Below the pieces are notes generated by a model. The model saw only the letters and a list, made by a program, of their open reading frames with translations, was not told where the DNA came from and ran no database searches. Positions 1 to 45,938 of a stretch of DNA of 45,938 nucleotides are shown piece after piece (position 1 is the first letter of the stretch; the number at the start of each line of letters is the position of its first letter). The stretch is from a virus. The position numbers and the translations under genes were made by a program. The DNA lies in IMG/VR virus record IMGVR_UViG_3300009177_000057, positions 1 through 45,938 of that record. One strand, written 5' to 3'.

Positions 1-190
1 CGAACAACGGATCGAACTCGGGCAGAAGCTTCGAGCCTCGCAGGATGGTAACGTCTATATCATGGCGGCCGGTTTCTATGATGACGTGCCCGACGATCTG
101 TGGCCGACCGACTGGCCGGTGTGGGGTCCGTTCGGATACAAGATCAGCAAAATCGAGTTCGACAATCAAGTGCCGAATTTCCTCGGCTAG
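1..190 (+). CDS. C-terminal end of an unidentified protein (partial)
   Basis: The frame beginning at base 2 is open from the window edge to a TAG at 188-190 and gives a 62-residue C-terminus. It is rich in aromatic and acidic residues (a segment reads AAGFYDDVPDDLWPTDWP) and ends in VPNFLG. The codon use fits the neighbouring phage genes. No domain is recognisable from this fragment, and the true start lies outside the window. It converges on the leftward gene that follows; the two stop codons overlap by two bases. Confidence 0.6.
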   Translation, partial: EQRIELGQKLRASQDGNVYIMAAGFYDDVPDDLWPTDWPVWGPFGYKISKIEFDNQVPNFLG

Positions 191-510
191 TCGTAATCAT
201 CGAACTGGCCGACCTGCGTCACTTCTGAGAGCGTCTCGACGGTGGTGATCGTCTCCACCGTCTTGCGCTCCACCCAGTGCAAGATTTCGAGCGACCGGTT
301 CCGATAGTTCGCCCGGTCGATGACGTGCTTGCAGCGCTTCTTCAGCGCGGCCAGATTGCCGTGAAAGATGTGCGCATTCTCGCTCCCCGAGACGAACTGC
401 CCGAAACCCCTGTCGCCGTCTTCCGGCGCCTTGGCATAGAGGTTGTGGGTGAAGTCGCGCACGATGAAGCAATCGCGCTCGACCACGGTCGTCTTCTTGA
501 TCTCGCTCAC
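187..510 (-). CDS. Hypothetical protein, 107 aa
   Basis: I chose the GTG start at 510 because it overlaps the TGA of the upstream leftward gene (GTGA), the tight coupling seen throughout this genome. Longer readings run deep into the neighbour. The product starts MSEIKKTTVVERDCF and ends in an acidic FDDYD tail. Its centre has a basic patch (LKKRCKHVIDRANYRN) followed by a Thr/Glu-rich stretch. I recognise no family and see no signal peptide or membrane segment. It forms a two-gene leftward operon with the gene at 507-842. Function unknown. Confidence 0.6.
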   Translation of the reverse strand: MSEIKKTTVVERDCFIVRDFTHNLYAKAPEDGDRGFGQFVSGSENAHIFHGNLAALKKRCKHVIDRANYRNRSLEILHWVERKTVETITTVETLSEVTQVGQFDDYD

Positions 511-842
511 AGCCAGAACGTCTTGAAGAGAGCGGCATCGCGCTCCGACGCGAACGCCACTTCGCTCCAAATTTCAACGGCGTGCATCAAGCGCGGGGCA
601 ACCCCGCCGTTAGCTTCGAGCAACCTCCGCAGGGGATCACTGGGCTTGAGGACGATCTTCCGGTTCTGGTGCTCGACCCGCCACCGGTCGGTGGTGTTCT
701 TGCGTGCCCATGCGTGCACGTCGGTGCGCATTTTCGGGGGCTCGGTCTTGCCGCTGAGTTCATCGGGCAGCCGGAATTTTGCGGCGGGTTTGAACCGTTC
801 GGCGGCGGGTGAATCTTCCTTCATGCAAATTTGGTAAACCAT
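507..842 (-). CDS. Small protein with C-terminal S..DA.LFK..W motif, 111 aa
   Basis: The protein ends FASERDAALFKTFWL. This is one of at least seven copies in the window of a C-terminal pattern F.S..DA.(L/F)FK..(W/F) (see 24583, 24930, 35503, 38828, 39114 and 40992). Pattern-sharing proteins of this sort are, from memory, common as unnamed small proteins in T4-type phages, and no function is known to me. The N-terminal part is basic (KTEPPKMRTDVHAWARK). The start could be the ATG at 842 or a second ATG six codons in; neither has a good Shine-Dalgarno sequence. It is translationally coupled to the next leftward gene. Confidence 0.65.
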   Translation of the reverse strand: MVYQICMKEDSPAAERFKPAAKFRLPDELSGKTEPPKMRTDVHAWARKNTTDRWRVEHQNRKIVLKPSDPLRRLLEANGGVAPRLMHAVEIWSEVAFASERDAALFKTFWL

Positions 843-881
843 ATTTTGGAGGCGAGCAAGGCCCCGTGCTAAACAGGGTTA

Positions 882-1637
882 ATGCGTATCCACTTGCTTT
901 CCGATCTTCACCTTGAAAATGCCCTGATGCCCCGGTCATATACCCCGCCGGATTGCGATGTGGTCATCCTCGCCGGAGACATTTCTCCCGGCCTGCCGGG
1001 AGTCGTGTGGGCGAAGCATGTGTTCAAGGATGTCCCGGTCATCTACGTGCCGGGCAACCACGAATATTACCTGAAGCGCCCGATGGACGAACAACTCGCG
1101 AAGATGCGCGCGGAGGCGGCCGGATCGAACGTTCACATCCTCGACAACGAGACGATGGAAATCGACGGAGTGCGTTTCATCGGCACGACGCTGTGGGCTG
1201 ATTTCGACCTTTACGGTCAGAATTTCTTTCACCAGATCGTCGCCCAGAAAGCGATGAGCGACTACTATTTCGCTTACACGGCGCCCGGCGTGCTGCTGAC
1301 CAGCGATGACACTCTGAAGCTGCATCAGATCGCCCGTCAATTCCTGACCGAAGAGTTGTTCAAGCCCTTCGACGGGAAAACTGTGGTCATCACTCATCAC
1401 GGCCCCTGCGAAAAATCCGTGCATCCGCGCTGGCACATGCACCCGGTGACGCCCGCGTTCGTCTCTCGGCTTGAGAACCTGATGTTCGACTTCAAGCCAG
1501 ACCTGTGGGTGCACGGTCATGTGCATGACGGTTTCGATTATGTCGTTGACCAAACGCGCGTTGTCGCTAATCCTCGTGGTTATGTCCCGAAAGAGAACAA
1601 CGGGACGTTCAACGATCAACTGGTGCTGACGGTATGA
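882..1637 (+). CDS. Calcineurin-like metallophosphoesterase, 251 aa
   Basis: All metal-binding motifs of the calcineurin-like phosphoesterase fold are present in order: SDLH (D8, H10), GD at 32-33, GNHE at 58-61, THH at 171-173 and HGHVH at 211-215. Such enzymes use a two-metal centre to hydrolyse phosphoesters. The substrate (nucleotide, cyclic nucleotide, nucleic acid or phosphoprotein) cannot be read from sequence. Length is normal for the compact family and there is no signal peptide, so it should act in the cytoplasm. It is the first gene of a two-gene rightward unit; its stop overlaps the next start. A second, different member lies at 45237-45779 on the other strand. Confidence 0.9.
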   Translation: MRIHLLSDLHLENALMPRSYTPPDCDVVILAGDISPGLPGVVWAKHVFKDVPVIYVPGNHEYYLKRPMDEQLAKMRAEAAGSNVHILDNETMEIDGVRFIGTTLWADFDLYGQNFFHQIVAQKAMSDYYFAYTAPGVLLTSDDTLKLHQIARQFLTEELFKPFDGKTVVITHHGPCEKSVHPRWHMHPVTPAFVSRLENLMFDFKPDLWVHGHVHDGFDYVVDQTRVVANPRGYVPKENNGTFNDQLVLTV

Positions 1638-1978
1638 ACGAAGGCTACGTTTTGGTGGCTGACGACGTGGGTCAATGGAACGTCTTCGAGGCGCGCAGAT
1701 TTTGGCGCGAGTGCAACTCTGGCAACTATATCGGCCGCCGCCTCGTGTCGCTTGGTAAGGGTCTCGTCACGATCCCCGTCCACTCGTGGACGCACACTAT
1801 CCACCCAAACTGCTTGAGTATGCGCTCGCCCGGCCACTACGAAGTCGAAGAGCGCCACGTCCTGAAGCGCATCGACACTGAGTCAGAAGCCCTCGCACTT
1901 GTCGAGCAGATCAGGTCGATGACGGGCGAACTCGACAAGGCTCGTCAAAACTTTTCACTGATGCTGAAGCTGGTCTGA
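1634..1978 (+). CDS. Hypothetical protein, 114 aa
   Basis: ATG at 1634 overlaps the TGA of the phosphoesterase (ATGA), so translation is coupled. The N-terminal part (MNEGYVLVADDVGQWNVF) followed by a Trp/His-rich core (HSWTHTIHPNC) looks like a compact beta-rich domain. The last 35 residues form an amphipathic helix (EALALVEQIRSMTGELDKAR). No family is recognised. Coupling to the phosphoesterase hints at a shared process but does not prove one. Confidence 0.7.
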   Translation: MNEGYVLVADDVGQWNVFEARRFWRECNSGNYIGRRLVSLGKGLVTIPVHSWTHTIHPNCLSMRSPGHYEVEERHVLKRIDTESEALALVEQIRSMTGELDKARQNFSLMLKLV

Positions 1979-1986
1979 CAATCATT

Positions 1987-2034
1987 TTGACCAGCGCCGC
2001 CCGGCGACGTATGGTCGATTTTGGTTAACGAAAG
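1987..2034 (+). promoter_or_regulatory. Early-type promoter with downstream GGTTAACGAAAG box
   Basis: TTGACC (1987-1992), 17 bases, TATGGT (2010-2015). Seven bases later comes GGTTAACGAAAG (2023-2034). The same box at the same distance follows the -10 of the promoter ahead of nrdB (23432-23480). It drives the primase gene at 2049. Confidence 0.6.
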
Positions 2035-2048
2035 CGAGAATCCGCCCC

Positions 2049-3125
2049 GTGTCTAACATGCTGTCAACGGTGGTCCACGACGACTTCGTGTGGTCGGCCA
2101 TCACTGGCGCGCTCACGGGCAAGCGGCGCATGTCGAACACCAACTTCATCAACATCAACTGCCCCATGTGCCCGCTCCGTGGCGAGTCTCCCGACCGCAA
2201 GCAGCGGTGCGGCATCAAGAACTCGAACGAGGGCATCGGGATCAACTGCTTCAACTGCGGGTTCACCAGCCGTTTCAGGATCGGTGAGACGCTGAGCAGG
2301 AACATGAAGCTGTTTCTGGGGCAGATCGGCGTCCCGTCGCGCGAAGTTCAGCACATCAACCATAAGGCCCTGCAATATCGCAGGATGATCGCCAACAGCC
2401 CAGAAGCAATGGCCATCATCCCCACGATTCACCGGCCGCAATTCCAAGCCAGCAAGCTCCCGCCCGGCGCCAAGACGCTCGCTCAGTGGGTGGAAGACGG
2501 AGTGACCGACCCCGACTTCTTCGAGGTGGTTCAATATCTGTTCGGGCGCGGTGACGTGATCGCCAACGCCATGGAGTATTACTGGACGCCGGACACCGAC
2601 AACAACATGAACCGGCGTATCCTGATCCCGTTCAAATGGGGTGGGTCGGTGGTCGGCTGGACTGGCCGTCTGGTGGATAAGTCGGAGTCGATCCCGAAAT
2701 ATTGGAGCAGCGTCCCGTCGCACTATCTCTTCAACCACGAGATGCTTGAGACGGACTGCAAATACATCATCCTCGAAGAAGGTCCGTTCGACGCCATCGC
2801 CACCGACGGTGTGGCGACGTTGGGCGCCAAGCTCACCGACGAGCAGGCTCACTGGTTGAACACCAGCGGCAAGACGATCATCGTGCTGGCCGACCGCGAC
2901 AAGTCCGGTCAGCGGCAGATCGACCATGCCCTGAAATTCAACTGGATGGTCAGCTTCCCGAAGCTCAAGGACGGCCACGGTTTGCAGAACTGGTGGCACC
3001 CTGACGTGAAGGACGCCGCCGAGGCCACGCAGCGTTACGGCAAACTCTACGTGATGCGGTCGATCATCGAGAGCGCCACCTCGAACAAAGTCGAGATCGG
3101 CGTGAAGCGAAGGATGCTGTTCTGA
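2049..3125 (+). CDS. DNA primase, T4 gp61/DnaG type, 358 aa
   Basis: This is the phage primase, which makes RNA primers for the lagging strand with the helicase encoded at 4099. The N-terminal zinc-binding domain shows CPMC (C38, C41) and CFNC (C67, C70), with C54 between. The Toprim catalytic domain has the conserved Glu in ILEEGPFDAI (about 241-250) and the metal-binding pair in LADRDKSG (D282, D284). Length is close to that of T4 gp61. The GTG start at 2049 is preferred over the ATG three codons later because it lies a normal distance from the promoter; either is possible. Four short genes separate it from the helicase. It opens the replication block. Confidence 0.92.
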   Translation: MSNMLSTVVHDDFVWSAITGALTGKRRMSNTNFININCPMCPLRGESPDRKQRCGIKNSNEGIGINCFNCGFTSRFRIGETLSRNMKLFLGQIGVPSREVQHINHKALQYRRMIANSPEAMAIIPTIHRPQFQASKLPPGAKTLAQWVEDGVTDPDFFEVVQYLFGRGDVIANAMEYYWTPDTDNNMNRRILIPFKWGGSVVGWTGRLVDKSESIPKYWSSVPSHYLFNHEMLETDCKYIILEEGPFDAIATDGVATLGAKLTDEQAHWLNTSGKTIIVLADRDKSGQRQIDHALKFNWMVSFPKLKDGHGLQNWWHPDVKDAAEATQRYGKLYVMRSIIESATSNKVEIGVKRRMLF

Positions 3126-3391
3126 TGGCCAAGTTCGCAAACCCACACAGCGGCGAGAGCGTCTTTTTCAAATCATCGGGCGCCGTTCCCAAGGCCGTCC
3201 GAAAAGCATCTCGCGATGCCAAGCAACCCAAATCTCTCTTCCAGTTGGAGCGGGAACAATACGAACGTGACCACGGCATAGAGAAAGTTCCGGTGACTGC
3301 AATCGGTGGTCGAAAGAAAGCCGAGAGTGGCCCGGTCAAGACCTTTACCCAAGAAGAGCTTGATGAATTCGTCAAGAGCCGGGGGCTATGA
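3125..3391 (+). CDS. Small basic hypothetical protein, 88 aa
   Basis: The ATG at 3125 shares its A with the TGA of the primase (TGATG), so it is translated as part of the same message. The product is Lys/Arg/Ser-rich in its first half (SSGAVPKAVRKASRDAKQPK), then has a likely charged helix (FQLEREQYERDHGIEK) and an acidic C-terminal segment (TQEELDEFVKSRGL). It is probably partly disordered. Position between primase and helicase suggests a replication accessory role by analogy with T4 gene order, but no homology to a named T4 protein is evident. Confidence 0.7.
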   Translation: MAKFANPHSGESVFFKSSGAVPKAVRKASRDAKQPKSLFQLEREQYERDHGIEKVPVTAIGGRKKAESGPVKTFTQEELDEFVKSRGL

Positions 3392-3636
3392 TGTATGCCG
3401 AGATCACAAAAGAGCAACTCGACGCCGCGATGCTGACGACGCCGTATCTCAGCAAACGCTTCAAGGCGAGGTATATCTTCAAGTCGCTGGATGAAGAAAT
3501 TCTGGATGCGGCCCGCAAGGAAGACTGGCAGGCATACATCGAGGCTTGGCGCAAGTTCGTTATTCGCCCAGCGATTGTCACTTCTATTTTGTCGATGACG
3601 TTCGCGGCGGGCTATCTTGTGGCTCTGTTCAAATGA
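3388..3636 (+). CDS. Single-pass small membrane protein, DW..Y type (1 of 3), 82 aa
   Basis: ATG at 3388 overlaps the upstream TGA; a second ATG follows at once at 3391. A soluble N-terminal part carries KEDWQAYIEAWRKF, then one hydrophobic helix (about residues 61-80, PAIVTSILSMTFAAGYLVAL) ends the protein. The next two genes encode proteins of the same plan with a DW..Y motif just before one terminal helix, which suggests tandem duplication. Expected in the host inner membrane with the N-terminus in the cytoplasm. Function unknown. Confidence 0.7.
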   Translation: MMYAEITKEQLDAAMLTTPYLSKRFKARYIFKSLDEEILDAARKEDWQAYIEAWRKFVIRPAIVTSILSMTFAAGYLVALFK

Positions 3637-3830
3637 GTCAGAGTTTCACAGGAGCAAATAGGAAACCCTTCCCCCGGTTCAAGAAGGTGATCCCCGATCA
3701 TTACAAGGATCGCGATAACGATTGGGAAGAGTATCGCAAGTATATCGAGTTTCGCCTGTTTCTGTTCTTTGAGGGCATCATCTTCCTTGTGACCATTGGT
3801 GGTCTCATCAAGCGTTACATCCTCAAATGA
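3633..3830 (+). CDS. Single-pass small membrane protein, DW..Y type (2 of 3), 65 aa
   Basis: I chose the ATG at 3633 because it overlaps the preceding TGA (ATGA) and gives MSQSFTGANRKPFPRF; longer in-frame readings lie inside the previous gene. The motif RDNDWEEYRKYIEFR is followed by one hydrophobic helix (FEGIIFLVTIGGLI) and a short basic tail (KRYILK). It shares plan and motif with its two neighbours but little other sequence. Membrane location is inferred from hydrophobicity only. Confidence 0.7.
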   Translation: MSQSFTGANRKPFPRFKKVIPDHYKDRDNDWEEYRKYIEFRLFLFFEGIIFLVTIGGLIKRYILK

Positions 3831-3994
3831 TAGATATGAACTTAGGTTGGACTGAAGCCACTCACATGATGGACTGGGATCGTCAGGCAGACTGGCAGAA
3901 GTATCAAGACGGCAAAGCAAAGGTCATTGTGGCCTCCGCTCTGGTCTTGGTCATAGCGTTCATCTTGGGTTTCTGTTGGTATTTCACGCACTAA
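3827..3994 (+). CDS. Single-pass small membrane protein, DW..Y type (3 of 3), 55 aa
   Basis: This short gene starts at the ATG overlapping the upstream TGA (ATGA) and ends with TAA at 3992-3994. The product has DWDRQADWQKYQDGKAK followed by one long hydrophobic helix (VIVASALVLVIAFILGFCWY). It completes the set of three overlapping genes of identical architecture. Downstream is a fresh promoter for the helicase, so this gene closes the primase operon. Confidence 0.7.
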   Translation: MIDMNLGWTEATHMMDWDRQADWQKYQDGKAKVIVASALVLVIAFILGFCWYFTH

Positions 3995-4002
3995 TTTCAA
4001 TT

Positions 4003-4032
4003 TTGATTCTGCCATTTTACTCGCGGTATAAC
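4003..4032 (+). promoter_or_regulatory. Promoter for the helicase gene
   Basis: TTGATT (4003-4008), 18 bases, TATAAC (4027-4032), in an AT-rich gap upstream of the helicase. The predicted leader holds a small GC hairpin (GCGGG-AATTCG-CCCGC) before the start codon. Confidence 0.45.
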
Positions 4033-4098
4033 TAGGAAGCCGAAAAATCCTAAGTGGAGCGGGAATTCGCCCGCCCGGTATTATTTGAAGAGATTTCA

Positions 4099-5550
4099 AT
4101 GAGCGATTCTAACGAGGAATTCGGGTCCGAATTCCAACAACTGATGCTGGCTTTCATGATTAGCGACCCCGAGTCGTTTGCTCAGAGCCAAGACATCATC
4201 AAGGCCGAGTATTTCGATGACCGTCTGCGTCCGGCGGCGCGCTTCATCATGGAATATTCGGACCAATATCGGCAGCTTCCGACGCCCGCCCAAGTCCTCG
4301 CCATGACCAAGATTTCGGTCATGGACTATCCGCAGGCTGTCACCCAGAGCAAGTGGTATCTCGACCGCATCGAAGCGTTCTGCAAATACCGCGCGCTTGA
4401 GTCCGCCATCCTGAATGGCGTCGAATTGCTCGAAAAGGGTGAGGGCGGCAAGCTTCAAGAACTGGTCAAGCAGGCGATGGAAATCAGCCTCGTCAAAGAC
4501 CTTGGCACGTCCTACTTCGCAGACCCCATCGCCCGCCTTGAGCGTCTGAAGGACAACTCGAATTTCGTCCCGACCGGATGGAAGGTTCTCGACGACAAGC
4601 TCTACGGCGGCTTCACCCGTGGCTCACTGAACATCTTCGCGGGCGGCTCCGGTTCGGGCAAGTCGCTGTTTCTTCAGAACCTCGCCAAGAAGTGGGCGCT
4701 GGCCGGTCTGAACGTGATCTACATCACGCTCGAACTGTCGGAAGACCTCGTGAACCTGCGCCTCGACGCCATGGTCACGAACACCGGCACCAAGGAAGTT
4801 CTGCGCAACGTCCGCGACACCGCCAACAAGATCGGCGTGATCGTCAAGACGCAGAAGCCGGGCGACCTGAAGGTCAAGAAGTTCCCCGAGGCGGGCACGA
4901 CCTGCAACACGATCCGCGCCTACCTCAAGGAGTATGAAATCCAAGAGGGTCGCAAGCCCGACGTGCTGCTGATCGACTACCTCGACCTGATGCACCCGAA
5001 CAATGCGAAGATCGACGTGTCGAGCATGTTCACGAAGGACAAGTATGTCTCGGAAGAGATGCGCTCGATTGGCTCGGACTGGAACATTCCGGTGGTCTCG
5101 GCCTCGCAGTTGAACCGTCAGTCGGTTGAAGCGCAAGAGTTCGACCACAGCCACATCGCTGGCGGTATCTCGAAGATCAACACGGCCGACAACGTGTTCG
5201 GCATCTTCACGTCCATGTCCATGAAGGACCGGGGCGTCTATCAAATTCAGTTCTTGAAGACTCGTTCGTCGTCCGCGACCGGCCACAAGATCGAGCTTTC
5301 CTACAACCCGGTGTCGATGCAGATCGAAGACCCGGATGAAGGCGAAGCCGCGATCCGTCCGAGCACGATGGACGACATCAAGAAGCAACTGAAGAACCAG
5401 CCCACCGCGACGCGGGGTGAAGTCAGAATGACGGAACCTGCCGAAGTCCCGGCGGGCAGGAAGATCAGCGAGATGGCCACTCCGCAGGCCGGTCCCCTTC
5501 GGGCCGATTTGTCCAGCCTGATCGCCAAAACACGCAAGAGTGAGAACTGA
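4099..5550 (+). CDS. Replicative DNA helicase, T4 gp41/DnaB type, 483 aa
   Basis: This hexameric 5'-3' helicase unwinds the replication fork and partners the primase. The N-terminal helical domain (about 1-140) precedes a RecA-fold motor with Walker A GGSGSGKS (182-189), the catalytic Glu in ITLELSEDL (about 209-217), Walker B LLIDYLDL (290-297) and a sensor segment VSASQLNRQS. Length matches T4 gp41. I chose ATG 4099, which follows GAAGAG, rather than the in-frame GTG at 4054 that would add 15 unlikely residues. The last 80 residues are low in conservation and probably flexible. The gene overlaps the next start by one base. Confidence 0.93.
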   Translation: MSDSNEEFGSEFQQLMLAFMISDPESFAQSQDIIKAEYFDDRLRPAARFIMEYSDQYRQLPTPAQVLAMTKISVMDYPQAVTQSKWYLDRIEAFCKYRALESAILNGVELLEKGEGGKLQELVKQAMEISLVKDLGTSYFADPIARLERLKDNSNFVPTGWKVLDDKLYGGFTRGSLNIFAGGSGSGKSLFLQNLAKKWALAGLNVIYITLELSEDLVNLRLDAMVTNTGTKEVLRNVRDTANKIGVIVKTQKPGDLKVKKFPEAGTTCNTIRAYLKEYEIQEGRKPDVLLIDYLDLMHPNNAKIDVSSMFTKDKYVSEEMRSIGSDWNIPVVSASQLNRQSVEAQEFDHSHIAGGISKINTADNVFGIFTSMSMKDRGVYQIQFLKTRSSSATGHKIELSYNPVSMQIEDPDEGEAAIRPSTMDDIKKQLKNQPTATRGEVRMTEPAEVPAGRKISEMATPQAGPLRADLSSLIAKTRKSEN

Positions 5551-5696
5551 TGATCCCCGAGAAGAAAACCAAGCCGCCTGAGAAGAAGAAGACCTGCGAC
5601 ATTTGTCGCAAGGTCTTCGGCTCGGCCGAGCGGTTGGAGCACCACGAAGCCGTGGTGCACAGCATCATTGGCTTCAGCAGAATTGGAACATTCTGA
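5550..5696 (+). CDS. C2H2 zinc-finger mini-protein, 48 aa
   Basis: ATG at 5550 shares its A with the helicase TGA. A Lys/Pro-rich N-terminus (MIPEKKTKPPEKKK) leads into CDICRKVFGSAERLEHHEAVVH, a textbook C-x2-C-x12-H-x4-H finger with the usual hydrophobic F and L positions. Such fingers bind nucleic acid or protein. The gene is immediately downstream of the helicase and upstream of another small gene with which it also overlaps. Classical eukaryotic-type C2H2 fingers are uncommon in phages. The reading is direct; the role is unknown. Confidence 0.75.
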   Translation: MIPEKKTKPPEKKKTCDICRKVFGSAERLEHHEAVVHSIIGFSRIGTF

Positions 5697-5980
5697 TGTC
5701 GCTAAGCATGGAAATGTTCAACAAGCTGGTCCAAGAGGTGGCTGTCTGCCAATTGGCTGTGGATGAATTCGAGCACGTCGTCGGCGAAGACAACGCCATG
5801 GCGTTGGCGATTGCGCGCACGCAATTGAACACCGTGAAGCTCGCGCTCATGCGTCATGTGATAAGCGAGAGCAAGACTTTGATGTTCGAAATTCTCGAAG
5901 ATCAGGTTGATCGTGTTGATAAATCTGCTTCGCTCCCGACTTCGCCTTCAAAAGCAGGGGTTTGGAAGTCTCAGTTCTGA
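5696..5980 (+). CDS. Hypothetical helical protein, 94 aa
   Basis: The start ATG at 5696 shares its A with the TGA of the zinc-finger gene. Most of the protein should be helical (FNKLVQEVAVCQLAVDEFEH, then IARTQLNTVKLALMRHVI), ending in a Ser/Pro-rich tail (SASLPTSPSKAGVW). No family recognised. It closes the helicase operon; a late-type promoter follows within 40 bases. Confidence 0.65.
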   Translation: MSLSMEMFNKLVQEVAVCQLAVDEFEHVVGEDNAMALAIARTQLNTVKLALMRHVISESKTLMFEILEDQVDRVDKSASLPTSPSKAGVWKSQF

Positions 5981-6010
5981 AAAAGACCGTTCTTCGTATT
6001 TGCTCGTCGG

Positions 6011-6017
6011 CTAAATA
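6011..6017 (+). promoter_or_regulatory. T4-type late promoter CTAAATA
   Basis: CTAAATA directly abuts the ATG at 6017 and lies five bases before the ATG at 6023. It opens the late block. It matches the T4 late consensus TATAAATA in its last six bases. Confidence 0.5.
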
Positions 6018-6331
6018 TGTCAATGGACGAGCAGGAAGATCAGCTTTCTCAGATGAGAGGCTTCATCGAGATCACGGAGTCGATGCTTTGCGCATATGCG
6101 CGGGTGACGAGGCCGGATGCCATGATGATTACTGAAAGCGTCGTTCAAGAAAGCGTGGAGACCATCGAACATCCAGTCCTGTCGGAAGCTCGTGATCTCG
6201 TTTTCAAACTGCGATCCTTCATGGAGGACTCGTCAGGGGAATATGCGTTGGGTGTCGAAAACGGGATGCAGCGCGCCGCAGACATGATCGAGAATCTCAT
6301 CAGGCGGCATGAGAAAGGTGACCAGTCTTGA
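6017..6331 (+). CDS. Hypothetical late protein, 104 aa
   Basis: Two starts are possible, ATG 6017 or ATG 6023. The late promoter ends on the A of the first, so the second (MDEQEDQL, five bases after the promoter) fits the geometry of other late genes here better. The protein is acidic and helical, with MRGFIEITESML near its start resembling the N-terminal tags of other late proteins. Its C-terminus (ENGMQRAADMIENLIRRHEK) is a likely amphipathic helix. First gene of the late block. No known family. Confidence 0.6.
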   Translation: MSMDEQEDQLSQMRGFIEITESMLCAYARVTRPDAMMITESVVQESVETIEHPVLSEARDLVFKLRSFMEDSSGEYALGVENGMQRAADMIENLIRRHEKGDQS

Positions 6332-6585
6332 GCGACAAGAAATTTCGCAGCCTCATTGATGAATTGTCGGACTATGCGCCGTCGCACAACCGTGACCTTT
6401 TCATCGAAGGCCGCGCTGACCAAGTCATGGCCAGCGTCAAACATCTGATGCATTTGATCCGTGAAAATTACGACATGGAGACAGCAGACGATCTGCTGAA
6501 ACGCCTCGTCAATTCGATCAAGACAGAGGACGAAAACAAGTTCCGTCGCCGCATCCGTCAGATTCGGGAGTCGCGCGGCAAATGA
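6328..6585 (+). CDS. Conserved T4-type hypothetical protein, 85 aa
   Basis: TTG at 6328 overlaps the upstream TGA (TTGA). It is the only start giving a sensible N-terminus, MSDKKFRSLIDELSDYAP. The core (LFIEGRADQVMASVKHLMHLI, then YDMETADDLLKRLVNSIK) and the basic C-terminus (FRRRIRQIRESRGK) resemble, from memory, a short conserved protein of marine T4-type phages that sits near virion genes. It is all-helical by appearance. Function unknown. Confidence 0.7.
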   Translation: MSDKKFRSLIDELSDYAPSHNRDLFIEGRADQVMASVKHLMHLIRENYDMETADDLLKRLVNSIKTEDENKFRRRIRQIRESRGK

Positions 6586-7712
6586 GCAAAATCATCACCG
6601 AAGAAGAATTCGCCGAAGGTCTCGGTGACATGGTCAAGGGCGCGGTTTCGAACGCAGCCGACCGTGTGAAGTGGGGTTTCAAAAACCACGCCGCCCGTGG
6701 GCGCCTAGACCTACGCGCCGCCACCAAGCACCTGTTCAACGACTGGAAGGCGTATCTCGGCCGCAAGCAGCAGGCTGGCAATCCGGCGGGCAACAACCTC
6801 GCCACGCTCTCTGCATTCCTGAAGTTCCAATACGGTATCGAGATCGACCCGGCTGAACTGACCCGCATCGCTGGCAACACCCCGGCCCCGGCGGCTGAGA
6901 AGCCCGATCTGAAGGCCACCACAAAAGAAGAATATGACGCTCTTCGCCGGTCGGTGACTGGTCAAAACGTGTTCGAAGACACCCCGGAAGAAGCCACGTT
7001 CGACCCCAAGATTCTATTCCCGAAGCTGGCCGACATGCTGATCGACCACGGTCTGATGGCCGTGACTCGCAACGGTGAAGTCACCGGCGGCAGCCGTCAG
7101 CAATCGCAAGCCCCCGCCGACAAGTCGGAACCGGAAAATCCGCTCGACGTGAATGGCGACGGCAAGATCGACCCGCAGGTTACCGAAGACGGTCACTCCA
7201 TCGACGCGAAGAAGCTGACCCAGTGGTTGGAAAACGACAAGATCACTAAGGAGCAGATGGACGCCGTGCGTCGCATCTTGAGCGAAGCTGGTGAGACTGC
7301 GCTTGAGCGTCGTATCGCGCGCCCGAACAGCGAGGCTGGCCGAGTCGTCGCATCCATCGTCAACGCCACTATCAATTCGATCAGCAAGACCAACGACCCC
7401 AACAAAAAAGTGGCGCCGTCGATCACTGCCAGCGGCAACACCGTTTCCATTCTGGCCTTCAAGGATGCGCTGGCCAAAGATCGCATCACCGGCGAACATC
7501 TCGACGCACTTCGCGCTGCGCTAGAATCTGGCGGCGAAGGTGGACTGGTCAAAGCGATGCAGTCCGGCGGCCAGTTGCGGAAGACCGTCGTCGGCGTCAC
7601 CAATGCCATGCTGAACGCCACGTCGCACGTCGCGAAAAAGAAGAAGGCTGCACCGGCCGCCGCTGCGGCTCAGCCCTCCGCTCCCGAGGGTGCTGCTGCA
7701 CCCGAGGCGTAA
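6582..7712 (+). CDS. Late protein with EF-hand/dockerin-type calcium loop, 376 aa
   Basis: ATG 6582 overlaps the previous TGA. The N-terminus (MSKIITEEEFAEGLGDM) is acidic. Near residue 190 there is a canonical calcium loop, DVNGDGKIDPQ, as in EF-hands and dockerins, followed by DGHSIDAKKLTQWLENDKI, a looser second loop-helix unit. Similar phrases recur as ALAKDRITGEHLDALRAAL, suggesting internal duplication of a helix-loop-helix unit. The C-terminal end is Lys/Ala/Pro-rich and disordered. It sits in the late block, so a virion or assembly role is likely. Calcium binding is inferred from the motif only. Confidence 0.7.
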   Translation: MSKIITEEEFAEGLGDMVKGAVSNAADRVKWGFKNHAARGRLDLRAATKHLFNDWKAYLGRKQQAGNPAGNNLATLSAFLKFQYGIEIDPAELTRIAGNTPAPAAEKPDLKATTKEEYDALRRSVTGQNVFEDTPEEATFDPKILFPKLADMLIDHGLMAVTRNGEVTGGSRQQSQAPADKSEPENPLDVNGDGKIDPQVTEDGHSIDAKKLTQWLENDKITKEQMDAVRRILSEAGETALERRIARPNSEAGRVVASIVNATINSISKTNDPNKKVAPSITASGNTVSILAFKDALAKDRITGEHLDALRAALESGGEGGLVKAMQSGGQLRKTVVGVTNAMLNATSHVAKKKKAAPAAAAAQPSAPEGAAAPEA

Positions 7713-7715
7713 GCC

Positions 7716-8489
7716 ATGAGCTTCGAGTTCATCTCCACGTTGTCGGAGAGCCGGTTGGTTCCTGCCGAAACGATGATGCGCCGTTGGCGCGCGGACGAAC
7801 TCGCCGAAGTGGTCGTGCTCTACGTGTGCGCCCTCTACGTCCTTCATTGCCACACCGACACGGAACACTTCGCGACCGGCTACGCTAAGAAGACTGTCCA
7901 GTTCGGCACCAATTTCGAGCAGTGGAAATCCGGCGGCTCCGATCTCTACGTCATGCTCTATGGCCTGAAGGCGTCTGGTGTGACCCTTCGCGATCAGGTG
8001 TTCAGCGACGAGTTCAAACATCGCCTGCCGTTCGGTGAACCGCTGTTGGTCAAATGGCTGCGCGATCTTTCGAACGGTCGGGTGCAGGATGTGACGCACC
8101 GCGCCTTGTTCAACCGCCTCGACTTCAACTTCAAGATCACATCCTCGTCGATCCGCGCCGTGCGCCGTCTCGTTATGGACTGGCCGGAACTGGACAAGGA
8201 AGAGCGCAAGCTGGCGATGACCCGCCTGCTGCAACTCATCAAGAATCGGGCGCCGAAGAGTGAACTGCTGAGCCAGCTACGTCAGCTTGCCGACCGCCAC
8301 AATCTCGAAATCGAAGATGTCTGCGACGCTGACACCGGAGACAACTGCAACGCCCTGTCCGCGCGCGATGTGGCCATCGCAAACATGAACAAGAAAAAGG
8401 GAGGGCCGTCCAAGACGGGAACCTTCCTCGCCGCACTCGCTGGTGTCGCCACCGGCGTCGCGGTCTCAAAAGCATTGGACAAAAAATAA
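7716..8489 (+). CDS. Conserved T4-type late hypothetical protein, 257 aa
   Basis: The ATG at 7716 follows the previous stop by three bases. The protein has a helical N-terminal region (DELAEVVVLYVCALYVLHC), a middle part with FNRLDFNFKITSSSIRAVRR and a C-terminus with GTFLAALAGVATGVAVSKAL, a possible glycine-rich membrane-active helix just before KK. In layout it resembles, from memory, a conserved protein of marine T4-type phages found among late genes. No enzymatic motif is visible. It overlaps the next gene by one base. Confidence 0.7.
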   Translation: MSFEFISTLSESRLVPAETMMRRWRADELAEVVVLYVCALYVLHCHTDTEHFATGYAKKTVQFGTNFEQWKSGGSDLYVMLYGLKASGVTLRDQVFSDEFKHRLPFGEPLLVKWLRDLSNGRVQDVTHRALFNRLDFNFKITSSSIRAVRRLVMDWPELDKEERKLAMTRLLQLIKNRAPKSELLSQLRQLADRHNLEIEDVCDADTGDNCNALSARDVAIANMNKKKGGPSKTGTFLAALAGVATGVAVSKALDKK

Positions 8490-8677
8490 TGCTCTGGAAA
8501 GAAATCAGTGAGAAGCGTCCGGTCGAAGAAAGCGCCTCCTGCGGTGCGACTGGTGCTGGAAGTATTGCAACGGCTCCCACAGCATTGGGCGGTATTGGCG
8601 TGGGCTTTGATCCCAATGGTGACCAAGGCATCTACCAAAAATCCAAGAAGAAGAAGCCGCTTATACTGCGTAGATAA
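8489..8677 (+). CDS. Small Gly/Ala-rich late protein, 62 aa
   Basis: The ATG at 8489 shares its A with the TAA of the preceding gene. The N-terminus MLWKEISE has the form of the short tags seen on several late proteins here (I-x-E at positions 6-8, a potential prohead-protease site). A Gly/Ala/Ser-rich stretch (ASCGATGAGSIATAPTALGG) and a basic tail (KSKKKKPLILRR) follow. It could be a small internal or core protein. This is inference from composition and position. Confidence 0.6.
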   Translation: MLWKEISEKRPVEESASCGATGAGSIATAPTALGGIGVGFDPNGDQGIYQKSKKKKPLILRR

Positions 8678-8725
8678 TCACCGCAATACACGGAAACAAA
8701 TGGAAGTTGGCGCCGTGATCGCGCT

Positions 8726-8751
8726 AGGTTGATAAATACTTCTATCAACCT
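8726..8751 (+). promoter_or_regulatory. Late promoter GATAAATA inside a 9-bp inverted repeat
   Basis: GATAAATA lies at 8731-8738. It is bracketed by AGGTTGATA (8726-8734) and TATCAACCT (8743-8751), a perfect 9-bp inverted repeat overlapping the promoter. It precedes the probable structural gene at 8771. Confidence 0.55.
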
Positions 8752-8770
8752 CCTTTTGGAAGGATCACAA

Positions 8771-9145
8771 ATGTCTTACAACACCAACAAAGTGAATGGT
8801 CACGTCGCCGCTGGCGAACACCTGACCTCCGCTATCGACTACTTCACCGTCACGACCCCGATCAACCTCGGTGACGCTGCAAACACGACTGTCTCCGGTC
8901 TGTCCGCTCTGGACAAGCTGGTCGAAATCGTTGCTCAGCGTGGCCAGCCGGTCATTCAGGGTTCGGTCACCGGCAGCGGTCCCTACAGCCTGAAGTTCGC
9001 AACCGAACACAAGGGCTCGTGGAACGTCACCGGCACCCAACTGGTGGACAACTCGGCAGCCGACCTGAAGGCCGCAATCCTCGCCGCTGGCGTTGACTAC
9101 GGCTTCGACGCGAACACCACCGTCACGGTTTCGGCTTCGCTCTAA
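8771..9145 (+). CDS. Probable abundant virion protein, 124 aa
   Basis: The start ATG at 8771 has a strong Shine-Dalgarno (GGAAGGA at 8758-8764) and its own late promoter, and the gene ends at a strong terminator: the marks of a highly expressed single gene. The protein is beta-rich, low in Cys, Thr/Ser/Val-rich (AIDYFTVTTPINLGDAANTT) and uniform in codon choice. It has no signal peptide. This fits a small capsid-decoration or tail-associated structural protein, but no family could be named. Role inferred from context. Confidence 0.65.
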   Translation: MSYNTNKVNGHVAAGEHLTSAIDYFTVTTPINLGDAANTTVSGLSALDKLVEIVAQRGQPVIQGSVTGSGPYSLKFATEHKGSWNVTGTQLVDNSAADLKAAILAAGVDYGFDANTTVTVSASL

Positions 9146-9208
9146 GACCTAGTCTTAGCGGACCCACGAATTGGACCCCCGGAGAGCAATCTCCGGGGGT
9201 TTTTCTTT
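9144..9208 (+). terminator. Strong rho-independent terminator
   Basis: ACCCCCGGAG (9175-9184), six-base loop, CTCCGGGGGT (9191-9200), then a T-rich run to 9208. A smaller inverted repeat TAAGAC-CTA-GTCTTA (9144-9158) lies directly on the stop codon upstream. Confidence 0.85.
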
Positions 9209-9260
9209 GAAGAAATAGACTTCCAGTCGAGGGTCGCCGTAAGCTGAATCATTCATTTGA

Positions 9261-9953
9261 GTGATTCGTATGTTCATGCTTTTGCTCCTTTCATCGTTTC
9301 TGCACATGATGGTCACGCCGGTTTCTCTGCCGGGTATGGCCGTTGCCGATAGCGTTCGTGAGATCGAATGCCCGCTCACCGATGAGGTGGCGTCGCAAGG
9401 CTCTGCGACCGTGATTAGCAAGAACATGGTCCTCACCGACTATCACGTCATCTACAAGAGCACGGGAGCGTGCCTGTTCGACGGCTCTCCGACTGTCCGG
9501 GTTCTCTATGCCAACGCCGATGAGGACATCGCCGTTCTCGCCGTCGATACGGGTGCCCTCAAACCGATTCCGATTTCGTGCACCGGAATGGTCCCCGGCA
9601 ACGACTATCTCGCGCTCGGCTATCCGGGCTATTTGAACCACGGCTACGACGCGCGACTCGTGGTGACCGGCAAATTTCCCAACCTGAAATTCAGCACGGA
9701 ACTCGTGGAGAAACCCCCGGTGCTCGGCGCTCAATTGGTGGTCGCCACGGCGGTTCACATTGATACTCCGGCGACCGAAGATTACCCGTTCGTGTCCCAC
9801 GATCTCACGGTGATGCTGCGAAACGTCTATGAGGGAATGTCGGGTGGGCCGATTCTGAATGACCAAGATCAGATTACCGGCCTCGTCACTTCGCTGTATG
9901 GAAAAGAAAACTCGGCCAACCGCGATTTGAAAGGCACCGGACTCTGCCGCTGA
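9261..9953 (+). CDS. Exported trypsin-like serine protease, 230 aa
   Basis: The S1-fold catalytic triad is visible: H62 in TDYHVIY, D89 in DEDIAVL and S194 in GMSGGPI. A hydrophobic N-terminus ends in a signal peptidase I site, AVA before DSVREIEC (about residue 29), so the enzyme should reach the periplasm. Paired cysteines (37, 71, 107 and near the C-terminus) fit an oxidising compartment. The GTG at 9261 or the ATG at 9270 may start it; the ATG gives a more typical signal peptide. It stands alone between a terminator and a late promoter, with no clear promoter of its own. A role in lysis, envelope remodelling or superinfection exclusion is speculation. Confidence 0.8.
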   Translation: MIRMFMLLLLSSFLHMMVTPVSLPGMAVADSVREIECPLTDEVASQGSATVISKNMVLTDYHVIYKSTGACLFDGSPTVRVLYANADEDIAVLAVDTGALKPIPISCTGMVPGNDYLALGYPGYLNHGYDARLVVTGKFPNLKFSTELVEKPPVLGAQLVVATAVHIDTPATEDYPFVSHDLTVMLRNVYEGMSGGPILNDQDQITGLVTSLYGKENSANRDLKGTGLCR

Positions 9954-9968
9954 GACTCTCTGTTCCCG

Positions 9969-9976
9969 CATAAATA
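9969..9976 (+). promoter_or_regulatory. Late promoter CATAAATA
   Basis: CATAAATA, 35 bases upstream of the gene at 10012. A nine-codon reading frame (9986-10015) lies in the leader and its TGA overlaps the ATG at 10012. Confidence 0.6.
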
Positions 9977-10011
9977 CTCAAATAGATGCGTAGGGATACA
10001 GGCTTAGCCAC

Positions 10012-10164
10012 ATGACGGTGAACCAAATCTTCGAAAATGCGGGTGCACGTAAGACGGTGTGGACCAAGCGCGGCGACCAAGTGTCGAAGCGTGAGGTTTC
10101 TACTGTCTCGTCCGTGAAGCCGCGCGTGAAGATTGAAGCCATCAAGGAAGGTCACAAGCAATGA
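10012..10164 (+). CDS. Small basic late protein, 50 aa
   Basis: The frame begins MTVNQIFENAGARKTV and ends EAIKEGHKQ. It is basic after the first ten residues. NQIFEN has the I-x-E pattern of prohead-protease sites, as in the tagged late proteins. It follows a late promoter and overlaps the next gene (ATGA), which favours a real gene despite its size. It may be a small internal or core protein. No family recognised. Confidence 0.55.
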   Translation: MTVNQIFENAGARKTVWTKRGDQVSKREVSTVSSVKPRVKIEAIKEGHKQ

Positions 10165-11729
10165 GCCTCTACGAAGACGCCATGACCGCGATGGATTTCG
10201 ATTTCACCAGCACGCTCACGAAGCTGCTGGGCATCAGCGAAGACGAAGTCGCTGATGTGATTGAGAAACTCGACGTGGACGATCTCACCGATCTGGTGGA
10301 TGCGTGTGTGAAGGGTAATGCCGAAGCCGCGCGCGAGATCATCGGTTCTGAAACCGAAGAACTCGAACCCCAAGAGAAGAAGGGCGAGGACGACAAGTCC
10401 GACGAGCCCGAGATTGGCGATCTCATTGCCCCGAAGGACAAACTTCGGGCGCAACGTAAGAAAAAGAAGGCTCGCATCCTTCGCAAATCAGAAACAGAAC
10501 TTGGCGAGGACACTGCCCCGGACGTTGTCTTCAACATTGGCGACCCTGTGGCCGTCGATGGTGAAGAAGCGACCGTCAAGGTGCCTTCTGGCCCCGGTGA
10601 CACCGTCGGTGTCCTCATCAATGGAGAACTTAAAATGGTCGATAAGAAAAGCGTTCACCCGCTGAACGAAGGTGTCCTCGGTATGACGGCAATGCCCGGT
10701 CTGAAGCCGTCGGGCGACCTGCAACGCATCCGCGAACTGGCTGGCCTGCCCGCCGACAGCATGGATGATCCTATGGCTCAGCCGCCGATGACGCCGCCCA
10801 CGGAAGTGGACGCGCCTGAAGTCGGTCTGCCCGGCGTTGACGCTGGCGTTGACGCTGGCGACGAAGCTGGTCTGCCGCCGGAAGGCATGGACGACATTCA
10901 TCACAGCACCGACATGGCTGATGTTCCTTCTGAGGAACCGGCTATGGAAATGCCGCCGGTTGGCGACATGGGCGGTGACGAAATGGGCGGCGACATGGGC
11001 GCACCGGCTCCCGAGATGGGCGGCATTCCGTCGCCGGGTTCGGCTCTTGAAGACGCGGCGGCTCTCGACCAAGCCATCACGGACATCGAGAACCTGATCC
11101 CGAACGTCAAGATCAGCGAATACAAGACGCTGGTCGCTCGCCTCGAAGCTCTGGTCTCCATGGCGAAGTCGGCCGGTAAGGCTGCCCTGACCGAAGCTGG
11201 CGACCCTGCTCTGAAGGCAAAGATCGCTGCATTCGCTGCGGGCCGCAAGCCCAAGACCGAAGACAAGATCGCATCGAAGCCGGAATTCTCGAAGCCTGCA
11301 CCGGCCGCCAAGGTCGATGGCCCGAAGCCCGCTGCTGCTCCGAAGGTTGCTGAGCCGACCGTTGGCGACAACGTCCGCAAGACCTTGATGGATTATGTCA
11401 AGGAAGCTGACGAAAGCGGCCACGAGACCATTGGTCAGAACCGCAACGACGCCATCAAGAACCTGCAAACTCGCATGGGTCCGGGCACCACGCCGCAAGC
11501 TGCGGCGCAGGCTATGGACGCGATGATGAAGGACGGCGGCGTCAAGCAGATGGGTTCCGCGTTCACGATGGCTCCCATGGACGACAACACGTTCAAGACC
11601 AACATGGCGGCCATGAAGAAGCCCACACAGAGCCCGACGCAAAGCACGTCGGCGCCCGGTTCGAACACCACGAACCCCAGCGCCAACGTGCAGGGAGCCT
11701 CCAACCCGGCATATCAGGGCGGTAACTAA
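10161..11729 (+). CDS. Large acidic/low-complexity late protein, 522 aa
   Basis: The ATG overlaps the previous TGA. The helical N-terminus (about 1-60) is followed by a charged Glu/Lys region (QEKKGEDDKSDEPEIG), then DLQRIRELAGLPADSMDDP, an ELAG-type motif I associate with T4-type phage late proteins. Next comes a Met/Gly/Asp-rich stretch (GDMGGDEMGGDMGAPAPEMGG), a helical segment (ALEDAAALDQAITDIE) and an Ala/Pro/Lys-rich tail. A related Asp/Gly/Met-rich stretch occurs in the protein at 15131. Composition suggests a scaffold- or core-like assembly protein, but I cannot assign it to a T4 gene. Confidence 0.7.
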   Translation: MSLYEDAMTAMDFDFTSTLTKLLGISEDEVADVIEKLDVDDLTDLVDACVKGNAEAAREIIGSETEELEPQEKKGEDDKSDEPEIGDLIAPKDKLRAQRKKKKARILRKSETELGEDTAPDVVFNIGDPVAVDGEEATVKVPSGPGDTVGVLINGELKMVDKKSVHPLNEGVLGMTAMPGLKPSGDLQRIRELAGLPADSMDDPMAQPPMTPPTEVDAPEVGLPGVDAGVDAGDEAGLPPEGMDDIHHSTDMADVPSEEPAMEMPPVGDMGGDEMGGDMGAPAPEMGGIPSPGSALEDAAALDQAITDIENLIPNVKISEYKTLVARLEALVSMAKSAGKAALTEAGDPALKAKIAAFAAGRKPKTEDKIASKPEFSKPAPAAKVDGPKPAAAPKVAEPTVGDNVRKTLMDYVKEADESGHETIGQNRNDAIKNLQTRMGPGTTPQAAAQAMDAMMKDGGVKQMGSAFTMAPMDDNTFKTNMAAMKKPTQSPTQSTSAPGSNTTNPSANVQGASNPAYQGGN

Positions 11730-11740
11730 CCGCCACTCCT

Positions 11741-12148
11741 ATGACCAAAATCTTGCTCGGTGAAACTCGTCGCGAAGCTATCAGCCGGGTCCAAGAACTC
11801 CTTGGCCCGGCGACTTCGCGTCCGCTCGCCGAGCAGACTTTTTGGGCCTTGGCCAAGCGTGGCAAGATCACGATGGACCAGAACGATGGCACCTATCTGA
11901 TCGAGGCCGATATCCCCGACGAACAGATCAAGGATGTGGCGACGCAGGTCAATACGACCATGGAGCGCAGCAAGGGCATCCACTATCAGGTCAACCGAAA
12001 CCATTTCCACCGGGCTCGCGTTGCGTGGCAATGGAAATCCAAAATTGCTTCGGTGATGTCGCCAAGCCTGCCGAGTTTGGATTCGCCTACCATGAACCCG
12101 CCGGACCCGAACGCCCCGGCGCCGGACGATCCGACAAGCACGGATTAA
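11741..12148 (+). CDS. Hypothetical late protein, 135 aa
   Basis: ATG 11741 follows the previous stop by eleven bases. The N-terminal part (MTKILLGETRREAISRVQEL) is helical and the centre reads like a compact alpha-beta unit (KRGKITMDQNDGTYLIEADI). The last 30 residues are Pro/Asp-rich (MNPPDPNAPAPDDPTSTD), a disordered tail. No known family. Its place in the late operon is the only hint of function. Confidence 0.65.
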   Translation: MTKILLGETRREAISRVQELLGPATSRPLAEQTFWALAKRGKITMDQNDGTYLIEADIPDEQIKDVATQVNTTMERSKGIHYQVNRNHFHRARVAWQWKSKIASVMSPSLPSLDSPTMNPPDPNAPAPDDPTSTD

Positions 12149-12166
12149 TATTGCGCTCCGAGACCG

Positions 12167-12173
12167 CTAAATA
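12167..12173 (+). promoter_or_regulatory. Late promoter CTAAATA
   Basis: CTAAATA preceded by CG, 26 bases upstream of the gene at 12200. Confidence 0.6.
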
Positions 12174-12199
12174 GATAATCGGTCATTCAAAGCAGCAAC

Positions 12200-12427
12200 A
12201 TGCGTTTTTTCGAAATTTCAAGTGGACTCCGTATTCCGGTGTCGGAAGAAGAGCAGGAAATTCTTGATCTGATCCCTCGTGGGGATCGGATTGCGAAAGC
12301 GAAGCTCGACGAACGGCAGAAGGAAGTGGCCCGAAACATGGTCACTCGGGGTCTTCTTGTGCGTGAGCGCGAGGACGATACCACGTTCCTTCGCACGAAT
12401 GACGCAGCCGACATTTGGAGATGTTAA
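12200..12427 (+). CDS. Small winged-helix-like protein, 75 aa
   Basis: The product starts MRFFEISSGLRIPVSEEEQ and continues with an acidic/helical centre and a turn reading NMVTRGLLVREREDDTTFLR. The helix-turn-helix-beta hairpin order is like a small winged helix, though this is weak. A similar short protein occurs, from memory, in marine T4-type phages. It lies directly behind a late promoter. An out-of-frame overlapping reading exists (start 12279) but it merely extends the next gene. Confidence 0.6.
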   Translation: MRFFEISSGLRIPVSEEEQEILDLIPRGDRIAKAKLDERQKEVARNMVTRGLLVREREDDTTFLRTNDAADIWRC

Positions 12428-12431
12428 GTCT

Positions 12432-13094
12432 ATGAGCGCCCCCAATCCTCAAGAAGTTGGCGAGATGGCTCGCCTGATCCGCATGATGAACGAAGGCGTG
12501 ACCTTCGAAGATGACGCTGTTGCCGCGCCGCAGCCGTCTACCGTGTCGATCATCGAAGGGGTTTTGGACAACTCGTCGTCCAGCATGGACCCATCCGTGG
12601 CGGCGATGAAGAGTATCTTGGAAGCCTTCAACGGCACGTCGAGCCCGGCTGATGCGCTGGCGGATCGTTCTTCCATGGATCGCGAACTGCGCGAGGCTCT
12701 CATCACCGAAGCCACCGACCATGGCACCCGTATTGGAAGCTGGGAGATCGTCGTCAACGAGAACCAACAGGGCCTCAAGAACTTCGACGTGACCAACGTC
12801 CACACCGGCGAACCCATCGCCACCGAACTCAGCCTCTACGACGCGGCGCACGGCATCGTCCGCGCTCTCAACGAAGGTCTGATGATTAACAGCAGCCGGG
12901 TTCGTGACATTCTGGCGGCCGAAGCCGAATACGACCGCGCTCGCACATCGGCGGCCGAATTCCGTGAGCGTGGCCGTATGCTTGAGAGCCGTGGCGAGAA
13001 CAGCCGCGCTGCCATCATGGAAGACCGCTTCGATGTGGCACTCGCTCAAGCGAAGGATGCGCGCACCCGCTTGGTCAAGCTGGCGAAGCTCTGA
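12432..13094 (+). CDS. Conserved late protein, 220 aa
   Basis: I chose ATG 12432 (MSAPNPQEVGEMARLIRM) because longer in-frame readings overlap the previous gene. The first 90 residues are low complexity and Ser/Asp-rich. The second half is well ordered: GSWEIVVNENQQGLKNFDV and a long charged helix (EAEYDRARTSAAEFRERG). The conserved look of the second half suggests a structural or assembly role. No enzyme motif is present. A late promoter for the next gene starts one base after its stop. Confidence 0.7.
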   Translation: MSAPNPQEVGEMARLIRMMNEGVTFEDDAVAAPQPSTVSIIEGVLDNSSSSMDPSVAAMKSILEAFNGTSSPADALADRSSMDRELREALITEATDHGTRIGSWEIVVNENQQGLKNFDVTNVHTGEPIATELSLYDAAHGIVRALNEGLMINSSRVRDILAAEAEYDRARTSAAEFRERGRMLESRGENSRAAIMEDRFDVALAQAKDARTRLVKLAKL

Positions 13095-13095
13095 T

Positions 13096-13102
13096 CTAAA
13101 TA
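13096..13102 (+). promoter_or_regulatory. Late promoter CTAAATA, four bases from the start codon
   Basis: CTAAATA, then CATG, then ATG at 13107. This is the same four-base spacing as at 32224, 35773 and 36927. Confidence 0.6.
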
Positions 13103-13106
13103 CATG

Positions 13107-13538
13107 ATGCGCGATCTGATCCAAATCATCGAAGGGCTCAACGAAGCCGACCTTGAACGCCGTGGCCGCTACGATGAAATGGTGACACGCCTGAAGCAAG
13201 CGGCCGATCACGGTCAATTCGGCAACTACATGGTTCCGAAAGTTGCGGGTGACGGCACCGTCAGTCAGCTTTCGAAGGCCCTCGAAGACGCCGGGATGCA
13301 CGTTTGGGTCGTCCGCACTTTCCATTTGCGCGAAGATTTGGACGTGACCAAATTCCACGGCCCCGTGGTCGTTCTGCTGGATGTTGACGGCGCCCTGTCC
13401 TACGAAGCCGCCCGCGCCATCAAGATCGCAATCAGCGATATCGGGGCGAACAAGCTCCCGGTCACAATGCTGATGGTTGGTCAACCCAGCGATATTACCG
13501 ATCCGGGCATCAACTCCCGTTTTCAGACCATCGGCTAA
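13107..13538 (+). CDS. Late protein with N-terminal targeting-like tag, 143 aa
   Basis: Starts are possible at ATG 13104 or 13107; the second keeps the four-base promoter spacing shared with other genes. The N-terminus MRDLIQIIEGLNEAD contains I-I-E-G, a match to the T4 prohead protease preference (L/I-x-E before a small residue), so the first nine residues may be a removable capsid-targeting tag. The rest is an alpha/beta domain with a receiver-like strand VVVLLDVDGALSYE and a second strand MLMVGQPSDI. I cannot name the fold. It may be an internal head protein; this is inference. Confidence 0.65.
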   Translation: MRDLIQIIEGLNEADLERRGRYDEMVTRLKQAADHGQFGNYMVPKVAGDGTVSQLSKALEDAGMHVWVVRTFHLREDLDVTKFHGPVVVLLDVDGALSYEAARAIKIAISDIGANKLPVTMLMVGQPSDITDPGINSRFQTIG

Positions 13539-13882
13539 GCGCCGAACTGCTCTTTCAGAGCCTCGTCAATCAGCTTGTCTGCCAGCTTTTCGAGCTTGTA
13601 GCAGTGACCCCTGTAGCGAACTTCCTTGAGGATATCGCGGATGCTGCCGACTGGCATGTTGTGGAAGCGTGAGACGTTGTTCAGCATCCACCCCTTCAGG
13701 TTCCAGTTGCCCGCGCCATTGTTGTAGATGTCATAGTAGGCTTGACCGAACTGCCGGAACAGTTCGAGGGCGAGCTTGTCGGGGTTGAACGGCACCTCTC
13801 CCGAATCGGGCATCAGTGCTTGGAGGCGATCCACCTCTTCCTTGCGGCGGCCACCCCAGAGGGCGTGTTCATATCTGGACAT
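13535..13882 (-). CDS. Hypothetical protein of the leftward island, 115 aa
   Basis: Reads leftward, converging on the late gene with a four-base overlap of stops. Starts MSRYEHALWGGRRKEEV. The middle (GQAYYDIYNNGAGNWNLKGW) is Tyr/Asn/Trp-rich and the C-terminal half looks helical (LEKLADKLIDEALKEQFG). It overlaps the upstream gene at 13869 by 14 bases. No family recognised. It belongs to a three-gene early-type operon set inside the late block. Confidence 0.7.
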   Translation of the reverse strand: MSRYEHALWGGRRKEEVDRLQALMPDSGEVPFNPDKLALELFRQFGQAYYDIYNNGAGNWNLKGWMLNNVSRFHNMPVGSIRDILKEVRYRGHCYKLEKLADKLIDEALKEQFGA

Positions 13883-14189
13883 TGATATCCACCATCGCGA
13901 ACGCTTCCTTGATCGCCGCTCGCGCCGCAGGCGCGTTCGGGAAGAGCTTCACGTCAGTTTCCTTCATGCCGAAGCGCGCGGCGCCTTGGCCGGGAACGGT
14001 TTCGAACTTGAAGCCGACGATGTTCACGAACCAGCCTTGGTTCGCACCGGCGCGGCGCATGGCTCCGATCAGACGGCCACCCTTCATGATCGAGTAGGCG
14101 CGATGCGGCCGACCGGAGACGATCACGTCTCCGTCGTAGCGATCCCCCTTCAGGAGATCGACCGAGCGCTCGTTCCAGCGGCCGAGCAT
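13869..14189 (-). CDS. Hypothetical protein of the leftward island, 106 aa
   Basis: Starts MLGRWNERSVDLLKG at an ATG sharing one base with the preceding stop. It is beta-rich with many Gly and Arg (GGRLIGAMRRAGANQGWFV). Its last third is helical (PAARAAIKEAFAMVDINVQ), suggesting a small two-layer domain. No motif of known function. It is the middle gene of the island. Confidence 0.65.
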   Translation of the reverse strand: MLGRWNERSVDLLKGDRYDGDVIVSGRPHRAYSIMKGGRLIGAMRRAGANQGWFVNIVGFKFETVPGQGAARFGMKETDVKLFPNAPAARAAIKEAFAMVDINVQI

Positions 14190-14602
14190 CAGCGACCGAT
14201 CAACCGGGCGGCGGCCATGTCGGCGGCCAGTTCATCATGGTCCGAGTAGTGGAAATCGCGGGCGACATTGCGCACCACAAGACCCTTGGCCTTGGCGCGC
14301 GCTTGGAGGAATTGCGACTCTTCAAGCGTCAGGCCGACGATGCTGGTCAGGGTGATGTCGATGGCGATCTGCTCGGCGCTCACACCGGCGGCGATCCGCT
14401 GGTCGATCAGGGCCAGACGACCCATGACCATGCTGGTCGCGTCGCTGGTATCGAGGTTGCCGATGGACGCGAGTTCGTCACGAACGGCGATCTGTTCCGG
14501 GGTCGGGGTGTGGCGGCGGGCGAAGGGCACATAATCGGCGGCCACGTCGTAGGAGTGGGCGATTTCAGCAGCGGTTTGGGCGGTGATCTGGATCATGTGC
14601 AT
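14189..14602 (-). CDS. Hypothetical helical protein of the leftward island, 137 aa
   Basis: The upstream sequence reads CGGAGG-CAC-ATG-CAC-ATG, so the second ATG (14596) has the better spacing to the Shine-Dalgarno; the annotated end uses the first. The protein is Ala-rich and helical, with a segment TPTPEQIAVRDELASIGNL and the C-terminal motif HYSDHDELAADMAAARLI. It is the promoter-proximal gene of the three-gene island and has a good TTGACG promoter. Function unknown. Confidence 0.7.
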   Translation of the reverse strand: MHMIQITAQTAAEIAHSYDVAADYVPFARRHTPTPEQIAVRDELASIGNLDTSDATSMVMGRLALIDQRIAAGVSAEQIAIDITLTSIVGLTLEESQFLQARAKAKGLVVRNVARDFHYSDHDELAADMAAARLIGR

Positions 14603-14629
14603 GTGCCTCCGGTTTCCGGTGTTGATTGA

Positions 14630-14657
14630 AAGGTATCATCCTTCCGAATCTCGTCAA
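14630..14657 (-). promoter_or_regulatory. Early-type promoter of the leftward island
   Basis: Read leftward: TTGACG (14657-14652), 16 bases, TACCTT (14635-14630). The text TTGACGAGA is shared with the promoters at 22677 and 25898. Confidence 0.65.
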
Positions 14658-14808
14658 CAATATTGCGACTAGAAACAGCATAGTTCAGAATACGTTTGCT
14701 GCACGAAAAAGGCACTGTAGTAGGCCGGATGTCGAGTGTGCCCGAAATACCCTCATCCGCAAGGACGTTGAAGCTCTAGACCCGGTATGCAGCACCCAGT
14801 TCCGCCGG
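14658..14808. other. Gene-free gap between divergent units
   Basis: I find no convincing gene here. There is one weak inverted repeat, CGGATG (14726-14731) with CATCCG (14754-14759), which could fold into a small RNA structure, but no tRNA-like T-arm. A short frame on the plus strand has no ribosome-binding site. Confidence 0.3.
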
Positions 14809-14816
14809 AATAAATA
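14809..14816 (+). promoter_or_regulatory. Late promoter AATAAATA
   Basis: AATAAATA, 31 bases upstream of the GTG at 14848. Confidence 0.55.
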
Positions 14817-14847
14817 GCTAATAAGCGTTTGTGCCGGAGTGCCTTAA

Positions 14848-15129
14848 GTGAAAATGACTGAGACCCGCGTCCAAGCTGTTCGAAAGCTGACGCCATTGAA
14901 CGAGCGACTGTCTCGTCAATATGGTGTGAGTATCGACCTGACTTCGGATGAGGATCACCTCCGTCATGTGCTTGAGCACTACAACTCGAAGCGGGAGATC
15001 ATGATCTTCCAACAAGGTGAAGCGGCCACGAACGACCCTGATTACGCGAAGGCGGTTCTCATCAGCGAAACAGTCAAACTGCTTCTCCGTGAAATCGCTC
15101 CCAAGCGCACACGCAGAAAGAAGAAGTAA
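14848..15129 (+). CDS. Conserved T4-type late protein, 93 aa
   Basis: The GTG at 14848 is preferred over ATG 14854 because GGAG (14836-14839) stands eight bases before it. The protein reads MKMTETRVQAVRKLTPLNER, then a central IFQQGEAATNDPDYAKAVLI and ends in a strongly basic tail (REIAPKRTRRKKK). The DYAKAVLISE-(x)n-basic-tail layout resembles, from memory, a conserved short protein of marine T4-type phages. The tail suggests DNA or acidic-protein binding. It heads the operon with the 533-aa protein. Confidence 0.7.
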   Translation: MKMTETRVQAVRKLTPLNERLSRQYGVSIDLTSDEDHLRHVLEHYNSKREIMIFQQGEAATNDPDYAKAVLISETVKLLLREIAPKRTRRKKK

Positions 15130-15130
15130 G

Positions 15131-16732
15131 ATGACTACCGCTTACATTACCTACACCGGGAAGGGCGACCCCGTCGGAGAGAAGTTTAGAAAGCCGATTC
15201 GGCCGTTCTACGATCTCGACGCGGCCGTTAAATCCGCCGGGGAACTCTCCGATGTCTACGAAGTGGATATCGAGAACCCCGACGCCAACGGCAGGGGAAT
15301 GTGCACGGTCATCAGAAAAGTCGAGAAGGAACCCATGAAGGAAGACGCCAACGCGGAACACTATCACGGCCTGTCTGGCTGGGTTTCCGACTACAAGAAG
15401 GCCCGCAAATTCGGCAACGTCAAGCTGGCCAAAGAAATCAAATCCAACATCGAAGGTGCGATCAAGAAGCACAATCTCGATGCAACCAAAGTCTGGGGCG
15501 AAGACCCCGATCAACCGAAGGAACCCATGAAAGAACACAAAGCAGCAGTGAGTGGCCTCGCCTTTCTAGTCGAGAGTGAACTCGAAAAGGCCCAAGTCGT
15601 CATTGCGGCTAAGGGTATTCTGGACAAGCTTCAGAAGATGGCCGAAGACCTCGCCAAGACCGAAGCCGATGACATCATGCCCATGCTCGACAGTATGCGC
15701 CTGACCTTCGGCCCGGAACTGACCGACAGCTTCAATGATGTCGCCACCGCGAAGCTTCGCCAGACCATGGAAGCCGTCAAGGGCGCCAAGGAAGCGATCA
15801 CCCGCGAAGTCGGCCGCCTCGAAGCCAACGTCAACGGCGAGCAGACCAACGACATGGGCATGGGCGAAGAGCCCGCCGCCGATGACGGTATGGGCGATCT
15901 GGGTGCGGATGACGGTATGGGCGGCCTCGACGGTGACGCCGACATGGGCGCACCGGAAGGTGATCTGGGCGACGAAGCCCCGATGCCCGGCGAGGACGAA
16001 GAAGTCCCGAACCCGGCCGACGACCTCGACGCAGCGTTTGACGATGCCGCACAGGACACCACGGCTGCTGGTCGCGCCAAGAAGGAAAGCATCGAGCGCA
16101 ACGTGAAAGCCCTGAGCGAGTCGAAGAACCCCGACCGCCTCGTGTTCGAGACGTTCCGCCGCACGCTGAAGGAGTCGAGGGACGCCGTCCGCGCTGCTAA
16201 AGCAGTTGCCAACGCATTCGCCATCGACTTCGCCGACGTGGTCGCCATCGTGAAGGAAGGCAAGACCTTCAAGGACGAGAAGGGCAAGACCGACAAGAAC
16301 AAGGATCGTGCTCAGGACCGCAAGGACAAGAAGCGCGACCGTCCGTCCGACATCGACGAGGGGAAGACCTTCAAGGATGAGAAGGGCAAGACCGACAAGA
16401 ACAAGGACCGCTCGGAAGATCGCGCCGCCAAGGCCCGTGACAACAAGAAGCCTTGGGAGAAGGATGACCTCGAAGAGGGCAAGACTTTCAAGGACGAGAA
16501 GGGCAAGAAGAACGAAAACCCCTTCAAGGATCGCGACGAAGCTCGCAAGGCCAAGAAGAAGGGTCAGGACGAGGAACTTGAAGAAGCCGCATTCGGTGGC
16601 AAGCAAGCTCCCGCTTTCGGCAAGCGCAAGCCCGATCCGCTGGCCAAGGTTCCCAACGACCACGCGGACATGAAAGCCAAGTCCACGAAGAAGGTCGCGG
16701 AGGCGACCAAGAAGCCCCCTTTTTCTCGCTGA
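15131..16732 (+). CDS. Late scaffold-like protein with 18-residue repeats, 533 aa
   Basis: ATG 15131 lies just after TAAG; longer readings run into the gene at 14848. Regions in order: a folded N-terminus (1-130, TAYITYTGKGDPVGEKFRKP), a conserved helical segment (about 140-230, LAFLVESELEKAQVVIAAKG, KLQKMAEDLAKTEADDIMPM), an acidic Asp/Gly/Met-rich linker, a second helical part and a Lys/Asp-rich tail with three copies of EGKTFKDEKGKTDKNKDR-like repeats. The helical segment looks conserved with T4-type cyanophage proteins (memory). Charge pattern suggests a scaffold or internal core role. A -1 slippery site sits six codons before the stop and may fuse it to the next frame. Confidence 0.75.
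   Translation: MTTAYITYTGKGDPVGEKFRKPIRPFYDLDAAVKSAGELSDVYEVDIENPDANGRGMCTVIRKVEKEPMKEDANAEHYHGLSGWVSDYKKARKFGNVKLAKEIKSNIEGAIKKHNLDATKVWGEDPDQPKEPMKEHKAAVSGLAFLVESELEKAQVVIAAKGILDKLQKMAEDLAKTEADDIMPMLDSMRLTFGPELTDSFNDVATAKLRQTMEAVKGAKEAITREVGRLEANVNGEQTNDMGMGEEPAADDGMGDLGADDGMGGLDGDADMGAPEGDLGDEAPMPGEDEEVPNPADDLDAAFDDAAQDTTAAGRAKKESIERNVKALSESKNPDRLVFETFRRTLKESRDAVRAAKAVANAFAIDFADVVAIVKEGKTFKDEKGKTDKNKDRAQDRKDKKRDRPSDIDEGKTFKDEKGKTDKNKDRSEDRAAKARDNKKPWEKDDLEEGKTFKDEKGKKNENPFKDRDEARKAKKKGQDEELEEAAFGGKQAPAFGKRKPDPLAKVPNDHADMKAKSTKKVAEATKKPPFSR
16256..16522 (+). repeat. Three tandem-spaced 18-codon repeats
   Basis: Copies begin at 16256, 16358 and 16475, each encoding EGKTFKDEKGK followed by TDKNKDR (third copy degenerates to KNENPFKDR). 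Nucleotide identity between the first two is very high, with changes at third positions. They are separated by about 50-60 bases of charged linker. Confidence 0.85.
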
Positions 16733-16780
16733 CCGAAACGGTATCTGAGACAGCCAAGGCTCAACTTAAGAGCCTTGGCT
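16717..16780 (+). other. Candidate programmed -1 frameshift signal
   Basis: In the frame of the 533-aa gene the sequence reads C-CCT-TTT (16717-16723), a canonical X-XXY-YYZ slippery heptamer, six codons before the TGA at 16730. Slipping back one base joins the frame that runs open into the gene at 16795. A perfect 11-bp stem (AGCCAAGGCTC, 16752-16762, with GAGCCTTGGCT, 16770-16780) lies downstream. The 28-base spacer is longer than usual. A homopolymer sequencing error (C5T5) is the alternative. Confidence 0.45.
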
Positions 16781-16794
16781 ACTCGGTCCACCCG

Positions 16795-17499
16795 ATGGTC
16801 AACCCCCACGACTATAACCGTGAAGACCTGAAAACCTGCCCGTGGTTCTGGAAAAAGGACCAACGTGGTTCGGACACGATGGTTGACGAAATCCAGAACG
16901 GTCACTCTCCGACGGAGAATGACGCATGGGCTGATCTGATCCGCTACAAGCGCGGTAAGACCGGGGCTGACAACGTTGAAGAGGGCACCTTGGACCAGTT
17001 TGAACGACGCGAGAAGGCTCTCGCGCGCGCCGCCGCCGAACGTCGCGCCAAAGGCTTCACGGCCATGGCAGACGCCAAAGCCAAGAAGGAGCCGGTGAAG
17101 GAATTCGAAATGAAGCCTACGCCGGATTCGAAGAAGGGCATGTTCGACGGCAAGACCAAGGCTGAGCTTCACAAGATGGCGACCGCCGTCAAGGCTCAGA
17201 TGAAAGCCCACGAAGACAAGGGAGAGGCGGTGCCGAAGGCGCTCCGCTCCAAGCACTCCGAAATCGACTTCGCGCTTCGTGCGAAGAACGATTGGGGCAA
17301 GGCGAATGAAAGCGTTATCGAAGAGGGTATGTCCCTTGAAGATGCACAGAAGATCGTCGGGCGCACGAATTCCACGGAACCGTATCTGTCCAACATGATC
17401 CGCGCTCTGTCGTCGATGCCCGCTCTGAACTCCGCTGAAGAGAACGAACGTCTGGCCGCTGCCAAGATCGTCAAGGCCGCGAAACGCAAAGGCAAGTAA
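16795..17499 (+). CDS. Late protein, 234 aa, possibly the C-terminal part of a frameshift fusion
   Basis: The first ATG is at 16795, but it has no Shine-Dalgarno, and the frame is open upstream with protein-like sequence (SLTETVSETAKAQLKSLGYS) back to the slippery site. Translation by -1 frameshift from the 533-aa gene is therefore a real possibility; a CTG start overlapping the TGA is another. The protein has a Trp/Asp-rich N-terminus (LKTCPWFWKKDQRGSD), a charged helical region (RREKALARAAAERRAK) and a C-terminal helix bundle. No family is recognised. It overlaps the next gene by one base. Confidence 0.65.
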   Translation: MVNPHDYNREDLKTCPWFWKKDQRGSDTMVDEIQNGHSPTENDAWADLIRYKRGKTGADNVEEGTLDQFERREKALARAAAERRAKGFTAMADAKAKKEPVKEFEMKPTPDSKKGMFDGKTKAELHKMATAVKAQMKAHEDKGEAVPKALRSKHSEIDFALRAKNDWGKANESVIEEGMSLEDAQKIVGRTNSTEPYLSNMIRALSSMPALNSAEENERLAAAKIVKAAKRKGK

Positions 17500-17876
17500 T
17501 GAGACTGTTTGAACTTTTCGACGACAGCCCGCCTGATGTCACCGACGACATTAAGCAGAGCCTTATGGACATCCTGACGCCTATGGTGGCGTCACGGGTG
17601 CCATTTGTCACGATTCAGCAAATCATCGAAAAGCTCACTCAGCTTCGCACCGGGGTCATGATCGACCGCAACCTCATCATGACCCTGTTGGACCCCGATC
17701 AGATCAAGATCATCAGCAAGATCGAGGGCGACCGCGTCTACCTCAGCAATCCGAACGCGCCTGATCGCTCACTCGGCAAGGATGATGCAGAGAAAGAAAA
17801 AGAGCACGTTGACGATATGGCCCAGAAGCAGGCCCAGAAGTCCATGGGCGCCGGGAACGACAGCGCGCCGCTTTAA
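17499..17876 (+). CDS. Conserved late protein with MRLFELF tag, 125 aa
   Basis: The ATG shares its A with the TAA of the previous gene. The N-terminus MRLFELFDDS closely resembles the start of T4 Alt (MELITELFDE, from memory), a capsid-targeting propeptide. The core (VPFVTIQQIIEKLTQLRTG, then LLDPDQIKIISKIEGDRVYL) looks like a small winged-helix domain that I recall as conserved in marine T4-type phages. The tail is charged and disordered. It probably ends up in the virion head; inferred. Confidence 0.7.
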   Translation: MRLFELFDDSPPDVTDDIKQSLMDILTPMVASRVPFVTIQQIIEKLTQLRTGVMIDRNLIMTLLDPDQIKIISKIEGDRVYLSNPNAPDRSLGKDDAEKEKEHVDDMAQKQAQKSMGAGNDSAPL

Positions 17877-17894
17877 TCTCGTCAACGAATCAAT

Positions 17895-17924
17895 TTGGTC
17901 CACAGCCGTTAACCAAGCTATGCT
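17895..17924 (+). promoter_or_regulatory. Possible early promoter for the exonuclease
   Basis: TTGGTC (17895-17900), 18 bases, TATGCT (17919-17924), upstream of the GTG at 17958. The -35 is imperfect. Confidence 0.4.
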
Positions 17925-17957
17925 GACTCATATTTTAAGCATTGCATTGGACAATTT

Positions 17958-18692
17958 GTGGTCATCAACAAGATTCACGAGTATCCCGCTCTGGCACGCA
18001 CAACAGCCGTAGACGGAACTCGCTTCTACCTCGACCCGAACAACGGTCAGCCCCTTCCCAGCGTCACCACGATTCTCTCCTACACACAGGACAAGTCTTT
18101 CCTTGTCGAGTGGCAGGCGCGAGTGGGCCAGAAGAAGGCCGACGCTATTCGTGATGAAGCGGCCTCGCTCGGCACGCTTCTGCACACCCACATGGAATGC
18201 CACATCCAAGGTCTGCCCCGTCCGGGCGGCAACAACCTCATGCGCCAACTGTCCCGGCGCATGGCCGACGTGGTGATCGAGAACGCCTTCCCGAAGGTGA
18301 ACGAAGTCTGGGGCGTGGAAATCCCACTGTGGTTCCCCGGCCTTTACGCGGGCACCACCGATCTCGTGGGCATCTATGACGGCAAGCCCGCCATCATGGA
18401 CTACAAGACCACGAAGAAGATGAAGAGCCGCGACAAGATCGAGGACTATTTCGACCAGACGGTGGCCTATTCTCTCGCCCACAATGAAATCTTCGGCACG
18501 AACATCCGTCGGGGTGTGATCTTCATGGTCGCCCGCGATCTGGAATACCAGACCTACGTTTTGGAGGGCGCCGAATACGACAAGCACGAGGCTTCTTTCC
18601 TCAACCGCGTGCACTCCTACTACGCTTCCGATCCGATCATCATGGAAGTGACGGAGGGTGCGACCGTCGAGAACGTGACCCCCTTGGCATAA
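17958..18692 (+). CDS. PD-(D/E)XK exonuclease, Cas4/RecB-like, 244 aa
   Basis: The RecB/Cas4/MGME1-type nuclease core is visible: helix motif GTLLHTHME (72-80, H76), E121 in WGVEIPL, D135 in YAGTTDLVG, D148-x-K150 in IMDYKTTKK, and a downstream motif FDQTVAYSLAH that corresponds to the QxxxY element. These residues bind metal and cut DNA. Phage members act in recombination or in degrading host DNA. The GTG at 17958 starts it; no earlier ATG exists in frame. It lies among late genes but may have an early-type promoter. No iron-sulphur cysteine cluster is seen, unlike many Cas4 proteins. Confidence 0.88.
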   Translation: MVINKIHEYPALARTTAVDGTRFYLDPNNGQPLPSVTTILSYTQDKSFLVEWQARVGQKKADAIRDEAASLGTLLHTHMECHIQGLPRPGGNNLMRQLSRRMADVVIENAFPKVNEVWGVEIPLWFPGLYAGTTDLVGIYDGKPAIMDYKTTKKMKSRDKIEDYFDQTVAYSLAHNEIFGTNIRRGVIFMVARDLEYQTYVLEGAEYDKHEASFLNRVHSYYASDPIIMEVTEGATVENVTPLA

Positions 18693-18695
18693 ATA
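18688..18695 (+). promoter_or_regulatory. Late promoter CATAAATA
   Basis: CATAAATA overlaps the stop of the exonuclease gene and lies 28 bases before the ATG at 18724. Confidence 0.65.
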
Positions 18696-18723
18696 CAGGA
18701 CAAGTTTGGGTGACGGATTCGAG

Positions 18724-19383
18724 ATGATTATCATTGTAGGCAAAGTTCAGGTTCGTCGTGACCCCGAAGCGCTGCTTCCGGGCGCCCCCGTGTCGATGGA
18801 CCCGCTTTCCTTCGGCCCCGGCCTCGACGTGGGTGAACTTGGCTTCAGCACCGACACCGGTCGCGTGTTCATCGGCCACGATCCCTCCAACGGCAACCCG
18901 AATTTTGCCCGGCCCGTCTTCCCGTATCAGAACGTCGAAGTTCTGACGGAGAACAGCCCGCGTCTCCACGAACTGTTCGGTCTGTTCCTCCGCGACCAAG
19001 ATCGCAACGATTTCTTCGTCCCCACTGCGGTGGCGGTCAACGGCAACAATTTCGCGCCGCTGCTCTATACCGAATACGATGGCGCCTTGGCCGTTCCCGC
19101 GCGCCTGCGCGGCGCGTCCGTGAGCGCGACCATCGACTATCATGCTTTCCAAGCCGACAGCCCGATCAAGCAAGGCACGCTCCGCATTATCGCGGATGCC
19201 GCGTCCACCCAAATCGTGGACACCGACAACATCATCAAGGGTTCGTCTGCAATCGACTTCCAAGTTGGCGCTCGCCAGAGCGACAGCGAAGGCTACTATT
19301 TCGAACTCCAAGCCCGGAACAATACCGCCAGCCCGATCACCCTGCTCATTCGCCGGTGTGTCGTGGTCGGCATGTCTGCGTAA
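18724..19383 (+). CDS. Probable virion structural protein, 219 aa
   Basis: The ATG at 18724 is chosen because the predicted late transcript starts near 18701; a TTG at 18706 is the alternative. The protein starts MIIIVGKVQVRRDPEALLPG and is beta-rich throughout, with repeated strand-turn patterns (GELGFSTDTGRVFIGHDP). That pattern is typical of the N-terminal segments of phage tail-fibre and baseplate proteins. A later part (DYHAFQADSPIKQGTLRI) looks like a jelly-roll segment. No signal peptide. Likely a fibre or tail-surface protein; inferred from fold character and late promoter. Confidence 0.7.
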   Translation: MIIIVGKVQVRRDPEALLPGAPVSMDPLSFGPGLDVGELGFSTDTGRVFIGHDPSNGNPNFARPVFPYQNVEVLTENSPRLHELFGLFLRDQDRNDFFVPTAVAVNGNNFAPLLYTEYDGALAVPARLRGASVSATIDYHAFQADSPIKQGTLRIIADAASTQIVDTDNIIKGSSAIDFQVGARQSDSEGYYFELQARNNTASPITLLIRRCVVVGMSA

Positions 19384-19409
19384 CTGTTTCTCTCATTTTG
19401 AGATAGACC

Positions 19410-19859
19410 ATGAACCCGTTTCTCATGTCGCGCCGACAATTGCTGGCCGACTGGAAAAAATTCCGCAATGACCTAACGGCTCTCACTGAGCCGGAGCAAC
19501 TCGCATCCGTCGCGAATTACTGGGCCAAGGCCCCGGTGAAAACGATGGCATACGATCCCGAGGCGTTGGACACCTATCCGACGCCGTGGGAAATGATGGA
19601 CGAGAACGACTGGTGCCGGAACTCTGTGGCCGTCGGAATGGATTTCACCCTGCGTCTCGCTGGGTGGTCCCCTGATCGTCTCCGCATCAAGATGATGCGC
19701 GACTACGACATTTCTGACCAAAAACTGGTCGTCGAAATTGACGGCCAAACTCTGCTTAACTATGATTATGGTTGTGCCGTAGCCATCCCGAAAACACGCT
19801 TTGACATTCTTCAAACGTGGCGGTTCAGCGGCAAGCATTACGAGAAAGTGGGCGGCTAA
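19410..19859 (+). CDS. Conserved T4-type late protein, 149 aa
   Basis: Starts MNPFLMSRRQLLADWKKF. The centre (DTYPTPWEMMDENDWCRNSV, then AVGMDFTLRLAGW) and the C-terminal part (RDYDISDQKLVVEIDGQTLL, NYDYG) look highly conserved and resemble, from memory, an unnamed T4-type marine-phage protein that sits near structural genes. There is no enzymatic motif. It ends directly on the late promoter of nrdA (stop TAA is inside CTAAATA). Confidence 0.7.
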   Translation: MNPFLMSRRQLLADWKKFRNDLTALTEPEQLASVANYWAKAPVKTMAYDPEALDTYPTPWEMMDENDWCRNSVAVGMDFTLRLAGWSPDRLRIKMMRDYDISDQKLVVEIDGQTLLNYDYGCAVAIPKTRFDILQTWRFSGKHYEKVGG

Positions 19860-19862
19860 ATA
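19856..19862 (+). promoter_or_regulatory. Late-type promoter CTAAATA upstream of nrdA
   Basis: CTAAATA, 33 bases before the nrdA ATG. Its TAA is the stop codon of the preceding gene. Confidence 0.6.
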
Positions 19863-19895
19863 CCTCCCCAAAATCATTTCAGGACGAAGAAAATT

Positions 19896-22370
19896 ATGCA
19901 GGTTCGTAAGCGGAACGGCAGCTATGAGGCTGTTGACCTAAACAAAATCGTTGGTTCTATCTCTCGTGTTTGCGCCGATCTCGGCGAAATCGACATCTTC
20001 AAAGTTGCCACCAAGACGGTTGGTGGTCTGGTGGACGGAGTTTCCACCCGAGAGCTTGATTTGCTCTCCATCCGCAACGCGGTGGGTCTCATCATCGAAG
20101 ACCCGGTCTACTCGAAGGTCGCCGCCCGGCTGCTCTCGAATTTCATCATCAAGGAAATCGACGGGCAGGACATTCAGTCCTTCTCGCAGTCGATTCAGAT
20201 CGGCTACGACCAAGGGCTCATCAACCAGCAGACCTACGATCTGGTGATGGTCAACAAGCGCAAGCTGAACGCGGCCATCAAGCACGAGCGCGACTGGGGC
20301 TTCGAGTTCCACGGCATCCAGACGGTCTACGACCGCTATCTCCTGAAGCACCCCACCCTCGTCTTGGTGGGCGACGACGGCAAGAAGTCGCGTGCGGTCA
20401 TCGAGACCCCGCAATACTTCCTCATGCGCGTGGCCTGCGGCCTGTCCAACGATGCCTCTGAAGCTGTCGAACTCTACAATCTGTTGTCCAGCCTCGAATA
20501 CATGGCATCGACGCCGACCCTGTTCAACTCGGGCACGGCTCACAGCCAAATGTCGTCGTGCTATCTGCTCGACAGCCCGCTCGACAGCCTCGAAGACATC
20601 TACAAGCGCTACGGCGACATTGCGGCCCTGTCGAAGTTCGCGGGCGGCATCGGCGCGTCGGCCAGCCGCATTCGCTCCAAGGGCAGCCACATCAAGGGCA
20701 CCAACGGCAAGTCGAACGGCCTCGTGCCGTGGCTGCACACGCTGTCGGGCTCGGTCGCCGCCGTTAACCAAGGCGGAAAGCGCAAGGGCGCGGCGTGCGT
20801 CTATCTGGAAACCCACCACCCGGACATCATGCAGTTCCTTGAACTGCGCGACAACACGGGTGAGAAGGAACAGCGCGCCTACAACCTGAACCTCGCCAAC
20901 TGGGTGCCTGACCTGTTCATGAAGCGGGTGCAGGAAGACGGTCTGTGGTCTCTGATCGACCCGTCGGTGGCGCCGGACCTGACCGATCTCTACGGCGACG
21001 AGTATGAAGCTCGCGTCCTTGAGATCGAAGCCGCTGGCGACTTCGTCGAGCAAATTCCGGCCCGCAAGCTCTATGGCCGAATGATGCGAACGCTGGCTGA
21101 GACCGGCAACGGCTGGTTGTGCTTCAAGGACACGTCGAACCGTCGCGGCAACCAAGTCGGCGAAGGTGGCATCATCCACCTGTCCAATCTGTGCACGGAA
21201 ATTCTGGAAGTCACGTCGTCCGGCAAGAAGATCAACCTCTCCCGCAAGGAGATGCTGAAGACCACGGCCGCCGATCTGGTTGAGAAGAATATCCGCCTGA
21301 CGGGCTTCGACGTTCAGAATGACGAGTTCGAAACGATCCAAGGCATGGAGACGGCCGTCTGCAACCTCGGCTCGATCAACGTCGGTCGCGGCTACATCAA
21401 GAACGGCAAGCTCGACGTTCAGAAACTCCACAAGAACGTGGCCACGGCCGTGAAGTATCTCGACCGCGTCATCGACCGCAATTTCTACCCGATCCAAGAA
21501 GCCGAATCGTCCAACCTGCGTTGGCGGCCGGTGGGTCTGGGCCTGATGGGTCTGGCCGACTTCTTCTTCCAACTGCGTCTGCCGTTCGAGAGCGATGAAG
21601 CCATCGCCCTGTCGGCCACGATTCAGGAGGAAATCTACTACCAAGCTCTGAAGACTTCCAACGAACTGGCCAAGCAGTTTGGCCCCCACCGCGACTTCGC
21701 GCTCACGCGCGCGGCCAAGGGCGATCTGCAATTCGATCTGGCGGGCGTGGTTCCGAAGGACATGGCGCGTTGGGATGCCCTGAAGGCTGACATCAAGGCG
21801 CACGGCCTCCGCAACTCTCTGCTGATCGCTATTGCACCGACGGCGACCATCGCCCACATCACGGGCGCAGAAGAGTGCATCGAGCCGATCAAGTCGAACC
21901 TCCTGAAGCGCGAAACGCTCTCGGGCGAGTTCATTTCGATCAACCGCTATCTGGTCGATGATCTGAAGAAGCTCGGCCGCTGGGACGCCGATGCGATCAA
22001 CTGCCTGAAGCGCGACGAAGGGTCGATGCAGAAGATTCCGGGTCTGCCGGAGGAACTGTATGCCCTTTACAAGACGGTTTGGGAGATCAGCCAGAAGAAG
22101 GTCATCGAGCACGGCGCAGCGCGCGGTGCGTTCATTGACCAGTCTCAATCGCTGAACACCTTCCTCGACCTGAACAAGTATCCCGAAGAGAAGCGGATCG
22201 GCGTCCTGTCCTCGCTGTATATGTATGCGTGGGAAAAGGGTCTGAAGACGACCTACTATTTCCGCAGCCGTTCTGGTTCGCGCATCGAAAAGGTGACGGT
22301 CTCCGGCGCCACGGCGGTTGTTCCTCAGATGGCGGCCGAAGAGCCGGAAATCTGCGAAGTCTGCACCTAA
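19896..22370 (+). CDS. nrdA: Ribonucleoside-diphosphate reductase alpha subunit (class Ia), 824 aa
   Basis: This catalytic subunit turns ribonucleoside diphosphates into deoxyribonucleotides for phage DNA synthesis, using the radical delivered by NrdB. An ATP-cone regulatory domain opens the protein (MQVRKRNGSYEAVDLNK). The ten-stranded barrel shows the redox cysteine in HSQMSSCYLLD, the conserved NLCTEILE with the thiyl-radical cysteine, and CNLGSINVG. The tail EEPEICEVCT carries the C-x-x-C pair that exchanges electrons with thioredoxin or glutaredoxin. Full length. AGGAC (19881-19885) is the ribosome-binding site. It is followed by a hairpin and a small gene; nrdB lies 1.2 kb further on. 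Confidence 0.97.
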   Translation: MQVRKRNGSYEAVDLNKIVGSISRVCADLGEIDIFKVATKTVGGLVDGVSTRELDLLSIRNAVGLIIEDPVYSKVAARLLSNFIIKEIDGQDIQSFSQSIQIGYDQGLINQQTYDLVMVNKRKLNAAIKHERDWGFEFHGIQTVYDRYLLKHPTLVLVGDDGKKSRAVIETPQYFLMRVACGLSNDASEAVELYNLLSSLEYMASTPTLFNSGTAHSQMSSCYLLDSPLDSLEDIYKRYGDIAALSKFAGGIGASASRIRSKGSHIKGTNGKSNGLVPWLHTLSGSVAAVNQGGKRKGAACVYLETHHPDIMQFLELRDNTGEKEQRAYNLNLANWVPDLFMKRVQEDGLWSLIDPSVAPDLTDLYGDEYEARVLEIEAAGDFVEQIPARKLYGRMMRTLAETGNGWLCFKDTSNRRGNQVGEGGIIHLSNLCTEILEVTSSGKKINLSRKEMLKTTAADLVEKNIRLTGFDVQNDEFETIQGMETAVCNLGSINVGRGYIKNGKLDVQKLHKNVATAVKYLDRVIDRNFYPIQEAESSNLRWRPVGLGLMGLADFFFQLRLPFESDEAIALSATIQEEIYYQALKTSNELAKQFGPHRDFALTRAAKGDLQFDLAGVVPKDMARWDALKADIKAHGLRNSLLIAIAPTATIAHITGAEECIEPIKSNLLKRETLSGEFISINRYLVDDLKKLGRWDADAINCLKRDEGSMQKIPGLPEELYALYKTVWEISQKKVIEHGAARGAFIDQSQSLNTFLDLNKYPEEKRIGVLSSLYMYAWEKGLKTTYYFRSRSGSRIEKVTVSGATAVVPQMAAEEPEICEVCT

Positions 22371-22384
22371 CTCGGCTTGACCCT

Positions 22385-22417
22385 CGCGACCCTCACACCC
22401 ATACTGTGGGGGTCGCG
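22385..22417 (+). promoter_or_regulatory. Hairpin covering the ribosome-binding site of the next gene
   Basis: CGCGACCCTCAC (22385-22396) pairs with GTGGGGGTCGCG (22406-22417) with one mismatch. The right arm contains the G-rich ribosome-binding site and abuts the ATG at 22418. It has no T-run, so it is a weak terminator but a plausible translation block. Confidence 0.55.
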
Positions 22418-22627
22418 ATGACGTTGACTGTCGGTATTAACGCTCAGCAGTTCGGGCATTCGCCCCCGCTTAGGCCCAGAAAGCTGAGCACCAAAATCGA
22501 CCCGAGTCGGGTGGTAGCATTCACTTTAGGCGCCGGAAACGGAGTCACCGAATTCGATAGCAGCAGCAGGCTGTGGATAATGCTTCCACGGGCGAAGGGT
22601 GTGGATGTTGTAGGGACCGGGAGCTAA
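22418..22627 (+). CDS. Hypothetical protein, 69 aa
   Basis: The ATG at 22418 is preceded by GGGGG at five-base spacing. The product reads MTLTVGINAQQFGHSPPLRP and ends VDVVGTGS. It is small, basic and Ser/Pro-rich with no recognisable domain. Its start is sequestered by a hairpin. It ends shortly before a terminator. Low-level or regulated expression after nrdA is possible, and it could also be non-coding. Confidence 0.45.
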   Translation: MTLTVGINAQQFGHSPPLRPRKLSTKIDPSRVVAFTLGAGNGVTEFDSSSRLWIMLPRAKGVDVVGTGS

Positions 22628-22644
22628 ACCGGATCGAGACGATC

Positions 22645-22674
22645 AGGGCCGTGGCGAAAGCTGCGGCCCTTTTT
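22645..22674 (+). terminator. Terminator with GAAA loop, fused to a promoter
   Basis: AGGGCCGTGGC (22645-22655), GAAA, GCTGCGGCCCT (22660-22670), then TTTTT. The T-run leads through CG straight into a TTGACG box. The same design occurs at 32337-32372. Confidence 0.85.
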
Positions 22675-22676
22675 CG

Positions 22677-22705
22677 TTGACGAGAATTTTCCGCACAGCT
22701 ACGGT
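22677..22705 (+). promoter_or_regulatory. Early-type promoter
   Basis: TTGACG (22677-22682), 17 bases, TACGGT (22700-22705). The expected transcription start falls on or next to the ATG at 22711, so the message may be leaderless. Confidence 0.55.
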
Positions 22706-22710
22706 CAGCT

Positions 22711-22902
22711 ATGGAGAAAGCTCCCGATTGCCGAGACTGCTGGTTTCGCTCGTTCGACATGGACGGCGAATTCTGCACGCACGATCTCAGCATGAAGGTC
22801 ACGATGTTCGGGCTCGGCCTGAACGCCATGCGCCGGGAGGGCGCAGACTGTGGCCCGGACGCGACCCTCTACCAGCACAAAGATGAAGTGCCCTTCGAAT
22901 GA
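22711..22902 (+). CDS. Small cysteine-rich, zinc-ribbon-like protein, 63 aa
   Basis: The pattern C-x2-C (MEKAPDCRDCWF), a third Cys in EFCTHD and a fourth in REGADCGPDA suggests one zinc site built from four cysteines. The layout (CxxC near the start and R-x(n)-CGPD near the end) is that of a small family I have seen in many phages without a function. It is the first gene of a three-gene early unit; it may be translated from a leaderless message. Its stop overlaps the next start. Confidence 0.7.
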   Translation: MEKAPDCRDCWFRSFDMDGEFCTHDLSMKVTMFGLGLNAMRREGADCGPDATLYQHKDEVPFE

Positions 22903-23051
22903 AAGTGGTCGGCGGGGTTGGCTTCAAAAAAACCTACACAGAAGCGGAGTGGCAGGAGATCGAGCGCCAGCGTGACGAGATGCGTCACCGCTTGACCGCG
23001 CCCGATGGCTGCCAATGCGCCATCTGCAAACCTCCACAGAAGTCCAAATGA
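22899..23051 (+). CDS. Small protein with C-terminal Cys pair, 50 aa
   Basis: Begins with ATG overlapping the previous TGA: MKVVGGVGFKKTYTEAEW. A charged helix (QEIERQRDEMRHRL) is followed by CQCAICKPP near the end, a likely metal-binding knuckle. No family recognised. Coupled on both sides by ATGA overlaps, which supports reality. Confidence 0.6.
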   Translation: MKVVGGVGFKKTYTEAEWQEIERQRDEMRHRLTAPDGCQCAICKPPQKSK

Positions 23052-23422
23052 TGACCTTTGCTGAACTCGAAGCGGAGGCGCTGAGTGTCCTCGGAATCCA
23101 TCTCCGAGACGCCACCCAAACGTTCGCGCATTACGATACGTGGGTGAAGCTCTACAAGCCCCGTGGGACGGCTCAAGCGAAATGGGCGGAATACCAACAC
23201 CATCCTCACGGACAGGCCCAGCAGCCGCCCTATCGCGACGTATGGCACTGGCTAATCGACAAATTCCCCACCGACGACTGGATCGAGACCAGCAGCAATC
23301 GTTACAAGGATGTCGTCCTCACGGAACGCACCTTGGATCGCGAATGGGTCCGCCTCATTCTGGCGCCGTTGATCGCCCGGCATGGCGGCAAAATTGAGCT
23401 TCGTCTCAACGTCGATACCTGA
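23048..23422 (+). CDS. Hypothetical protein, 124 aa
   Basis: ATG at 23048 overlaps the previous TGA. The N-terminal helix (MMTFAELEAEALSVLGI) is followed by a Trp/His-rich part (WHWLIDKFPTDDWIETSS) and a C-terminal strand-rich part (LIARHGGKIELRLNVDT). It is the last gene of the operon that starts at 22711. No domain recognised. Confidence 0.65.
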   Translation: MMTFAELEAEALSVLGIHLRDATQTFAHYDTWVKLYKPRGTAQAKWAEYQHHPHGQAQQPPYRDVWHWLIDKFPTDDWIETSSNRYKDVVLTERTLDREWVRLILAPLIARHGGKIELRLNVDT

Positions 23423-23431
23423 CGAAAAATA

Positions 23432-23480
23432 TTGAGATTCGTCCTGCCGACTCCGTAGGATGAACCATGGTTAACGAAAA
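23432..23480 (+). promoter_or_regulatory. Early-type promoter with downstream GGTTAACGAAAA box
   Basis: TTGAGA (23432-23437), 18 bases, TAGGAT (23456-23461), seven bases, then GGTTAACGAAAA (23469-23480). The promoter of the primase has the same box at the same distance. A bulged hairpin (CCGATCCCG...CGGGTTATCGG) follows before the late promoter. No other gene lies in 23423-23575. Confidence 0.5.
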
Positions 23481-23535
23481 GCCTTCGTCCTCCTATTGCC
23501 ACTAACCGATCCCGTATTCTCGGGTTATCGGGGCA

Positions 23536-23542
23536 CTAAATA
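23536..23542 (+). promoter_or_regulatory. Late-type promoter CTAAATA upstream of nrdB
   Basis: CTAAATA, 33 bases before the nrdB start, the same distance as at nrdA. Confidence 0.6.
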
Positions 23543-23575
23543 TACATTCAAATCATAATGCTTTAGGAGAATACT

Positions 23576-24583
23576 TTGTCCAACATTCTCGACCCGGTTG
23601 TGTCACTTACACTTCGTCCGATGAAATACCCCAAGTTCTACGAGATGTATGAAAAGTCCGTCGGGAACAACTGGACCAAACAGGAAATTTCCTTCGCCAC
23701 CGACCTCGCTGACCTGCGGGAGAAAATCTCCCCGGCCGAGCGGCATATCGTGAACCGTCTGGTGGCGTTCTTCGCGACTGGCGACCAGATCGTCTCCAAC
23801 AACGTGGTGCTGACCCTCTACAAGCACATCAATTCCCCCGAGGCCCGCGTGTTCTATTCGCGCCAAGCCTACGAGGAAGCCAACCACATCGACTTCTACC
23901 TTCAACTTCTCGACAGCTACATTCCCGATCACGGCGAACGTGCGGAAATGTTCAACGCCATCGAGACGGTGCCGAGCATCAAGGCGAAGGCCGAGTGGGC
24001 GTCGAAGTGGATGGACCAGATGTCCTCCATCGACATGCTTGAGACGGATGAGCACCGTAAGACCTTCTTGATGAACCTGCTGGCGTTTGCCACCGGAGTC
24101 GAGGGTCTCTTCTTCTTCGCAGCCTTCGCCTACGTCTACTATCTGCGCGACCGTGGTCTCCTTCATGGGCTCGCATCCGGCACCAATTGGGTGTTCCGCG
24201 ATGAGTCGATGCACATGATGTTTGCGTTCGAGATCATCAACGTCATCAAGGCCGAACTTCCCCACCTGTGGGACGAAGACATGCAGCAGCGTGTCCGCGA
24301 CATGCTGGAAGAAGCCATCGAGTGCGAAATGATGTTCGCCACGGACGTGCTGTCCATCGGCATCGTCGGTCTGAGCATCAAGGACATGCGCGAATATCTG
24401 CGTTTCGTCGCGGATGGCCACATGCGCAAGCTGGGCATGGAGCCGGTCTATAACGCCGTGTGCCCGTTCGACTTCATGCTGAAGCAGGACGTGCAAGCGC
24501 TGACCAGCTTCTTCGAACGCACGGTCGCGGAATACACCGTCGGCATCGGGGGCGAAGTCGATCTGGATGTTGAGGATTTCTGA
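23576..24583 (+). CDS. nrdB: Ribonucleoside-diphosphate reductase beta subunit (class Ia), 335 aa
   Basis: This subunit holds the di-iron centre and tyrosyl radical used by NrdA. Iron ligands and radical Tyr appear in order: the Asp in ATGDQIVSNN, E-x-x-H-x-x-x-Y in YEEANHIDFY, Glu in GVEGLFFFAAF, and E-x-x-H in FRDESMHMM. The C-terminal tail (GEVDLDVEDF) is the acidic docking peptide for NrdA. Length is normal. The start is TTG at 23576, placed five bases after AGGAGA; no ATG is suitably placed. Two promoters (one early-type, one late-type) precede it, so supply of deoxynucleotides may continue into late infection. Confidence 0.96.
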   Translation: MSNILDPVVSLTLRPMKYPKFYEMYEKSVGNNWTKQEISFATDLADLREKISPAERHIVNRLVAFFATGDQIVSNNVVLTLYKHINSPEARVFYSRQAYEEANHIDFYLQLLDSYIPDHGERAEMFNAIETVPSIKAKAEWASKWMDQMSSIDMLETDEHRKTFLMNLLAFATGVEGLFFFAAFAYVYYLRDRGLLHGLASGTNWVFRDESMHMMFAFEIINVIKAELPHLWDEDMQQRVRDMLEEAIECEMMFATDVLSIGIVGLSIKDMREYLRFVADGHMRKLGMEPVYNAVCPFDFMLKQDVQALTSFFERTVAEYTVGIGGEVDLDVEDF

Positions 24584-24933
24584 TGCCGACGGCGTTGGAA
24601 AAACTCGGCGCCATCCGAGAACTCGCCCTTCAAGAGATTGCCGAGCGAGAAGCGTTGGCGGACATGATCGCCACCATGGAAATCCCCGACACCGAACCGC
24701 TTGGCTGGGTGCTCGAAATCCCGGTCGGCAGCGTGGGTGACCTCGTTGACGGGGAAGTGGTGCTCTCCGAAGACGTGACGGAGTGGATGGAGATCAACAT
24801 TCGCGACCGCTACTGGGTGTTCAATCGGTTCGGGGCAGCGTTCAATTATCGGAGCGCCCGAGACCGCGCACCGGTAGAATTCAATTTCACCTCGGAGCGC
24901 GATTTCATCGCGTTCAAAATGCGCTGGGGATGA
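24583..24933 (+). CDS. Small protein with C-terminal S..D..AFK..W motif, 116 aa
   Basis: The ATG shares its A with the nrdB TGA. A helical N-terminus (KLGAIRELALQEIAERE) precedes a beta-rich part (PLGWVLEIPVGSVGD), and the protein ends FTSERDFIAFKMRWG, one of the recurring C-terminal motifs in this window. Because it is coupled to nrdB it should be made at the same time. Function unknown. Confidence 0.75.
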   Translation: MPTALEKLGAIRELALQEIAEREALADMIATMEIPDTEPLGWVLEIPVGSVGDLVDGEVVLSEDVTEWMEINIRDRYWVFNRFGAAFNYRSARDRAPVEFNFTSERDFIAFKMRWG

Positions 24934-25244
24934 TTTCCCTTCGGGACAATCGCCTGCAAATCATGAGCGGGACGGGGAGGGTGCTGCTCACCTTTTTCCA
25001 CCCGCCGGAAGTCCCCGACTATCCCGCCCTCTTGGAAACGTGTCGATACGATTTCGGCGCCATTGGGATGCCCCATGTTTTCGGGATCGAGATGGGCGGG
25101 CTCGCCGCGCAAGAGCGTCTCGTGGATGAGATGGAATTCAGGAAACTGAAATTTGAACACTGGTCCAGTATCGGTGTCTCTCGTCATGCCTTCTTCGGGT
25201 TTGCGAGCCTACATGATGCTATGCTCGCAAGACTGTTGATCTGA
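24930..25244 (+). CDS. Hypothetical protein, degenerate DA-motif family, 104 aa
   Basis: I chose ATG 24930 because it overlaps the preceding TGA; longer in-frame readings lie inside that gene. The product starts MISLRDNRLQIMSGTG and ends FGFASLHDAMLARLLI, a weak form of the motif at the end of its upstream neighbour, so the two may be diverged copies. An 8-bp inverted repeat (TTGCGAGC, 25201-25208; GCTCGCAA, 25223-25230) lies in the last codons and could help end transcription. Confidence 0.65.
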   Translation: MISLRDNRLQIMSGTGRVLLTFFHPPEVPDYPALLETCRYDFGAIGMPHVFGIEMGGLAAQERLVDEMEFRKLKFEHWSSIGVSRHAFFGFASLHDAMLARLLI

Positions 25245-25371
25245 CAGTATACTGAAGTATAGGTGAGGCAAACCATAGTATATGCATACCGTTGATCTAG
25301 TTGTTTTCAAATAACAAAGTAGATTGTGACAATAACATAGTGCTGGCGACTTTTCCGTAGTGTGCTATAAT
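25245..25371 (+). promoter_or_regulatory. AT-rich regulatory region with strong extended -10 promoter
   Basis: This stretch is strikingly AT-rich against its surroundings. It holds a palindrome TATACT-GA-AGTATA (25248-25261) and a consensus extended -10, TGC-TATAAT (25363-25371), with a weak -35 (TGGCGA, 25344-25349). This is the best sigma70-type -10 in the window. The palindrome could be an operator. Confidence 0.65.
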
Positions 25372-25430
25372 AGTTACATGGCGTGGAGAAACCTTCACAC
25401 CCGGTCTTTGACACATAAAGGGTATGCACA

Positions 25431-25835
25431 ATGACTACGGAAAAGCAGTCCAAGCACACCAAGGACATTACGATGCGCCTGATGAAGGGCACCCTAACCT
25501 ACGATCAGGCGAAGGCTGCCCTCGACGACCCGGCAACGTTCAAGGCAGAAGAGAAGCGCAAATCTCTCGTAAAAAATCGGGCCGATGGTAAATCATGGCC
25601 GGGACGATACCGTTGGTGGGGCAAAGTTCGCACGCCGCGCCTGATCGTTGCCTATTGCTGGGCGGTCAAACGTAACAAGGCGGGCTATTTCCTCGGCTGG
25701 CGCGAAACATACGATGCGTCCGGGGTTCGGCTGGATCGGGATCAATTTGTCGCACGAAAGTCCAAGAAGCGGCTTTCCTTGCTGCAAAAGCGTCGAACGG
25801 ACGCGATCCAAAGCAAAAAACGGTCGGCTACTTAG
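25431..25835 (+). CDS. Basic hypothetical protein, probable early, 134 aa
   Basis: AAAGGG (25418-25423) lies about eight bases before the ATG. The protein is strongly basic, with a Trp-rich core (SWPGRYRWWGKVRTPRLI) and a C-terminal region rich in Lys and Arg (ARKSKKRLSLLQKRRTDA). It is monocistronic, between its own strong promoter and a terminator. That arrangement and its charge are typical of phage early proteins that bind host nucleic acid or RNA polymerase. No family recognised, so this is inference. Confidence 0.7.
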   Translation: MTTEKQSKHTKDITMRLMKGTLTYDQAKAALDDPATFKAEEKRKSLVKNRADGKSWPGRYRWWGKVRTPRLIVAYCWAVKRNKAGYFLGWRETYDASGVRLDRDQFVARKSKKRLSLLQKRRTDAIQSKKRSAT

Positions 25836-25846
25836 CGTTAACATGG

Positions 25847-25886
25847 AAAGTGGTGGTGGGCTTAACTTCCCGCCACCACTTTTTTC
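25847..25886 (+). terminator. Rho-independent terminator
   Basis: AAAGTGGTGGTGGG pairs with CCCGCCACCACTTT around a short loop, followed by TTTTTT. A TTGACG promoter begins twelve bases further on. Confidence 0.85.
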
Positions 25887-25897
25887 GTGAAATCTCG

Positions 25898-25926
25898 TTG
25901 ACGAGATGTTTTTTATCCCCTAGACA
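25898..25926 (+). promoter_or_regulatory. Early-type promoter of the ABC/OmpA operon
   Basis: TTGACG (25898-25903), 17 bases, TAGACA (25921-25926). It shares CGTTGACGAGA with the promoter at 22677. The leader of about 45 bases carries AAGGGA before the ATG at 25978. Confidence 0.6.
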
Positions 25927-25977
25927 AGAGCCTCACGCCCGATTTGGGCTGCGAAACTGAGCAAGGGATGCGCCACG

Positions 25978-26724
25978 ATGGCGGGTAAAAAGGGTTTCTT
26001 GAGCGGCATTGTTGATGCAGCCAAGTCCGAACTGTTCGACGACGACGAAAAGACGCACACTGCCGATCCGGCCGTCGCTGCGGCTCAGGCTCCCCCGGCA
26101 CCGGCGCCCACGCCGACGATGCCCTACACGTTCGGCACCAGCCCTGCTGGCGCAACGACCCCGATCTCGTCTCCGGCAGGCATGGTGATGCCCGGCGCCC
26201 CGGAACCGGTGGACCCCAAGGTCTTCGAGATGGTCTCCGGCGGCGTCTTCATCGACATCGCGGAAGGCGCGAAGTCTCGCCCGTCCCGCTACATGATGTT
26301 CAGCAAAATGTGGGACGCCCTCGGACGCCCGGCGGACGCCAACGTCCCGCTCCGCGCCATGCAGGTCAACGACAGTTCCATCACGCCGGTCGCCGTCCTC
26401 AAGGACATCGACGCGCACCTGAAGCTGCTCGACGGCGTGGCCGCCAACGCCGCGACCGAACTCGACAACGCAGCCGCCCAAAAGCTGGGCGGCGCCGATC
26501 AGCAACTCGCGGCCCTCACTCAGGCCAACGAGGCGGCGGCTCGCGAGATCGAACGCCACACGAAGGAAACCGCCGAGCGGAACACGCAGGCGATTGCCAT
26601 CCAAACCCAACGCGCGACGGACGAAGCGAACATCAATCGCGCCAAAAGCCGCACCCAAGCCGCCGTGGACATGGTCCGCGCGCAGCTTCAGGGCGCGCGA
26701 AACCTGTTCGCAACTCTGTCCTAA
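25978..26724 (+). CDS. Coiled-coil protein, first gene of the ABC/OmpA operon, 248 aa
   Basis: A charged N-terminus (MAGKKGFLSGIVDAAKSELF) leads to a Pro/Ala linker (about 33-80), a small folded part (VFEMVSGGVFIDIAEGAKSR) and a long C-terminal coiled coil (about 140-240, Ala/Glu/Arg-rich, EAAAREIERHTKETAERNTQ). There is no membrane segment. It is probably a cytoplasmic partner of the membrane protein encoded next. I do not recognise the family. The very regular GC-rich codon use continues through all five genes. Confidence 0.75.
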   Translation: MAGKKGFLSGIVDAAKSELFDDDEKTHTADPAVAAAQAPPAPAPTPTMPYTFGTSPAGATTPISSPAGMVMPGAPEPVDPKVFEMVSGGVFIDIAEGAKSRPSRYMMFSKMWDALGRPADANVPLRAMQVNDSSITPVAVLKDIDAHLKLLDGVAANAATELDNAAAQKLGGADQQLAALTQANEAAAREIERHTKETAERNTQAIAIQTQRATDEANINRAKSRTQAAVDMVRAQLQGARNLFATLS

Positions 26725-26751
26725 CCCCGATCAAGACTGGACCTGACCAAC

Positions 26752-27777
26752 ATGTCTGACACCAACTCCCCGAACGAGTGGCATCCGCCGCAGGAAAAAT
26801 ATATCCGCTGGGGCATCAACGGCGCGATCATCGCGGCGCTGGTGTTCGGCGGGTCCATTGTCGTGAAGCACGTCGTCCCGACGATCAGCGACGCCTTCCT
26901 GCTCCTTCAGACCCTCACCGAGAACATGATCTATCTCGCGCTGACGGTCGGCGCGCTGGTCGTGGTCGGCTGGCTGCTGCTGGAAATCCTGTCCCCCAAG
27001 GGCCGGATCAACAAGCTGTTCGCCCAAGCCTATTCGAGCTTCATCCACAACATGACGCTCGAACTGCTGAACGTCGATCCGATGTCGCCCCTCAAGGACA
27101 GCCTCGCGGCCGTCGAAGAGAAGAAGAAGACCTACGACGAGCAGTTCGCGCAGTTCGACGGCCAGATTTCGGTCTTCAAGCAGAACGAAGATCAGTTCCG
27201 CGCCCAAGCGCTGGAAGCCGAGAAGCGCGCCAAGGCCGCCAACTCCAAGGGCGACACCGTCAACTTCGAACGGCTGGGCTATCAGGCCGGTGAAGCCAAC
27301 AAGACGGCCGACGGCTTCGCCGCCATGCGCGCCCGCCTTGAGCCGGTTCGCGGGATCATCGTCCGCCTGCAACAGGCCGCCGACGACCTGATCTTCAAGC
27401 TGGGCGTGGACATCCAGAACACGCAAGCGACGTGGGACGCCGCCAACAACATGTCGAAGATGGAGCGCGCCGCGCGCGGCATCCTCGCCAACCAAGGCAA
27501 GAACGAACTTGCCAAGGAAGCCCAGATGCTCGTGCAGACCAAGTATGCCACCGCCATCGGCCGCTTGGAGAACCTGAACGACGCCGCCAAGCCCCTGCTC
27601 GACAACATCGACTTGGACAAGGCGACCTACAGCCAAGACTTGCTGGAAAAGTGGCAAGCCGAAGACCGCGCCAACCAAATGGTCGCGATCCCGGTCCACG
27701 CCAGCGTCGTGGCTCCGCTGGCCATCCCCGGTCAGAAGACCGCAGCCGGTGGCTTCGGTGGCCTGATCGACAACTAG
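26752..27777 (+). CDS. Membrane-anchored coiled-coil protein of the ABC/OmpA operon, 341 aa
   Basis: Two hydrophobic helices lie near the N-terminus (about 22-44, INGAIIAALVFGGSIVV, and about 58-82, MIYLALTVGALVVVGWLLLE). They are followed by a long, mostly helical cytoplasmic-looking domain (DSLAAVEEKKKTYDEQFAQF, KAANSKGDTVNFERLGYQAG). The helical part recalls PspA or ESCRT-III-like coiled coils in pattern, but that is a resemblance only. It sits between a coiled-coil protein and the binding protein and may link the transporter to a cytoplasmic partner or the envelope. Confidence 0.75.
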   Translation: MSDTNSPNEWHPPQEKYIRWGINGAIIAALVFGGSIVVKHVVPTISDAFLLLQTLTENMIYLALTVGALVVVGWLLLEILSPKGRINKLFAQAYSSFIHNMTLELLNVDPMSPLKDSLAAVEEKKKTYDEQFAQFDGQISVFKQNEDQFRAQALEAEKRAKAANSKGDTVNFERLGYQAGEANKTADGFAAMRARLEPVRGIIVRLQQAADDLIFKLGVDIQNTQATWDAANNMSKMERAARGILANQGKNELAKEAQMLVQTKYATAIGRLENLNDAAKPLLDNIDLDKATYSQDLLEKWQAEDRANQMVAIPVHASVVAPLAIPGQKTAAGGFGGLIDN

Positions 27778-27783
27778 GACTAC

Positions 27784-27807
27784 GGGTGCGGCCTAACCGC
27801 CGCACCC
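27784..27807 (+). other. Intercistronic hairpin upstream of the binding-protein gene
   Basis: GGGTGCGGC, six-base loop, GCCGCACCC: a perfect 9-bp stem without a T-run. It could protect the downstream mRNA or act as a partial terminator. Confidence 0.7.
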
Positions 27808-27877
27808 CACTACCACTACCGAATACCAGTAAGCGTAACCCCATCAACAACGACCAGACCAGAAAAGGGACCATCCA

Positions 27878-29650
27878 ATGGCTGGACTCAAGACTCGATA
27901 CAAGGTGGCGGCCATCGCCATCCTCGCGGGCGGGGCGCTCTTCGGCGTCAAGACCCTCATCAGCACCGGCGTCATCAAGCCGCCGCCGGGCCTCGCGGCT
28001 TTCGCGCCGACCAAGACCAACAACACCCTGACGGGCAACGTGACCGCCGCCGTCGCGAGCTATGAACTGGCCGCGCAACCGGCCAGCGGCATGACCGGCT
28101 GTCCCCGGATGCTCGCCATCGCGTGGAACGGCGCGGCGCCGATCACGCTGGCCAACGGCGGCGTGACCACGTCCGACGACTCCCTCGTGAAGAAGTATGC
28201 CGGTGGCTGCTTGAAGATCGAGCGTCAGGACGACTACGGCGTCCAGAAGGACGAACTGGTGAAGTTCGCCCAAGGCGTGAAGAACGGCGAAGCCAACCCG
28301 CAAGGCGCGGCCTTCACGATCATGATGGGCGACGCCTACGCCGCCTACGCTCAGTCGCTCCAAGAGCGCATGGGCGCCCTCGGCCAGCAGGTCGTCGTGG
28401 TCGGCATCACCGGCTTCTCCTACGGGGAAGACAAGGCGATGGGCAAGCCGCTGAACGGCAACCCCCAGTCCGCCAAGGGCAGCCTGATCGCTGGCGTCCC
28501 CTACGACGGCGACTGGAACACCATGGTGAAGTGGGCGGGTGACAACAACATCCGCATCAACGCTCGCCAAGACACCTACGACGTGGACGCCATCAACACC
28601 GTGGACACCCAGTCGTTCACGGACGCCGATGACAAGTATGCCAACGGCTACCACGAAAAGCGCAAGGTCATGAAGGACGGCAAGCTGACCGGCGAAGTCC
28701 GTGACGTGACCGTGGACGGCGTGCTGACGTGGTTCCCCGGCGACCGCTTCGTGGTCACCAAGAAGCCCGGCCTGACGACTTGGGCGTCCACCCACGACTA
28801 CAACCAGCAGATGCCTGCGGTCATCATCACGACGAAGTCGTGGGCCGACTCGCACCGCGCCTACATCGTCGGCCTTCTGCGGGCCTTCGACCGCGCCGCT
28901 TTCGACATTCGCTCGGGCGACGGCGTGACCAAGCTGGGCAAGACCCAAGCGGCCGTCTACGGCACCGCCGGTGGCGAAGAAGCGACTGCTGACTTCTGGA
29001 CCAAGGCGTTCACCGGCTACGACTACACCGACACGCAGGGCAACACCGTTCGTCTGGGCGGCACCCGCGCCGTCACGCTGGCGGAAGTCCGCGACTACCT
29101 CGGCCTGACGCCGGGCGCGCTGAACGTCTACAAGGGCGTCTACACGACCTTCGGCGACTACGCGCACGCCTTCTACCCGAAGGACGTGCCGTCCTATCCG
29201 AAGTTCGAGGATGTCGTTGACACCTCGTTCGTCACGGCGGCGCTGGCCGGTGTGCAGACTTCGGTGGCCTCGACCTTCACGGCCTCCAAGTCGATCACCC
29301 AGCAGGTCTCGGCGAAGGACTACAGCATCGAGTTCGCCACGGGCTCGAACAAGCTGACCCCGGCCGGGTATCGCACCCTGAACCAGATCGCCAACTCGGT
29401 CGGCATGACCGGGCTGCGGGTTCGGATCACGGGCTACACCGACAACACCGGCAACGACGCGGCCAACCTGACCCTGTCGCGGGCTCGCGCCCAAGCGGTG
29501 GCGGATGCGCTCTTCGCGCTGGCTCCCAAGACGTTCCCCAACGAACGGATGGAAGTCCAAGGTCTGGGTTCGTCGAACCCGGTGGCCGACAACACCACCG
29601 AAGCCGGTCGTTCGAAGAACCGCCGGGTGGAGATCGCGCAGGGCAACTAA
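27878..29650 (+). CDS. ABC-importer substrate-binding protein fused to a C-terminal OmpA domain, 590 aa
   Basis: An N-terminal hydrophobic helix (about 8-26, KVAAIAILAGGALFGVKTLI) should anchor or export the protein; there is no lipobox. About residues 65-460 form a periplasmic binding-protein-like domain of the NitT/TauT kind (segments such as AVIITTKSWADSHRAYIVGL, AYAAYAQSLQERMGALGQQV). The last 110 residues are an OmpA peptidoglycan-binding domain: YSIEFATGSNKLTPAGY, GYTDNTGNDAANLTLSRARA, then GRSKNRRVEI. The protein could thus be tied to the cell wall while it feeds the permease encoded downstream. The substrate cannot be read from sequence. Confidence 0.85.
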   Translation: MAGLKTRYKVAAIAILAGGALFGVKTLISTGVIKPPPGLAAFAPTKTNNTLTGNVTAAVASYELAAQPASGMTGCPRMLAIAWNGAAPITLANGGVTTSDDSLVKKYAGGCLKIERQDDYGVQKDELVKFAQGVKNGEANPQGAAFTIMMGDAYAAYAQSLQERMGALGQQVVVVGITGFSYGEDKAMGKPLNGNPQSAKGSLIAGVPYDGDWNTMVKWAGDNNIRINARQDTYDVDAINTVDTQSFTDADDKYANGYHEKRKVMKDGKLTGEVRDVTVDGVLTWFPGDRFVVTKKPGLTTWASTHDYNQQMPAVIITTKSWADSHRAYIVGLLRAFDRAAFDIRSGDGVTKLGKTQAAVYGTAGGEEATADFWTKAFTGYDYTDTQGNTVRLGGTRAVTLAEVRDYLGLTPGALNVYKGVYTTFGDYAHAFYPKDVPSYPKFEDVVDTSFVTAALAGVQTSVASTFTASKSITQQVSAKDYSIEFATGSNKLTPAGYRTLNQIANSVGMTGLRVRITGYTDNTGNDAANLTLSRARAQAVADALFALAPKTFPNERMEVQGLGSSNPVADNTTEAGRSKNRRVEIAQGN

Positions 29651-29665
29651 GCCCACGCACGAGAC

Positions 29666-29689
29666 GAGGGGCGGGTTCGCCCGCCCCTC
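29666..29689 (+). other. Very stable UUCG-loop hairpin between binding protein and permease
   Basis: GAGGGGCGGG-TTCG-CCCGCCCCTC, a perfect 10-bp stem followed by CT-rich sequence (CTCTTTCTCTTTT). It is a likely partial terminator that would make more binding protein than permease. Confidence 0.75.
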
Positions 29690-29716
29690 GATCCTCTTTC
29701 TCTTTTCGGAGTTCCC

Positions 29717-30517
29717 ATGTCTAAGTTCCTGTCTGCCTTCATCCCCAACGAGAAGACTGACCGACAGGTCACCCTTACGCTCGTCGCCGGATGGCTGATC
29801 CTCACTGCTGCGACTTGGGTGATCCTCACCAATGGCGCGCAGGTTCGGGACCAGATCGTTCCCCTTCTCCCCAGCCCCAAATCCGTCGGTGCCGCGTTCG
29901 GCAAGGAAATGGGTGGTGGCGCTATCTACCAACTCATCACCAGCCTGACCGTCAGCCTCGAAGCGATCTTCCTCGCGACGGTTATTGGCCTCGGCATCGT
30001 CTATGCCGCCACTGCTGCGGCGTTTCGTCCCCCGGCCATCTTGATTGGCTCGTTTCGCTTCCTGTCGCTGGCTGGTATCACGGTCATCTTCATGATGGTC
30101 TTGGGCGGCCATGCCTTGAAGGTCGGCATTCTGGCCTTCTCGATGATGACCTTCTTCGTCGGGGACATGCTTCAAGTGGTTGACGACATTCCCGAAGCAC
30201 GGTTCGACCATGCTCGCACGCTCGGCCTCTCCAAGTGGGGCGTCCTGCGTGAGGTGGTCATCCGGGGCACTCTCTCGGAAGCCTTCGAAAGCGTCCGCAA
30301 GAACGCCGCCATCGCGTGGATGATGCTGACCAGCGTCGAGGCGATTTCCCGCTCGGAAGGTGGCATCGGGCTCCTGCTCGTGACCCTCCAACGGAGCGGC
30401 CAGTATTCGTCGATCTTCGCGATCCAACTGCTGATCTTCATGGTTGGCATGGCGCAAGACCGGGCTCTGAAATACGGCAAGGCGCTGACTTGCCCCTACA
30501 CCGTGAAGGGCCGCTAA
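29717..30517 (+). CDS. ABC importer permease, NitT/TauT type, 266 aa
   Basis: About six hydrophobic helices are visible (for example VTLTLVAGWLILTAATWVIL, LEAIFLATVIGLGIVYAATA, FLSLAGITVIFMMVLGGHA). The cytoplasmic coupling loop has the EAA-type signature in EARFDHARTLGLSKWGVLRE, which docks on the ATPase encoded next. Length is normal for a one-domain permease working as a homodimer. It would sit in the host inner membrane. A helix-rich segment at the end (SIFAIQLLIFMVGMAQDRAL) matches the last helix of the family. Confidence 0.88.
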   Translation: MSKFLSAFIPNEKTDRQVTLTLVAGWLILTAATWVILTNGAQVRDQIVPLLPSPKSVGAAFGKEMGGGAIYQLITSLTVSLEAIFLATVIGLGIVYAATAAAFRPPAILIGSFRFLSLAGITVIFMMVLGGHALKVGILAFSMMTFFVGDMLQVVDDIPEARFDHARTLGLSKWGVLREVVIRGTLSEAFESVRKNAAIAWMMLTSVEAISRSEGGIGLLLVTLQRSGQYSSIFAIQLLIFMVGMAQDRALKYGKALTCPYTVKGR

Positions 30518-30518
30518 C

Positions 30519-31484
30519 ATGGGCGAGAAATTCATTCCTTTCGCGCCGGGCTTCGCCGCTCCTGCGGCAGCACCGGCCCCGGCGGCTCCTGCTGTGGTTC
30601 CTGCGGCTCCCGCCGCTGAAGCAGCAGTCACCGTGTTCCCGACCCCGAAGAAGGCGCCGATTCCCGGTGACTACAGCTACTCGCTGAACGAGGTTCTTCT
30701 CGAAGTCAGCAAGCTGAATGTCCACTACGATTCGCCGATCCTTCGGGACGTGGACTTTACGATCCGCAACATCATCCGGCCCGGCTACACGCAAGGTCAG
30801 GTTGACGCCCTGCTCGCTCCCTCTGGGATGGGCAAGACCCAACTGTTTCGTTGCATCTCCGGCCTGAAGACCCCAAACTCCGGTTCGGTGATGATTGGCG
30901 AAGGCAAGGAAGCCACTCGCGCCGGTAAGGTCGGTGTCGTGGCTCAGGACTATCCCCTGTTCGCCCACCTGACCGTCTTCGACAACGTGCTGATGGCTGC
31001 GAAGCTGAAGCTCGATGCGAAGGATGCGGCCGACAAGACCATCTCGATGCTCGAACGCTTCGAGTTGGACCAACGGCGCGACATGTATCCGCATCAGCTT
31101 TCGGGCGGCCAGCGGCAGCGTGTGGCGATCATCCAGCAGATGGTGGCCTGCGGCCATCTCCTGCTGATGGACGAACCCTTCTCGGGCTTGGACATCCTGA
31201 TGAAGGAAAAAGTTCAGGACATGATTACGTCGCTCGCGGCGGAAGATGAAATGAACTCGATCATTCTGACGACGCACGACATTCAGAGCGCCATCGCGGT
31301 GGCGGACACCATCCTCGTGATGGGTCGCGAACGCGACGAGAAGGGTCAGCCCATTCCGGGCGCCCGGATTGTCAAGACGTTCGATCTGATGGAGCGCGGC
31401 CTCGCATGGAGACCGGATGTCACCAAGCTCCCGCAGTTCCACGAACTGGAACGCGAGATCACGGCGATGTTCCACGATCTCTGA
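30519..31484 (+). CDS. ABC importer ATP-binding protein, 321 aa
   Basis: It has all nucleotide-binding motifs: Walker A APSGMGKT (100-107), Q-loop Q143, signature LSGGQ (194-198), Walker B LLLMDEP (214-220) and H-loop H253. It drives transport by ATP hydrolysis as a dimer under the permease. An unusual Ala/Pro-rich extension (about 12-48) precedes the normal domain, similar in composition to the linker in the first gene of the operon. The start ATG follows the permease stop by one base. A terminator follows. Confidence 0.93.
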   Translation: MGEKFIPFAPGFAAPAAAPAPAAPAVVPAAPAAEAAVTVFPTPKKAPIPGDYSYSLNEVLLEVSKLNVHYDSPILRDVDFTIRNIIRPGYTQGQVDALLAPSGMGKTQLFRCISGLKTPNSGSVMIGEGKEATRAGKVGVVAQDYPLFAHLTVFDNVLMAAKLKLDAKDAADKTISMLERFELDQRRDMYPHQLSGGQRQRVAIIQQMVACGHLLLMDEPFSGLDILMKEKVQDMITSLAAEDEMNSIILTTHDIQSAIAVADTILVMGRERDEKGQPIPGARIVKTFDLMERGLAWRPDVTKLPQFHELEREITAMFHDL

Positions 31485-31509
31485 CCTCTGGTCAGGTCAG
31501 ATGGGGGAG

Positions 31510-31540
31510 CCCCGGTGGGACTTGTGCCTGCCGGGGTTTC
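31510..31540 (+). terminator. Terminator ending the ABC/OmpA operon
   Basis: CCCCGGTGGG (31510-31519), loop, CCTGCCGGGG (31527-31536), then TTT. It lies between two convergent genes and could work in both directions. Confidence 0.75.
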
Positions 31541-31541
31541 T

Positions 31542-32219
31542 TCATGCGTATTGTTCGGGTTGATCGACAACGAACCATTCGGCCTGCGGGCCGCTGTAGT
31601 GGCTCTCGTCTCGTAGGCGCATTCGCCATTTCAGCACGTCATCCAACGCGACGCCTTGGATCGGCCGGTCGATCTCCAAGACCGTGCCGGTGTGTTCCGC
31701 AAAATCTTTTGCAGTTTTGTAGTTGGCGGACCACGAGTGGAACCCGCGTTTGTTGCTGCGCTCCCGACTGAAGGGTTGCTGACCGCGATATAGGTGCTTG
31801 CGCACCGGCGGGCTGATCCGCTTCAGGATCGACAGGAACCGCGCCGCCAGTTCCGGGTGCTCTTCCCCGTGGTCGGCGTTCCACGTCCAACCGCTGATGA
31901 AGCTGATAAGATCATCGTCGTCGGCAATCAGCGCACATGCCGTCTCGTAACTAATTGGTCTGTTGGAAGCCCTAAGAGCGGGCAGGGCAGCCTTGACCTT
32001 GTCGATGCCCCGTTCTTGCGCTCGCCGCAGAACACCTCTCACTCGTTCGCTTTCGAGCCGCTCGATGGCTCCGTCAACGCCCTTTCCCAGCTTCACATAG
32101 AAGGCAAGGTCTTCCGGCGATAGCGGATAGCGAGCCAGACGATCTGCGTCCTTGGGTTCGATACCGAACGCCCTGAAAGCATCGTAGTCCACGGCTTCGA
32201 AAATTTCGGTCCAACGCAT
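31542..32219 (-). CDS. Putative ADP-ribosyltransferase with targeting tag, 225 aa
   Basis: The C-terminal half has the R-S-E layout of ADP-ribosyltransferases: R145 in HLYRGQQ, S162/S164 in FHSWSAN, and Q212-A-E214 in SGPQAEW, a Q-x-E catalytic pair. These enzymes move ADP-ribose from NAD to a target. I start it at the ATG at 32219 because CTAAATA ends four bases upstream, as in the two related genes; longer in-frame starts exist. The resulting N-terminus MRWTEIFEAVD holds I-F-E-A, an ideal T4-type prohead-protease site. It may therefore be packed in the head and injected like T4 Alt. The target is unknown. Confidence 0.75.
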   Translation of the reverse strand: MRWTEIFEAVDYDAFRAFGIEPKDADRLARYPLSPEDLAFYVKLGKGVDGAIERLESERVRGVLRRAQERGIDKVKAALPALRASNRPISYETACALIADDDDLISFISGWTWNADHGEEHPELAARFLSILKRISPPVRKHLYRGQQPFSRERSNKRGFHSWSANYKTAKDFAEHTGTVLEIDRPIQGVALDDVLKWRMRLRDESHYSGPQAEWFVVDQPEQYA

Positions 32220-32223
32220 CTCG

Positions 32224-32230
32224 TATTTAG
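32224..32230 (-). promoter_or_regulatory. Late promoter CTAAATA (leftward)
   Basis: Read leftward CTAAATA, then CGAG, then ATG: four-base spacing to the start of the transferase gene. A conserved late element embedded in what would be upstream coding sequence supports this start. Confidence 0.65.
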
Positions 32231-32336
32231 AGAAATCTGGTTGACCAAAATTTTCGAGGTTGGTAGACATCACTGGTCGATCCATCGCCCCGGCCCCATT
32301 CAGCCGGTTCGTCCGGGTAGTCTTAGATCGCCAGAA

Positions 32337-32372
32337 AGGCTCCTGCGAAAGCGGGGGCCTTTTTCGTTGACC
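32337..32372 (+). terminator. GAAA-loop terminator fused to a TTGACC promoter element
   Basis: AGGCTCCTGC-GAAA-GCGGGGGCCT, then TTTTT and CG, then TTGACC (32367-32372). The -10 is not obvious (at 17 bases the text is ACACTC). It repeats the design at 22645. It serves the gene at 32423. Confidence 0.75.
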
Positions 32373-32422
32373 AGTTCCAAAATCATGAGACACTCAAGCT
32401 ATAAAAACAGCACGAGGCACCC

Positions 32423-32983
32423 ATGACCACCCAGACCGACCGTCTCACGAAGCCGCAGATCGAATTCCTTCGTTCGCTGGACGAAGAGCCCGGCGTCTGG
32501 GCCGAATGCGACGAAAGCGAATATCGCACGGCGGTCTCGCTTCAGAAGCGCGGCATGGTCGAACTCGATCAGGAATACACCTACACTCCGCGTCGCTTCG
32601 AGGCCCGCACGGTCTCGGTGACCCCGAACTACAACAATGCCATTCGCGACCTTCCCTTCGCCGGTCACTGCTACGTTCTGGCCCGCCCGATCAAAGGCGA
32701 CTGGTCGGAATATGATGGCTCGACCAGCCGTCAGGGCCGTCAGGAATTCCGCCCGTGCATGATCCGTGGCATCGAGAGCGGCCAGCGGGTCTACGTCATC
32801 GGTAGCCAATACGCCTACGATCTGGCCAAGTTTGAAATCCGCGAGTTCGAAGCCTTCAGCGCGAAGCCGGTGAAGGACGATCTCCTGCACAAGCTCCTGA
32901 CCACCGGCAAGGCCGATGTGGAAGATCAGGTCGCCGCCGCCGACTGGATCGAGCGTCTCGCCGGTCAGGCTTCCCATGCCTGA
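32423..32983 (+). CDS. Hypothetical protein, 186 aa
   Basis: GAGG (32412-32415) precedes the ATG by seven bases. The first 60 residues look like a small winged-helix unit (LTKPQIEFLRSLDEEPGVWA, then YRTAVSLQKRGMVELDQEYT). A beta-rich second part (GHCYVLARPIKGDWSEYDGS) and a helical C-terminus follow. No family could be named. The DNA-binding look of the N-terminus is only a guess. It heads a three-gene unit. Confidence 0.65.
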   Translation: MTTQTDRLTKPQIEFLRSLDEEPGVWAECDESEYRTAVSLQKRGMVELDQEYTYTPRRFEARTVSVTPNYNNAIRDLPFAGHCYVLARPIKGDWSEYDGSTSRQGRQEFRPCMIRGIESGQRVYVIGSQYAYDLAKFEIREFEAFSAKPVKDDLLHKLLTTGKADVEDQVAAADWIERLAGQASHA

Positions 32984-33629
32984 AGCCGTTTTCTTCGACG
33001 AAGATTATCGCACCGGGTTCTCTATTGCCCTGACGGAGTCAACCGGTATCACGGTGCGCATCGGAGAGACGAGTCACGACTTTGAAATCGCGATCCGCAG
33101 TCGGAAGAATTTCGCCAAGACGGGTTTCTCGCCGGATCGCGCCGAAGATTTTCTCCAAGCGTTGAAGGATCGCGCGGTGGCGTCCTTCGACGGCCAAACC
33201 CTCAACGATGGCCCGATTTGGGGCGACCGGGTCACGGTCACTCCTAAAGCCAACGGCAAGGCCCAAATCCGGGCCGCTGAGGGCGGTAACCCGGCCGCGA
33301 CCATCACACTGGCCTGCGACGAAATGGCCGCGCTGGTGGCCGCCTTAGAGGCTCTATCTGTCGTCATCCCGACCGACACCAAACGTCTGCTCGGTCATAT
33401 GGATGACGATCACGACGAACGGTTCTGGAACGACAACCCGAACCTGCGCGCCAAGATCGACAACATGATCTTGGAAAAGCGTTACTCGTTGGCGTTCAAC
33501 ACCTATCACACAACTCACCAGCATTGGTTCAAAACCGTGCGTGAGCCTGAATTCGTGGGGAAGCCGATCACCGAGGGTCGGCGCCGAGCTATCGGAGCCG
33601 TCCTCGCTGCACTGGGGGAGGATAGCTGA
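32976..33629 (+). CDS. Hypothetical protein, 217 aa
   Basis: The ATG at 32976 overlaps the previous gene by eight bases; an in-frame GTG upstream at 32916 is less likely. Begins MPEAVFFDEDYRTGFSIAL. The first 140 residues are alternating strand and helix with an Asp/Glu-rich surface. The segment GHMDDDHDERFWNDNPN suggests a metal-rich loop, and the C-terminal part is basic (ITEGRRRAIGAV). No family recognised. Confidence 0.65.
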   Translation: MPEAVFFDEDYRTGFSIALTESTGITVRIGETSHDFEIAIRSRKNFAKTGFSPDRAEDFLQALKDRAVASFDGQTLNDGPIWGDRVTVTPKANGKAQIRAAEGGNPAATITLACDEMAALVAALEALSVVIPTDTKRLLGHMDDDHDERFWNDNPNLRAKIDNMILEKRYSLAFNTYHTTHQHWFKTVREPEFVGKPITEGRRRAIGAVLAALGEDS

Positions 33630-33853
33630 TGGCTGGCCTGCGCCGACTGGCGAAAATGTTTGGTGGGCTCACCGCCAGCAGCATCGACCCCGTGACCGGC
33701 AAGGTCACCAAGGTCGAACACGTTTGGGACTATGCGGCCGACGAGCCGACCACGGCGGAAGAGATGCCCGTGGGTTCCGAACGCTGGAAGGAATCCGAGC
33801 GCGTCAAGTGGGCGCGGGTGGCCGACGGCGATGTTTCGGACACCCAGAAATAA
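33629..33853 (+). CDS. Small hypothetical protein, 74 aa
   Basis: The ATG shares its A with the preceding TGA. A short amphipathic N-terminal helix (MAGLRRLAKMFGGLTAS) is followed by a polar, probably flexible rest (TTAEEMPVGSERWKESE). No domain. It closes the unit that starts at 32423. Confidence 0.6.
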   Translation: MAGLRRLAKMFGGLTASSIDPVTGKVTKVEHVWDYAADEPTTAEEMPVGSERWKESERVKWARVADGDVSDTQK

Positions 33854-33886
33854 TGTGGCAAAGGCATGTCGGCTATCCGACTTTCC

Positions 33887-33914
33887 TTGACCGAATCTAG
33901 TTTCCGAGTAAGCT
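33887..33914 (+). promoter_or_regulatory. Early-type promoter of argS
   Basis: TTGACC (33887-33892), 16 bases, TAAGCT (33909-33914). The ATG at 33922 lies where transcription should begin, so the message may be leaderless. Confidence 0.5.
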
Positions 33915-33921
33915 GGGCAGT

Positions 33922-35499
33922 ATGGAAATCCTCTCGCAAATTCTCGCTAAAGCGTTCACCGACGAAGGGCTAGATGCTGCGCTGGCAGTGGTCTCCCCCT
34001 CCGAGCGGCCGGACCTTGCTGATTTCCAATGCAACGGCGCTTTCCTCGCTGCCAAGACCGCTAAGGTGAACCCGCGTGCGTTGGCCGAACGGGTGATCGC
34101 GCGGATCAACCATCCGGGCATCAAGTTCGAGGTGGCGGGGCCGGGCTACATCAACATGACGGTCGGCGCCGAGATTCTCGAAGTCCTGCTGGGTGGCGAT
34201 CACGGCATAGAATTTTCCGGGCGGATCGTGCTGGACTTTGGTGGCCCGAATGTCGCCAAGCCGATGCACGTCGGCCACATGCGGTCGCTGGTGATTGGTG
34301 ACAGCCTGCAACGGATTTTGCGGTTCGCGGGCTACGAGGTGCTGTCCGATATCCACCTTGGCGACTGGGGGCTCCAAATGGGTCTCTTGCTGGTTGCCTT
34401 GGAAGGCACACCGCTGCACGATTACACCATCGAACTGCTCGAAGAGACCTACCCGCAGGCTGCGGCTCGGGCGAAGACCGATGAGGCTTTCAAGCTCAAG
34501 GCGCAGAAATTTACGCAACTGCTTCAGCAGGGCGACGAAGAGCTTTTGAAGCGGTGGCGGAAGATGGTGGCCGTAAGCATGGCCACGGTCGAGCGGGAGC
34601 TTAAGGCGCTCGATGTCAACTTCACGATGATGAAGGGCGAGAGCGACGTGCAAAGCCTCGTCGAGCCGATGATGACGCTGTTCGACGGCATCGCCGAAGA
34701 GGACAACGGTGCCTTGATCGTGCGGCTGTCCACGGAAGCGCCGCTGATCCTGCGGAAGTCGGACGGCGCGGCGCTCTACGCCACGACCGATCTCGCCACC
34801 ATCCTCGACCGGCGGAAGTTTGCGCCGGACAAGATCATCTACGTCACTGACGAACGGCAGCAGCTTCACTTCCAACAAGTTTTCGAGACGGCCAAAAAGG
34901 TCAAGCTCGCAGACGACATGGAATTGGAACACATCTGGTTCGGCACGGTGAACGACACCAACGGCAAGCCGCTGAAGACGCGGGCCGGTGGTGTGCCGAA
35001 GCTGCATGACCTGATTCAGGAGGCCATCGCCAAGGCGGCCGAGAAAAACGAAGCATCCGCGACGGTGGTGGCCATGGCCGCCCTGAAATTTGCGGACCTT
35101 CAGAACCCTCGGACGGGTTCGTATGCCTTCGATCTGGACAAGTTCCTCAGCTTCGAGGGCAAGACCGGCCCCTACCTGCTCTATCAAGCGGTGCGGATCA
35201 AATCTATCCTCGCCAAGTCTGTGGAGCCGGGCGACATCAAGCTCGAAACGGAGCAAGAGCGGGCGCTTGCCTTCAAACTGGTGTTCGGTTTTTCGCAGGC
35301 CGTAAACGCCGCCGTGCGGCGGCTGTCGCCAAAAGAAATCGCCGATCACACCTATGATTTGGCGCAAACGTTCTCTAAATATTATGCCAACACCCAGATC
35401 GCGGAAAACCCGTCTCGGGTGGCGTTGGCAACTCTCGTTCTCGAACAATTGGAGTGCAGCTTGGGGCTGCTCGGGATCGAAATTCCTGATCGGATGTGA
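33922..35499 (+). CDS. argS: Arginyl-tRNA synthetase, 525 aa
   Basis: This class I synthetase charges tRNA-Arg. It shows the arginyl-type signature GPNVAKPMHVGHMRS (108-122, the HIGH motif HVGH 116-119), the YATTDLA segment (286-292), KPLKTRAGG (349-357, taking the place of KMSKS as in other ArgRS) and the anticodon-domain entry FEGKTGPYLLYQAVRI (411-426). The C-terminus ends in PDRM. It is slightly shorter than typical bacterial enzymes but looks complete, with all catalytic motifs. Codon use matches the phage, so it is not a recent host pick-up. Phage synthetases are rare; it may keep Arg-rich translation going as host enzymes fail. Confidence 0.95.
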   Translation: MEILSQILAKAFTDEGLDAALAVVSPSERPDLADFQCNGAFLAAKTAKVNPRALAERVIARINHPGIKFEVAGPGYINMTVGAEILEVLLGGDHGIEFSGRIVLDFGGPNVAKPMHVGHMRSLVIGDSLQRILRFAGYEVLSDIHLGDWGLQMGLLLVALEGTPLHDYTIELLEETYPQAAARAKTDEAFKLKAQKFTQLLQQGDEELLKRWRKMVAVSMATVERELKALDVNFTMMKGESDVQSLVEPMMTLFDGIAEEDNGALIVRLSTEAPLILRKSDGAALYATTDLATILDRRKFAPDKIIYVTDERQQLHFQQVFETAKKVKLADDMELEHIWFGTVNDTNGKPLKTRAGGVPKLHDLIQEAIAKAAEKNEASATVVAMAALKFADLQNPRTGSYAFDLDKFLSFEGKTGPYLLYQAVRIKSILAKSVEPGDIKLETEQERALAFKLVFGFSQAVNAAVRRLSPKEIADHTYDLAQTFSKYYANTQIAENPSRVALATLVLEQLECSLGLLGIEIPDRM

Positions 35500-35502
35500 A
35501 AA

Positions 35503-35766
35503 ATGCGTAGGGTTTGCGAATTGCTTTCCCGCAAAAAAGCCACGACGGTTACGCTCCACGGAGACAAGGTTCGTTACACCATTCACTCTGGCGATGGCCC
35601 GAATCCGTTTGTCAAGCTCGACGCCGAAGTCAAACGCTGGTGTCACGACAATTTGCGGCGCCCATACGGGGTTAGCTGCTACTGGCTCGGTGGTTTGGGC
35701 CACGTTGTGACCATGTGGTTCATCAGCGAAAAAGACGCGACCTTTTTCAAGCTCTACTGGCTGTGA
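35503..35766 (+). CDS. Small protein with C-terminal S..DA.FFK..W motif, 87 aa
   Basis: ATG three bases after the argS stop. The protein is basic (MRRVCELLSRKKATTVTLHG) with a central beta pattern and ends FISEKDATFFKLYWL, the clearest match to the recurring C-terminal motif in this genome. The order strand-(S..DA)-helix at the end suggests a small ferredoxin-like half-domain. Function unknown. Confidence 0.75.
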   Translation: MRRVCELLSRKKATTVTLHGDKVRYTIHSGDGPNPFVKLDAEVKRWCHDNLRRPYGVSCYWLGGLGHVVTMWFISEKDATFFKLYWL

Positions 35767-35772
35767 GCCATC

Positions 35773-35779
35773 CTAAATA
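35773..35779 (+). promoter_or_regulatory. Late promoter CTAAATA, four bases from the start codon
   Basis: CTAAATA-GTGG-ATG. The predicted transcript would start at or near the ATG. Confidence 0.65.
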
Positions 35780-35783
35780 GTGG

Positions 35784-36923
35784 ATGCGCGAATTCATCAA
35801 TCTGCTGGAACGAGCCGCGACCGATGCCACGGTCACACTGTATCGCGGCGACAATTCCAAGATTGACCGATTTCAGATCGCGAAAACCGATGAAGGGGCT
35901 CTTCTGGGCGTCGGTATCTATCTGACCGACAGCCCGGATGTGGCCAAGGACTACACCGTCAAAGGTTCGACCGAGATTGCCTTCCGGCCGGACAATGAGG
36001 CTCTCACACCGCGCGATCTCACGGCGGCGTTTCTACGCAAGCTGATAAACACCGACGCGAAGTTTGAAGATCGGCTCACCGATCTGAAAAATATGTGGCA
36101 GCAAAAATATTACAGGCTGTCCGGCGAGATCGACTGGTCGGGCGATCACGAGGCAGCCAGAGCCGAACGAGATCGCATTCAGGATGAGATTCAGAACGGC
36201 TTCCAAGTCGAGCGGAGCAAGATGATCCGCGACGCCATGGCGCGTGCGAAATCCAAGTTCCAACGGATGCGTCCCGATCTTCGGATCACCAAGCTGACCA
36301 CCGGAGAATACGTTTTCACGAACAAGGTTCGGCAGGCGGCCGTAGCTCGCTTCGAAGTTCCGACTTCCTATCTGGCGAAATGCCTTCACGCCGAACGGCC
36401 GCTGCCAGACAATGTCATCCCGTTCATCAAGGATGCGTTCACCCGCGCCCACTTCTCGAACGACCCGGACGGACAATGGGACCTTCGCGCCTACAACCCG
36501 AAGGGCAACAACGGCGACGAGGATACCGGTTTGACGTTTGACCAGTTCATCCATGGCTACCGCGAGCGCGGCGCCCGCTATGCGTGGACCGACCGTTGGG
36601 AAGGCGGCAAGGGCGAGAACCCGTCGCTCGACTTCATTTTCAACGGCACGCACAGCGGCTACCATGCCTTCCAGCATAGCCGTGAGAAGCAAATGAATCT
36701 CATGGATGATTTGAAGAAGCTGGGCTATGTCGGCTACGCTTACGATGGCGGTGTGAGACTGGCTGGCACGGGAGCGCGTGGGGGTGGCGGTATTCGTCAC
36801 AACGCCTACGTTCTCTGGGACGAAGACGCGGTCCATTCCTTCCGAGTAGACGACGAAGATGTCACCGACGACGAAGTTGGCGCCCTAGAAAAGGGCATTC
36901 GCGCCGCTAAAGTCCTGCCTTAA
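35784..36923 (+). CDS. Putative ADP-ribosyltransferase-like late protein with tag, 379 aa
   Basis: The first residues MREFINLLERA look like a capsid-targeting tag with L-L-E as a potential cleavage site. An ADP-ribosyltransferase-like layout follows: VTLYRGDN (R21), GVGIYLTDSPDVAKDY (about 42-57, a pattern common in phage polyvalent and MuF-linked transferase domains) and, at the end, HNAYVLWDEDAV, the usual closing strand. The catalytic Glu cannot be assigned with certainty. A long helical insert (about 75-160) separates the parts. With the gene at 36938 and the one at 31542 this makes three such genes with the same promoter geometry. The fold call is moderate in strength. Confidence 0.65.
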   Translation: MREFINLLERAATDATVTLYRGDNSKIDRFQIAKTDEGALLGVGIYLTDSPDVAKDYTVKGSTEIAFRPDNEALTPRDLTAAFLRKLINTDAKFEDRLTDLKNMWQQKYYRLSGEIDWSGDHEAARAERDRIQDEIQNGFQVERSKMIRDAMARAKSKFQRMRPDLRITKLTTGEYVFTNKVRQAAVARFEVPTSYLAKCLHAERPLPDNVIPFIKDAFTRAHFSNDPDGQWDLRAYNPKGNNGDEDTGLTFDQFIHGYRERGARYAWTDRWEGGKGENPSLDFIFNGTHSGYHAFQHSREKQMNLMDDLKKLGYVGYAYDGGVRLAGTGARGGGGIRHNAYVLWDEDAVHSFRVDDEDVTDDEVGALEKGIRAAKVLP

Positions 36924-36926
36924 ACA

Positions 36927-36933
36927 CTAAATA
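36927..36933 (+). promoter_or_regulatory. Late promoter CTAAATA, four bases from the start codon
   Basis: CTAAATA-GTTC-ATG. Same geometry as at 35773. Confidence 0.65.
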
Positions 36934-36937
36934 GTTC

Positions 36938-37342
36938 ATGCTCTCGATGCGTGAACTCATGTTGATGGTCGAAATGACCGAGCGGCCGAGAGAAGGGCCG
37001 CCCGTGCCCGATATGCTGTATCACGGCACCAGCCTCAGCGCGTGGGAAATGATCCAGTCGGACAACACCATGATCGCCTCCGATCACCGCGACGAAGAGT
37101 CGATTTCTTTCACCACGGATTGGCACACAGCACAGCGCTTCGCCCTGCAAGGCGCGCGGCGTGATGGCGATGACAGTGGCGTGGTGATCGAGTTCAACGG
37201 GGACGATCTGGCCCGGAAGTTCAACGTGAAGCCGTTTTCGGACACCGGTCTGATCCACGCCGAATCAGAATGGCGGATCGACGTGTCGGAAATCACTCAG
37301 GTGAACCGCTATATCAGCGGCGTTGAAAAGGTCGGCTGGTAG
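36938..37342 (+). CDS. Putative small ADP-ribosyltransferase-like late protein, 134 aa
   Basis: After a tag-like start (MLSMRELMLMVEMTE) the protein shows YHGTS (H29), SISFTTDWHTAQRFA (S57) and AESEWRI with E109-x-E111. That is an H/R-S-E-x-E order matching compact ADP-ribosyltransferase folds of phage and toxin proteins. A strand GVVIEFNGDDL separates the last two. It is the shortest of three similar genes and contains little besides the putative catalytic domain. It overlaps the leftward P-loop gene tail-to-tail by 29 bases. Activity is inferred from motifs only. Confidence 0.65.
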   Translation: MLSMRELMLMVEMTERPREGPPVPDMLYHGTSLSAWEMIQSDNTMIASDHRDEESISFTTDWHTAQRFALQGARRDGDDSGVVIEFNGDDLARKFNVKPFSDTGLIHAESEWRIDVSEITQVNRYISGVEKVGW

Positions 37343-37565
37343 GCGTCGTAAGTATCGTCACCTCGGTTCGTTTCCGAACGGCATCATGCCGCTGGTCGAT
37401 TTCCTCCGGCGTCAATCTATTCTGCTGATAGATCATTTCTTCCAAATCTTCGCCGGTCACTTTCACTTCGAAGCCATAGTCTTCGAGGACTTTATGCATG
37501 AGTTGAAGGATCGTAGTCTTGCCAGTGCCGTTCGGGCCACGAATATCAATGACAATCTCACGCAT
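37314..37565 (-). CDS. Small P-loop protein, 83 aa
   Basis: A clear Walker A motif, RGPNGTGKTTI (GPNGTGKT 10-17), follows the first strand MREIVIDI, as in nucleoside/nucleotide kinases. The protein is too short for a full kinase: after LEDYGFEVKVTGEDLEEMI only a charged helix remains, and no Walker B or LID is evident. It may be a truncated kinase or a minimal ATP-binding protein. It is transcribed divergently from the gene at 37628, and its 3' end overlaps the transferase gene. Confidence 0.65.
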   Translation of the reverse strand: MREIVIDIRGPNGTGKTTILQLMHKVLEDYGFEVKVTGEDLEEMIYQQNRLTPEEIDQRHDAVRKRTEVTILTTPTSRPFQRR

Positions 37566-37570
37566 TTTGC

Positions 37571-37598
37571 TTGACCGCTGGCGGATGTGGGTTATCTT
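37571..37598 (+). promoter_or_regulatory. Early-type promoter
   Basis: TTGACC (37571-37576), 16 bases, TATCTT (37593-37598). The leader contains AAGGGA before the ATG at 37628. Confidence 0.6.
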
Positions 37599-37627
37599 TG
37601 GGGCATAGGAACCAAGGGAGATTATAC

Positions 37628-37936
37628 ATGACCGGCATCCAAACGAAATCGCAAATCGTCGCTGACGCCGCGCTCGTGGCTGGTCTCCCGGTCATCGACG
37701 TTCGGCTGTCCAAGTTCGACCCGGCCGATCTCGCGGGCGTTCCCGCCAAGACCCACATCCTCAAGGCCGCCTACAAGTCGGGCAACGGCCGTCGGGTCAC
37801 CCACGAGTTCCCCATCACCGAACATCAGGCGACCGATCCGGGCGCCCGCGCTTCGGCGATCTCCAACGCTTCGGCCTACGGCTTCGGTCGCGGCTACAAG
37901 ATGCTCGTCAACTGGACGATCACCGAAGCCAAATGA
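37628..37936 (+). CDS. Hypothetical protein, 102 aa
   Basis: I chose ATG 37628, which has AAGGGA eight bases upstream; an in-frame ATG at 37571 would lie in the promoter. The product starts MTGIQTKSQIVADAALVAG and has a compact alpha/beta look with HILKAAYKSGNGRRVTHEFP and GFGRGYKMLVNWTITEAK at the end. No motif of known function. It overlaps the next gene (ATGA). Confidence 0.65.
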   Translation: MTGIQTKSQIVADAALVAGLPVIDVRLSKFDPADLAGVPAKTHILKAAYKSGNGRRVTHEFPITEHQATDPGARASAISNASAYGFGRGYKMLVNWTITEAK

Positions 37937-38331
37937 TCCTGCCGCCCGCGACCGACCCTGCGGACCTGAACAACTTCGATCTTTTGACGAGTTCGGTGGT
38001 TCGTAAGGCGTGCACGCGAGCCATGACGACCATCAACAACTCTCGGCCGCAGGATTCGGTCATCCAGTTCGACTACGCTGGCATGACCCTGACCCATACC
38101 GTGTTCCGCAAGTGGCGCGAACGCTTCGACGGCGGGATCGCCGCGAGCATGTGGACAACGGAGTGGCAAGTCCTTTGGGATACCACCGGGGTGTGGGTCG
38201 GCGGGGATCGCGACGCTTTCGCCCGCGATGTGTTCTATCTGATGTTGGACGATCTAGACTTCGACTTCAGCAGCCTGCTGGTCGTTGGTGTATCCCAGAA
38301 GGGTGCGGATCGCCTTCTTGCCGTTGGATAG
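37933..38331 (+). CDS. Hypothetical protein, 132 aa
   Basis: The ATG overlaps the previous TGA. Begins MILPPATDPADLNNFDLLTS. The Trp/Arg-rich centre (THTVFRKWRERFDGGIAASM) and the acidic C-terminal helix (DRDAFARDVFYLMLDDLDFD) show no family. Its 3' end overlaps the leftward SLOG gene by 78 bases, so one of the two ends may be shorter in practice. The overlap is unusual for this genome. Confidence 0.6.
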   Translation: MILPPATDPADLNNFDLLTSSVVRKACTRAMTTINNSRPQDSVIQFDYAGMTLTHTVFRKWRERFDGGIAASMWTTEWQVLWDTTGVWVGGDRDAFARDVFYLMLDDLDFDFSSLLVVGVSQKGADRLLAVG

Positions 38332-38841
38332 CAGGTCCCGGCTACCGATGCCTGCCCAGACGCCGTGCGGCACGGGCGGCGGGCCGATAGCCACCCAATT
38401 CGACCCATCCCACATGAACCACATGTCGGTTTCCTGATCGAAGACGAATGCTTCACAGGCTTGGCCGCCGTGACGGTCGATGAACATCTGCACGGCCCAT
38501 GCGGTGCCGCCGGTGACGATCCCTTCCTCGAACTTGGCGACGGCGTAGACGCGCTCGGCGTCCTTCACCTGAAACCAGTTTCGGCGCAGAAGATTCTTCA
38601 CGAACGGGCTCTTGGGCGGGAACCACCGTTTAATGCCCACGGAAGCGGCCTTGCAGGACGCATCCGCCTCATCAAGCTGTTCCGGGGTCAGAACCACCAC
38701 TTCGGCCGCAGGAGCCTTCGTGCGATGCCCTGCGAAGCTGAAATGGACAACCATGTGCCCGGCCATCCCGGCACACATACCCCATTGCAGATCAGCACCC
38801 TCGGCGCCGCCGCTCAGGCAAACATTTTCAATCGAAGTCAT
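38254..38841 (-). CDS. SLOG/YspA-like Rossmann-fold protein, 195 aa
   Basis: The motif CLSGGAEGADLQWG (about 8-21) is the nucleotide- or sugar-binding loop of the DprA/LOG/SLOG superfamily. Downstream features match a phage/bacterial subfamily I recall: NLLRRNWFQVKDAERVYAVA, GIVTGGTAWAVQMFIDRHGG and, near the end, GVWAGIGSRDLLSNGKKAI. Such proteins sense or process nucleotide-derived ligands and some act in defence signalling. Here it could bind or destroy a host alarm nucleotide; that is inference. Length is full. It is coupled to the next upstream gene by a 14-base overlap. Confidence 0.8.
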   Translation of the reverse strand: MTSIENVCLSGGAEGADLQWGMCAGMAGHMVVHFSFAGHRTKAPAAEVVVLTPEQLDEADASCKAASVGIKRWFPPKSPFVKNLLRRNWFQVKDAERVYAVAKFEEGIVTGGTAWAVQMFIDRHGGQACEAFVFDQETDMWFMWDGSNWVAIGPPPVPHGVWAGIGSRDLLSNGKKAIRTLLGYTNDQQAAEVEV

Positions 38842-39130
38842 ATTCGTAAACTATCTTGACCATGCCTCTAGCACAAAAATCGTCAACAATCCAATCGTGG
38901 TATGCCATTTTGAATAGGGTGGCATCGGCAAGGCTTTTGAAGCAGATGAAGAAGAGTGTCTTCTCCGAACTGAACCCGTAAATATCGGGAGCCCCGTAGC
39001 CTTTCTTCGGTTTCGCCTTGATGCGAAACTTCGGATATTCGAGCAACCAGTCAACAACCTCATCGACCCAGACAGAAAACTTGTCTGCGTCTTCTGGACC
39101 ATCGACGTAGAATTTATACCAGCGCGTCAA
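38828..39130 (-). CDS. Small protein with DATLFK motif, 100 aa
   Basis: I start it at TTG 39130, because the longer reading lies inside the upstream gene and this start overlaps that gene's last codons. The product runs MTRWYKFYVDGPEDADKFSV and contains FKSLADATLFKMAYHDWIVD, the recurring motif with an extra tail (about 20 residues) behind it. Its neighbour upstream carries the same motif, so the two are probably duplicates. The start remains uncertain. Confidence 0.6.
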   Translation of the reverse strand: MTRWYKFYVDGPEDADKFSVWVDEVVDWLLEYPKFRIKAKPKKGYGAPDIYGFSSEKTLFFICFKSLADATLFKMAYHDWIVDDFCARGMVKIVYEYDFD

Positions 39131-39695
39131 GTGCCAGCCGTGTGTTTTCGAGAAGTTGCCCCATGATCGCAGCTTTCTGATCGGCCTCTCTTTGGGCTGC
39201 CTGTTTAGCCCGACGGGCCGCCCGGCGCGCTGCGGCATGTTTGGCTGCGCGCTTGGTAGCAGCCTTGTAACGCACACGCATCGAATAGATTGCAGCCGTC
39301 GGCCCAGTCATCGGCTGCACGCCGCAGATGTCGCTTGCGATAATCTTCGGCATGGCCCGGCGAACCAGCGAGATGAGGACCGGATCGTAGGTCCCCACGC
39401 CGACACCGTAGACGAATTTCTGGATCACATGATCCGAGAAGAACATCTTGAACAGCGTGGCATCTCGGGTTGAGCGGAGCTTCACTCGGATGACGGCGAA
39501 GGTCACCCGGTCACCGAGCGACTCCCACGTTTGGGCGCCGGTCTTCCCAGAACCCAACAGATAGGTTTTGATCGTCTTCGTCTTGTTCGTCGCCACCCAC
39601 GCGAGCACTTCGTCATGAAGCTCGCGCAGTTGATCGGTCGCGGAAACGTCTTTCCGGCGCTCGGGGCGCAGGTCGAAGGTATGCCAATTGCGCAT
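39114..39695 (-). CDS. Protein with DATLFK motif and Ala/Arg/Lys-rich tail, 193 aa
   Basis: Starts MRNWHTFDLRPERRKDVSAT. The motif RVKLRSTRDATLFKMFFSDH (about 90-109) matches the C-terminal motif of six other small proteins here, but in this protein it is internal and followed by a PMTGPTAAIYSMR loop and a strongly basic Ala/Arg/Lys coiled tail (KRAAKHAAARRAARRAKQAA). The tail suggests DNA or RNA binding. Part of the leftward operon. Confidence 0.7.
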   Translation of the reverse strand: MRNWHTFDLRPERRKDVSATDQLRELHDEVLAWVATNKTKTIKTYLLGSGKTGAQTWESLGDRVTFAVIRVKLRSTRDATLFKMFFSDHVIQKFVYGVGVGTYDPVLISLVRRAMPKIIASDICGVQPMTGPTAAIYSMRVRYKAATKRAAKHAAARRAARRAKQAAQREADQKAAIMGQLLENTRLALDALV

Positions 39696-39700
39696 TTGGT

Positions 39701-40267
39701 TTACGATGCCACAAAGTTAAATGGTGCGCAAACACCGCCGCTGAATTCGGCTGCCGCTTCGAGTGCAGCTTCCAGCCGACGCTTTGGCTTCAGCGCCGAA
39801 TGGGAGCCGGTCGAGTGCAGTGAGCCCATCGCGTAGCTATCGCCGCAGCCAACGGCGGCATAGCCGACGATGTTCTCACCAACTTGGTAGTCCGCGTCGA
39901 TCTGGAACAGGCGCCCACGGAACCCCACGAGGAAGCAACCACCGCTCTCTTCGTTGTCTTCGATCCGCCCGAAGCCATGGTTCTTGAAGGCTTTCCGCAA
40001 TGCCGGAATGAATTTCCGAACCATGAATTCCATGACCGGGTCATCATCGTCTTTGGCTTTCGCCACGAACGTGTCGAAACTCGGCGGATTGAAATCGTAA
40101 TGAAGAATTTGGCCCATCCGAAATGAGGATGTGAAGCCCATGGCGAATTCGCCGTTCATGAAGACCTTCTTGTCTTTTCTGACGACGATATGCAGACCAT
40201 CGACGCCAGCACTATCGCCAGCCAGATGGGTCTTGCCGTTATGAACAAGTCCAACAATGCAAGTCAT
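39701..40267 (-). CDS. Proteasome-beta/HslV-like Ntn hydrolase, 188 aa
   Basis: I start it at the ATG at 40267, so that the protein reads MTCIVGLVHNGK and the N-terminal Thr is exposed once Met is removed. The mature numbering gives T1, D17 (AGDSAGVDG) and K33 (DKKVF), exactly the catalytic triad of HslV and proteasome beta subunits. A later GCGDSYAMGSLHST matches the segment near S125-D-S in the family. Longer in-frame starts (40306) would bury the Thr. It may form a ring peptidase, with or without a host unfoldase. No ATPase partner is encoded nearby. Activity is inferred. Confidence 0.85.
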   Translation of the reverse strand: MTCIVGLVHNGKTHLAGDSAGVDGLHIVVRKDKKVFMNGEFAMGFTSSFRMGQILHYDFNPPSFDTFVAKAKDDDDPVMEFMVRKFIPALRKAFKNHGFGRIEDNEESGGCFLVGFRGRLFQIDADYQVGENIVGYAAVGCGDSYAMGSLHSTGSHSALKPKRRLEAALEAAAEFSGGVCAPFNFVAS

Positions 40268-40277
40268 AAAAAATCTC

Positions 40278-40931
40278 TTACAAACAGACGCGAAGAACTT
40301 CCGCATGGAGGTGGGAGATGCTGAGATCGTTGTCGATAGTCTCGTCGAGGGGTGAGCCGATCCACGCCCACTCGGATTCGTGGACCTTGAATTCGGTCTC
40401 CATCCGCAAGATGGCGTCTTGCTGGGACATCGGCTGCTTGGCCTGATCGGAGTGGCCGGTCGCGCTCAGCGCCACGTCAAACCATTCCGGTTCGGGTCCG
40501 CGCTTCACGCGCACCACCTTGCCCCCGAATTTGCGGCCGAGCCCAAGCTCATTTGGGAAACGACCGTCGCACAGGACGACGTTGTGGTTGCCACCGAGCA
40601 GGGTGATCTTCCGCTCGATGTTCATGATCCACAGGTCCATGTTGAAGTGCTGGCGGAACACATTCGTGCCCACCAATTGCATCGCCAGACGCGGGGTGAA
40701 ATCTGGGATACCGAGTTTCTCGGACCACCACGGGTCCACGGTTTCCCGCCATGCGCGGCTTTCGCCGGTGTCGCCTTCCAGCAAAGCCCGATCCCAGCAA
40801 AAGATCGAGGCGAGGGCGTCCTTCAGGCTCTCTGCGAAACTGAAGTTTTTATAGCCGTAATTTTCGACCAGAAAGCGCCCGGCAGTGTCCTTGCCACTGC
40901 CTTTGAAACCCACCAACGCGATCAATTTCAT
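40278..40931 (-). CDS. Deoxynucleoside monophosphate kinase, T4 gp1 type, 217 aa
   Basis: This enzyme turns dNMPs into dNDPs, letting the phage recycle degraded host DNA. The P-loop GFKGSGKDT (8-16) is followed by the family motifs FAESLKDALASIF, DFTPRLAMQLVGTNVFRQH and VLCDGRFPNELGLG. Length is close to T4 gp1 (about 240). ATG 40931 opens it. It is the first gene of the leftward unit 40931-38254, with only a weak promoter (ATGACA-17-TTAATA) visible upstream. Confidence 0.9.
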   Translation of the reverse strand: MKLIALVGFKGSGKDTAGRFLVENYGYKNFSFAESLKDALASIFCWDRALLEGDTGESRAWRETVDPWWSEKLGIPDFTPRLAMQLVGTNVFRQHFNMDLWIMNIERKITLLGGNHNVVLCDGRFPNELGLGRKFGGKVVRVKRGPEPEWFDVALSATGHSDQAKQPMSQQDAILRMETEFKVHESEWAWIGSPLDETIDNDLSISHLHAEVLRVCL

Positions 40932-40991
40932 TTCGAGGAATGCCTTTAAGTATCCCTCATATTAACCATGACCCCGGCGGGTTGTCATTAT

Positions 40992-41333
40992 TCAGGGAGG
41001 CGGATCGTGGAACATCTTGTAGAGGACCATATCCCGCTCACTGCCGAATTTCAGGCCGTAACGGTAGCTCCTTCGGCCACCGCCCACCCAGAACACTCGA
41101 ACCACTTTGAAACCGTCAACCAGATTTTCGCAGCACCAACCGAGATGGTCCGGCGCAATATGGAAGGAATGCGGGTAGGTCAGCCCCTTGCTCTTCTCTT
41201 TCGACGAGCGGCGGTATCGCTTGGCGAGCCAGAGCACCAGTGGCGGCCGGACGTTGCCCGACTCCACCTGAACATCTTCGAAGAGCACGTTCGCGTTAAA
41301 AATGTCGCGAACCATCCCCAGATTGTTCGTCAT
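40992..41333 (-). CDS. Small protein with S.RD..LYKMF motif, 113 aa
   Basis: The ATG at 41333 overlaps the preceding TGA; the longer reading lies inside the upstream gene. The product starts MTNNLGMVRDIFNANVLFED and ends YGLKFGSERDMVLYKMFHDPPP, a variant of the recurring C-terminal motif. The centre holds a His/Trp-rich segment (SFHIAPDHLGWCCENLVDGF). It is the last gene of the operon running from 44919. Confidence 0.7.
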   Translation of the reverse strand: MTNNLGMVRDIFNANVLFEDVQVESGNVRPPLVLWLAKRYRRSSKEKSKGLTYPHSFHIAPDHLGWCCENLVDGFKVVRVFWVGGGRRSYRYGLKFGSERDMVLYKMFHDPPP

Positions 41334-41665
41334 CGGAAACCGCGAGGCACCGGAGTTGTGGCGTCGTGGAGACGGATCGCGAGATGCGTGAAGCCCAGCC
41401 ACGCAAGAACCTGCATGAGAGGGTGCGCCACGACGTTGTGGAAGGCCCACGAGCCCTTCTTCCACTTCAGGCGGCGTCCCTCTACCGCGCTGGGTTTGAA
41501 GGCCCACACGGCTTCCACGGCGTCAAAGCCGCGCGCCACGAAACTTTCGCCCTCGACCGTGATGATCTCAACCTCGCTGTTCTCGATATTGGCGAGGTTG
41601 ATGCGCTTCACATGATCGAACGGGATCAGTTCATCCCCGGCTTTAAGACACAGCGGGCGCCACAT
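41330..41665 (-). CDS. Hypothetical protein with WAFHN..AHPLM motif, 111 aa
   Basis: The first 65 residues are beta-rich (ENSEVEIITVEGESFVARGF). The C-terminal segment KKGSWAFHNVVAHPLMQVLA and the end IRLHDATTPVP form a strongly conserved-looking pattern that I recall from an unnamed bacterial/phage family. The hydrophobic AHPLMQVLAWLGF may be membrane-associated. ATGA overlaps link it to both neighbours. Function unknown. Confidence 0.7.
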   Translation of the reverse strand: MWRPLCLKAGDELIPFDHVKRINLANIENSEVEIITVEGESFVARGFDAVEAVWAFKPSAVEGRRLKWKKGSWAFHNVVAHPLMQVLAWLGFTHLAIRLHDATTPVPRGFR

Positions 41666-42018
41666 CAGGACTTCTCCGCTGCGAACTTGTAGAGCCAGTC
41701 CGGCGCCGGGCCGGGGTCTTGGCGCGGCTTGGGCGGCGGATAGAGCAGAGTGAACGGAAAATGTTCCGCAACGATCTCTGCGTCGGAGCGGTCTTCACAC
41801 CGAACGGCAAAGTGAGCCACGGTATCGGTCATCTCGTCTTCGCGGTCCAACGAGATCATGAACCGGCCCTGCACCAGCGAACTCACGGCGGCGGTCAGCT
41901 TCGACTTGGCTTCGTGCCAGTTGCCGCCGGGGTTGCGGGTAACATCGACCTTATGCCAGTCGATCAGATAGCCCATGAACGCCAGTGGGTCAGCTTCGGG
42001 AGCGATCAGCGTGCCCAT
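41665..42018 (-). CDS. Hypothetical protein, 117 aa
   Basis: Starts MGTLIAPEADPLAFMGYLID at an ATG overlapping the preceding TGA. A segment FAVRCEDRSDAEIVAEHFPF is a distant echo of the S..DA motif of other small proteins here, but lacks the FK. The C-terminus is Pro-rich (TLLYPPPKPRQDPGPAPDWL). No family recognised. Confidence 0.65.
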   Translation of the reverse strand: MGTLIAPEADPLAFMGYLIDWHKVDVTRNPGGNWHEAKSKLTAAVSSLVQGRFMISLDREDEMTDTVAHFAVRCEDRSDAEIVAEHFPFTLLYPPPKPRQDPGPAPDWLYKFAAEKS

Positions 42019-42515
42019 CAGGCGACCTTGTATTTGGCCGTCAGGTCTTTGAGCGCACTGGTGGTGCCGTAGAGCTTCACGCTCAGTTCGAGCATGTCCT
42101 CGAAATTGGTGACCACGAACACGTTCGGATGCGTGTTGGCCGCGAGGTGGGCCTTGACCAGCACCCGAGCCCGCACGCTTTCCTTGAAGGCGACGGCGTC
42201 AGCCTTCAGGGCTTCGTCCGGCTCGTCGTCGATCATGACCACAATGTAGCGGCTGGCGTTCTGGACGGCTTGCAGGATCGAGAAGCCCGTCTCGGCCAGC
42301 GAGCCGGTGCCGTAGGTTTCGCTGGTCACCGGGAAGAGGATGATCTCGTCCCGCTTCAGGTGTTCAGCTTCGATGTCCGCGTATTCCGGCTTCCAGTCGG
42401 AGACCTGCGGATTGAAATATCGGATGCCGAGCGCGTTGTAGCGCTCGATGAAAGCCGCCCGCCAAGTGCTGTTGCCGCACGTCCCGAACAGACCGATGCA
42501 AGGAAGATTCTTCAT
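42018..42515 (-). CDS. Nucleoside 2-deoxyribosyltransferase-like protein, 165 aa
   Basis: I start it at the ATG at 42515 (MKNLPCIGLFGTCGNSTWR), since longer readings overlap the upstream gene. The family features are visible: GLFGTCGNSTWR, the YFNPQVSDWKPE turn, HLKRDEIILFPVTSETYGTG and a Glu in SLAETGFSIL that would be the nucleophile. Members exchange or remove the base of deoxynucleosides or act on related nucleotides. In a phage that recycles nucleotides this fits salvage or removal of an unwanted nucleotide. Substrate unknown. Confidence 0.75.
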   Translation of the reverse strand: MKNLPCIGLFGTCGNSTWRAAFIERYNALGIRYFNPQVSDWKPEYADIEAEHLKRDEIILFPVTSETYGTGSLAETGFSILQAVQNASRYIVVMIDDEPDEALKADAVAFKESVRARVLVKAHLAANTHPNVFVVTNFEDMLELSVKLYGTTSALKDLTAKYKVA

Positions 42516-42649
42516 TACCAACCCCAAGCCCAACGACGGACCATGTCCCAAGGCCAACGACTCGCCATGATGCGATCATGTTCGTCGAAGGCTTCATCCG
42601 ACCAATCGTCGGGGTGTCCCCAAAATCTTTTCGGCGGAATCAAGATCAT
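42515..42649 (-). CDS. Trp-rich mini-protein, 44 aa
   Basis: Start ATG 42649; stop TAA shares one base with the next ATG (TAATG). The product MILIPPKRFWGHPDDWSDEA ends WPWDMVRRWAWGW, with an unusually high Trp content. It is coupled on both sides. No family recognised. Confidence 0.6.
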   Translation of the reverse strand: MILIPPKRFWGHPDDWSDEAFDEHDRIMASRWPWDMVRRWAWGW

Positions 42650-42831
42650 TGATCGTGCTTCGCAAGCCGTCCGCCGACGATGACGATCAAAATCCCGGCG
42701 GCCACGATCAGACCGAGGCCCGAGAACCAAATCGCATTGTATTTCGGAAGCTTGTCCGCGCCCCACGCATCAGCGAGCGCGAGCAGCAGAAGCCCGTTGC
42801 ACGCCCATGCGAGTTTGCGGCGCGCGGTCAT
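42646..42831 (-). CDS. Two-helix small membrane protein, 61 aa
   Basis: Two hydrophobic helices (about 8-22, AWACNGLLLLALADAW, and about 33-53, AIWFSGLGLIVAAGILIVIV) with a short basic C-terminus (GGRLAKHDQ). It is expected in the host inner membrane. ATGA overlaps join it to both neighbours. Function unknown. Confidence 0.7.
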   Translation of the reverse strand: MTARRKLAWACNGLLLLALADAWGADKLPKYNAIWFSGLGLIVAAGILIVIVGGRLAKHDQ

Positions 42832-44099
42832 GCGACCATGCCGCCAGTCTTCTTCGACAGGTCGAAGTTCGCGTTGATGAAGGCGATCACGTCGTTCGCC
42901 GGGGTGTAGCGCGAGAAGACCACGTTCGGGCCATGCTCATCGAGCATCACGACCTTCAGGTCTTTCCGTTCGCCGACCGGCCGCAGGTTGCGGCTGGTGT
43001 TGGCGCCGCACTGGTGGCTGCCGCACTCGTTCTGCCATTGGTCGGCCACCGGGATCACGTCCGGGTGGTTGTCGCGCAGCGGGGAGTGGAAGTGGACGAT
43101 GCAGTCCAGTTCGGGGTGCTCGCGGAAGACGATCCGCTGCGATTGCCCGCCGACCGACGGCTTGGCGCCGTGGGCGATGACCTTGCTGTCGCCTTCGTAT
43201 TCGACCAGCACGAGACCTTCCTTGGAAAGGTCGTTGAAATTCCGCTTGCGCTTGGACGTGATGATCCGGCCTTCGTCCAGTTTCACGGCGAAGTGCCCGG
43301 CGGTCACACCCCGGAAGGGCTTGTAGGCGCCGCGCTCGATGCAGTAGTCCACCACCTCGCGGAGGTTCTCGGGGATCATGGGCGAATCCCATTCCACCGA
43401 GGGACCGGGCACGACGGTCGAACGCGTGAAGGTGTTGCGCGAACGGGACATGACCATTTTCGCGAGAATGGTCAGAACCATGTCTCGGGATTGCGTCTCG
43501 CAGTAGCGCGTCTCTTCCGGCGCCACGATCATGTTGTTGCGGGTGACCATGTCGTTGGCCAGCACGAGGTTCAGGCTGTCGCGCTTCAGCATGTCGAGCG
43601 CGATGCGGTATTGGTCGTCGGACGTTTCGCCGGTCGTGGTCTTGAAGCCGACGACGAAGATGTCCTTACGGTCCTGCCTGATCTTGCCGATCAGCTTGTT
43701 GGACGCGGTCAGTTCCATCAGCGGCCGACCATTGACGCGGGTCTTCAGGCGCGCGGCGTGCGGGCCGGAAGGGATCGCCGGGTTGAGAACCGAACCGTCG
43801 TCGGTGATCGTCCCGTCGTAGTCGCAGATCGCTGAGTTCAGGATGATGACGCGGGTGTCCGGGTCCGCGATCAACGTGTCAAGCAGAGCCGACACGTCGT
43901 CGTTGGTGACCAGCTTGCTGCGATGGTCGGCCATCTTCGTCAGATGGAGGTTCACATCGTATTCGTGCTGATCGTCCATGTGCGGCGCCAGCAGTTCATG
44001 GAGCTTGCGAGCCGTGCCGCCGAACGCCGGGGCGGCCAGAGCCAGATGGTTGCGGACGTGCGAGAAGGTCCCGCCGCCGATGATGTGAATCTTTTTCAT
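42828..44099 (-). CDS. Fusion of CoaB-like (DFP) domain and class II aldolase-like domain, 423 aa
   Basis: The N-terminal ~220 residues resemble phosphopantothenoylcysteine synthetase (CoaB/DFP): the nucleotide-binding GGGTFSHVRNH (8-18), VIILNSAICDY (85-94), ASNKLIGKI and LVLANDMVT (Asn-Asp at 182-183). The last ~180 residues resemble class II aldolase/adducin domains: GVTAGHFAVKLDEGRIITS and a metal site IVHFHSP (H336, H338) with H362 in CGSHQCG. I start it at ATG 44099 because longer readings run into the upstream small gene. The fusion would join two metabolic folds in one phage enzyme. The substrate and reaction are unknown. Confidence 0.75.
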   Translation of the reverse strand: MKKIHIIGGGTFSHVRNHLALAAPAFGGTARKLHELLAPHMDDQHEYDVNLHLTKMADHRSKLVTNDDVSALLDTLIADPDTRVIILNSAICDYDGTITDDGSVLNPAIPSGPHAARLKTRVNGRPLMELTASNKLIGKIRQDRKDIFVVGFKTTTGETSDDQYRIALDMLKRDSLNLVLANDMVTRNNMIVAPEETRYCETQSRDMVLTILAKMVMSRSRNTFTRSTVVPGPSVEWDSPMIPENLREVVDYCIERGAYKPFRGVTAGHFAVKLDEGRIITSKRKRNFNDLSKEGLVLVEYEGDSKVIAHGAKPSVGGQSQRIVFREHPELDCIVHFHSPLRDNHPDVIPVADQWQNECGSHQCGANTSRNLRPVGERKDLKVVMLDEHGPNVVFSRYTPANDVIAFINANFDLSKKTGGMVA

Positions 44100-44203
44100 G
44101 CAGCCACCATGTATTTGCAGGCGATGAAGATGCCCACGCCGACAGCCATCACCACAAGGGCGATATTCTGCCAACCGACGAAACGAATGAACTCTCGAAT
44201 CAT
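44096..44203 (-). CDS. Single-pass mini-membrane protein, 35 aa
   Basis: Start ATG 44203, stop TGA at 44096-44098. The product reads MIREFIRFVGWQNIALVVMA and continues as one hydrophobic helix. It overlaps the flanking genes by ATGA at both ends, which is the main evidence that it is real. Confidence 0.65.
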   Translation of the reverse strand: MIREFIRFVGWQNIALVVMAVGVGIFIACKYMVAA

Positions 44204-44919
44204 GGCATCAGGGAGAATTTACCGACGAACGGCGAGGCCACGCTCTTCTTGGCGAAGACGTAGCCGCACGTATCGAGCGGGATGAGGTGGAAGCTGGCGC
44301 CGTCGCGCAGCGGATAGCTCGGGTCGTGAGTGATGCCCGCGTGCAGCCCAGCCGCCGCAGCGGCCTCGACCGTGGCGCGCATCTCGTGTTCGGTGACGCC
44401 CAGCACGATGCAGGTCCCGAAGCCATTGGCCGCGTTCTCCCATTCGTCCAGCAGGTCTTCAAACTCGCTGAGTTTTGCGAGATCGGTGGTTTCGTCGCCA
44501 GCGATCCGTTTACGGGCCTCGAACACCATCTGATTGGCGGCGTGACTGCCTTGAGCGACGGCCTTGCCCGCGTTCATCGACGCGAGATCGGTGCGCATCA
44601 GGATGTAGAGGTAGGGTTCGTCGGTGACGGTGGGCAGATCACCCAGCGCGGCGCGCAGGCCGTCGGTCACTTCCGTCAGGCTGTCGCCGAACAGACGGTG
44701 CGCCTTGTAGCCACGGACGAAGAGTTGGGCGGCGAGGGTCACCTCGGGCTCGACCGGGGTCGTCTCGTCGATGAGCGACTCGCGCAGGTTGGCCGTGGCC
44801 TCGTCGATGAGATCGGCCCCGATGACCGTCAGAACGATGGTCGCAGCTTCGCGAACGCTCAGCGGATTGGCGGCTGCCCATTCGGCGGGAGTGATGGTCG
44901 GGCCGATGCTGTCGGTCAT
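44200..44919 (-). CDS. Peptidyl-tRNA hydrolase 2 (PTH2) domain protein, 239 aa
   Basis: The C-terminal half matches the archaeal/eukaryotic-type peptidyl-tRNA hydrolase 2: EPYLYILMRTDLASMNAGKA, AQGSHAANQMVFEA and the closing motif RDGASFHLIPLDTCG. This enzyme frees tRNA from peptidyl-tRNA that drops off ribosomes. An extra N-terminal helical region (about 1-100) and a charged insert are unlike the short archaeal forms. It stands first in the long leftward operon, with a strong promoter and AAGGAG ribosome-binding site. With argS this gives the phage two translation-support enzymes. Confidence 0.85.
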   Translation of the reverse strand: MTDSIGPTITPAEWAAANPLSVREAATIVLTVIGADLIDEATANLRESLIDETTPVEPEVTLAAQLFVRGYKAHRLFGDSLTEVTDGLRAALGDLPTVTDEPYLYILMRTDLASMNAGKAVAQGSHAANQMVFEARKRIAGDETTDLAKLSEFEDLLDEWENAANGFGTCIVLGVTEHEMRATVEAAAAAGLHAGITHDPSYPLRDGASFHLIPLDTCGYVFAKKSVASPFVGKFSLMP

Positions 44920-44943
44920 AGATTCTCCTTCGCGTAGAGGGAA

Positions 44944-44972
44944 AATCTATCTCGTAAACGAAATGCCGTCAA
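44944..44972 (-). promoter_or_regulatory. Early-type promoter of the long leftward operon
   Basis: Read leftward: TTGACG (44972-44967), 17 bases, TAGATT (44949-44944). The leader has AAGGAG just before the ATG at 44919. Confidence 0.7.
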
Positions 44973-44982
44973 CTATTTCCGG

Positions 44983-45240
44983 TCACCAATACCAGTGGCC
45001 ACGCTCGTGCTTGAAACGAGCCTTGAATTGAAACAGCTTCATGATGCCCCAGATGCCTTCGAGAAGGCCAAAAGGAGCGGCACCCTGCATGAAACCATAG
45101 GCCGAACCCAAGAAACAGGCCCCGCCGAAACCCAGCGTCCACCAGTAGCTTTTTCGCTCGAACGTGTCGCACAACAGCATGGTCCCCACCGCGATCAATC
45201 CGAAGATCGTCAGGCTGTCCATGTGTGTGAGCCAGTTCAT
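44983..45240 (-). CDS. Small membrane protein, 85 aa
   Basis: I chose ATG 45240 (MNWLTHMDSLTIFGLIAVGT), which overlaps the stop of the phosphoesterase gene. Two to three hydrophobic stretches follow (FGLIAVGTMLLC, WWTLGFGGACFLGSAYGFM, GLLEGIWGIMKLF). The C-terminus is basic (FKARFKHERGHWYW). It is coupled to the phosphoesterase. Function unknown. Confidence 0.65.
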   Translation of the reverse strand: MNWLTHMDSLTIFGLIAVGTMLLCDTFERKSYWWTLGFGGACFLGSAYGFMQGAAPFGLLEGIWGIMKLFQFKARFKHERGHWYW

Positions 45241-45779
45241 TTTTCGCGTGCCTTGTGATGATCCACCGAGTGATACGGCGGGTAGGTGCGGAGCCGACGC
45301 AGGATTTGTTCCAGCGTCACTGGGATTTGGCCGAAGTTGTCCACGCCCACATCGCAACTTTGGTCGCTGCCGGGCAGCGAGCCATGCGAATGGCCATGGA
45401 ACATGAGAGAGCCACGATGGCTCTTGTTCCAGACCTTCATAGCATAGTGGCAGAGCACAATGAAGTGCCCATCCAGCCTGATCTCAAGCATAGGCTGAGC
45501 AGATGCCCACAGGGGATCGGCGCGAACTTGATCGCTGTCGTGGTTTCCCCAGATCAGATGCTTGTTGCCATTGAGGCGCGCGAGGATCGCGGGCGCGGGC
45601 GTCTTGCCCATCGCGAAGTCGCCAAGATGGTAGATGTCATCCTCGGGGCCGACAACGGAGTTCCAGTTGCGGATGAGGGCCTCGTCCATTTCTTCAACGT
45701 CTTTGAAGGGCCGGTTCGAGTATTTGATGATGTTGCGATGGCCGAAATGCGTATCGCTCGTAAACAGAGTCTTTTTCAT
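45237..45779 (-). CDS. YfcE-like metallophosphoesterase, 180 aa
   Basis: The metal ligands are clear: TSDTHFGH (D9, H11), GDF at 53-55, GNHD (78-81), H111 in VLCHYA and HGHSH (128-132). This is the compact bacterial and phage phosphoesterase type, distinct from the larger enzyme at 882. Substrate unknown. The ATG at 45779 lies nine bases after a -10 element, so the leader is very short or absent. It is the first gene of a two-gene leftward unit. Confidence 0.9.
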   Translation of the reverse strand: MKKTLFTSDTHFGHRNIIKYSNRPFKDVEEMDEALIRNWNSVVGPEDDIYHLGDFAMGKTPAPAILARLNGNKHLIWGNHDSDQVRADPLWASAQPMLEIRLDGHFIVLCHYAMKVWNKSHRGSLMFHGHSHGSLPGSDQSCDVGVDNFGQIPVTLEQILRRLRTYPPYHSVDHHKAREK

Positions 45780-45788
45780 AATGAGACA

Positions 45789-45817
45789 TTTATCTCAGAA
45801 ATGCAATCCACAGTCAA
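45789..45817 (-). promoter_or_regulatory. Early-type promoter of the phosphoesterase unit
   Basis: Read leftward: TTGACT (45817-45812), 17 bases, GATAAA (45794-45789), then nine bases to the ATG. Confidence 0.6.
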
Positions 45818-45843
45818 CCGAAGACTGCAAGCTGCTCCGACCA

Positions 45844-45938
45844 ATGCATCTTGAAAAAGACCGCCTGACCATCACTTGGGATCGTCAAGAAGATTCGAAC
45901 CCAGTGGTGATCCTTGTTCACGGTGGAGTCCTGCCGTA
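45844..45938 (+). CDS. N-terminal part of an unidentified protein (partial)
   Basis: A frame starting MHLEKDRLTITWDRQEDSNP stays open to the window edge (31 codons). It has phage-like codon use, but no strong ribosome-binding site and too little sequence to identify. A TTG two codons later could also be the start. It is divergent from the phosphoesterase gene. Confidence 0.4.
   Translation, partial: MHLEKDRLTITWDRQEDSNPVVILVHGGVLP

Follow-up and report, generated by a model that had tools for sequence, protein, structure and literature searches.

What might a phage do with a five-gene operon in which a complete ABC importer, its binding protein ending in a wall-binding domain, follows two genes, one of them resembling PspA/Vipp1? 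The window (the whole stretch of DNA analysed, 45,938 bases) is a complete IMG/VR record, classed as linear and without end repeats, and it comes from a phage, since a primase, DnaB, a virion structural protein and a ribonucleotide reductase (RNR) pair are encoded on it. The operon occupies positions 25978-31484 and consists of five co-directional genes (g1 to g5) on the + strand, with a strong GC bias at the third codon position. An earlier note, made from the sequence alone, had described a permease, a motif-complete ATPase, a binding protein with an OmpA end and two leading genes, and this anatomy was borne out at the following positions:

25842-25889, + strand: terminator hairpin of the preceding gene, ending in a T run (RNA fold -28.7 kcal/mol, z -6.8)
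25892-25907, + strand: second, weaker terminator-like stem upstream (terminator scan)
25978-26724, + strand: g1, 248 aa; Ala/Pro-rich N-terminal half, coiled coil in the C-terminal half, no TM helix
26752-27777, + strand: g2, 341 aa; two N-terminal TM helices, then a PspA/Vipp1-like helical hairpin (residues 108-242, positions 27073-27477)
27878-29650, + strand: g3, 590 aa; N-terminal TM anchor, NitT/TauT-type solute-binding domain (residues 77-460), OmpA-like domain (residues 486-582, positions 29333-29623)
29665-29690, + strand: GC-rich hairpin between g3 and g4 (fold z -4.5)
29717-30517, + strand: g4, 266 aa; BPD / NitT-TauT type permease with the EAA-like loop ARTLGxSKW
30519-31484, + strand: g5, 321 aa; ABC ATPase with the full set of catalytic motifs
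31501-31545, + strand: terminator-like hairpin at the end of the unit (fold -33.2 kcal/mol, z -3.6)

The unit had been proposed to lie between a terminator-promoter junction and an end terminator. Both terminators are present as hairpins; the promoter part was not borne out, no sigma-70-type site being found on the + strand by a scan whose coverage does not extend to Bacteroidota-type promoters. The hairpin inside the operon is possibly an attenuator or a processing site.

The last three genes match the parts of a full ABC importer whose binding protein is anchored to the wall, as had been predicted, the assignments coming from profiles and structural models. The g5 protein matches ABC_tran (6.4e-23), and its Walker A K106, Q143, SGGQ, D218-E219 and H253 are present in 53/53 members of the family. 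The g4 permease is diverged, with a Pfam BPD permease match of 1.2e-4 that lies under Pfam's cut-off, and it is identified by NCBIfam SaoP (6e-12), with NtrB also matched, and by PDB profiles of CmpB (3e-14) and of a nitrate permease (1e-10); T168, G170 and W174 of its EAA-like coupling loop are found in 55, 52 and 51 of 55 members, respectively. The binding region of g3 has no Pfam match in the source record, and NMT1_2 matches, up to 7e-10, occur in 4 of 16 members of its family, the source-record protein not among them. A periplasmic binding-protein fold, the presence of which had been set beforehand as a check, was recovered by Foldseek from the AF2 model (pLDDT 85.7), with CmpA (2i4b, 1e-9), NrtA and TauA as matches. 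This domain, about 80 residues larger in some phage copies and a few bacterial ones, has an invariant set made up of S181, G183, D185, P287, D289 and T305. The peptidoglycan-binding OmpA end is likewise confirmed by Pfam (1.2e-19), and its matches include the Acinetobacter baumannii OmpA structures PDB 3td3-3td5. The residues D522 and R537, which we take to be ligand residues from their role in A. baumannii OmpA, are kept in 55/55 members. A search of a viral structure library with g3 returned only OmpA ends and a single weak match to an uptake protein, and no full-length fusion of a solute-binding protein to OmpA.

The two leading genes had been regarded as a coiled-coil pair forming a cytoplasmic module, one member having two membrane helices. 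The membrane helices are in g2 (residues 20-38 and 55-73), g1 having no hydrophobic helix, and the idea of a like pair needs revising, as g2 is, by profile, family model and predicted fold, a relative of PspA/Vipp1 of the ESCRT-III superfamily, while g1 is unrelated to it by profile. When the g2 profile was aligned with that of PspA (hhalign), a probability of 93-94% and an E-value of about 1e-7 were obtained; the same comparison, run with g1 as a control, gave 0.6%, and g1 was rejected as a second PspA-like protein. PF04012 matches a bacterial g2 (1.2e-6), the g2 of the source record alone having no Pfam match, and 20/20 of the weak g2-profile matches that were read also score with the PspA profile. 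Helices at residues 112-165, 169-242, 251-284 and 295-310 of the predicted model (pTM 0.49) correspond to the hairpin of helix 1 and helix 2/3 of PspA/IM30 and to its helices 4-5. Vipp1 structures are the top Foldseek matches, with a probability of 1.00 and an E-value of only 6e-3, long hairpins being a common shape.

The five-gene order is present in 33/36 phage contigs examined, among them the complete circular Lak-B5 genome and phage records of 462 and 735 kb, the latter the largest. Since the order repeats in dozens of phages, chance is excluded, and since it is kept in phages of up to 735 kb while protein identities fall to about 11-25%, the system must do something important for these phages. 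All five genes are under purifying selection, with dN/dS mostly between 0.02 and 0.35. Besides the cassette itself little is conserved nearby in the phage loci, and no metabolic neighbour gene is. The closest relative of the cassette lies on a 278 kb record (L007), which was rejected as the lineage of the source record: the virion protein and another large protein are unmatched there and the RNR is merely 34-36% identical. The virion-protein mismatch and the low RNR identity imply that the cassette moved between phages, or that the lineages are very distant.

Five genes in matching order also form a chromosomal operon in some Bacteroidota, often with an AAA+ ATPase gene following it; this partner (an AAA_lid_6 protein) is absent from 14/14 phage records tested. 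The gene g1 occupies the equivalent place in phage loci and Bacteroidota copies, and a gene-neighbourhood search, named beforehand as a test of whether the first two genes belong with the transporter, found them constantly linked to it. Some bacteria carry the g1-g2 pair without the transporter, so that an obligate coupling is not established. Pseudomonadota were rejected as a reservoir, with 0 clear matches in 399 genomes and one of four weak matches being that genome's PspA. Phage and bacterial copies are intermixed in a quick tree of g3, which, with long branches and no outgroup, gives no direction of transfer between them. Because the gene order is common to phages and Bacteroidota, giant phages appear to maintain envelope machinery of a host type and not a lone transport gene.

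The identity of the genes, their order, conservation and selection, the intact catalytic and wall-binding residues and the kinship of g2 with PspA are read from the sequences; complex formation, polymerisation, the solute and the benefit to the phage are what we infer from them. The explanation that we favour, with moderate confidence, is that in an infected Bacteroidota-type cell the phage keeps up a membrane scaffold of the PspA type, coupled to an importer that is tethered to the wall, the operon being a copy, carried by the phage, of an envelope operon of Bacteroidota. In this scheme g4 and g5 would make up an ABC importer of the NitT/TauT type, seated in the inner membrane of the infected cell, and g3, with its N-terminal helix in the same membrane, would offer its solute-binding domain to the permease while its OmpA-like end grips peptidoglycan. 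Because g3 is proposed to hold both inner membrane and peptidoglycan, the importer would be pinned between membrane and wall. On the cytoplasmic face, the hairpin of the membrane-anchored g2 may polymerise or act as a scaffold, with g1 as its soluble partner, and solute uptake or ATPase cycling could be coupled to how the scaffold is assembled. Together, these parts would preserve an area of the inner membrane and keep it supplied while a phage with a very large genome goes through its long infection. The earlier note had left a choice between rebuilt uptake and an importer chassis used for envelope control; given the kinship of g2 with PspA the latter is the better alternative, neither function being demonstrated.

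A plain nutrient importer, in which auxiliary metabolic genes let the phage take up more of a single solute of the NitT/TauT type (sulfonate, nitrate, urea, bicarbonate, a thiamine precursor or similar) and g1-g2 are assembly helpers, is a distinct though minority possibility. The catalytic motifs are intact and the named families nearest to the bacterial counterparts are of this kind (urea-type TIGR03427, 5e-23; SsuA, 2e-20; TauC; SaoP; taurine ATPase, 4e-62), but tethering the binding protein to the wall has no obvious nutritional purpose. Moreover, a nutrient auxiliary metabolic gene is usually a host-type gene acquired by one or few phages, whereas here phages that are very distant from one another retain the full set, PspA relative included, without a conserved metabolic neighbour. 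By analogy with FtsEX and BceAB signalling, the importer could instead serve as a sensor, g3 detecting a periplasmic ligand or wall strain and the ABC ATPase signalling the g2 scaffold to assemble or dissolve without net transport, with possible roles in envelope remodelling, delayed lysis or the exclusion of other phages. A single protein spanning membrane, periplasm and wall beside a PspA-type partner would suit this arrangement, and the occurrence of g1-g2 apart from the transporter is what one would predict for an effector module whose inputs can be exchanged; nevertheless, the importer-type EAA loop of g4 and the invariant set of g3 suggest, without proving, a ligand pocket and transport, and we consider the sensor rather doubtful.

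Host-type homologues in Bacteroidota would also allow the phage copies to be dominant-negative parts that poison a PSP-like or transporter complex of the host. This is improbable, as one part would suffice for a decoy, yet all five genes, with all catalytic residues, persist under purifying selection. That host DNA was wrongly assembled or wrongly called viral, as a linear metagenomic record lacking end repeats might suggest, has a negligible probability: the cassette shares its record with phage genes for replication, a virion protein and RNR, and the spread of the cassette over independent phage assemblies, the circular Lak-B5 among them, refutes it. A more speculative explanation, somewhat unlikely as it stands, is that huge Bacteroidota phages encode a self-contained ESCRT-III-type machine, anchored by its own TM helices and tied through a wall-bound ABC transporter, which builds or maintains a specialised zone of the inner membrane in the infected cell, and that the bacterial operons may partly descend from phage copies.

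Compared with known systems, the permease, ATPase and binding-protein fold are those of the NitT/TauT-type importers (TauABC, SsuABC, NrtABCD and CmpABCD), while g3 differs in being membrane-anchored at one end and OmpA-fused at the other, and the phage adds a gene for a PspA-like partner. PspA and Vipp1 (IM30) share with g2 the DP motif that opens helix 1, the long helical hairpin and the profile and fold matches, but they are soluble proteins with an amphipathic helix, in place of which g2 has two N-terminal TM helices. The wall anchors MotB, ZorB and Pal resemble g3 in their OmpA-like domain, with ligand Asp and Arg 15 residues apart (the match to ZorB is 3e-12), whereas g3 has no MotA-like channel partner and is linked to an ABC importer. 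A Zorya-type defence system was rejected, as the OmpA domain alone matches ZorB, there is no ZorA MotA-like channel and no other PADLOC part fits. In the Jug huge gut phages (PMC12363816) a pspA-like gene adjoins terD; these are also huge phages with such a gene, but the context is that of TerD, an ABC transporter or OmpA is unmentioned in that paper, and no TerD was found in the 14 phage records tested here.

The closest precedent is bacterial, and the statement in the earlier note that no described system has this gene set does not hold: the operon exists in Bacteroidota, and Ravi et al. 2024 (mSystems, PMC11237479) noted bacterial operons in silico, in one paragraph, with PspA/TM-Snf7 homologues, an AAA+ ATPase, an ABC ATPase, a permease and a PBPB-OmpA protein, and proposed a link between transport and remodelling. 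No report of the five-gene system in phages was found among the huge-phage papers searched. With this system, phages possess both a protein like PspA/Vipp1 and a full importer tethered to the wall; the operon of Ravi et al. becomes open to experiment, and there is a tangible starting point for asking how phages of very large size deal with the host envelope while they infect. The two versions share the ABC ATPase, the permease, a solute-binding domain and OmpA in one protein and a TM-bearing PspA/Snf7 homologue, and they differ in that the bacterial operons include the AAA+ ATPase, without which the phage version is built.

The window is linear, has 58% GC and, at 45,938 bases, is the complete IMG/VR record; its replication, virion and ribonucleotide reductase genes identify it as phage DNA. 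The five-gene operon (g1-g5) described in the earlier note was confirmed in its place, downstream of the ribonucleotide reductase genes, as five plus-strand genes between two terminator hairpins. The promoter claimed for the upstream junction was not borne out, as no sigma-70-type site was found on the plus strand of the window.

Features of the window
2049-3125, DNA primase
4054-5550, DnaB
15017-16732, virion structural protein
19896-24583, ribonucleotide reductase, both subunits
25842-25889, strong terminator hairpin, upstream border of g1-g5
25978-26724, + strand, g1, coiled-coil protein
26752-27777, + strand, g2, helical protein with two transmembrane (TM) helices
27878-29650, + strand, g3, binding protein with OmpA domain
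29665-29690, very stable GC-rich hairpin between g3 and g4
29717-30517, + strand, g4, permease
30519-31484, + strand, g5, ABC ATPase
31501-31545, terminator hairpin, downstream border of g1-g5
33922-35499, 525-aa protein, full-length strong match (1.8e-117) to phrog_15344, a phage family without assigned function

The hairpin between g3 and g4 perhaps sets the expression ratio of these two genes. Antisense to g2-g5 runs a 1078-aa open frame (27395-30631, minus strand) that apparently arises from the high GC at third codon positions and can trap gene callers that favour the longest frame.

Sequence matches identify g5 as an ABC ATPase and g4 as a NitT/TauT-group permease. The g3 protein begins with a hydrophobic helix, in which no cleavage site or lipobox is obvious by eye; the binding domain comes next, and an OmpA domain forms the C-terminus. 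With its AlphaFold2 model (pLDDT 85.7, 27-row alignment), Foldseek returned CmpA, NrtA and TauA for the binding part, in agreement with the proposed binding-protein fold, and OmpA-like domains that bind the cell wall for the C-terminal end. In the 53-55 members compared, from phages and bacteria, all ATPase catalytic residues checked are invariant, as are S181, G183, D185, P287, D289 and T305 of the g3 binding domain and D522 and R537 of its OmpA domain; an Asp/Arg pair with identical 15-residue spacing binds diaminopimelate in A. baumannii OmpA. The sequences show that g3-g5 encode a transport-competent ABC set plus a membrane-to-wall bridge.

By itself, the window g2 protein gave zero matches. 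Its model, in which two TM helices precede a long helical hairpin that is itself followed by two shorter helices, shares the helical layout of PspA/Vipp1, from which it differs by the two TM helices in front, and Vipp1 gave the top Foldseek matches (E 6e-3, prob 1.00). The Pfam PspA_IM30 model matches one bacterial g2 at 1.2e-6, and when profiles are compared with each other, g2 and PspA match at 93-94% probability, the near-invariant g2 Asp-Pro falling on the EDP in PspA helix 1; for g1 the probability is 0.6%. Weak g2-profile matches over 248 Bacteroidota genomes lie mostly within frames of ~250-280 aa, and 20/20 examined score with the PspA profile. We take g2 to be a TM-anchored protein of the PspA/ESCRT-III superfamily, which may polymerise. 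The wall-tied importer of the earlier reading stands, on sequence and g3 fold; its view of the coiled-coil pair needs revision, as g2 is PspA-type and g1 is not.

Phage relatives comprise LR756500 (462 kb), LR756501 (735 kb), the Lak phages (~545 kb; represented by Lak-B5, TAG translated as Gln) and 32 more IMG/VR contigs, many of 100-512 kb, against 45.9 kb for the window record. The complete set occurs in the same order in 33 of 36 phage contigs (window counted); L008 and L017 are truncated at the end of the available sequence and L030 lacks g5. Since some contigs are near-copies of each other (e.g. L010/L019, L031/L039, L018/LR756500), independent lineages are fewer than contigs. Extra reading frames intervene between the genes in some phages, notably Lak; those inserted in Lak-B5 are unrelated, and downstream of its intact ABC ATPase lies a 101-aa frame (L005:11754-12059) similar to the C-terminal region of that protein. 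When neighbouring frames were clustered, g1-g5 came up at almost every locus and a single further family recurred, in six. The dN/dS ratio is 0.02-0.35 in every pair but the distant one of the window and L007, a 278 kb phage record with the closest set, where the values rise to 0.62 for g2 and 0.38 for g3 and synonymous sites are almost saturated. These comparisons show long-term retention of g1-g5 as a block in phages. The window virion protein has no match in the records of its g1-g5 relatives. Bacteroidetes hosts were predicted for phages >634 kb and for Lak (Al-Shayeb et al., PMC7162821).

A GTDB genome scan gave 298 relatives; Bacteroidota account for nearly all of the best 80, and the full gene order is present in about 46 of these 80, many others being interrupted by contig ends. 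The first two genes are thus linked to the transporter in both phages and bacteria. Bacterial copies sit on long chromosomal contigs, one (L130) adjoining an apparent ATP synthase operon, as read from its genes, and many are followed by a SpoVK/CbbX-type AAA+ ATPase. In even samples, strong g2 matches occur in 11/248 Bacteroidota (seed included) and 0/399 Pseudomonadota genomes. The g1-g2 pair can stand alone, because 6 of the 11 have no g3 match anywhere, g1 mostly adjoining g2. Solitary pairs missing the transporter were seen at L133-L136, L139 and L141 (Bacteroidota; no g3 match in the genomes checked), and some genomes hold two g2 loci. The long g3 binding domain of the window also occurs in a few Bacteroidota (L128-L131), two of which group with the window and L007 in the g3 tree (support 91; long branches). 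Bacterial g4 (L061, L042, L119 and others) often carries an extra segment, some 60 to 300 residues long and mostly close to the N-terminus, which is absent from phage copies. Complete g3 on short contigs of MAGs labelled Thiotrichaceae and Fibrobacter (L055, L105) is probably mis-binned Bacteroidota or transfer.

The g1-g5 products may join in one complex, with g2 assembling on the inner membrane, by which the phage would preserve the envelope of the infected cell and keep it supplied. The phage form has no AAA+ ATPase in the 14 records tested; if scaffold disassembly depends on such an enzyme, the activity would have to come from the host or from the ABC ATPase of the set. Alternatively, g1-g5 could be a nutrient importer with helper proteins, a sensor chassis or a decoy.

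Bacterial PspA/Snf7-AAA+-ABC-PBPB-OmpA operons were mentioned in silico by Ravi et al. (2024, PMC11237479), whose main text says nothing of phage genomes in this context. The five-gene set is absent from the searchable huge-phage papers and jumbo-phage reviews, a provisional result for the literature searched. The earlier statement that no such system is described is contradicted by these bacterial operons. The phage set is a novel, phage-carried form of an operon known from bacteria only in silico.

What the first reader, a model, noticed from the sequence alone, without database searches (positions are those of the whole stretch)
31542..32219. ADP-ribosyltransferase with R-S-QxE motif and an ideal prohead-protease site after eight residues
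R145, S162/S164 and Q212-x-E214 give the full R-S-E order. Starting at the ATG four bases after CTAAATA produces MRWTEIFE followed by Ala, which matches the T4 protease preference I/L-x-E before A/G. This would be an Alt-like enzyme injected with the DNA, at a locus unlike T4 alt.
Basis: partly seen in the sequence, partly recalled or inferred. Interest (0 to 1): 0.82.

Follow-up and report, generated by a model that had tools for sequence, protein, structure and literature searches.

The report
Head-targeted ADP-ribosyltransferase of giant phages
A giant bacterial virus appears to put a short address tag on an enzyme that chemically modifies host molecules, so that the enzyme rides inside the virus head and enters the next bacterium with the DNA; a similar tag sits on dozens of other genes in related viruses, which would let their injected proteins be read from sequence.

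Summary
Observation confirmed: on the minus strand, 32219..31542, CTAAATA-CGAG-ATG opens a 225-aa protein MRWTEIFE|A with R145, S162/S164 and Q212-A-E214. Alone, such a start is a 1% event (21 of 2213 control ORFs). The wider data carry it. The window belongs to a giant T4-like phage lineage in which many late-promoter elements (C/ATAAATA) sit exactly 4-5 nt before a start codon, suggesting leaderless mRNAs. About half of such genes (53 of 116) match a loose tag pattern; clear cases, MR[YWF]xEI(x)xE, resemble the T4 capsid-targeting sequence MKTYQEFIAE. Bodies are mostly unrelated; three ART-like genes in this window carry the tag. Neither orthologue of this gene has the promoter, but all three keep an I-x-E site. 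The core model is weak; yet Foldseek ranks 1-15 are ADP-ribosyltransferases, C3-like first, as are all 38 entries listed on realignment. Best reading: a C3-like QxE transferase, packaged in the head, trimmed by the prohead protease and injected. It would work like T4 Alt but is not an Alt-family member. Packaging, cleavage and activity are untested.

The parts
31542..32219 (-). putative ADP-ribosyltransferase gene, 225 aa, stop included
32224..32230 (-). CTAAATA late-promoter-like element, 4 nt before the ATG (apparently leaderless)
   Evidence: CTAAATA is the putative late promoter of phage Aeh1, PMC1524935 passages
32196..32219 (-). codons 1-8, MRWTEIFE, capsid-targeting-like propeptide; predicted cleavage before Ala9 (codon starts at 32195)
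31824..32186 (-). N-terminal helical domain, residues 12-132, block mean pLDDT 58-83
31545..31967 (-). C-terminal part, residues 85-225, modelled alone as ART core
31785..31787 (-). codon of R145 (HLYRGQ, first catalytic motif)
31728..31736 (-). codons of S162-W163-S164 (second motif)
31578..31586 (-). codons of Q212-A213-E214 (third motif, QxE)
35784..36923 (+). second ART-like gene, MREFINLLE|R..LYRGD, 379 aa; CTAAATA at 35773-35779, 4 nt before ATG
   Evidence: (ART-PolyVal E 3e-4, below its cut-off)
36938..37342 (+). third ART-like gene, MLSMRELMLMVE..LYHGT..SFTTD..AESEW, 134 aa; CTAAATA at 36927-36933, 4 nt before ATG
   Evidence: (KptA/Tpt1 family E 6.6e-4, below its cut-off)
13107..13538 (+). 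tagged gene of unknown function, MRDLIQIIE|G, 143 aa; CTAAATA at 13096-13102, 4 nt before this ATG (another ATG one codon earlier)
6023..6331 (+). leaderless-type gene without a clear tag at its start, 102 aa; CTAAATA at 6011-6017

Best explanation
The gene encodes a late-made, head-packaged ADP-ribosyltransferase. Shown by sequence: a CTAAATA element stands 4 nt before the ATG, which would put the transcript start at or next to it; the first eight residues match a tag shared by many late genes of this giant-phage lineage with mostly unrelated bodies, and resembling the T4 internal-protein capsid-targeting sequence; the body has a helical domain and a C-terminal core with R, S-x-S and Q-x-E in the order of R-S-E transferases. 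Inferred: a phage late sigma factor transcribes it as a leaderless mRNA; the tag docks the protein in the prohead core; the prohead protease cuts after Glu8; the mature enzyme (from Ala9) is enclosed with the DNA, injected at the next infection, and ADP-ribosylates host molecules before phage genes are expressed. The Q-x-E motif suggests, by a rule recalled for C3-type enzymes, a target residue other than arginine. It is one of three transferase-like tagged genes in this window.
For: Motifs and start confirmed. All catalytic motifs are invariant in three orthologues (76 and 53% identity to ours); each keeps an I-x-E site at the aligned point (IFE-A, INE-A, ISE-D) although length and neighbouring residues differ. 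Core model (pTM 0.64, five sequences): Foldseek ranks 1-15 of 31 matches among 350,542 PDB chains are ARTs, ranks 1-9 all C3 exoenzyme; 21 of the 31 are ARTs; of 102 chains realigned by VIA-align 57 reach Z 2, and all 38 entries listed are ARTs (one an ART-ARH pair), best Z 3.8, rmsd 4.2 over 112 residues. Leaderless architecture: CTAAATA is the commonest 7-mer 4-5 nt before an ORF ATG in window and G2, ATAAATA in G3, whereas Shine-Dalgarno words lead in Phosso and Atu_ph07, where 1 of 271 C/ATAAATA elements has that spacing. Tag: regex R1 matches 4 of 5, 24 of 48 and 25 of 63 leaderless ORFs of window, G2 and G3 against 22 of 340 SD-led ORFs of the same three. IMG/VR scans: 97 stretches with the promoter-tag pattern at spacing 4-5 against 15 at spacing 8-9; of 86 distinct open products 67 carry a further Glu 1-4 residues after the selected EI (500 shuffles: mean 26.8, maximum 37), and the next residue is A/S/G in 31 of 67 against 21% background. 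T4 IPII and IPIII start MKTYQEFIAEA; ten residues suffice for targeting in T4 (PMC9026906 passages). A short ART-like motif occurs in 10 of 53 tagged leaderless ORFs and 24 of 1196 other ORFs of window, G2 and G3. In cultured Atu_ph07, 11 consecutive genes (CDS53-63) start M[RK]W..[QD]L.E or MRLFQLLE, inside the CDS31-76 cluster (46 genes) of which 29 products were found in virions (PMC6102473, section 29 read). A gp21-type protease and a full gp23-type capsid protein are found in G3, Phosso and Atu_ph07.
Against: No direct evidence of virion presence, cleavage or catalysis. No ART family matches P0001 by sequence. The leaderless promoter is seen in the window copy (and the near-identical 21-kb record) only: no TAAATA within 60 nt upstream in the G2 or G3 orthologue. 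The three-row alignment is small, and its G3 row was cut where the tblastn match begins, so part of the I-x-E agreement there is by construction; in G3 that site is internal. In the window alone the R1 count (4 of 5) is reached by shuffles (maximum 4). The full-length model has a poorly resolved core (block pLDDT mostly 30-58) and its fold search gave one unrelated row; the core-only model is still of low confidence (pLDDT 62.5), best Foldseek E 0.28, 10 of 31 matches not ARTs, and the tool warns that Z under 8 may mean only a common arrangement. The core alignment included the 36938 pair, which I chose for its ART-like motifs, so the test is not blind. No Peptidase_S77 was found in window, G1 or G2, which are or may be incomplete. 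The second group reads S-W-S, not S-T-S. P1' is not A/S/G in 36 of 67. The Atu_ph07 numbers do not force any tagged protein to be in the virion; the per-protein table was not available.
Confidence: 0.7

Rival explanations
1. A transferase made late and acting in the cell that makes it, not packaged; the N-terminal octapeptide has another role, such as helping leaderless mRNAs to be translated.
For: All evidence for the tag is sequence. Leaderless genes with and without tag use the same promoter element, and leaderless translation depends on the 5' end of the message (recalled).
Against: About half of the leaderless genes lack the tag (24 of 48 in G2, 38 of 63 in G3), Atu_ph07 has the tag on SD-led genes, and both orthologues keep an I-x-E site without the promoter, so tag and leaderless start separate. 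Glu with A/S/G after it is enriched, as for a protease site.
Confidence: 0.16
2. Packaged cargo, but not an enzyme: a degenerate or repurposed ART-like fold acting as a binding protein.
For: No family match; S-W-S in place of S-T-S; low-confidence fold.
Against: R145, S162, S164, Q212 and E214 with flanking RGQ, GFHSWSAN and GPQAEWFVVD are invariant down to 53% identity, more than expected of a dead site.
Confidence: 0.09
3. Chance motif assembly: neither ART nor packaged.
For: An [IL]-x-E|[AG] start alone occurs in 21 of 2213 control ORFs; short ART motifs also occur in control ORFs (24 of 1196).
Against: Conservation in three orthologues, the fold matches and the tag statistics.
Confidence: 0.05

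Closest known systems
T4 Alt (packaged ADP-ribosyltransferase, PF03496)
   Same: transferase with R-S-E order, head-packaged, short propeptide removed by the prohead protease, injected (PMC9026906 and PMC9503650 passages)
   Different: Alt is 682 aa, E-x-E, and has TATAAATA with a Shine-Dalgarno leader; ours is 225 aa, Q-x-E, apparently leaderless, another locus, no Pfam match and a weak profile match
T4 internal proteins IPI-IPIII and their capsid targeting sequence
   Same: short N-terminal tag: basic residue, aromatic, E, hydrophobic pair, x, E; in T4 shared by different bodies and ten residues suffice
   Different: typical tags here are one or two residues shorter, with a looser P1', and sit on dozens of genes instead of a few
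C3-like exoenzymes (structures in the PDB)
   Same: Q-x-E motif (structure titles name Q212 and E214 of C3bot1), best fold matches
   Different: 8-13% identity, weak scores; those act on eukaryotic GTPases (recalled); ours has an extra helical N-domain and sits in a phage
ART-PolyVal (PF18760) transferases of phage polyvalent proteins
   Same: several tagged genes of the same genomes match it; injected ARTs were predicted for phages (PMC9503650 passages)
   Different: P0001 itself does not match it; here stand-alone proteins with a short N-terminal tag instead of parts of large head proteins
Atu_ph07 tandem array CDS53-63
   Same: eight-residue starts such as MRWEQLTE close to MRWTEIFE, in a cluster rich in virion proteins
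   Different: no C/ATAAATA at 4-5 nt in that genome; no match to P0001 in it (which has no positive control among those two records)
Phage Aeh1 late promoter
   Same: CTAAATA beginning at -12 (PMC1524935 passages)
   Different: the passages seen give the element, not a 4-5 nt spacing to ATG
SPN3US-type giant phage ejection proteins
   Same: prohead protease trims injected head proteins (PMC5694885 passages)
   Different: several of those propeptides are over 100 residues, not 8-14

Membership tests
R-S-E class ADP-ribosyltransferase superfamily | Arg in first core strand (LYRG-like) | tested here: met
   HLYRG with R145, invariant in 3 of 3 orthologues; strand 55-62 of the core model
R-S-E class ADP-ribosyltransferase superfamily | S-T-S motif or variant | tested here: inconclusive
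   S162-W-S164, invariant, but Trp in the middle
R-S-E class ADP-ribosyltransferase superfamily | [Q/E]-x-E with catalytic Glu | tested here: met
   Q212-A-E214, invariant
R-S-E class ADP-ribosyltransferase superfamily | ART fold | tested here: inconclusive
   core model pLDDT 62.5; Foldseek ranks 1-15 and all 38 listed VIA entries are ARTs, but best E 0.28 and best Z 3.8; full-length model uninformative
R-S-E class ADP-ribosyltransferase superfamily | NAD-dependent transfer | not testable with these tools
   needs an assay
T4 Alt family (PF03496) | significant match to the family model | tested here: not met
   no PF03496 for P0001 with the limit at E 10 (HMMER's filters drop most matches above about 0.1); T4 Alt as control 5.8e-36; profile comparison with six Alt domains E 0.018, probability 2.5%
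T4 Alt family (PF03496) | E-x-E arginine-type signature | tested here: not met
   Q-A-E against E574-M-E576 of Alt
T4-type capsid-targeted internal proteins | short N-terminal tag ending in h-x-E, common to several unrelated proteins | tested here: met
T4-type capsid-targeted internal proteins | gp21-type prohead protease in the phage | tested here: inconclusive
   Peptidase_S77 in G3, Phosso, Atu_ph07; none in window, G1, G2, which are or may be incomplete
T4-type capsid-targeted internal proteins | presence in head and N-terminal cleavage | not testable with these tools
   needs virion proteomics
leaderless late transcripts | late-promoter element at fixed 4-5 nt from the start codon | tested here: met
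   met for this gene and many others of window, G2, G3, not for its G2 and G3 orthologues; controls: Phosso and Atu_ph07, spacing 8-9 in IMG/VR
leaderless late transcripts | mapped 5' end at the ATG | not testable with these tools
   needs RNA 5'-end sequencing; with the Aeh1 numbering (-12 to -6) the A of an ATG 4 nt downstream would fall at -1

The most novel reading that the evidence does not exclude
A lineage of giant T4-like phages has turned the T4 capsid-targeting sequence into a general export tag: a module of late-promoter element, 4-5 nt, start codon and 8-14 residue cleavable peptide sits on dozens of mostly unrelated genes per genome, transferases prominent among them, is driven without a ribosome-binding leader, and marks the proteins that the phage injects. 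The set of injected effectors could then be read directly from sequence, as with secretion signals.
Probability: 0.6. Interest if true: 0.82.

Novelty: new variant of a known kind. Interest (0 to 1): 0.72.

Why it matters
Which proteins a giant phage delivers with its DNA is largely open; a 2026 review names Tad1 as the only anti-defence protein described in jumbo phages so far and expects more among small uncharacterised genes (PMC13282480 passages). If the tag is a real head address, the cargo can be predicted gene by gene and tested in cultured phages such as Atu_ph07. The strict 4-5 nt promoter-to-start spacing, nearly absent from Phosso and Atu_ph07 (1 of 271 elements), would make a case of widespread leaderless late expression that 5'-end mapping can check; leaderless phage messages as such are not new (PMC5312081 passage). 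In my paper searches no listed title or abstract start, and none of the passages I opened, reports short capsid-targeting tags or leaderless late genes in T4-like giant phages; only open-licence papers are held, and most listed papers were not opened.

Tried and rejected
Scans of P0001 in Pfam, PHROGs and PDB sequences gave only weak, unrelated hits. Relatives in named phages, plasmids (core only) and 84,980 species genomes: none convincing; best tblastn E with the core 0.4 and 5. The family has three distinct members plus a near-identical record, all in IMG/VR. AlphaFold on the full protein left the core poorly resolved and its fold search was uninformative. Profile comparison of the 36938 family with Alt gave nothing (E 0.21); with P0001's core E 0.0088 but probability 4.6%. 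At first I took window 10161-11729 for the major capsid protein and dropped that: no PHROG or Pfam match, and Phosso's capsid gene lies elsewhere than its match to that protein. I considered that tag and leaderless start are one feature and rejected it (Atu_ph07 has tagged SD-led genes; half of the leaderless genes have no tag). The loose regex R1 also catches chance starts (for example G3 57574, 470622, 129422, 48143), which I left in the counts; the 66 proteins clustered include these, some added by hand without an R1 match, and one typed in. The batch for one search was chosen for ART-like motifs, so '7 of 26 distinct tagged or tag-like proteins scanned have an ART-PolyVal or KptA match at E <= 1e-3, 3 of them over the curated cut-off' is not an unbiased rate.

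Full report
What is there. The coordinates hold a minus-strand gene, ATG at 32219, 225 codons and a stop at 31542. CTAAATA at 32230-32224 is followed by CGAG and the ATG. The frame is open upstream and contains an earlier ATG, so the start is an inference; in the 76% orthologue of the 415-kb record G2 a GTG stands at the same point shortly after the stop of the open frame before it.

Source. The window is a virus record of 45,938 bases. It carries primase, DnaB helicase, both ribonucleotide reductase subunits, an ABC-transporter ATPase and arginyl-tRNA synthetase. Relatives of the protein exist in three IMG/VR records: a 21-kb record with an identical copy, G2 (415,409 bp, 76%) and G3 (516,805 bp, 51-53%). 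No convincing relative was found in the phage, plasmid or species-genome collections. Cultured giant phages Phosso (469 kb) and Atu_ph07 (490 kb) served as comparison; Phosso has a distant match to another window protein and primase and helicase genes nearby.

Late promoter and start spacing. CTAAATA occurs 9 times in the window (0.37 expected) and 67 times in G2 (8.5 expected); in G3 neither CTAAATA (51, 63 expected) nor ATAAATA (115, 104 expected) is in overall excess, and only the spacing stands out. The first ATG of an ORF of at least 60 aa lies 4-5 nt after the element in 4 of 9 (window, CTAAATA), 28 of 67 and 13 of 57 (G2, CTAAATA and ATAAATA), 13 of 51 and 45 of 115 (G3); other distances below 20 nt number 2, 3, 4, 0 and 7, and 20-59 nt 2, 20, 22, 18 and 29. 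An unguided count of 7-mers 4-5 nt before ORF ATGs puts CTAAATA first in window and G2 and ATAAATA first in G3; in Phosso and Atu_ph07 the first words are AGGAGAT and AAGGAGA, and 1 of 271 C/ATAAATA elements has the 4-5 nt spacing, 125 lying at 20-59 nt. The pattern CTAAATA-N4-ATG gives 4, 14, 3 and 0 matches in window, G2, G3 and Phosso, and none in the backward control. CTAAATA has been described as the putative late promoter of phage Aeh1 at -12 (PMC1524935, passages). The plain reading is leaderless late mRNAs; no 5' ends were available. T4 alt, in contrast, has TATAAATA and a Shine-Dalgarno leader. Neither the G2 nor the G3 orthologue of our gene has TAAATA within 60 nt upstream, so for this gene the promoter is not a conserved feature.

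The tag. Regex R1 (M, up to four residues, R, then hydrophobic, then Glu) matches 4 of 5, 24 of 48 and 25 of 63 leaderless ORFs in window, G2 and G3, against 0 of 17, 9 of 127 and 13 of 196 SD-led ORFs there, and 9 of 258 and 18 of 227 in Phosso and Atu_ph07. Against shuffled N-termini (300 shuffles) the leaderless excess is clear in G2 (24, mean 4.8, maximum 12) and G3 (25, mean 5.3, maximum 13) but not in the window alone (4, maximum 4). A tighter T4-like pattern is found in 17 of 113 leaderless ORFs of the three (expected 0.0 in each), in 1 of 340 SD-led ORFs there, in 0 of 258 of Phosso and in 11 of 227 of Atu_ph07. T4 IPII and IPIII start MKTYQEFIAEA; starts such as MRYHEIISE, MRYFEILNE or G2's (V)RWFEIINE differ mainly by one residue less. 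In T4 ten residues suffice, positions 4 and 7 matter for targeting and 8 and 10 for cleavage (PMC9026906, passages). Bodies are mostly unrelated: 66 tagged or tag-like proteins fall into 48 clusters. Among seven G3 genes with an xWYR tag the first 39 nt are 70% identical pairwise and codons 21-40 30%, as expected of a tag joined to different bodies.

Collection-wide control. Scanning IMG/VR for promoter, 4-5 nt and ATGCGNTDBNNNGARATH gave 32 + 65 = 97 stretches, on contigs of 6 to 608 kb, 15 of them over 200 kb; the same with 8-9 nt gave 7 + 8 = 15 stretches, one on a contig over 200 kb. The 97 hold 88 distinct products, 86 open for 60 aa or running off the locus; 67 of these 86 have another Glu within four residues after EI (500 shuffles: mean 26.8, maximum 37), followed by A, S or G in 31 of 67 against 21% background. 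The 15 control stretches hold 7 distinct products, 4 open, 1 with such a Glu. The P1' residue is therefore favoured, not fixed. Capsid proteins of G3, Atu_ph07 and Phosso show candidate maturation sites VME-S, LME-N and LME-T (by eye), so a loose P1' is plausible in this group.

Link to virions. In Atu_ph07 eleven consecutive genes, CDS53-63, begin MKWNDLNE, MRWEQLNE, MRWEQLTE and so on (numbering by counting the record's genes, which fits the gene numbers in the paper). They lie in CDS31-76, of which 29 products were identified in virions by mass spectrometry (PMC6102473, section 29 read). The table naming them is in a supplement that could not be opened, and the numbers do not force any tagged protein to be among the 29. 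Packaging of ARTs by phages with contractile tails has been argued from gene context (PMC9503650, passages), so the idea is not new; the tag is a more direct handle.

The enzyme. The three orthologues keep all catalytic residues and, in the first eighteen positions, only I6, E8 and D13: P3 and P1 of the predicted site and one more. The G3 row of that alignment was cut where the tblastn match begins, so this agreement is partly by construction; in G3 the protein is 371 aa, starts MSNWYREIVNLLE-G and has an extra stretch without Pfam match before an internal IISE-D at the aligned position. AlphaFold on the full protein gave helices for residues 12-132 and a poorly resolved core (pLDDT 61). The core alone, aligned with the 36938 pair, gave pTM 0.64, pLDDT 62.5. 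Its Foldseek list is weak (best E 0.28), but ranks 1-15 of 31 are ARTs, C3 exoenzymes in front, 21 of 31 in all; VIA-align realigned 102 of Foldseek's chains and lists 38 entries, all ARTs, Z 2.4-3.8. I read this as support for the fold, not proof. Q-x-E sets it apart from Alt; that Q-x-E points to non-arginine targets is recalled.

Other transferases. Window 35784 (ART-PolyVal E 3e-4) and 36938 (KptA family E 6.6e-4) are below the curated cut-offs, but both keep tag and leaderless start in G2. In G2 and G3 five more tagged or tag-like genes match ART-PolyVal at E 7e-5 to 2e-18. A short ART-like motif is found in 10 of 53 tagged leaderless ORFs and 24 of 1196 other ORFs. So this phage group seems to carry several injected transferases.

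Verdict. The larger result is the tag plus leaderless late start across giant phages, which is inferred from sequence and awaits proteomics and 5'-end mapping.

Noticed in passing
window 39114-39695 (-); G2 252116-252265 (-) and 396539-397372 (+): Mosaic proteins holding pieces of the gp23-type major capsid protein: the window one has Gp23 profile positions 2-62 (E 4e-19) inside an otherwise unrelated 193-aa protein, with a counterpart in G2. The piece covers GVQPMTGP, which I recall as near the T4 stretch that triggers the host Lit protease; a decoy is conceivable.
   Followed up: partly
window, G2 and G3 genome-wide: Promoter element exactly 4-5 nt before the start codon in many late genes, nearly absent from Phosso and Atu_ph07: apparently leaderless late expression.
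   Followed up: yes
L004:5551-6666 (G3 259799-260914): G3 orthologue has an extra stretch of roughly 140 aa between its tag and the ART part, with a second I-x-E site at the junction; no Pfam match. By eye it looks like an acetyltransferase piece, untested.
   Followed up: partly
MF403008 39484-50592 (-): Tandem array of eleven genes with similar tagged starts in Agrobacterium phage Atu_ph07.
   Followed up: partly
window 27878-31484 (+): OmpA-family protein, an ORF at 29717-30517 that by eye looks like a permease, and an ABC-transporter ATPase in a phage; the ATPase gene is the convergent neighbour of the ART gene.
   Followed up: no
window 9261-9953 (+): Trypsin-like peptidase (Trypsin_2, E 2.8e-11) just downstream of an ORF starting MINTSINLLLEG (8729).
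   Followed up: no
L034:14-700 (G3 100014): Tagged protein with a weak acetyltransferase match (E 0.003, below its cut-off), so cargo may include other modifying enzymes.
   Followed up: no

Follow-up and report, generated by a model that had tools for sequence, protein, structure and literature searches.

A conserved fusion of CoaB-like and class II aldolase-like domains in viral contigs and scattered bacterial genomes, tentatively placed in coenzyme A metabolism

What does a viral protein do that joins a CoaB-like domain to a class II aldolase-like domain in a single chain? The question is raised by one reading frame of the IMG/VR virus record IMGVR_UViG_3300009177_000057, which we analysed over its whole length of 45,938 nucleotides (hereafter, the window). 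A first-pass annotation had located this frame at 42828-44099, had seen both folds in its translation and knew of no described enzyme that combines them. The coordinates are right and the gene lies on the minus strand, with its ATG at 44099 and its stop at 42828-42830, encoding 423 amino acids; read in the given frame, the plus strand of 42828-44099 runs into a stop and does not give the fusion protein. The assignment of the gene product as a CoaB-like/class II aldolase-like fusion draws on its translation, on Pfam, on 78 distinct homologues and on a structure model.

The fusion protein and its family

The CoaB-like domain occupies residues 1-223 (43431-44099, minus strand) and the class II aldolase-like domain residues 238-416 (42852-43388, minus strand), both delimited by structural comparison, alignment and conservation. 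In Pfam, DFP (CoaB) scores 23.8 bits at residues 114-189, where the gathering cut-off is 22, and Aldolase_II scores 37.8 bits at residues 264-340 (gathering cut-off 22.2). PHROG 35624, a family of unknown function, spans residues 1-218 (E 2e-48), and PHROG 13212 spans residues 264-340. A profile of 41 fusion relatives aligned with Streptococcus pneumoniae CoaB (2gk4) over positions 3-200 with an E of 1.1e-11. The AlphaFold model, for which an alignment of 40 sequences was the input, has a mean pLDDT of 93.8 and a pTM of 0.90; its residues 1-221 match 2gk4 with Z 21.8 (2.5 Å over 197 residues) and its residues 238-413 match L-fuculose-1-phosphate aldolase FucA (1dzv) with Z 13.8 (3.2 Å over 156 residues), and the model matches E. 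coli CoaB (1u7z) with Z 19.6. Pyruvic oxime dioxygenase is also among its closest fold matches, and a BFVD fold search with the fusion gave zero matches at E <= 0.001. Structure prediction thus bears out that the second half has a class II aldolase fold and that both folds are present in one protein.

The fusion is a real, widespread and conserved protein family. We aligned 78 distinct full-length members, with a median pairwise identity of 52% and a minimum of 32%, so the two halves are not always separate genes in relatives. The majority are found in viral contigs of up to 578 kb and the others in scattered MAGs. An IMG/VR scan with a small alignment gave 71 loci, mostly full-length fusions of 390-475 amino acids, on contigs as short as a few kb and as long as several hundred kb, and a tblastn search found a full-length homologue with 51.7% identity in LR756511.1, a 595-kb uncultured phage and the sole INPHARED phage record returned with the fusion. 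When the aldolase half was the sole query against 84,980 bacterial and archaeal genomes, 20 MAG loci were recovered, all 20 of them fusions, with no stand-alone relative of this half among them. The MAG carriers belong to Armatimonadetes, Polyangiaceae, Alphaproteobacteria, Saccharibacteria, Paceibacterota, Uhrbacteria, Saprospiraceae and others. These cellular copies are interspersed with the viral ones in a maximum-likelihood tree, on several distinct branches; two rows of this run (L137 and L142) were labelled viral though they come from MAGs, and its change counts are inexact. A literature search covering few subscription journals found no paper describing a CoaB-aldolase fusion, and the protein is apparently undescribed in the literature searched, as the first-pass annotation had supposed.

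The alphaproteobacterial copies carry an N-terminal HTH_31/HTH_3 domain that was seen in no other clade (L094, L096, L100-L103 and L113-L121, all in MAGs; order of G005, 9/142 genomes), and in several of them the fusion adjoins a penicillin-binding-protein-like gene. Mostly, an M23-like gene and a small partner gene, described below, lie downstream. In all fusion carriers of this order except G403, a frame of CoaBC size gives a strong DFP match as well, and most fusion-bearing alphaproteobacteria have their own PanK, so the fusion is an extra in these bacteria. Caulobacter Bertelyvirus and Pseudomonas phages have CoaB-like proteins that lack the aldolase half, and no aldolase gene was seen adjoining the CoaB-only genes of these phages. 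The CoaB-only gene of the Pseudomonas phages overlaps with an M23-like gene (L005:8591-9268 and L083), relatives of which stand downstream of the fusion in Alphaproteobacteria.

Active-site residues of the two halves

The CoaB-like half shares with CoaB/PPCS (PF04127) the fold of the whole domain, the GGT loop, GFK, the ND motif and the Asp of the cation/nucleotide site, which is D93 in the fusion. Indeed, nearly all members retain G9-T11 (GGGT), D93, F152, K172 and N182-D183, in partial agreement with the first-pass annotation, which had described the DFP nucleotide motifs as kept. However, the catalytic Asn of the CoaB NxSSG loop, Asn210 in E. coli, is never present. At the equivalent position 23, assigned by profile alignment to 2gk4, the 78 sequences carry A (67), T (7), S (2), V (1) or a gap (1), and the fusion has APAFG in place of the loop. 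The K-X-K-K loop, which in CoaB contacts the CTP triphosphate (PMC7794376), is also replaced, aligning to R117-L-x-[TS] with its first position still basic; the window protein itself has A23 and R117-L-x-T. Because of these two replacements, canonical PPC synthesis is doubtful. The fusion scores 26.7 bits against the CoaB equivalog cut-off of 265 (NF005231) and 24.5 bits against 219.7 (TIGR00521), and Pfam finds no flavoprotein (PF02441) CoaC domain in it.

With FucA, AraD and MtnB (PF00596) the second half shares the fold and a metal triad made up of HxH and HG. Fourteen polar, Gly or metal-site residues are invariant over the 78 sequences: H269, R284, N289, S315, G317, Q321, H336, H338, Q354, C359, S361, C364, H389 and N392. 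Position 362, which had been taken for the third metal ligand beside H336 and H338, is H in 70 of the 78 fusions and L, M or F in the others. Since H336, H338 and H389 are found in 78/78 and H362 varies, the likely metal triad is H336/H338/H389, the last placed by its 'HG' motif and the secondary structure of the model; the first two ligands originally proposed therefore stand and the third is replaced. In profile alignments with E. coli FucA and AraD, the catalytic acid (FucA Glu73, AraD Asp76) aligns to G317, which is Gly in 78/78, and FucA Asn29 aligns to H269, the FucA chain used in the residue alignment being the E73S mutant. Judged from these alignments, the aldolase-like half is without the catalytic acid of FucA/AraD-type aldolases or epimerases. 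Its best aldolase-type NCBIfam model is MtnB, with 26.0 bits against a cut-off of 226, and C359-G-S-x-x-C364 is an invariant motif of the fusion's own, by which it differs from class II aldolases.

The key catalytic residues of both halves are thus replaced and the fusion is strictly a member of neither enzyme family. Its conservation indicates that both halves are under strong constraint, though neither is predicted to be a standard enzyme of its family. Of the earlier view that both halves look active, the folds, the invariant His triad and the strong conservation survive, but the canonical catalytic residues (Glu73, changed to Gly, the CoaB Asn and KxKK) do not.

Coenzyme A genes and a small partner protein near the fusion

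In the Saccharibacterium G001 the fusion (L105; L137:6407-8805) lies upstream of a separate coaB (DFP E 2e-34) and coaC (E 5e-28), the three genes being consecutive, with coaD and coaE at most 8 kb away. The CoaB-like half of this copy is degenerate and its aldolase-like half intact, from which we infer that the aldolase-like half must do other work than CoaB. In the class to which G001 belongs, CoaC was found in only 8/392 genomes and the fusion in 3/392. A CoaB homologue stands directly before the fusion in the Uhrbacterium L095. On the viral contig L049 a CoaD-CoaE protein (TIGR01510 160 bits and TIGR00152 89 bits, both over the equivalog cut-off) ends 40 nt before the fusion, and in the MAG G010 (L106) a CoaD-CoaE ORF lies about 2 kb from it. 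The two single ORFs (L049:3786-4955 and L106:1855-3078) have the same arrangement as the eukaryotic CoA synthase.

Among fusion-bearing virus records, CoaE exceeded the cut-off in 7/35 (3/17 and 4/18 in two sets) and CoaD in 5/24, most of these phage genes being distant from the fusion. As a rough background and not a matched control, a single CoaE tblastn query matched 28 of 50,697 INPHARED records, many of which are unannotated gut fragments or look bacterial. CoaD is carried as well by huge phages without the fusion, namely Lak and Brevundimonas phages, and CoaD alone is therefore not specific. CoaC was absent from 24 of the 25 fusion-bearing genomes and records, viral records and MAGs being incomplete (control 14/14), and no type III PanK was found in the Patescibacteria and viral records tested. 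Taken together, gene contents and neighbourhoods link the fusion with moderate strength to CoA metabolism.

A small protein of about 110 amino acids (111 in the window) is encoded at 41330-41665 on the minus strand of the window, and homologues lie downstream of the fusion, on the same strand, in 19/70 distinct fusion loci (phages, Alphaproteobacteria and Uhrbacteria). It is also present in L095, L101, L154, L162 and others. An IMG/VR scan with this small partner gave 31 long-form copies, not deduplicated, of which 27 have the fusion within a 5-kb flank (for one of them, a CoaB-like match only), often with an overlap of a few bases, and in a further one the distance is about 5 kb, so that 28/31 viral contigs link the two; the seed alignment came from fusion loci, and a bias towards such loci is possible in these counts. 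Short forms of about 70 amino acids occur in other phages with no fusion nearby. Long-form residues P58, E62, G63, W73, H76, N77, H81, P82, Q85, H100, T103 and P105 are invariant. No Pfam family was found for it, and the model (pLDDT 88.5, pTM 0.61) had zero Foldseek matches at E <= 0.001, which is not proof of a new fold. In L150 (G569:C1:225832-226202) the small partner has no fusion with it, but a broken frame resembling CoaE lies at a distance of about 5 kb.

Possible roles of the fusion

Our leading explanation, which we put forward tentatively, is that the fusion is a conserved two-domain enzyme acting in coenzyme A (4'-phosphopantetheine) metabolism, as an unusual CoA-pathway enzyme with a predicted metal-dependent step. 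It is based on the two folds, the invariant three-His site, the mostly kept CoaB-type nucleotide pocket and the CoA genes that accompany the fusion in several genomes independently. With CTP, or another NTP, the CoaB-like half would activate phosphopantothenate, or a closely similar compound, at its carboxylate. The metal half, in the least certain part of the scheme, might act on the substrate or product in a coupled reaction other than an aldol one. The fusion would thereby bridge the part of the pathway that leads up to CoaD, in which the fusion-bearing phages and most of the tested Patescibacteria are without CoaC, and we assume that the small partner (41330-41665) works together with it. 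Among the auxiliary metabolic genes reported from phages are coaD and coaE, for which no purpose has been established (PMC11097641); to these two the family would add an unrecognised third protein and its conserved partner, and it would offer a concrete enzyme to assay. If the metal half does act on a CoA intermediate, it would represent new chemistry in a highly conserved cofactor pathway.

An alternative is that the fusion serves in sensing, regulation or counter-defence by binding or destroying a signal derived from a nucleotide, its two enzyme-like folds being used for ligand recognition. The HTH domain of the alphaproteobacterial copies would fit such a function, as would the TrmB-type regulators near the fusion in Patescibacteria loci and in L106, and the NADAR, Macro, ADP-ribosylglycohydrolase and Tad6 proteins of the phage neighbourhoods. 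However, the HTH is limited to one clade, and the fourteen residues invariant across 78 sequences in the aldolase-like half are typical of catalysis, and we regard this alternative as unlikely. Rather unlikely, too, is an enzyme of some other pathway, such as sugar phosphate or sulfur compound metabolism or Fe(II)-dependent oxidation, with a different acid and amine as the compounds that the CoaB-like domain would join. Here the resemblance to pyruvic oxime dioxygenase is relevant, an Fe(II) enzyme of class II aldolase fold that has the three His and is also without Glu73 and the sugar-phosphate residues (PMC5216522). It differs from the fusion in being a single domain of another sequence family, the likeness being confined to the fold and the lost residues, and the recurrence of CoA genes near the fusion speaks against a pathway elsewhere.

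The most specific form of the coenzyme A explanation is a flavin-free analogue of CoaBC, in which the metal half, replacing the flavoprotein CoaC, decarboxylates the phosphopantothenoylcysteine that the CoaB-like half has made. Decarboxylases with the class II aldolase fold are known, CoaC is missing in almost all the carriers tested, of which several have CoaD and CoaE, and the architecture parallels that of bifunctional CoaBC, where a CoaB fold is likewise joined to a second domain and found in CoA-gene contexts; in CoaBC, however, that domain is an N-terminal flavoprotein, and in the fusion it is a C-terminal class II aldolase fold. The simplest version is disfavoured because the CoaB Asn is lost and because coaB and coaC coexist with the fusion in G001, where coaC adjoins it. 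Mechanistically, moreover, oxidation of the cysteinyl thiol by canonical CoaC depends on FMN, and a divalent metal by itself would offer no obvious electron sink. We thus consider the analogue improbable, and give still less credence to the proposal that the fusion and its small partner, in huge phages and some Patescibacteria, turn phosphopantothenate (or an analogue) into phosphopantetheine by a flavin-independent route not described before.

Coenzyme A metabolism is in any case a better-supported context than nucleotide or DNA base modification, which had been suggested from the adjacent deoxyribosyltransferase-like protein. The window does encode a nucleoside 2-deoxyribosyltransferase (NDT)-like protein (PF15891, E 1e-8; 42018-42557, minus strand) and a dNMP kinase, and L003, L017/L025 and L011/L054 have NDT-like genes in the neighbourhood of the fusion, but these amount to about three lineages with diverse sequences, about 70 distinct fusion loci yielded no further one, and many fusion carriers are cellular genomes, so that this role has little support and is very unlikely. 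As a constant partner of the fusion the NDT-like gene was rejected, an iterative HMM over the collected loci finding it only in the window and its near-copy records and in the lineages just named.

The remaining neighbours are on the minus strand as well. Immediately upstream of the fusion lies a gene for a PTH2 (peptidyl-tRNA hydrolase 2)-like domain protein (44200-44919; Pfam E 2.5e-9), and a PTH2-related gene is also near the fusion in L024 and L025. On the other side, the ORF list has a 61-residue frame with a hydrophobic stretch (42646-42831), whose start overlaps the fusion stop, and a 117-residue frame of unknown function (41665-42018) with one-base overlaps with its neighbours. The same minus-strand block includes genes for a DprA-like protein (38254-38841), an HslV-like peptidase (phrog_1040; 39701-40306), the dNMP kinase (40278-40931) and a calcineurin-like phosphoesterase (45237-45779).
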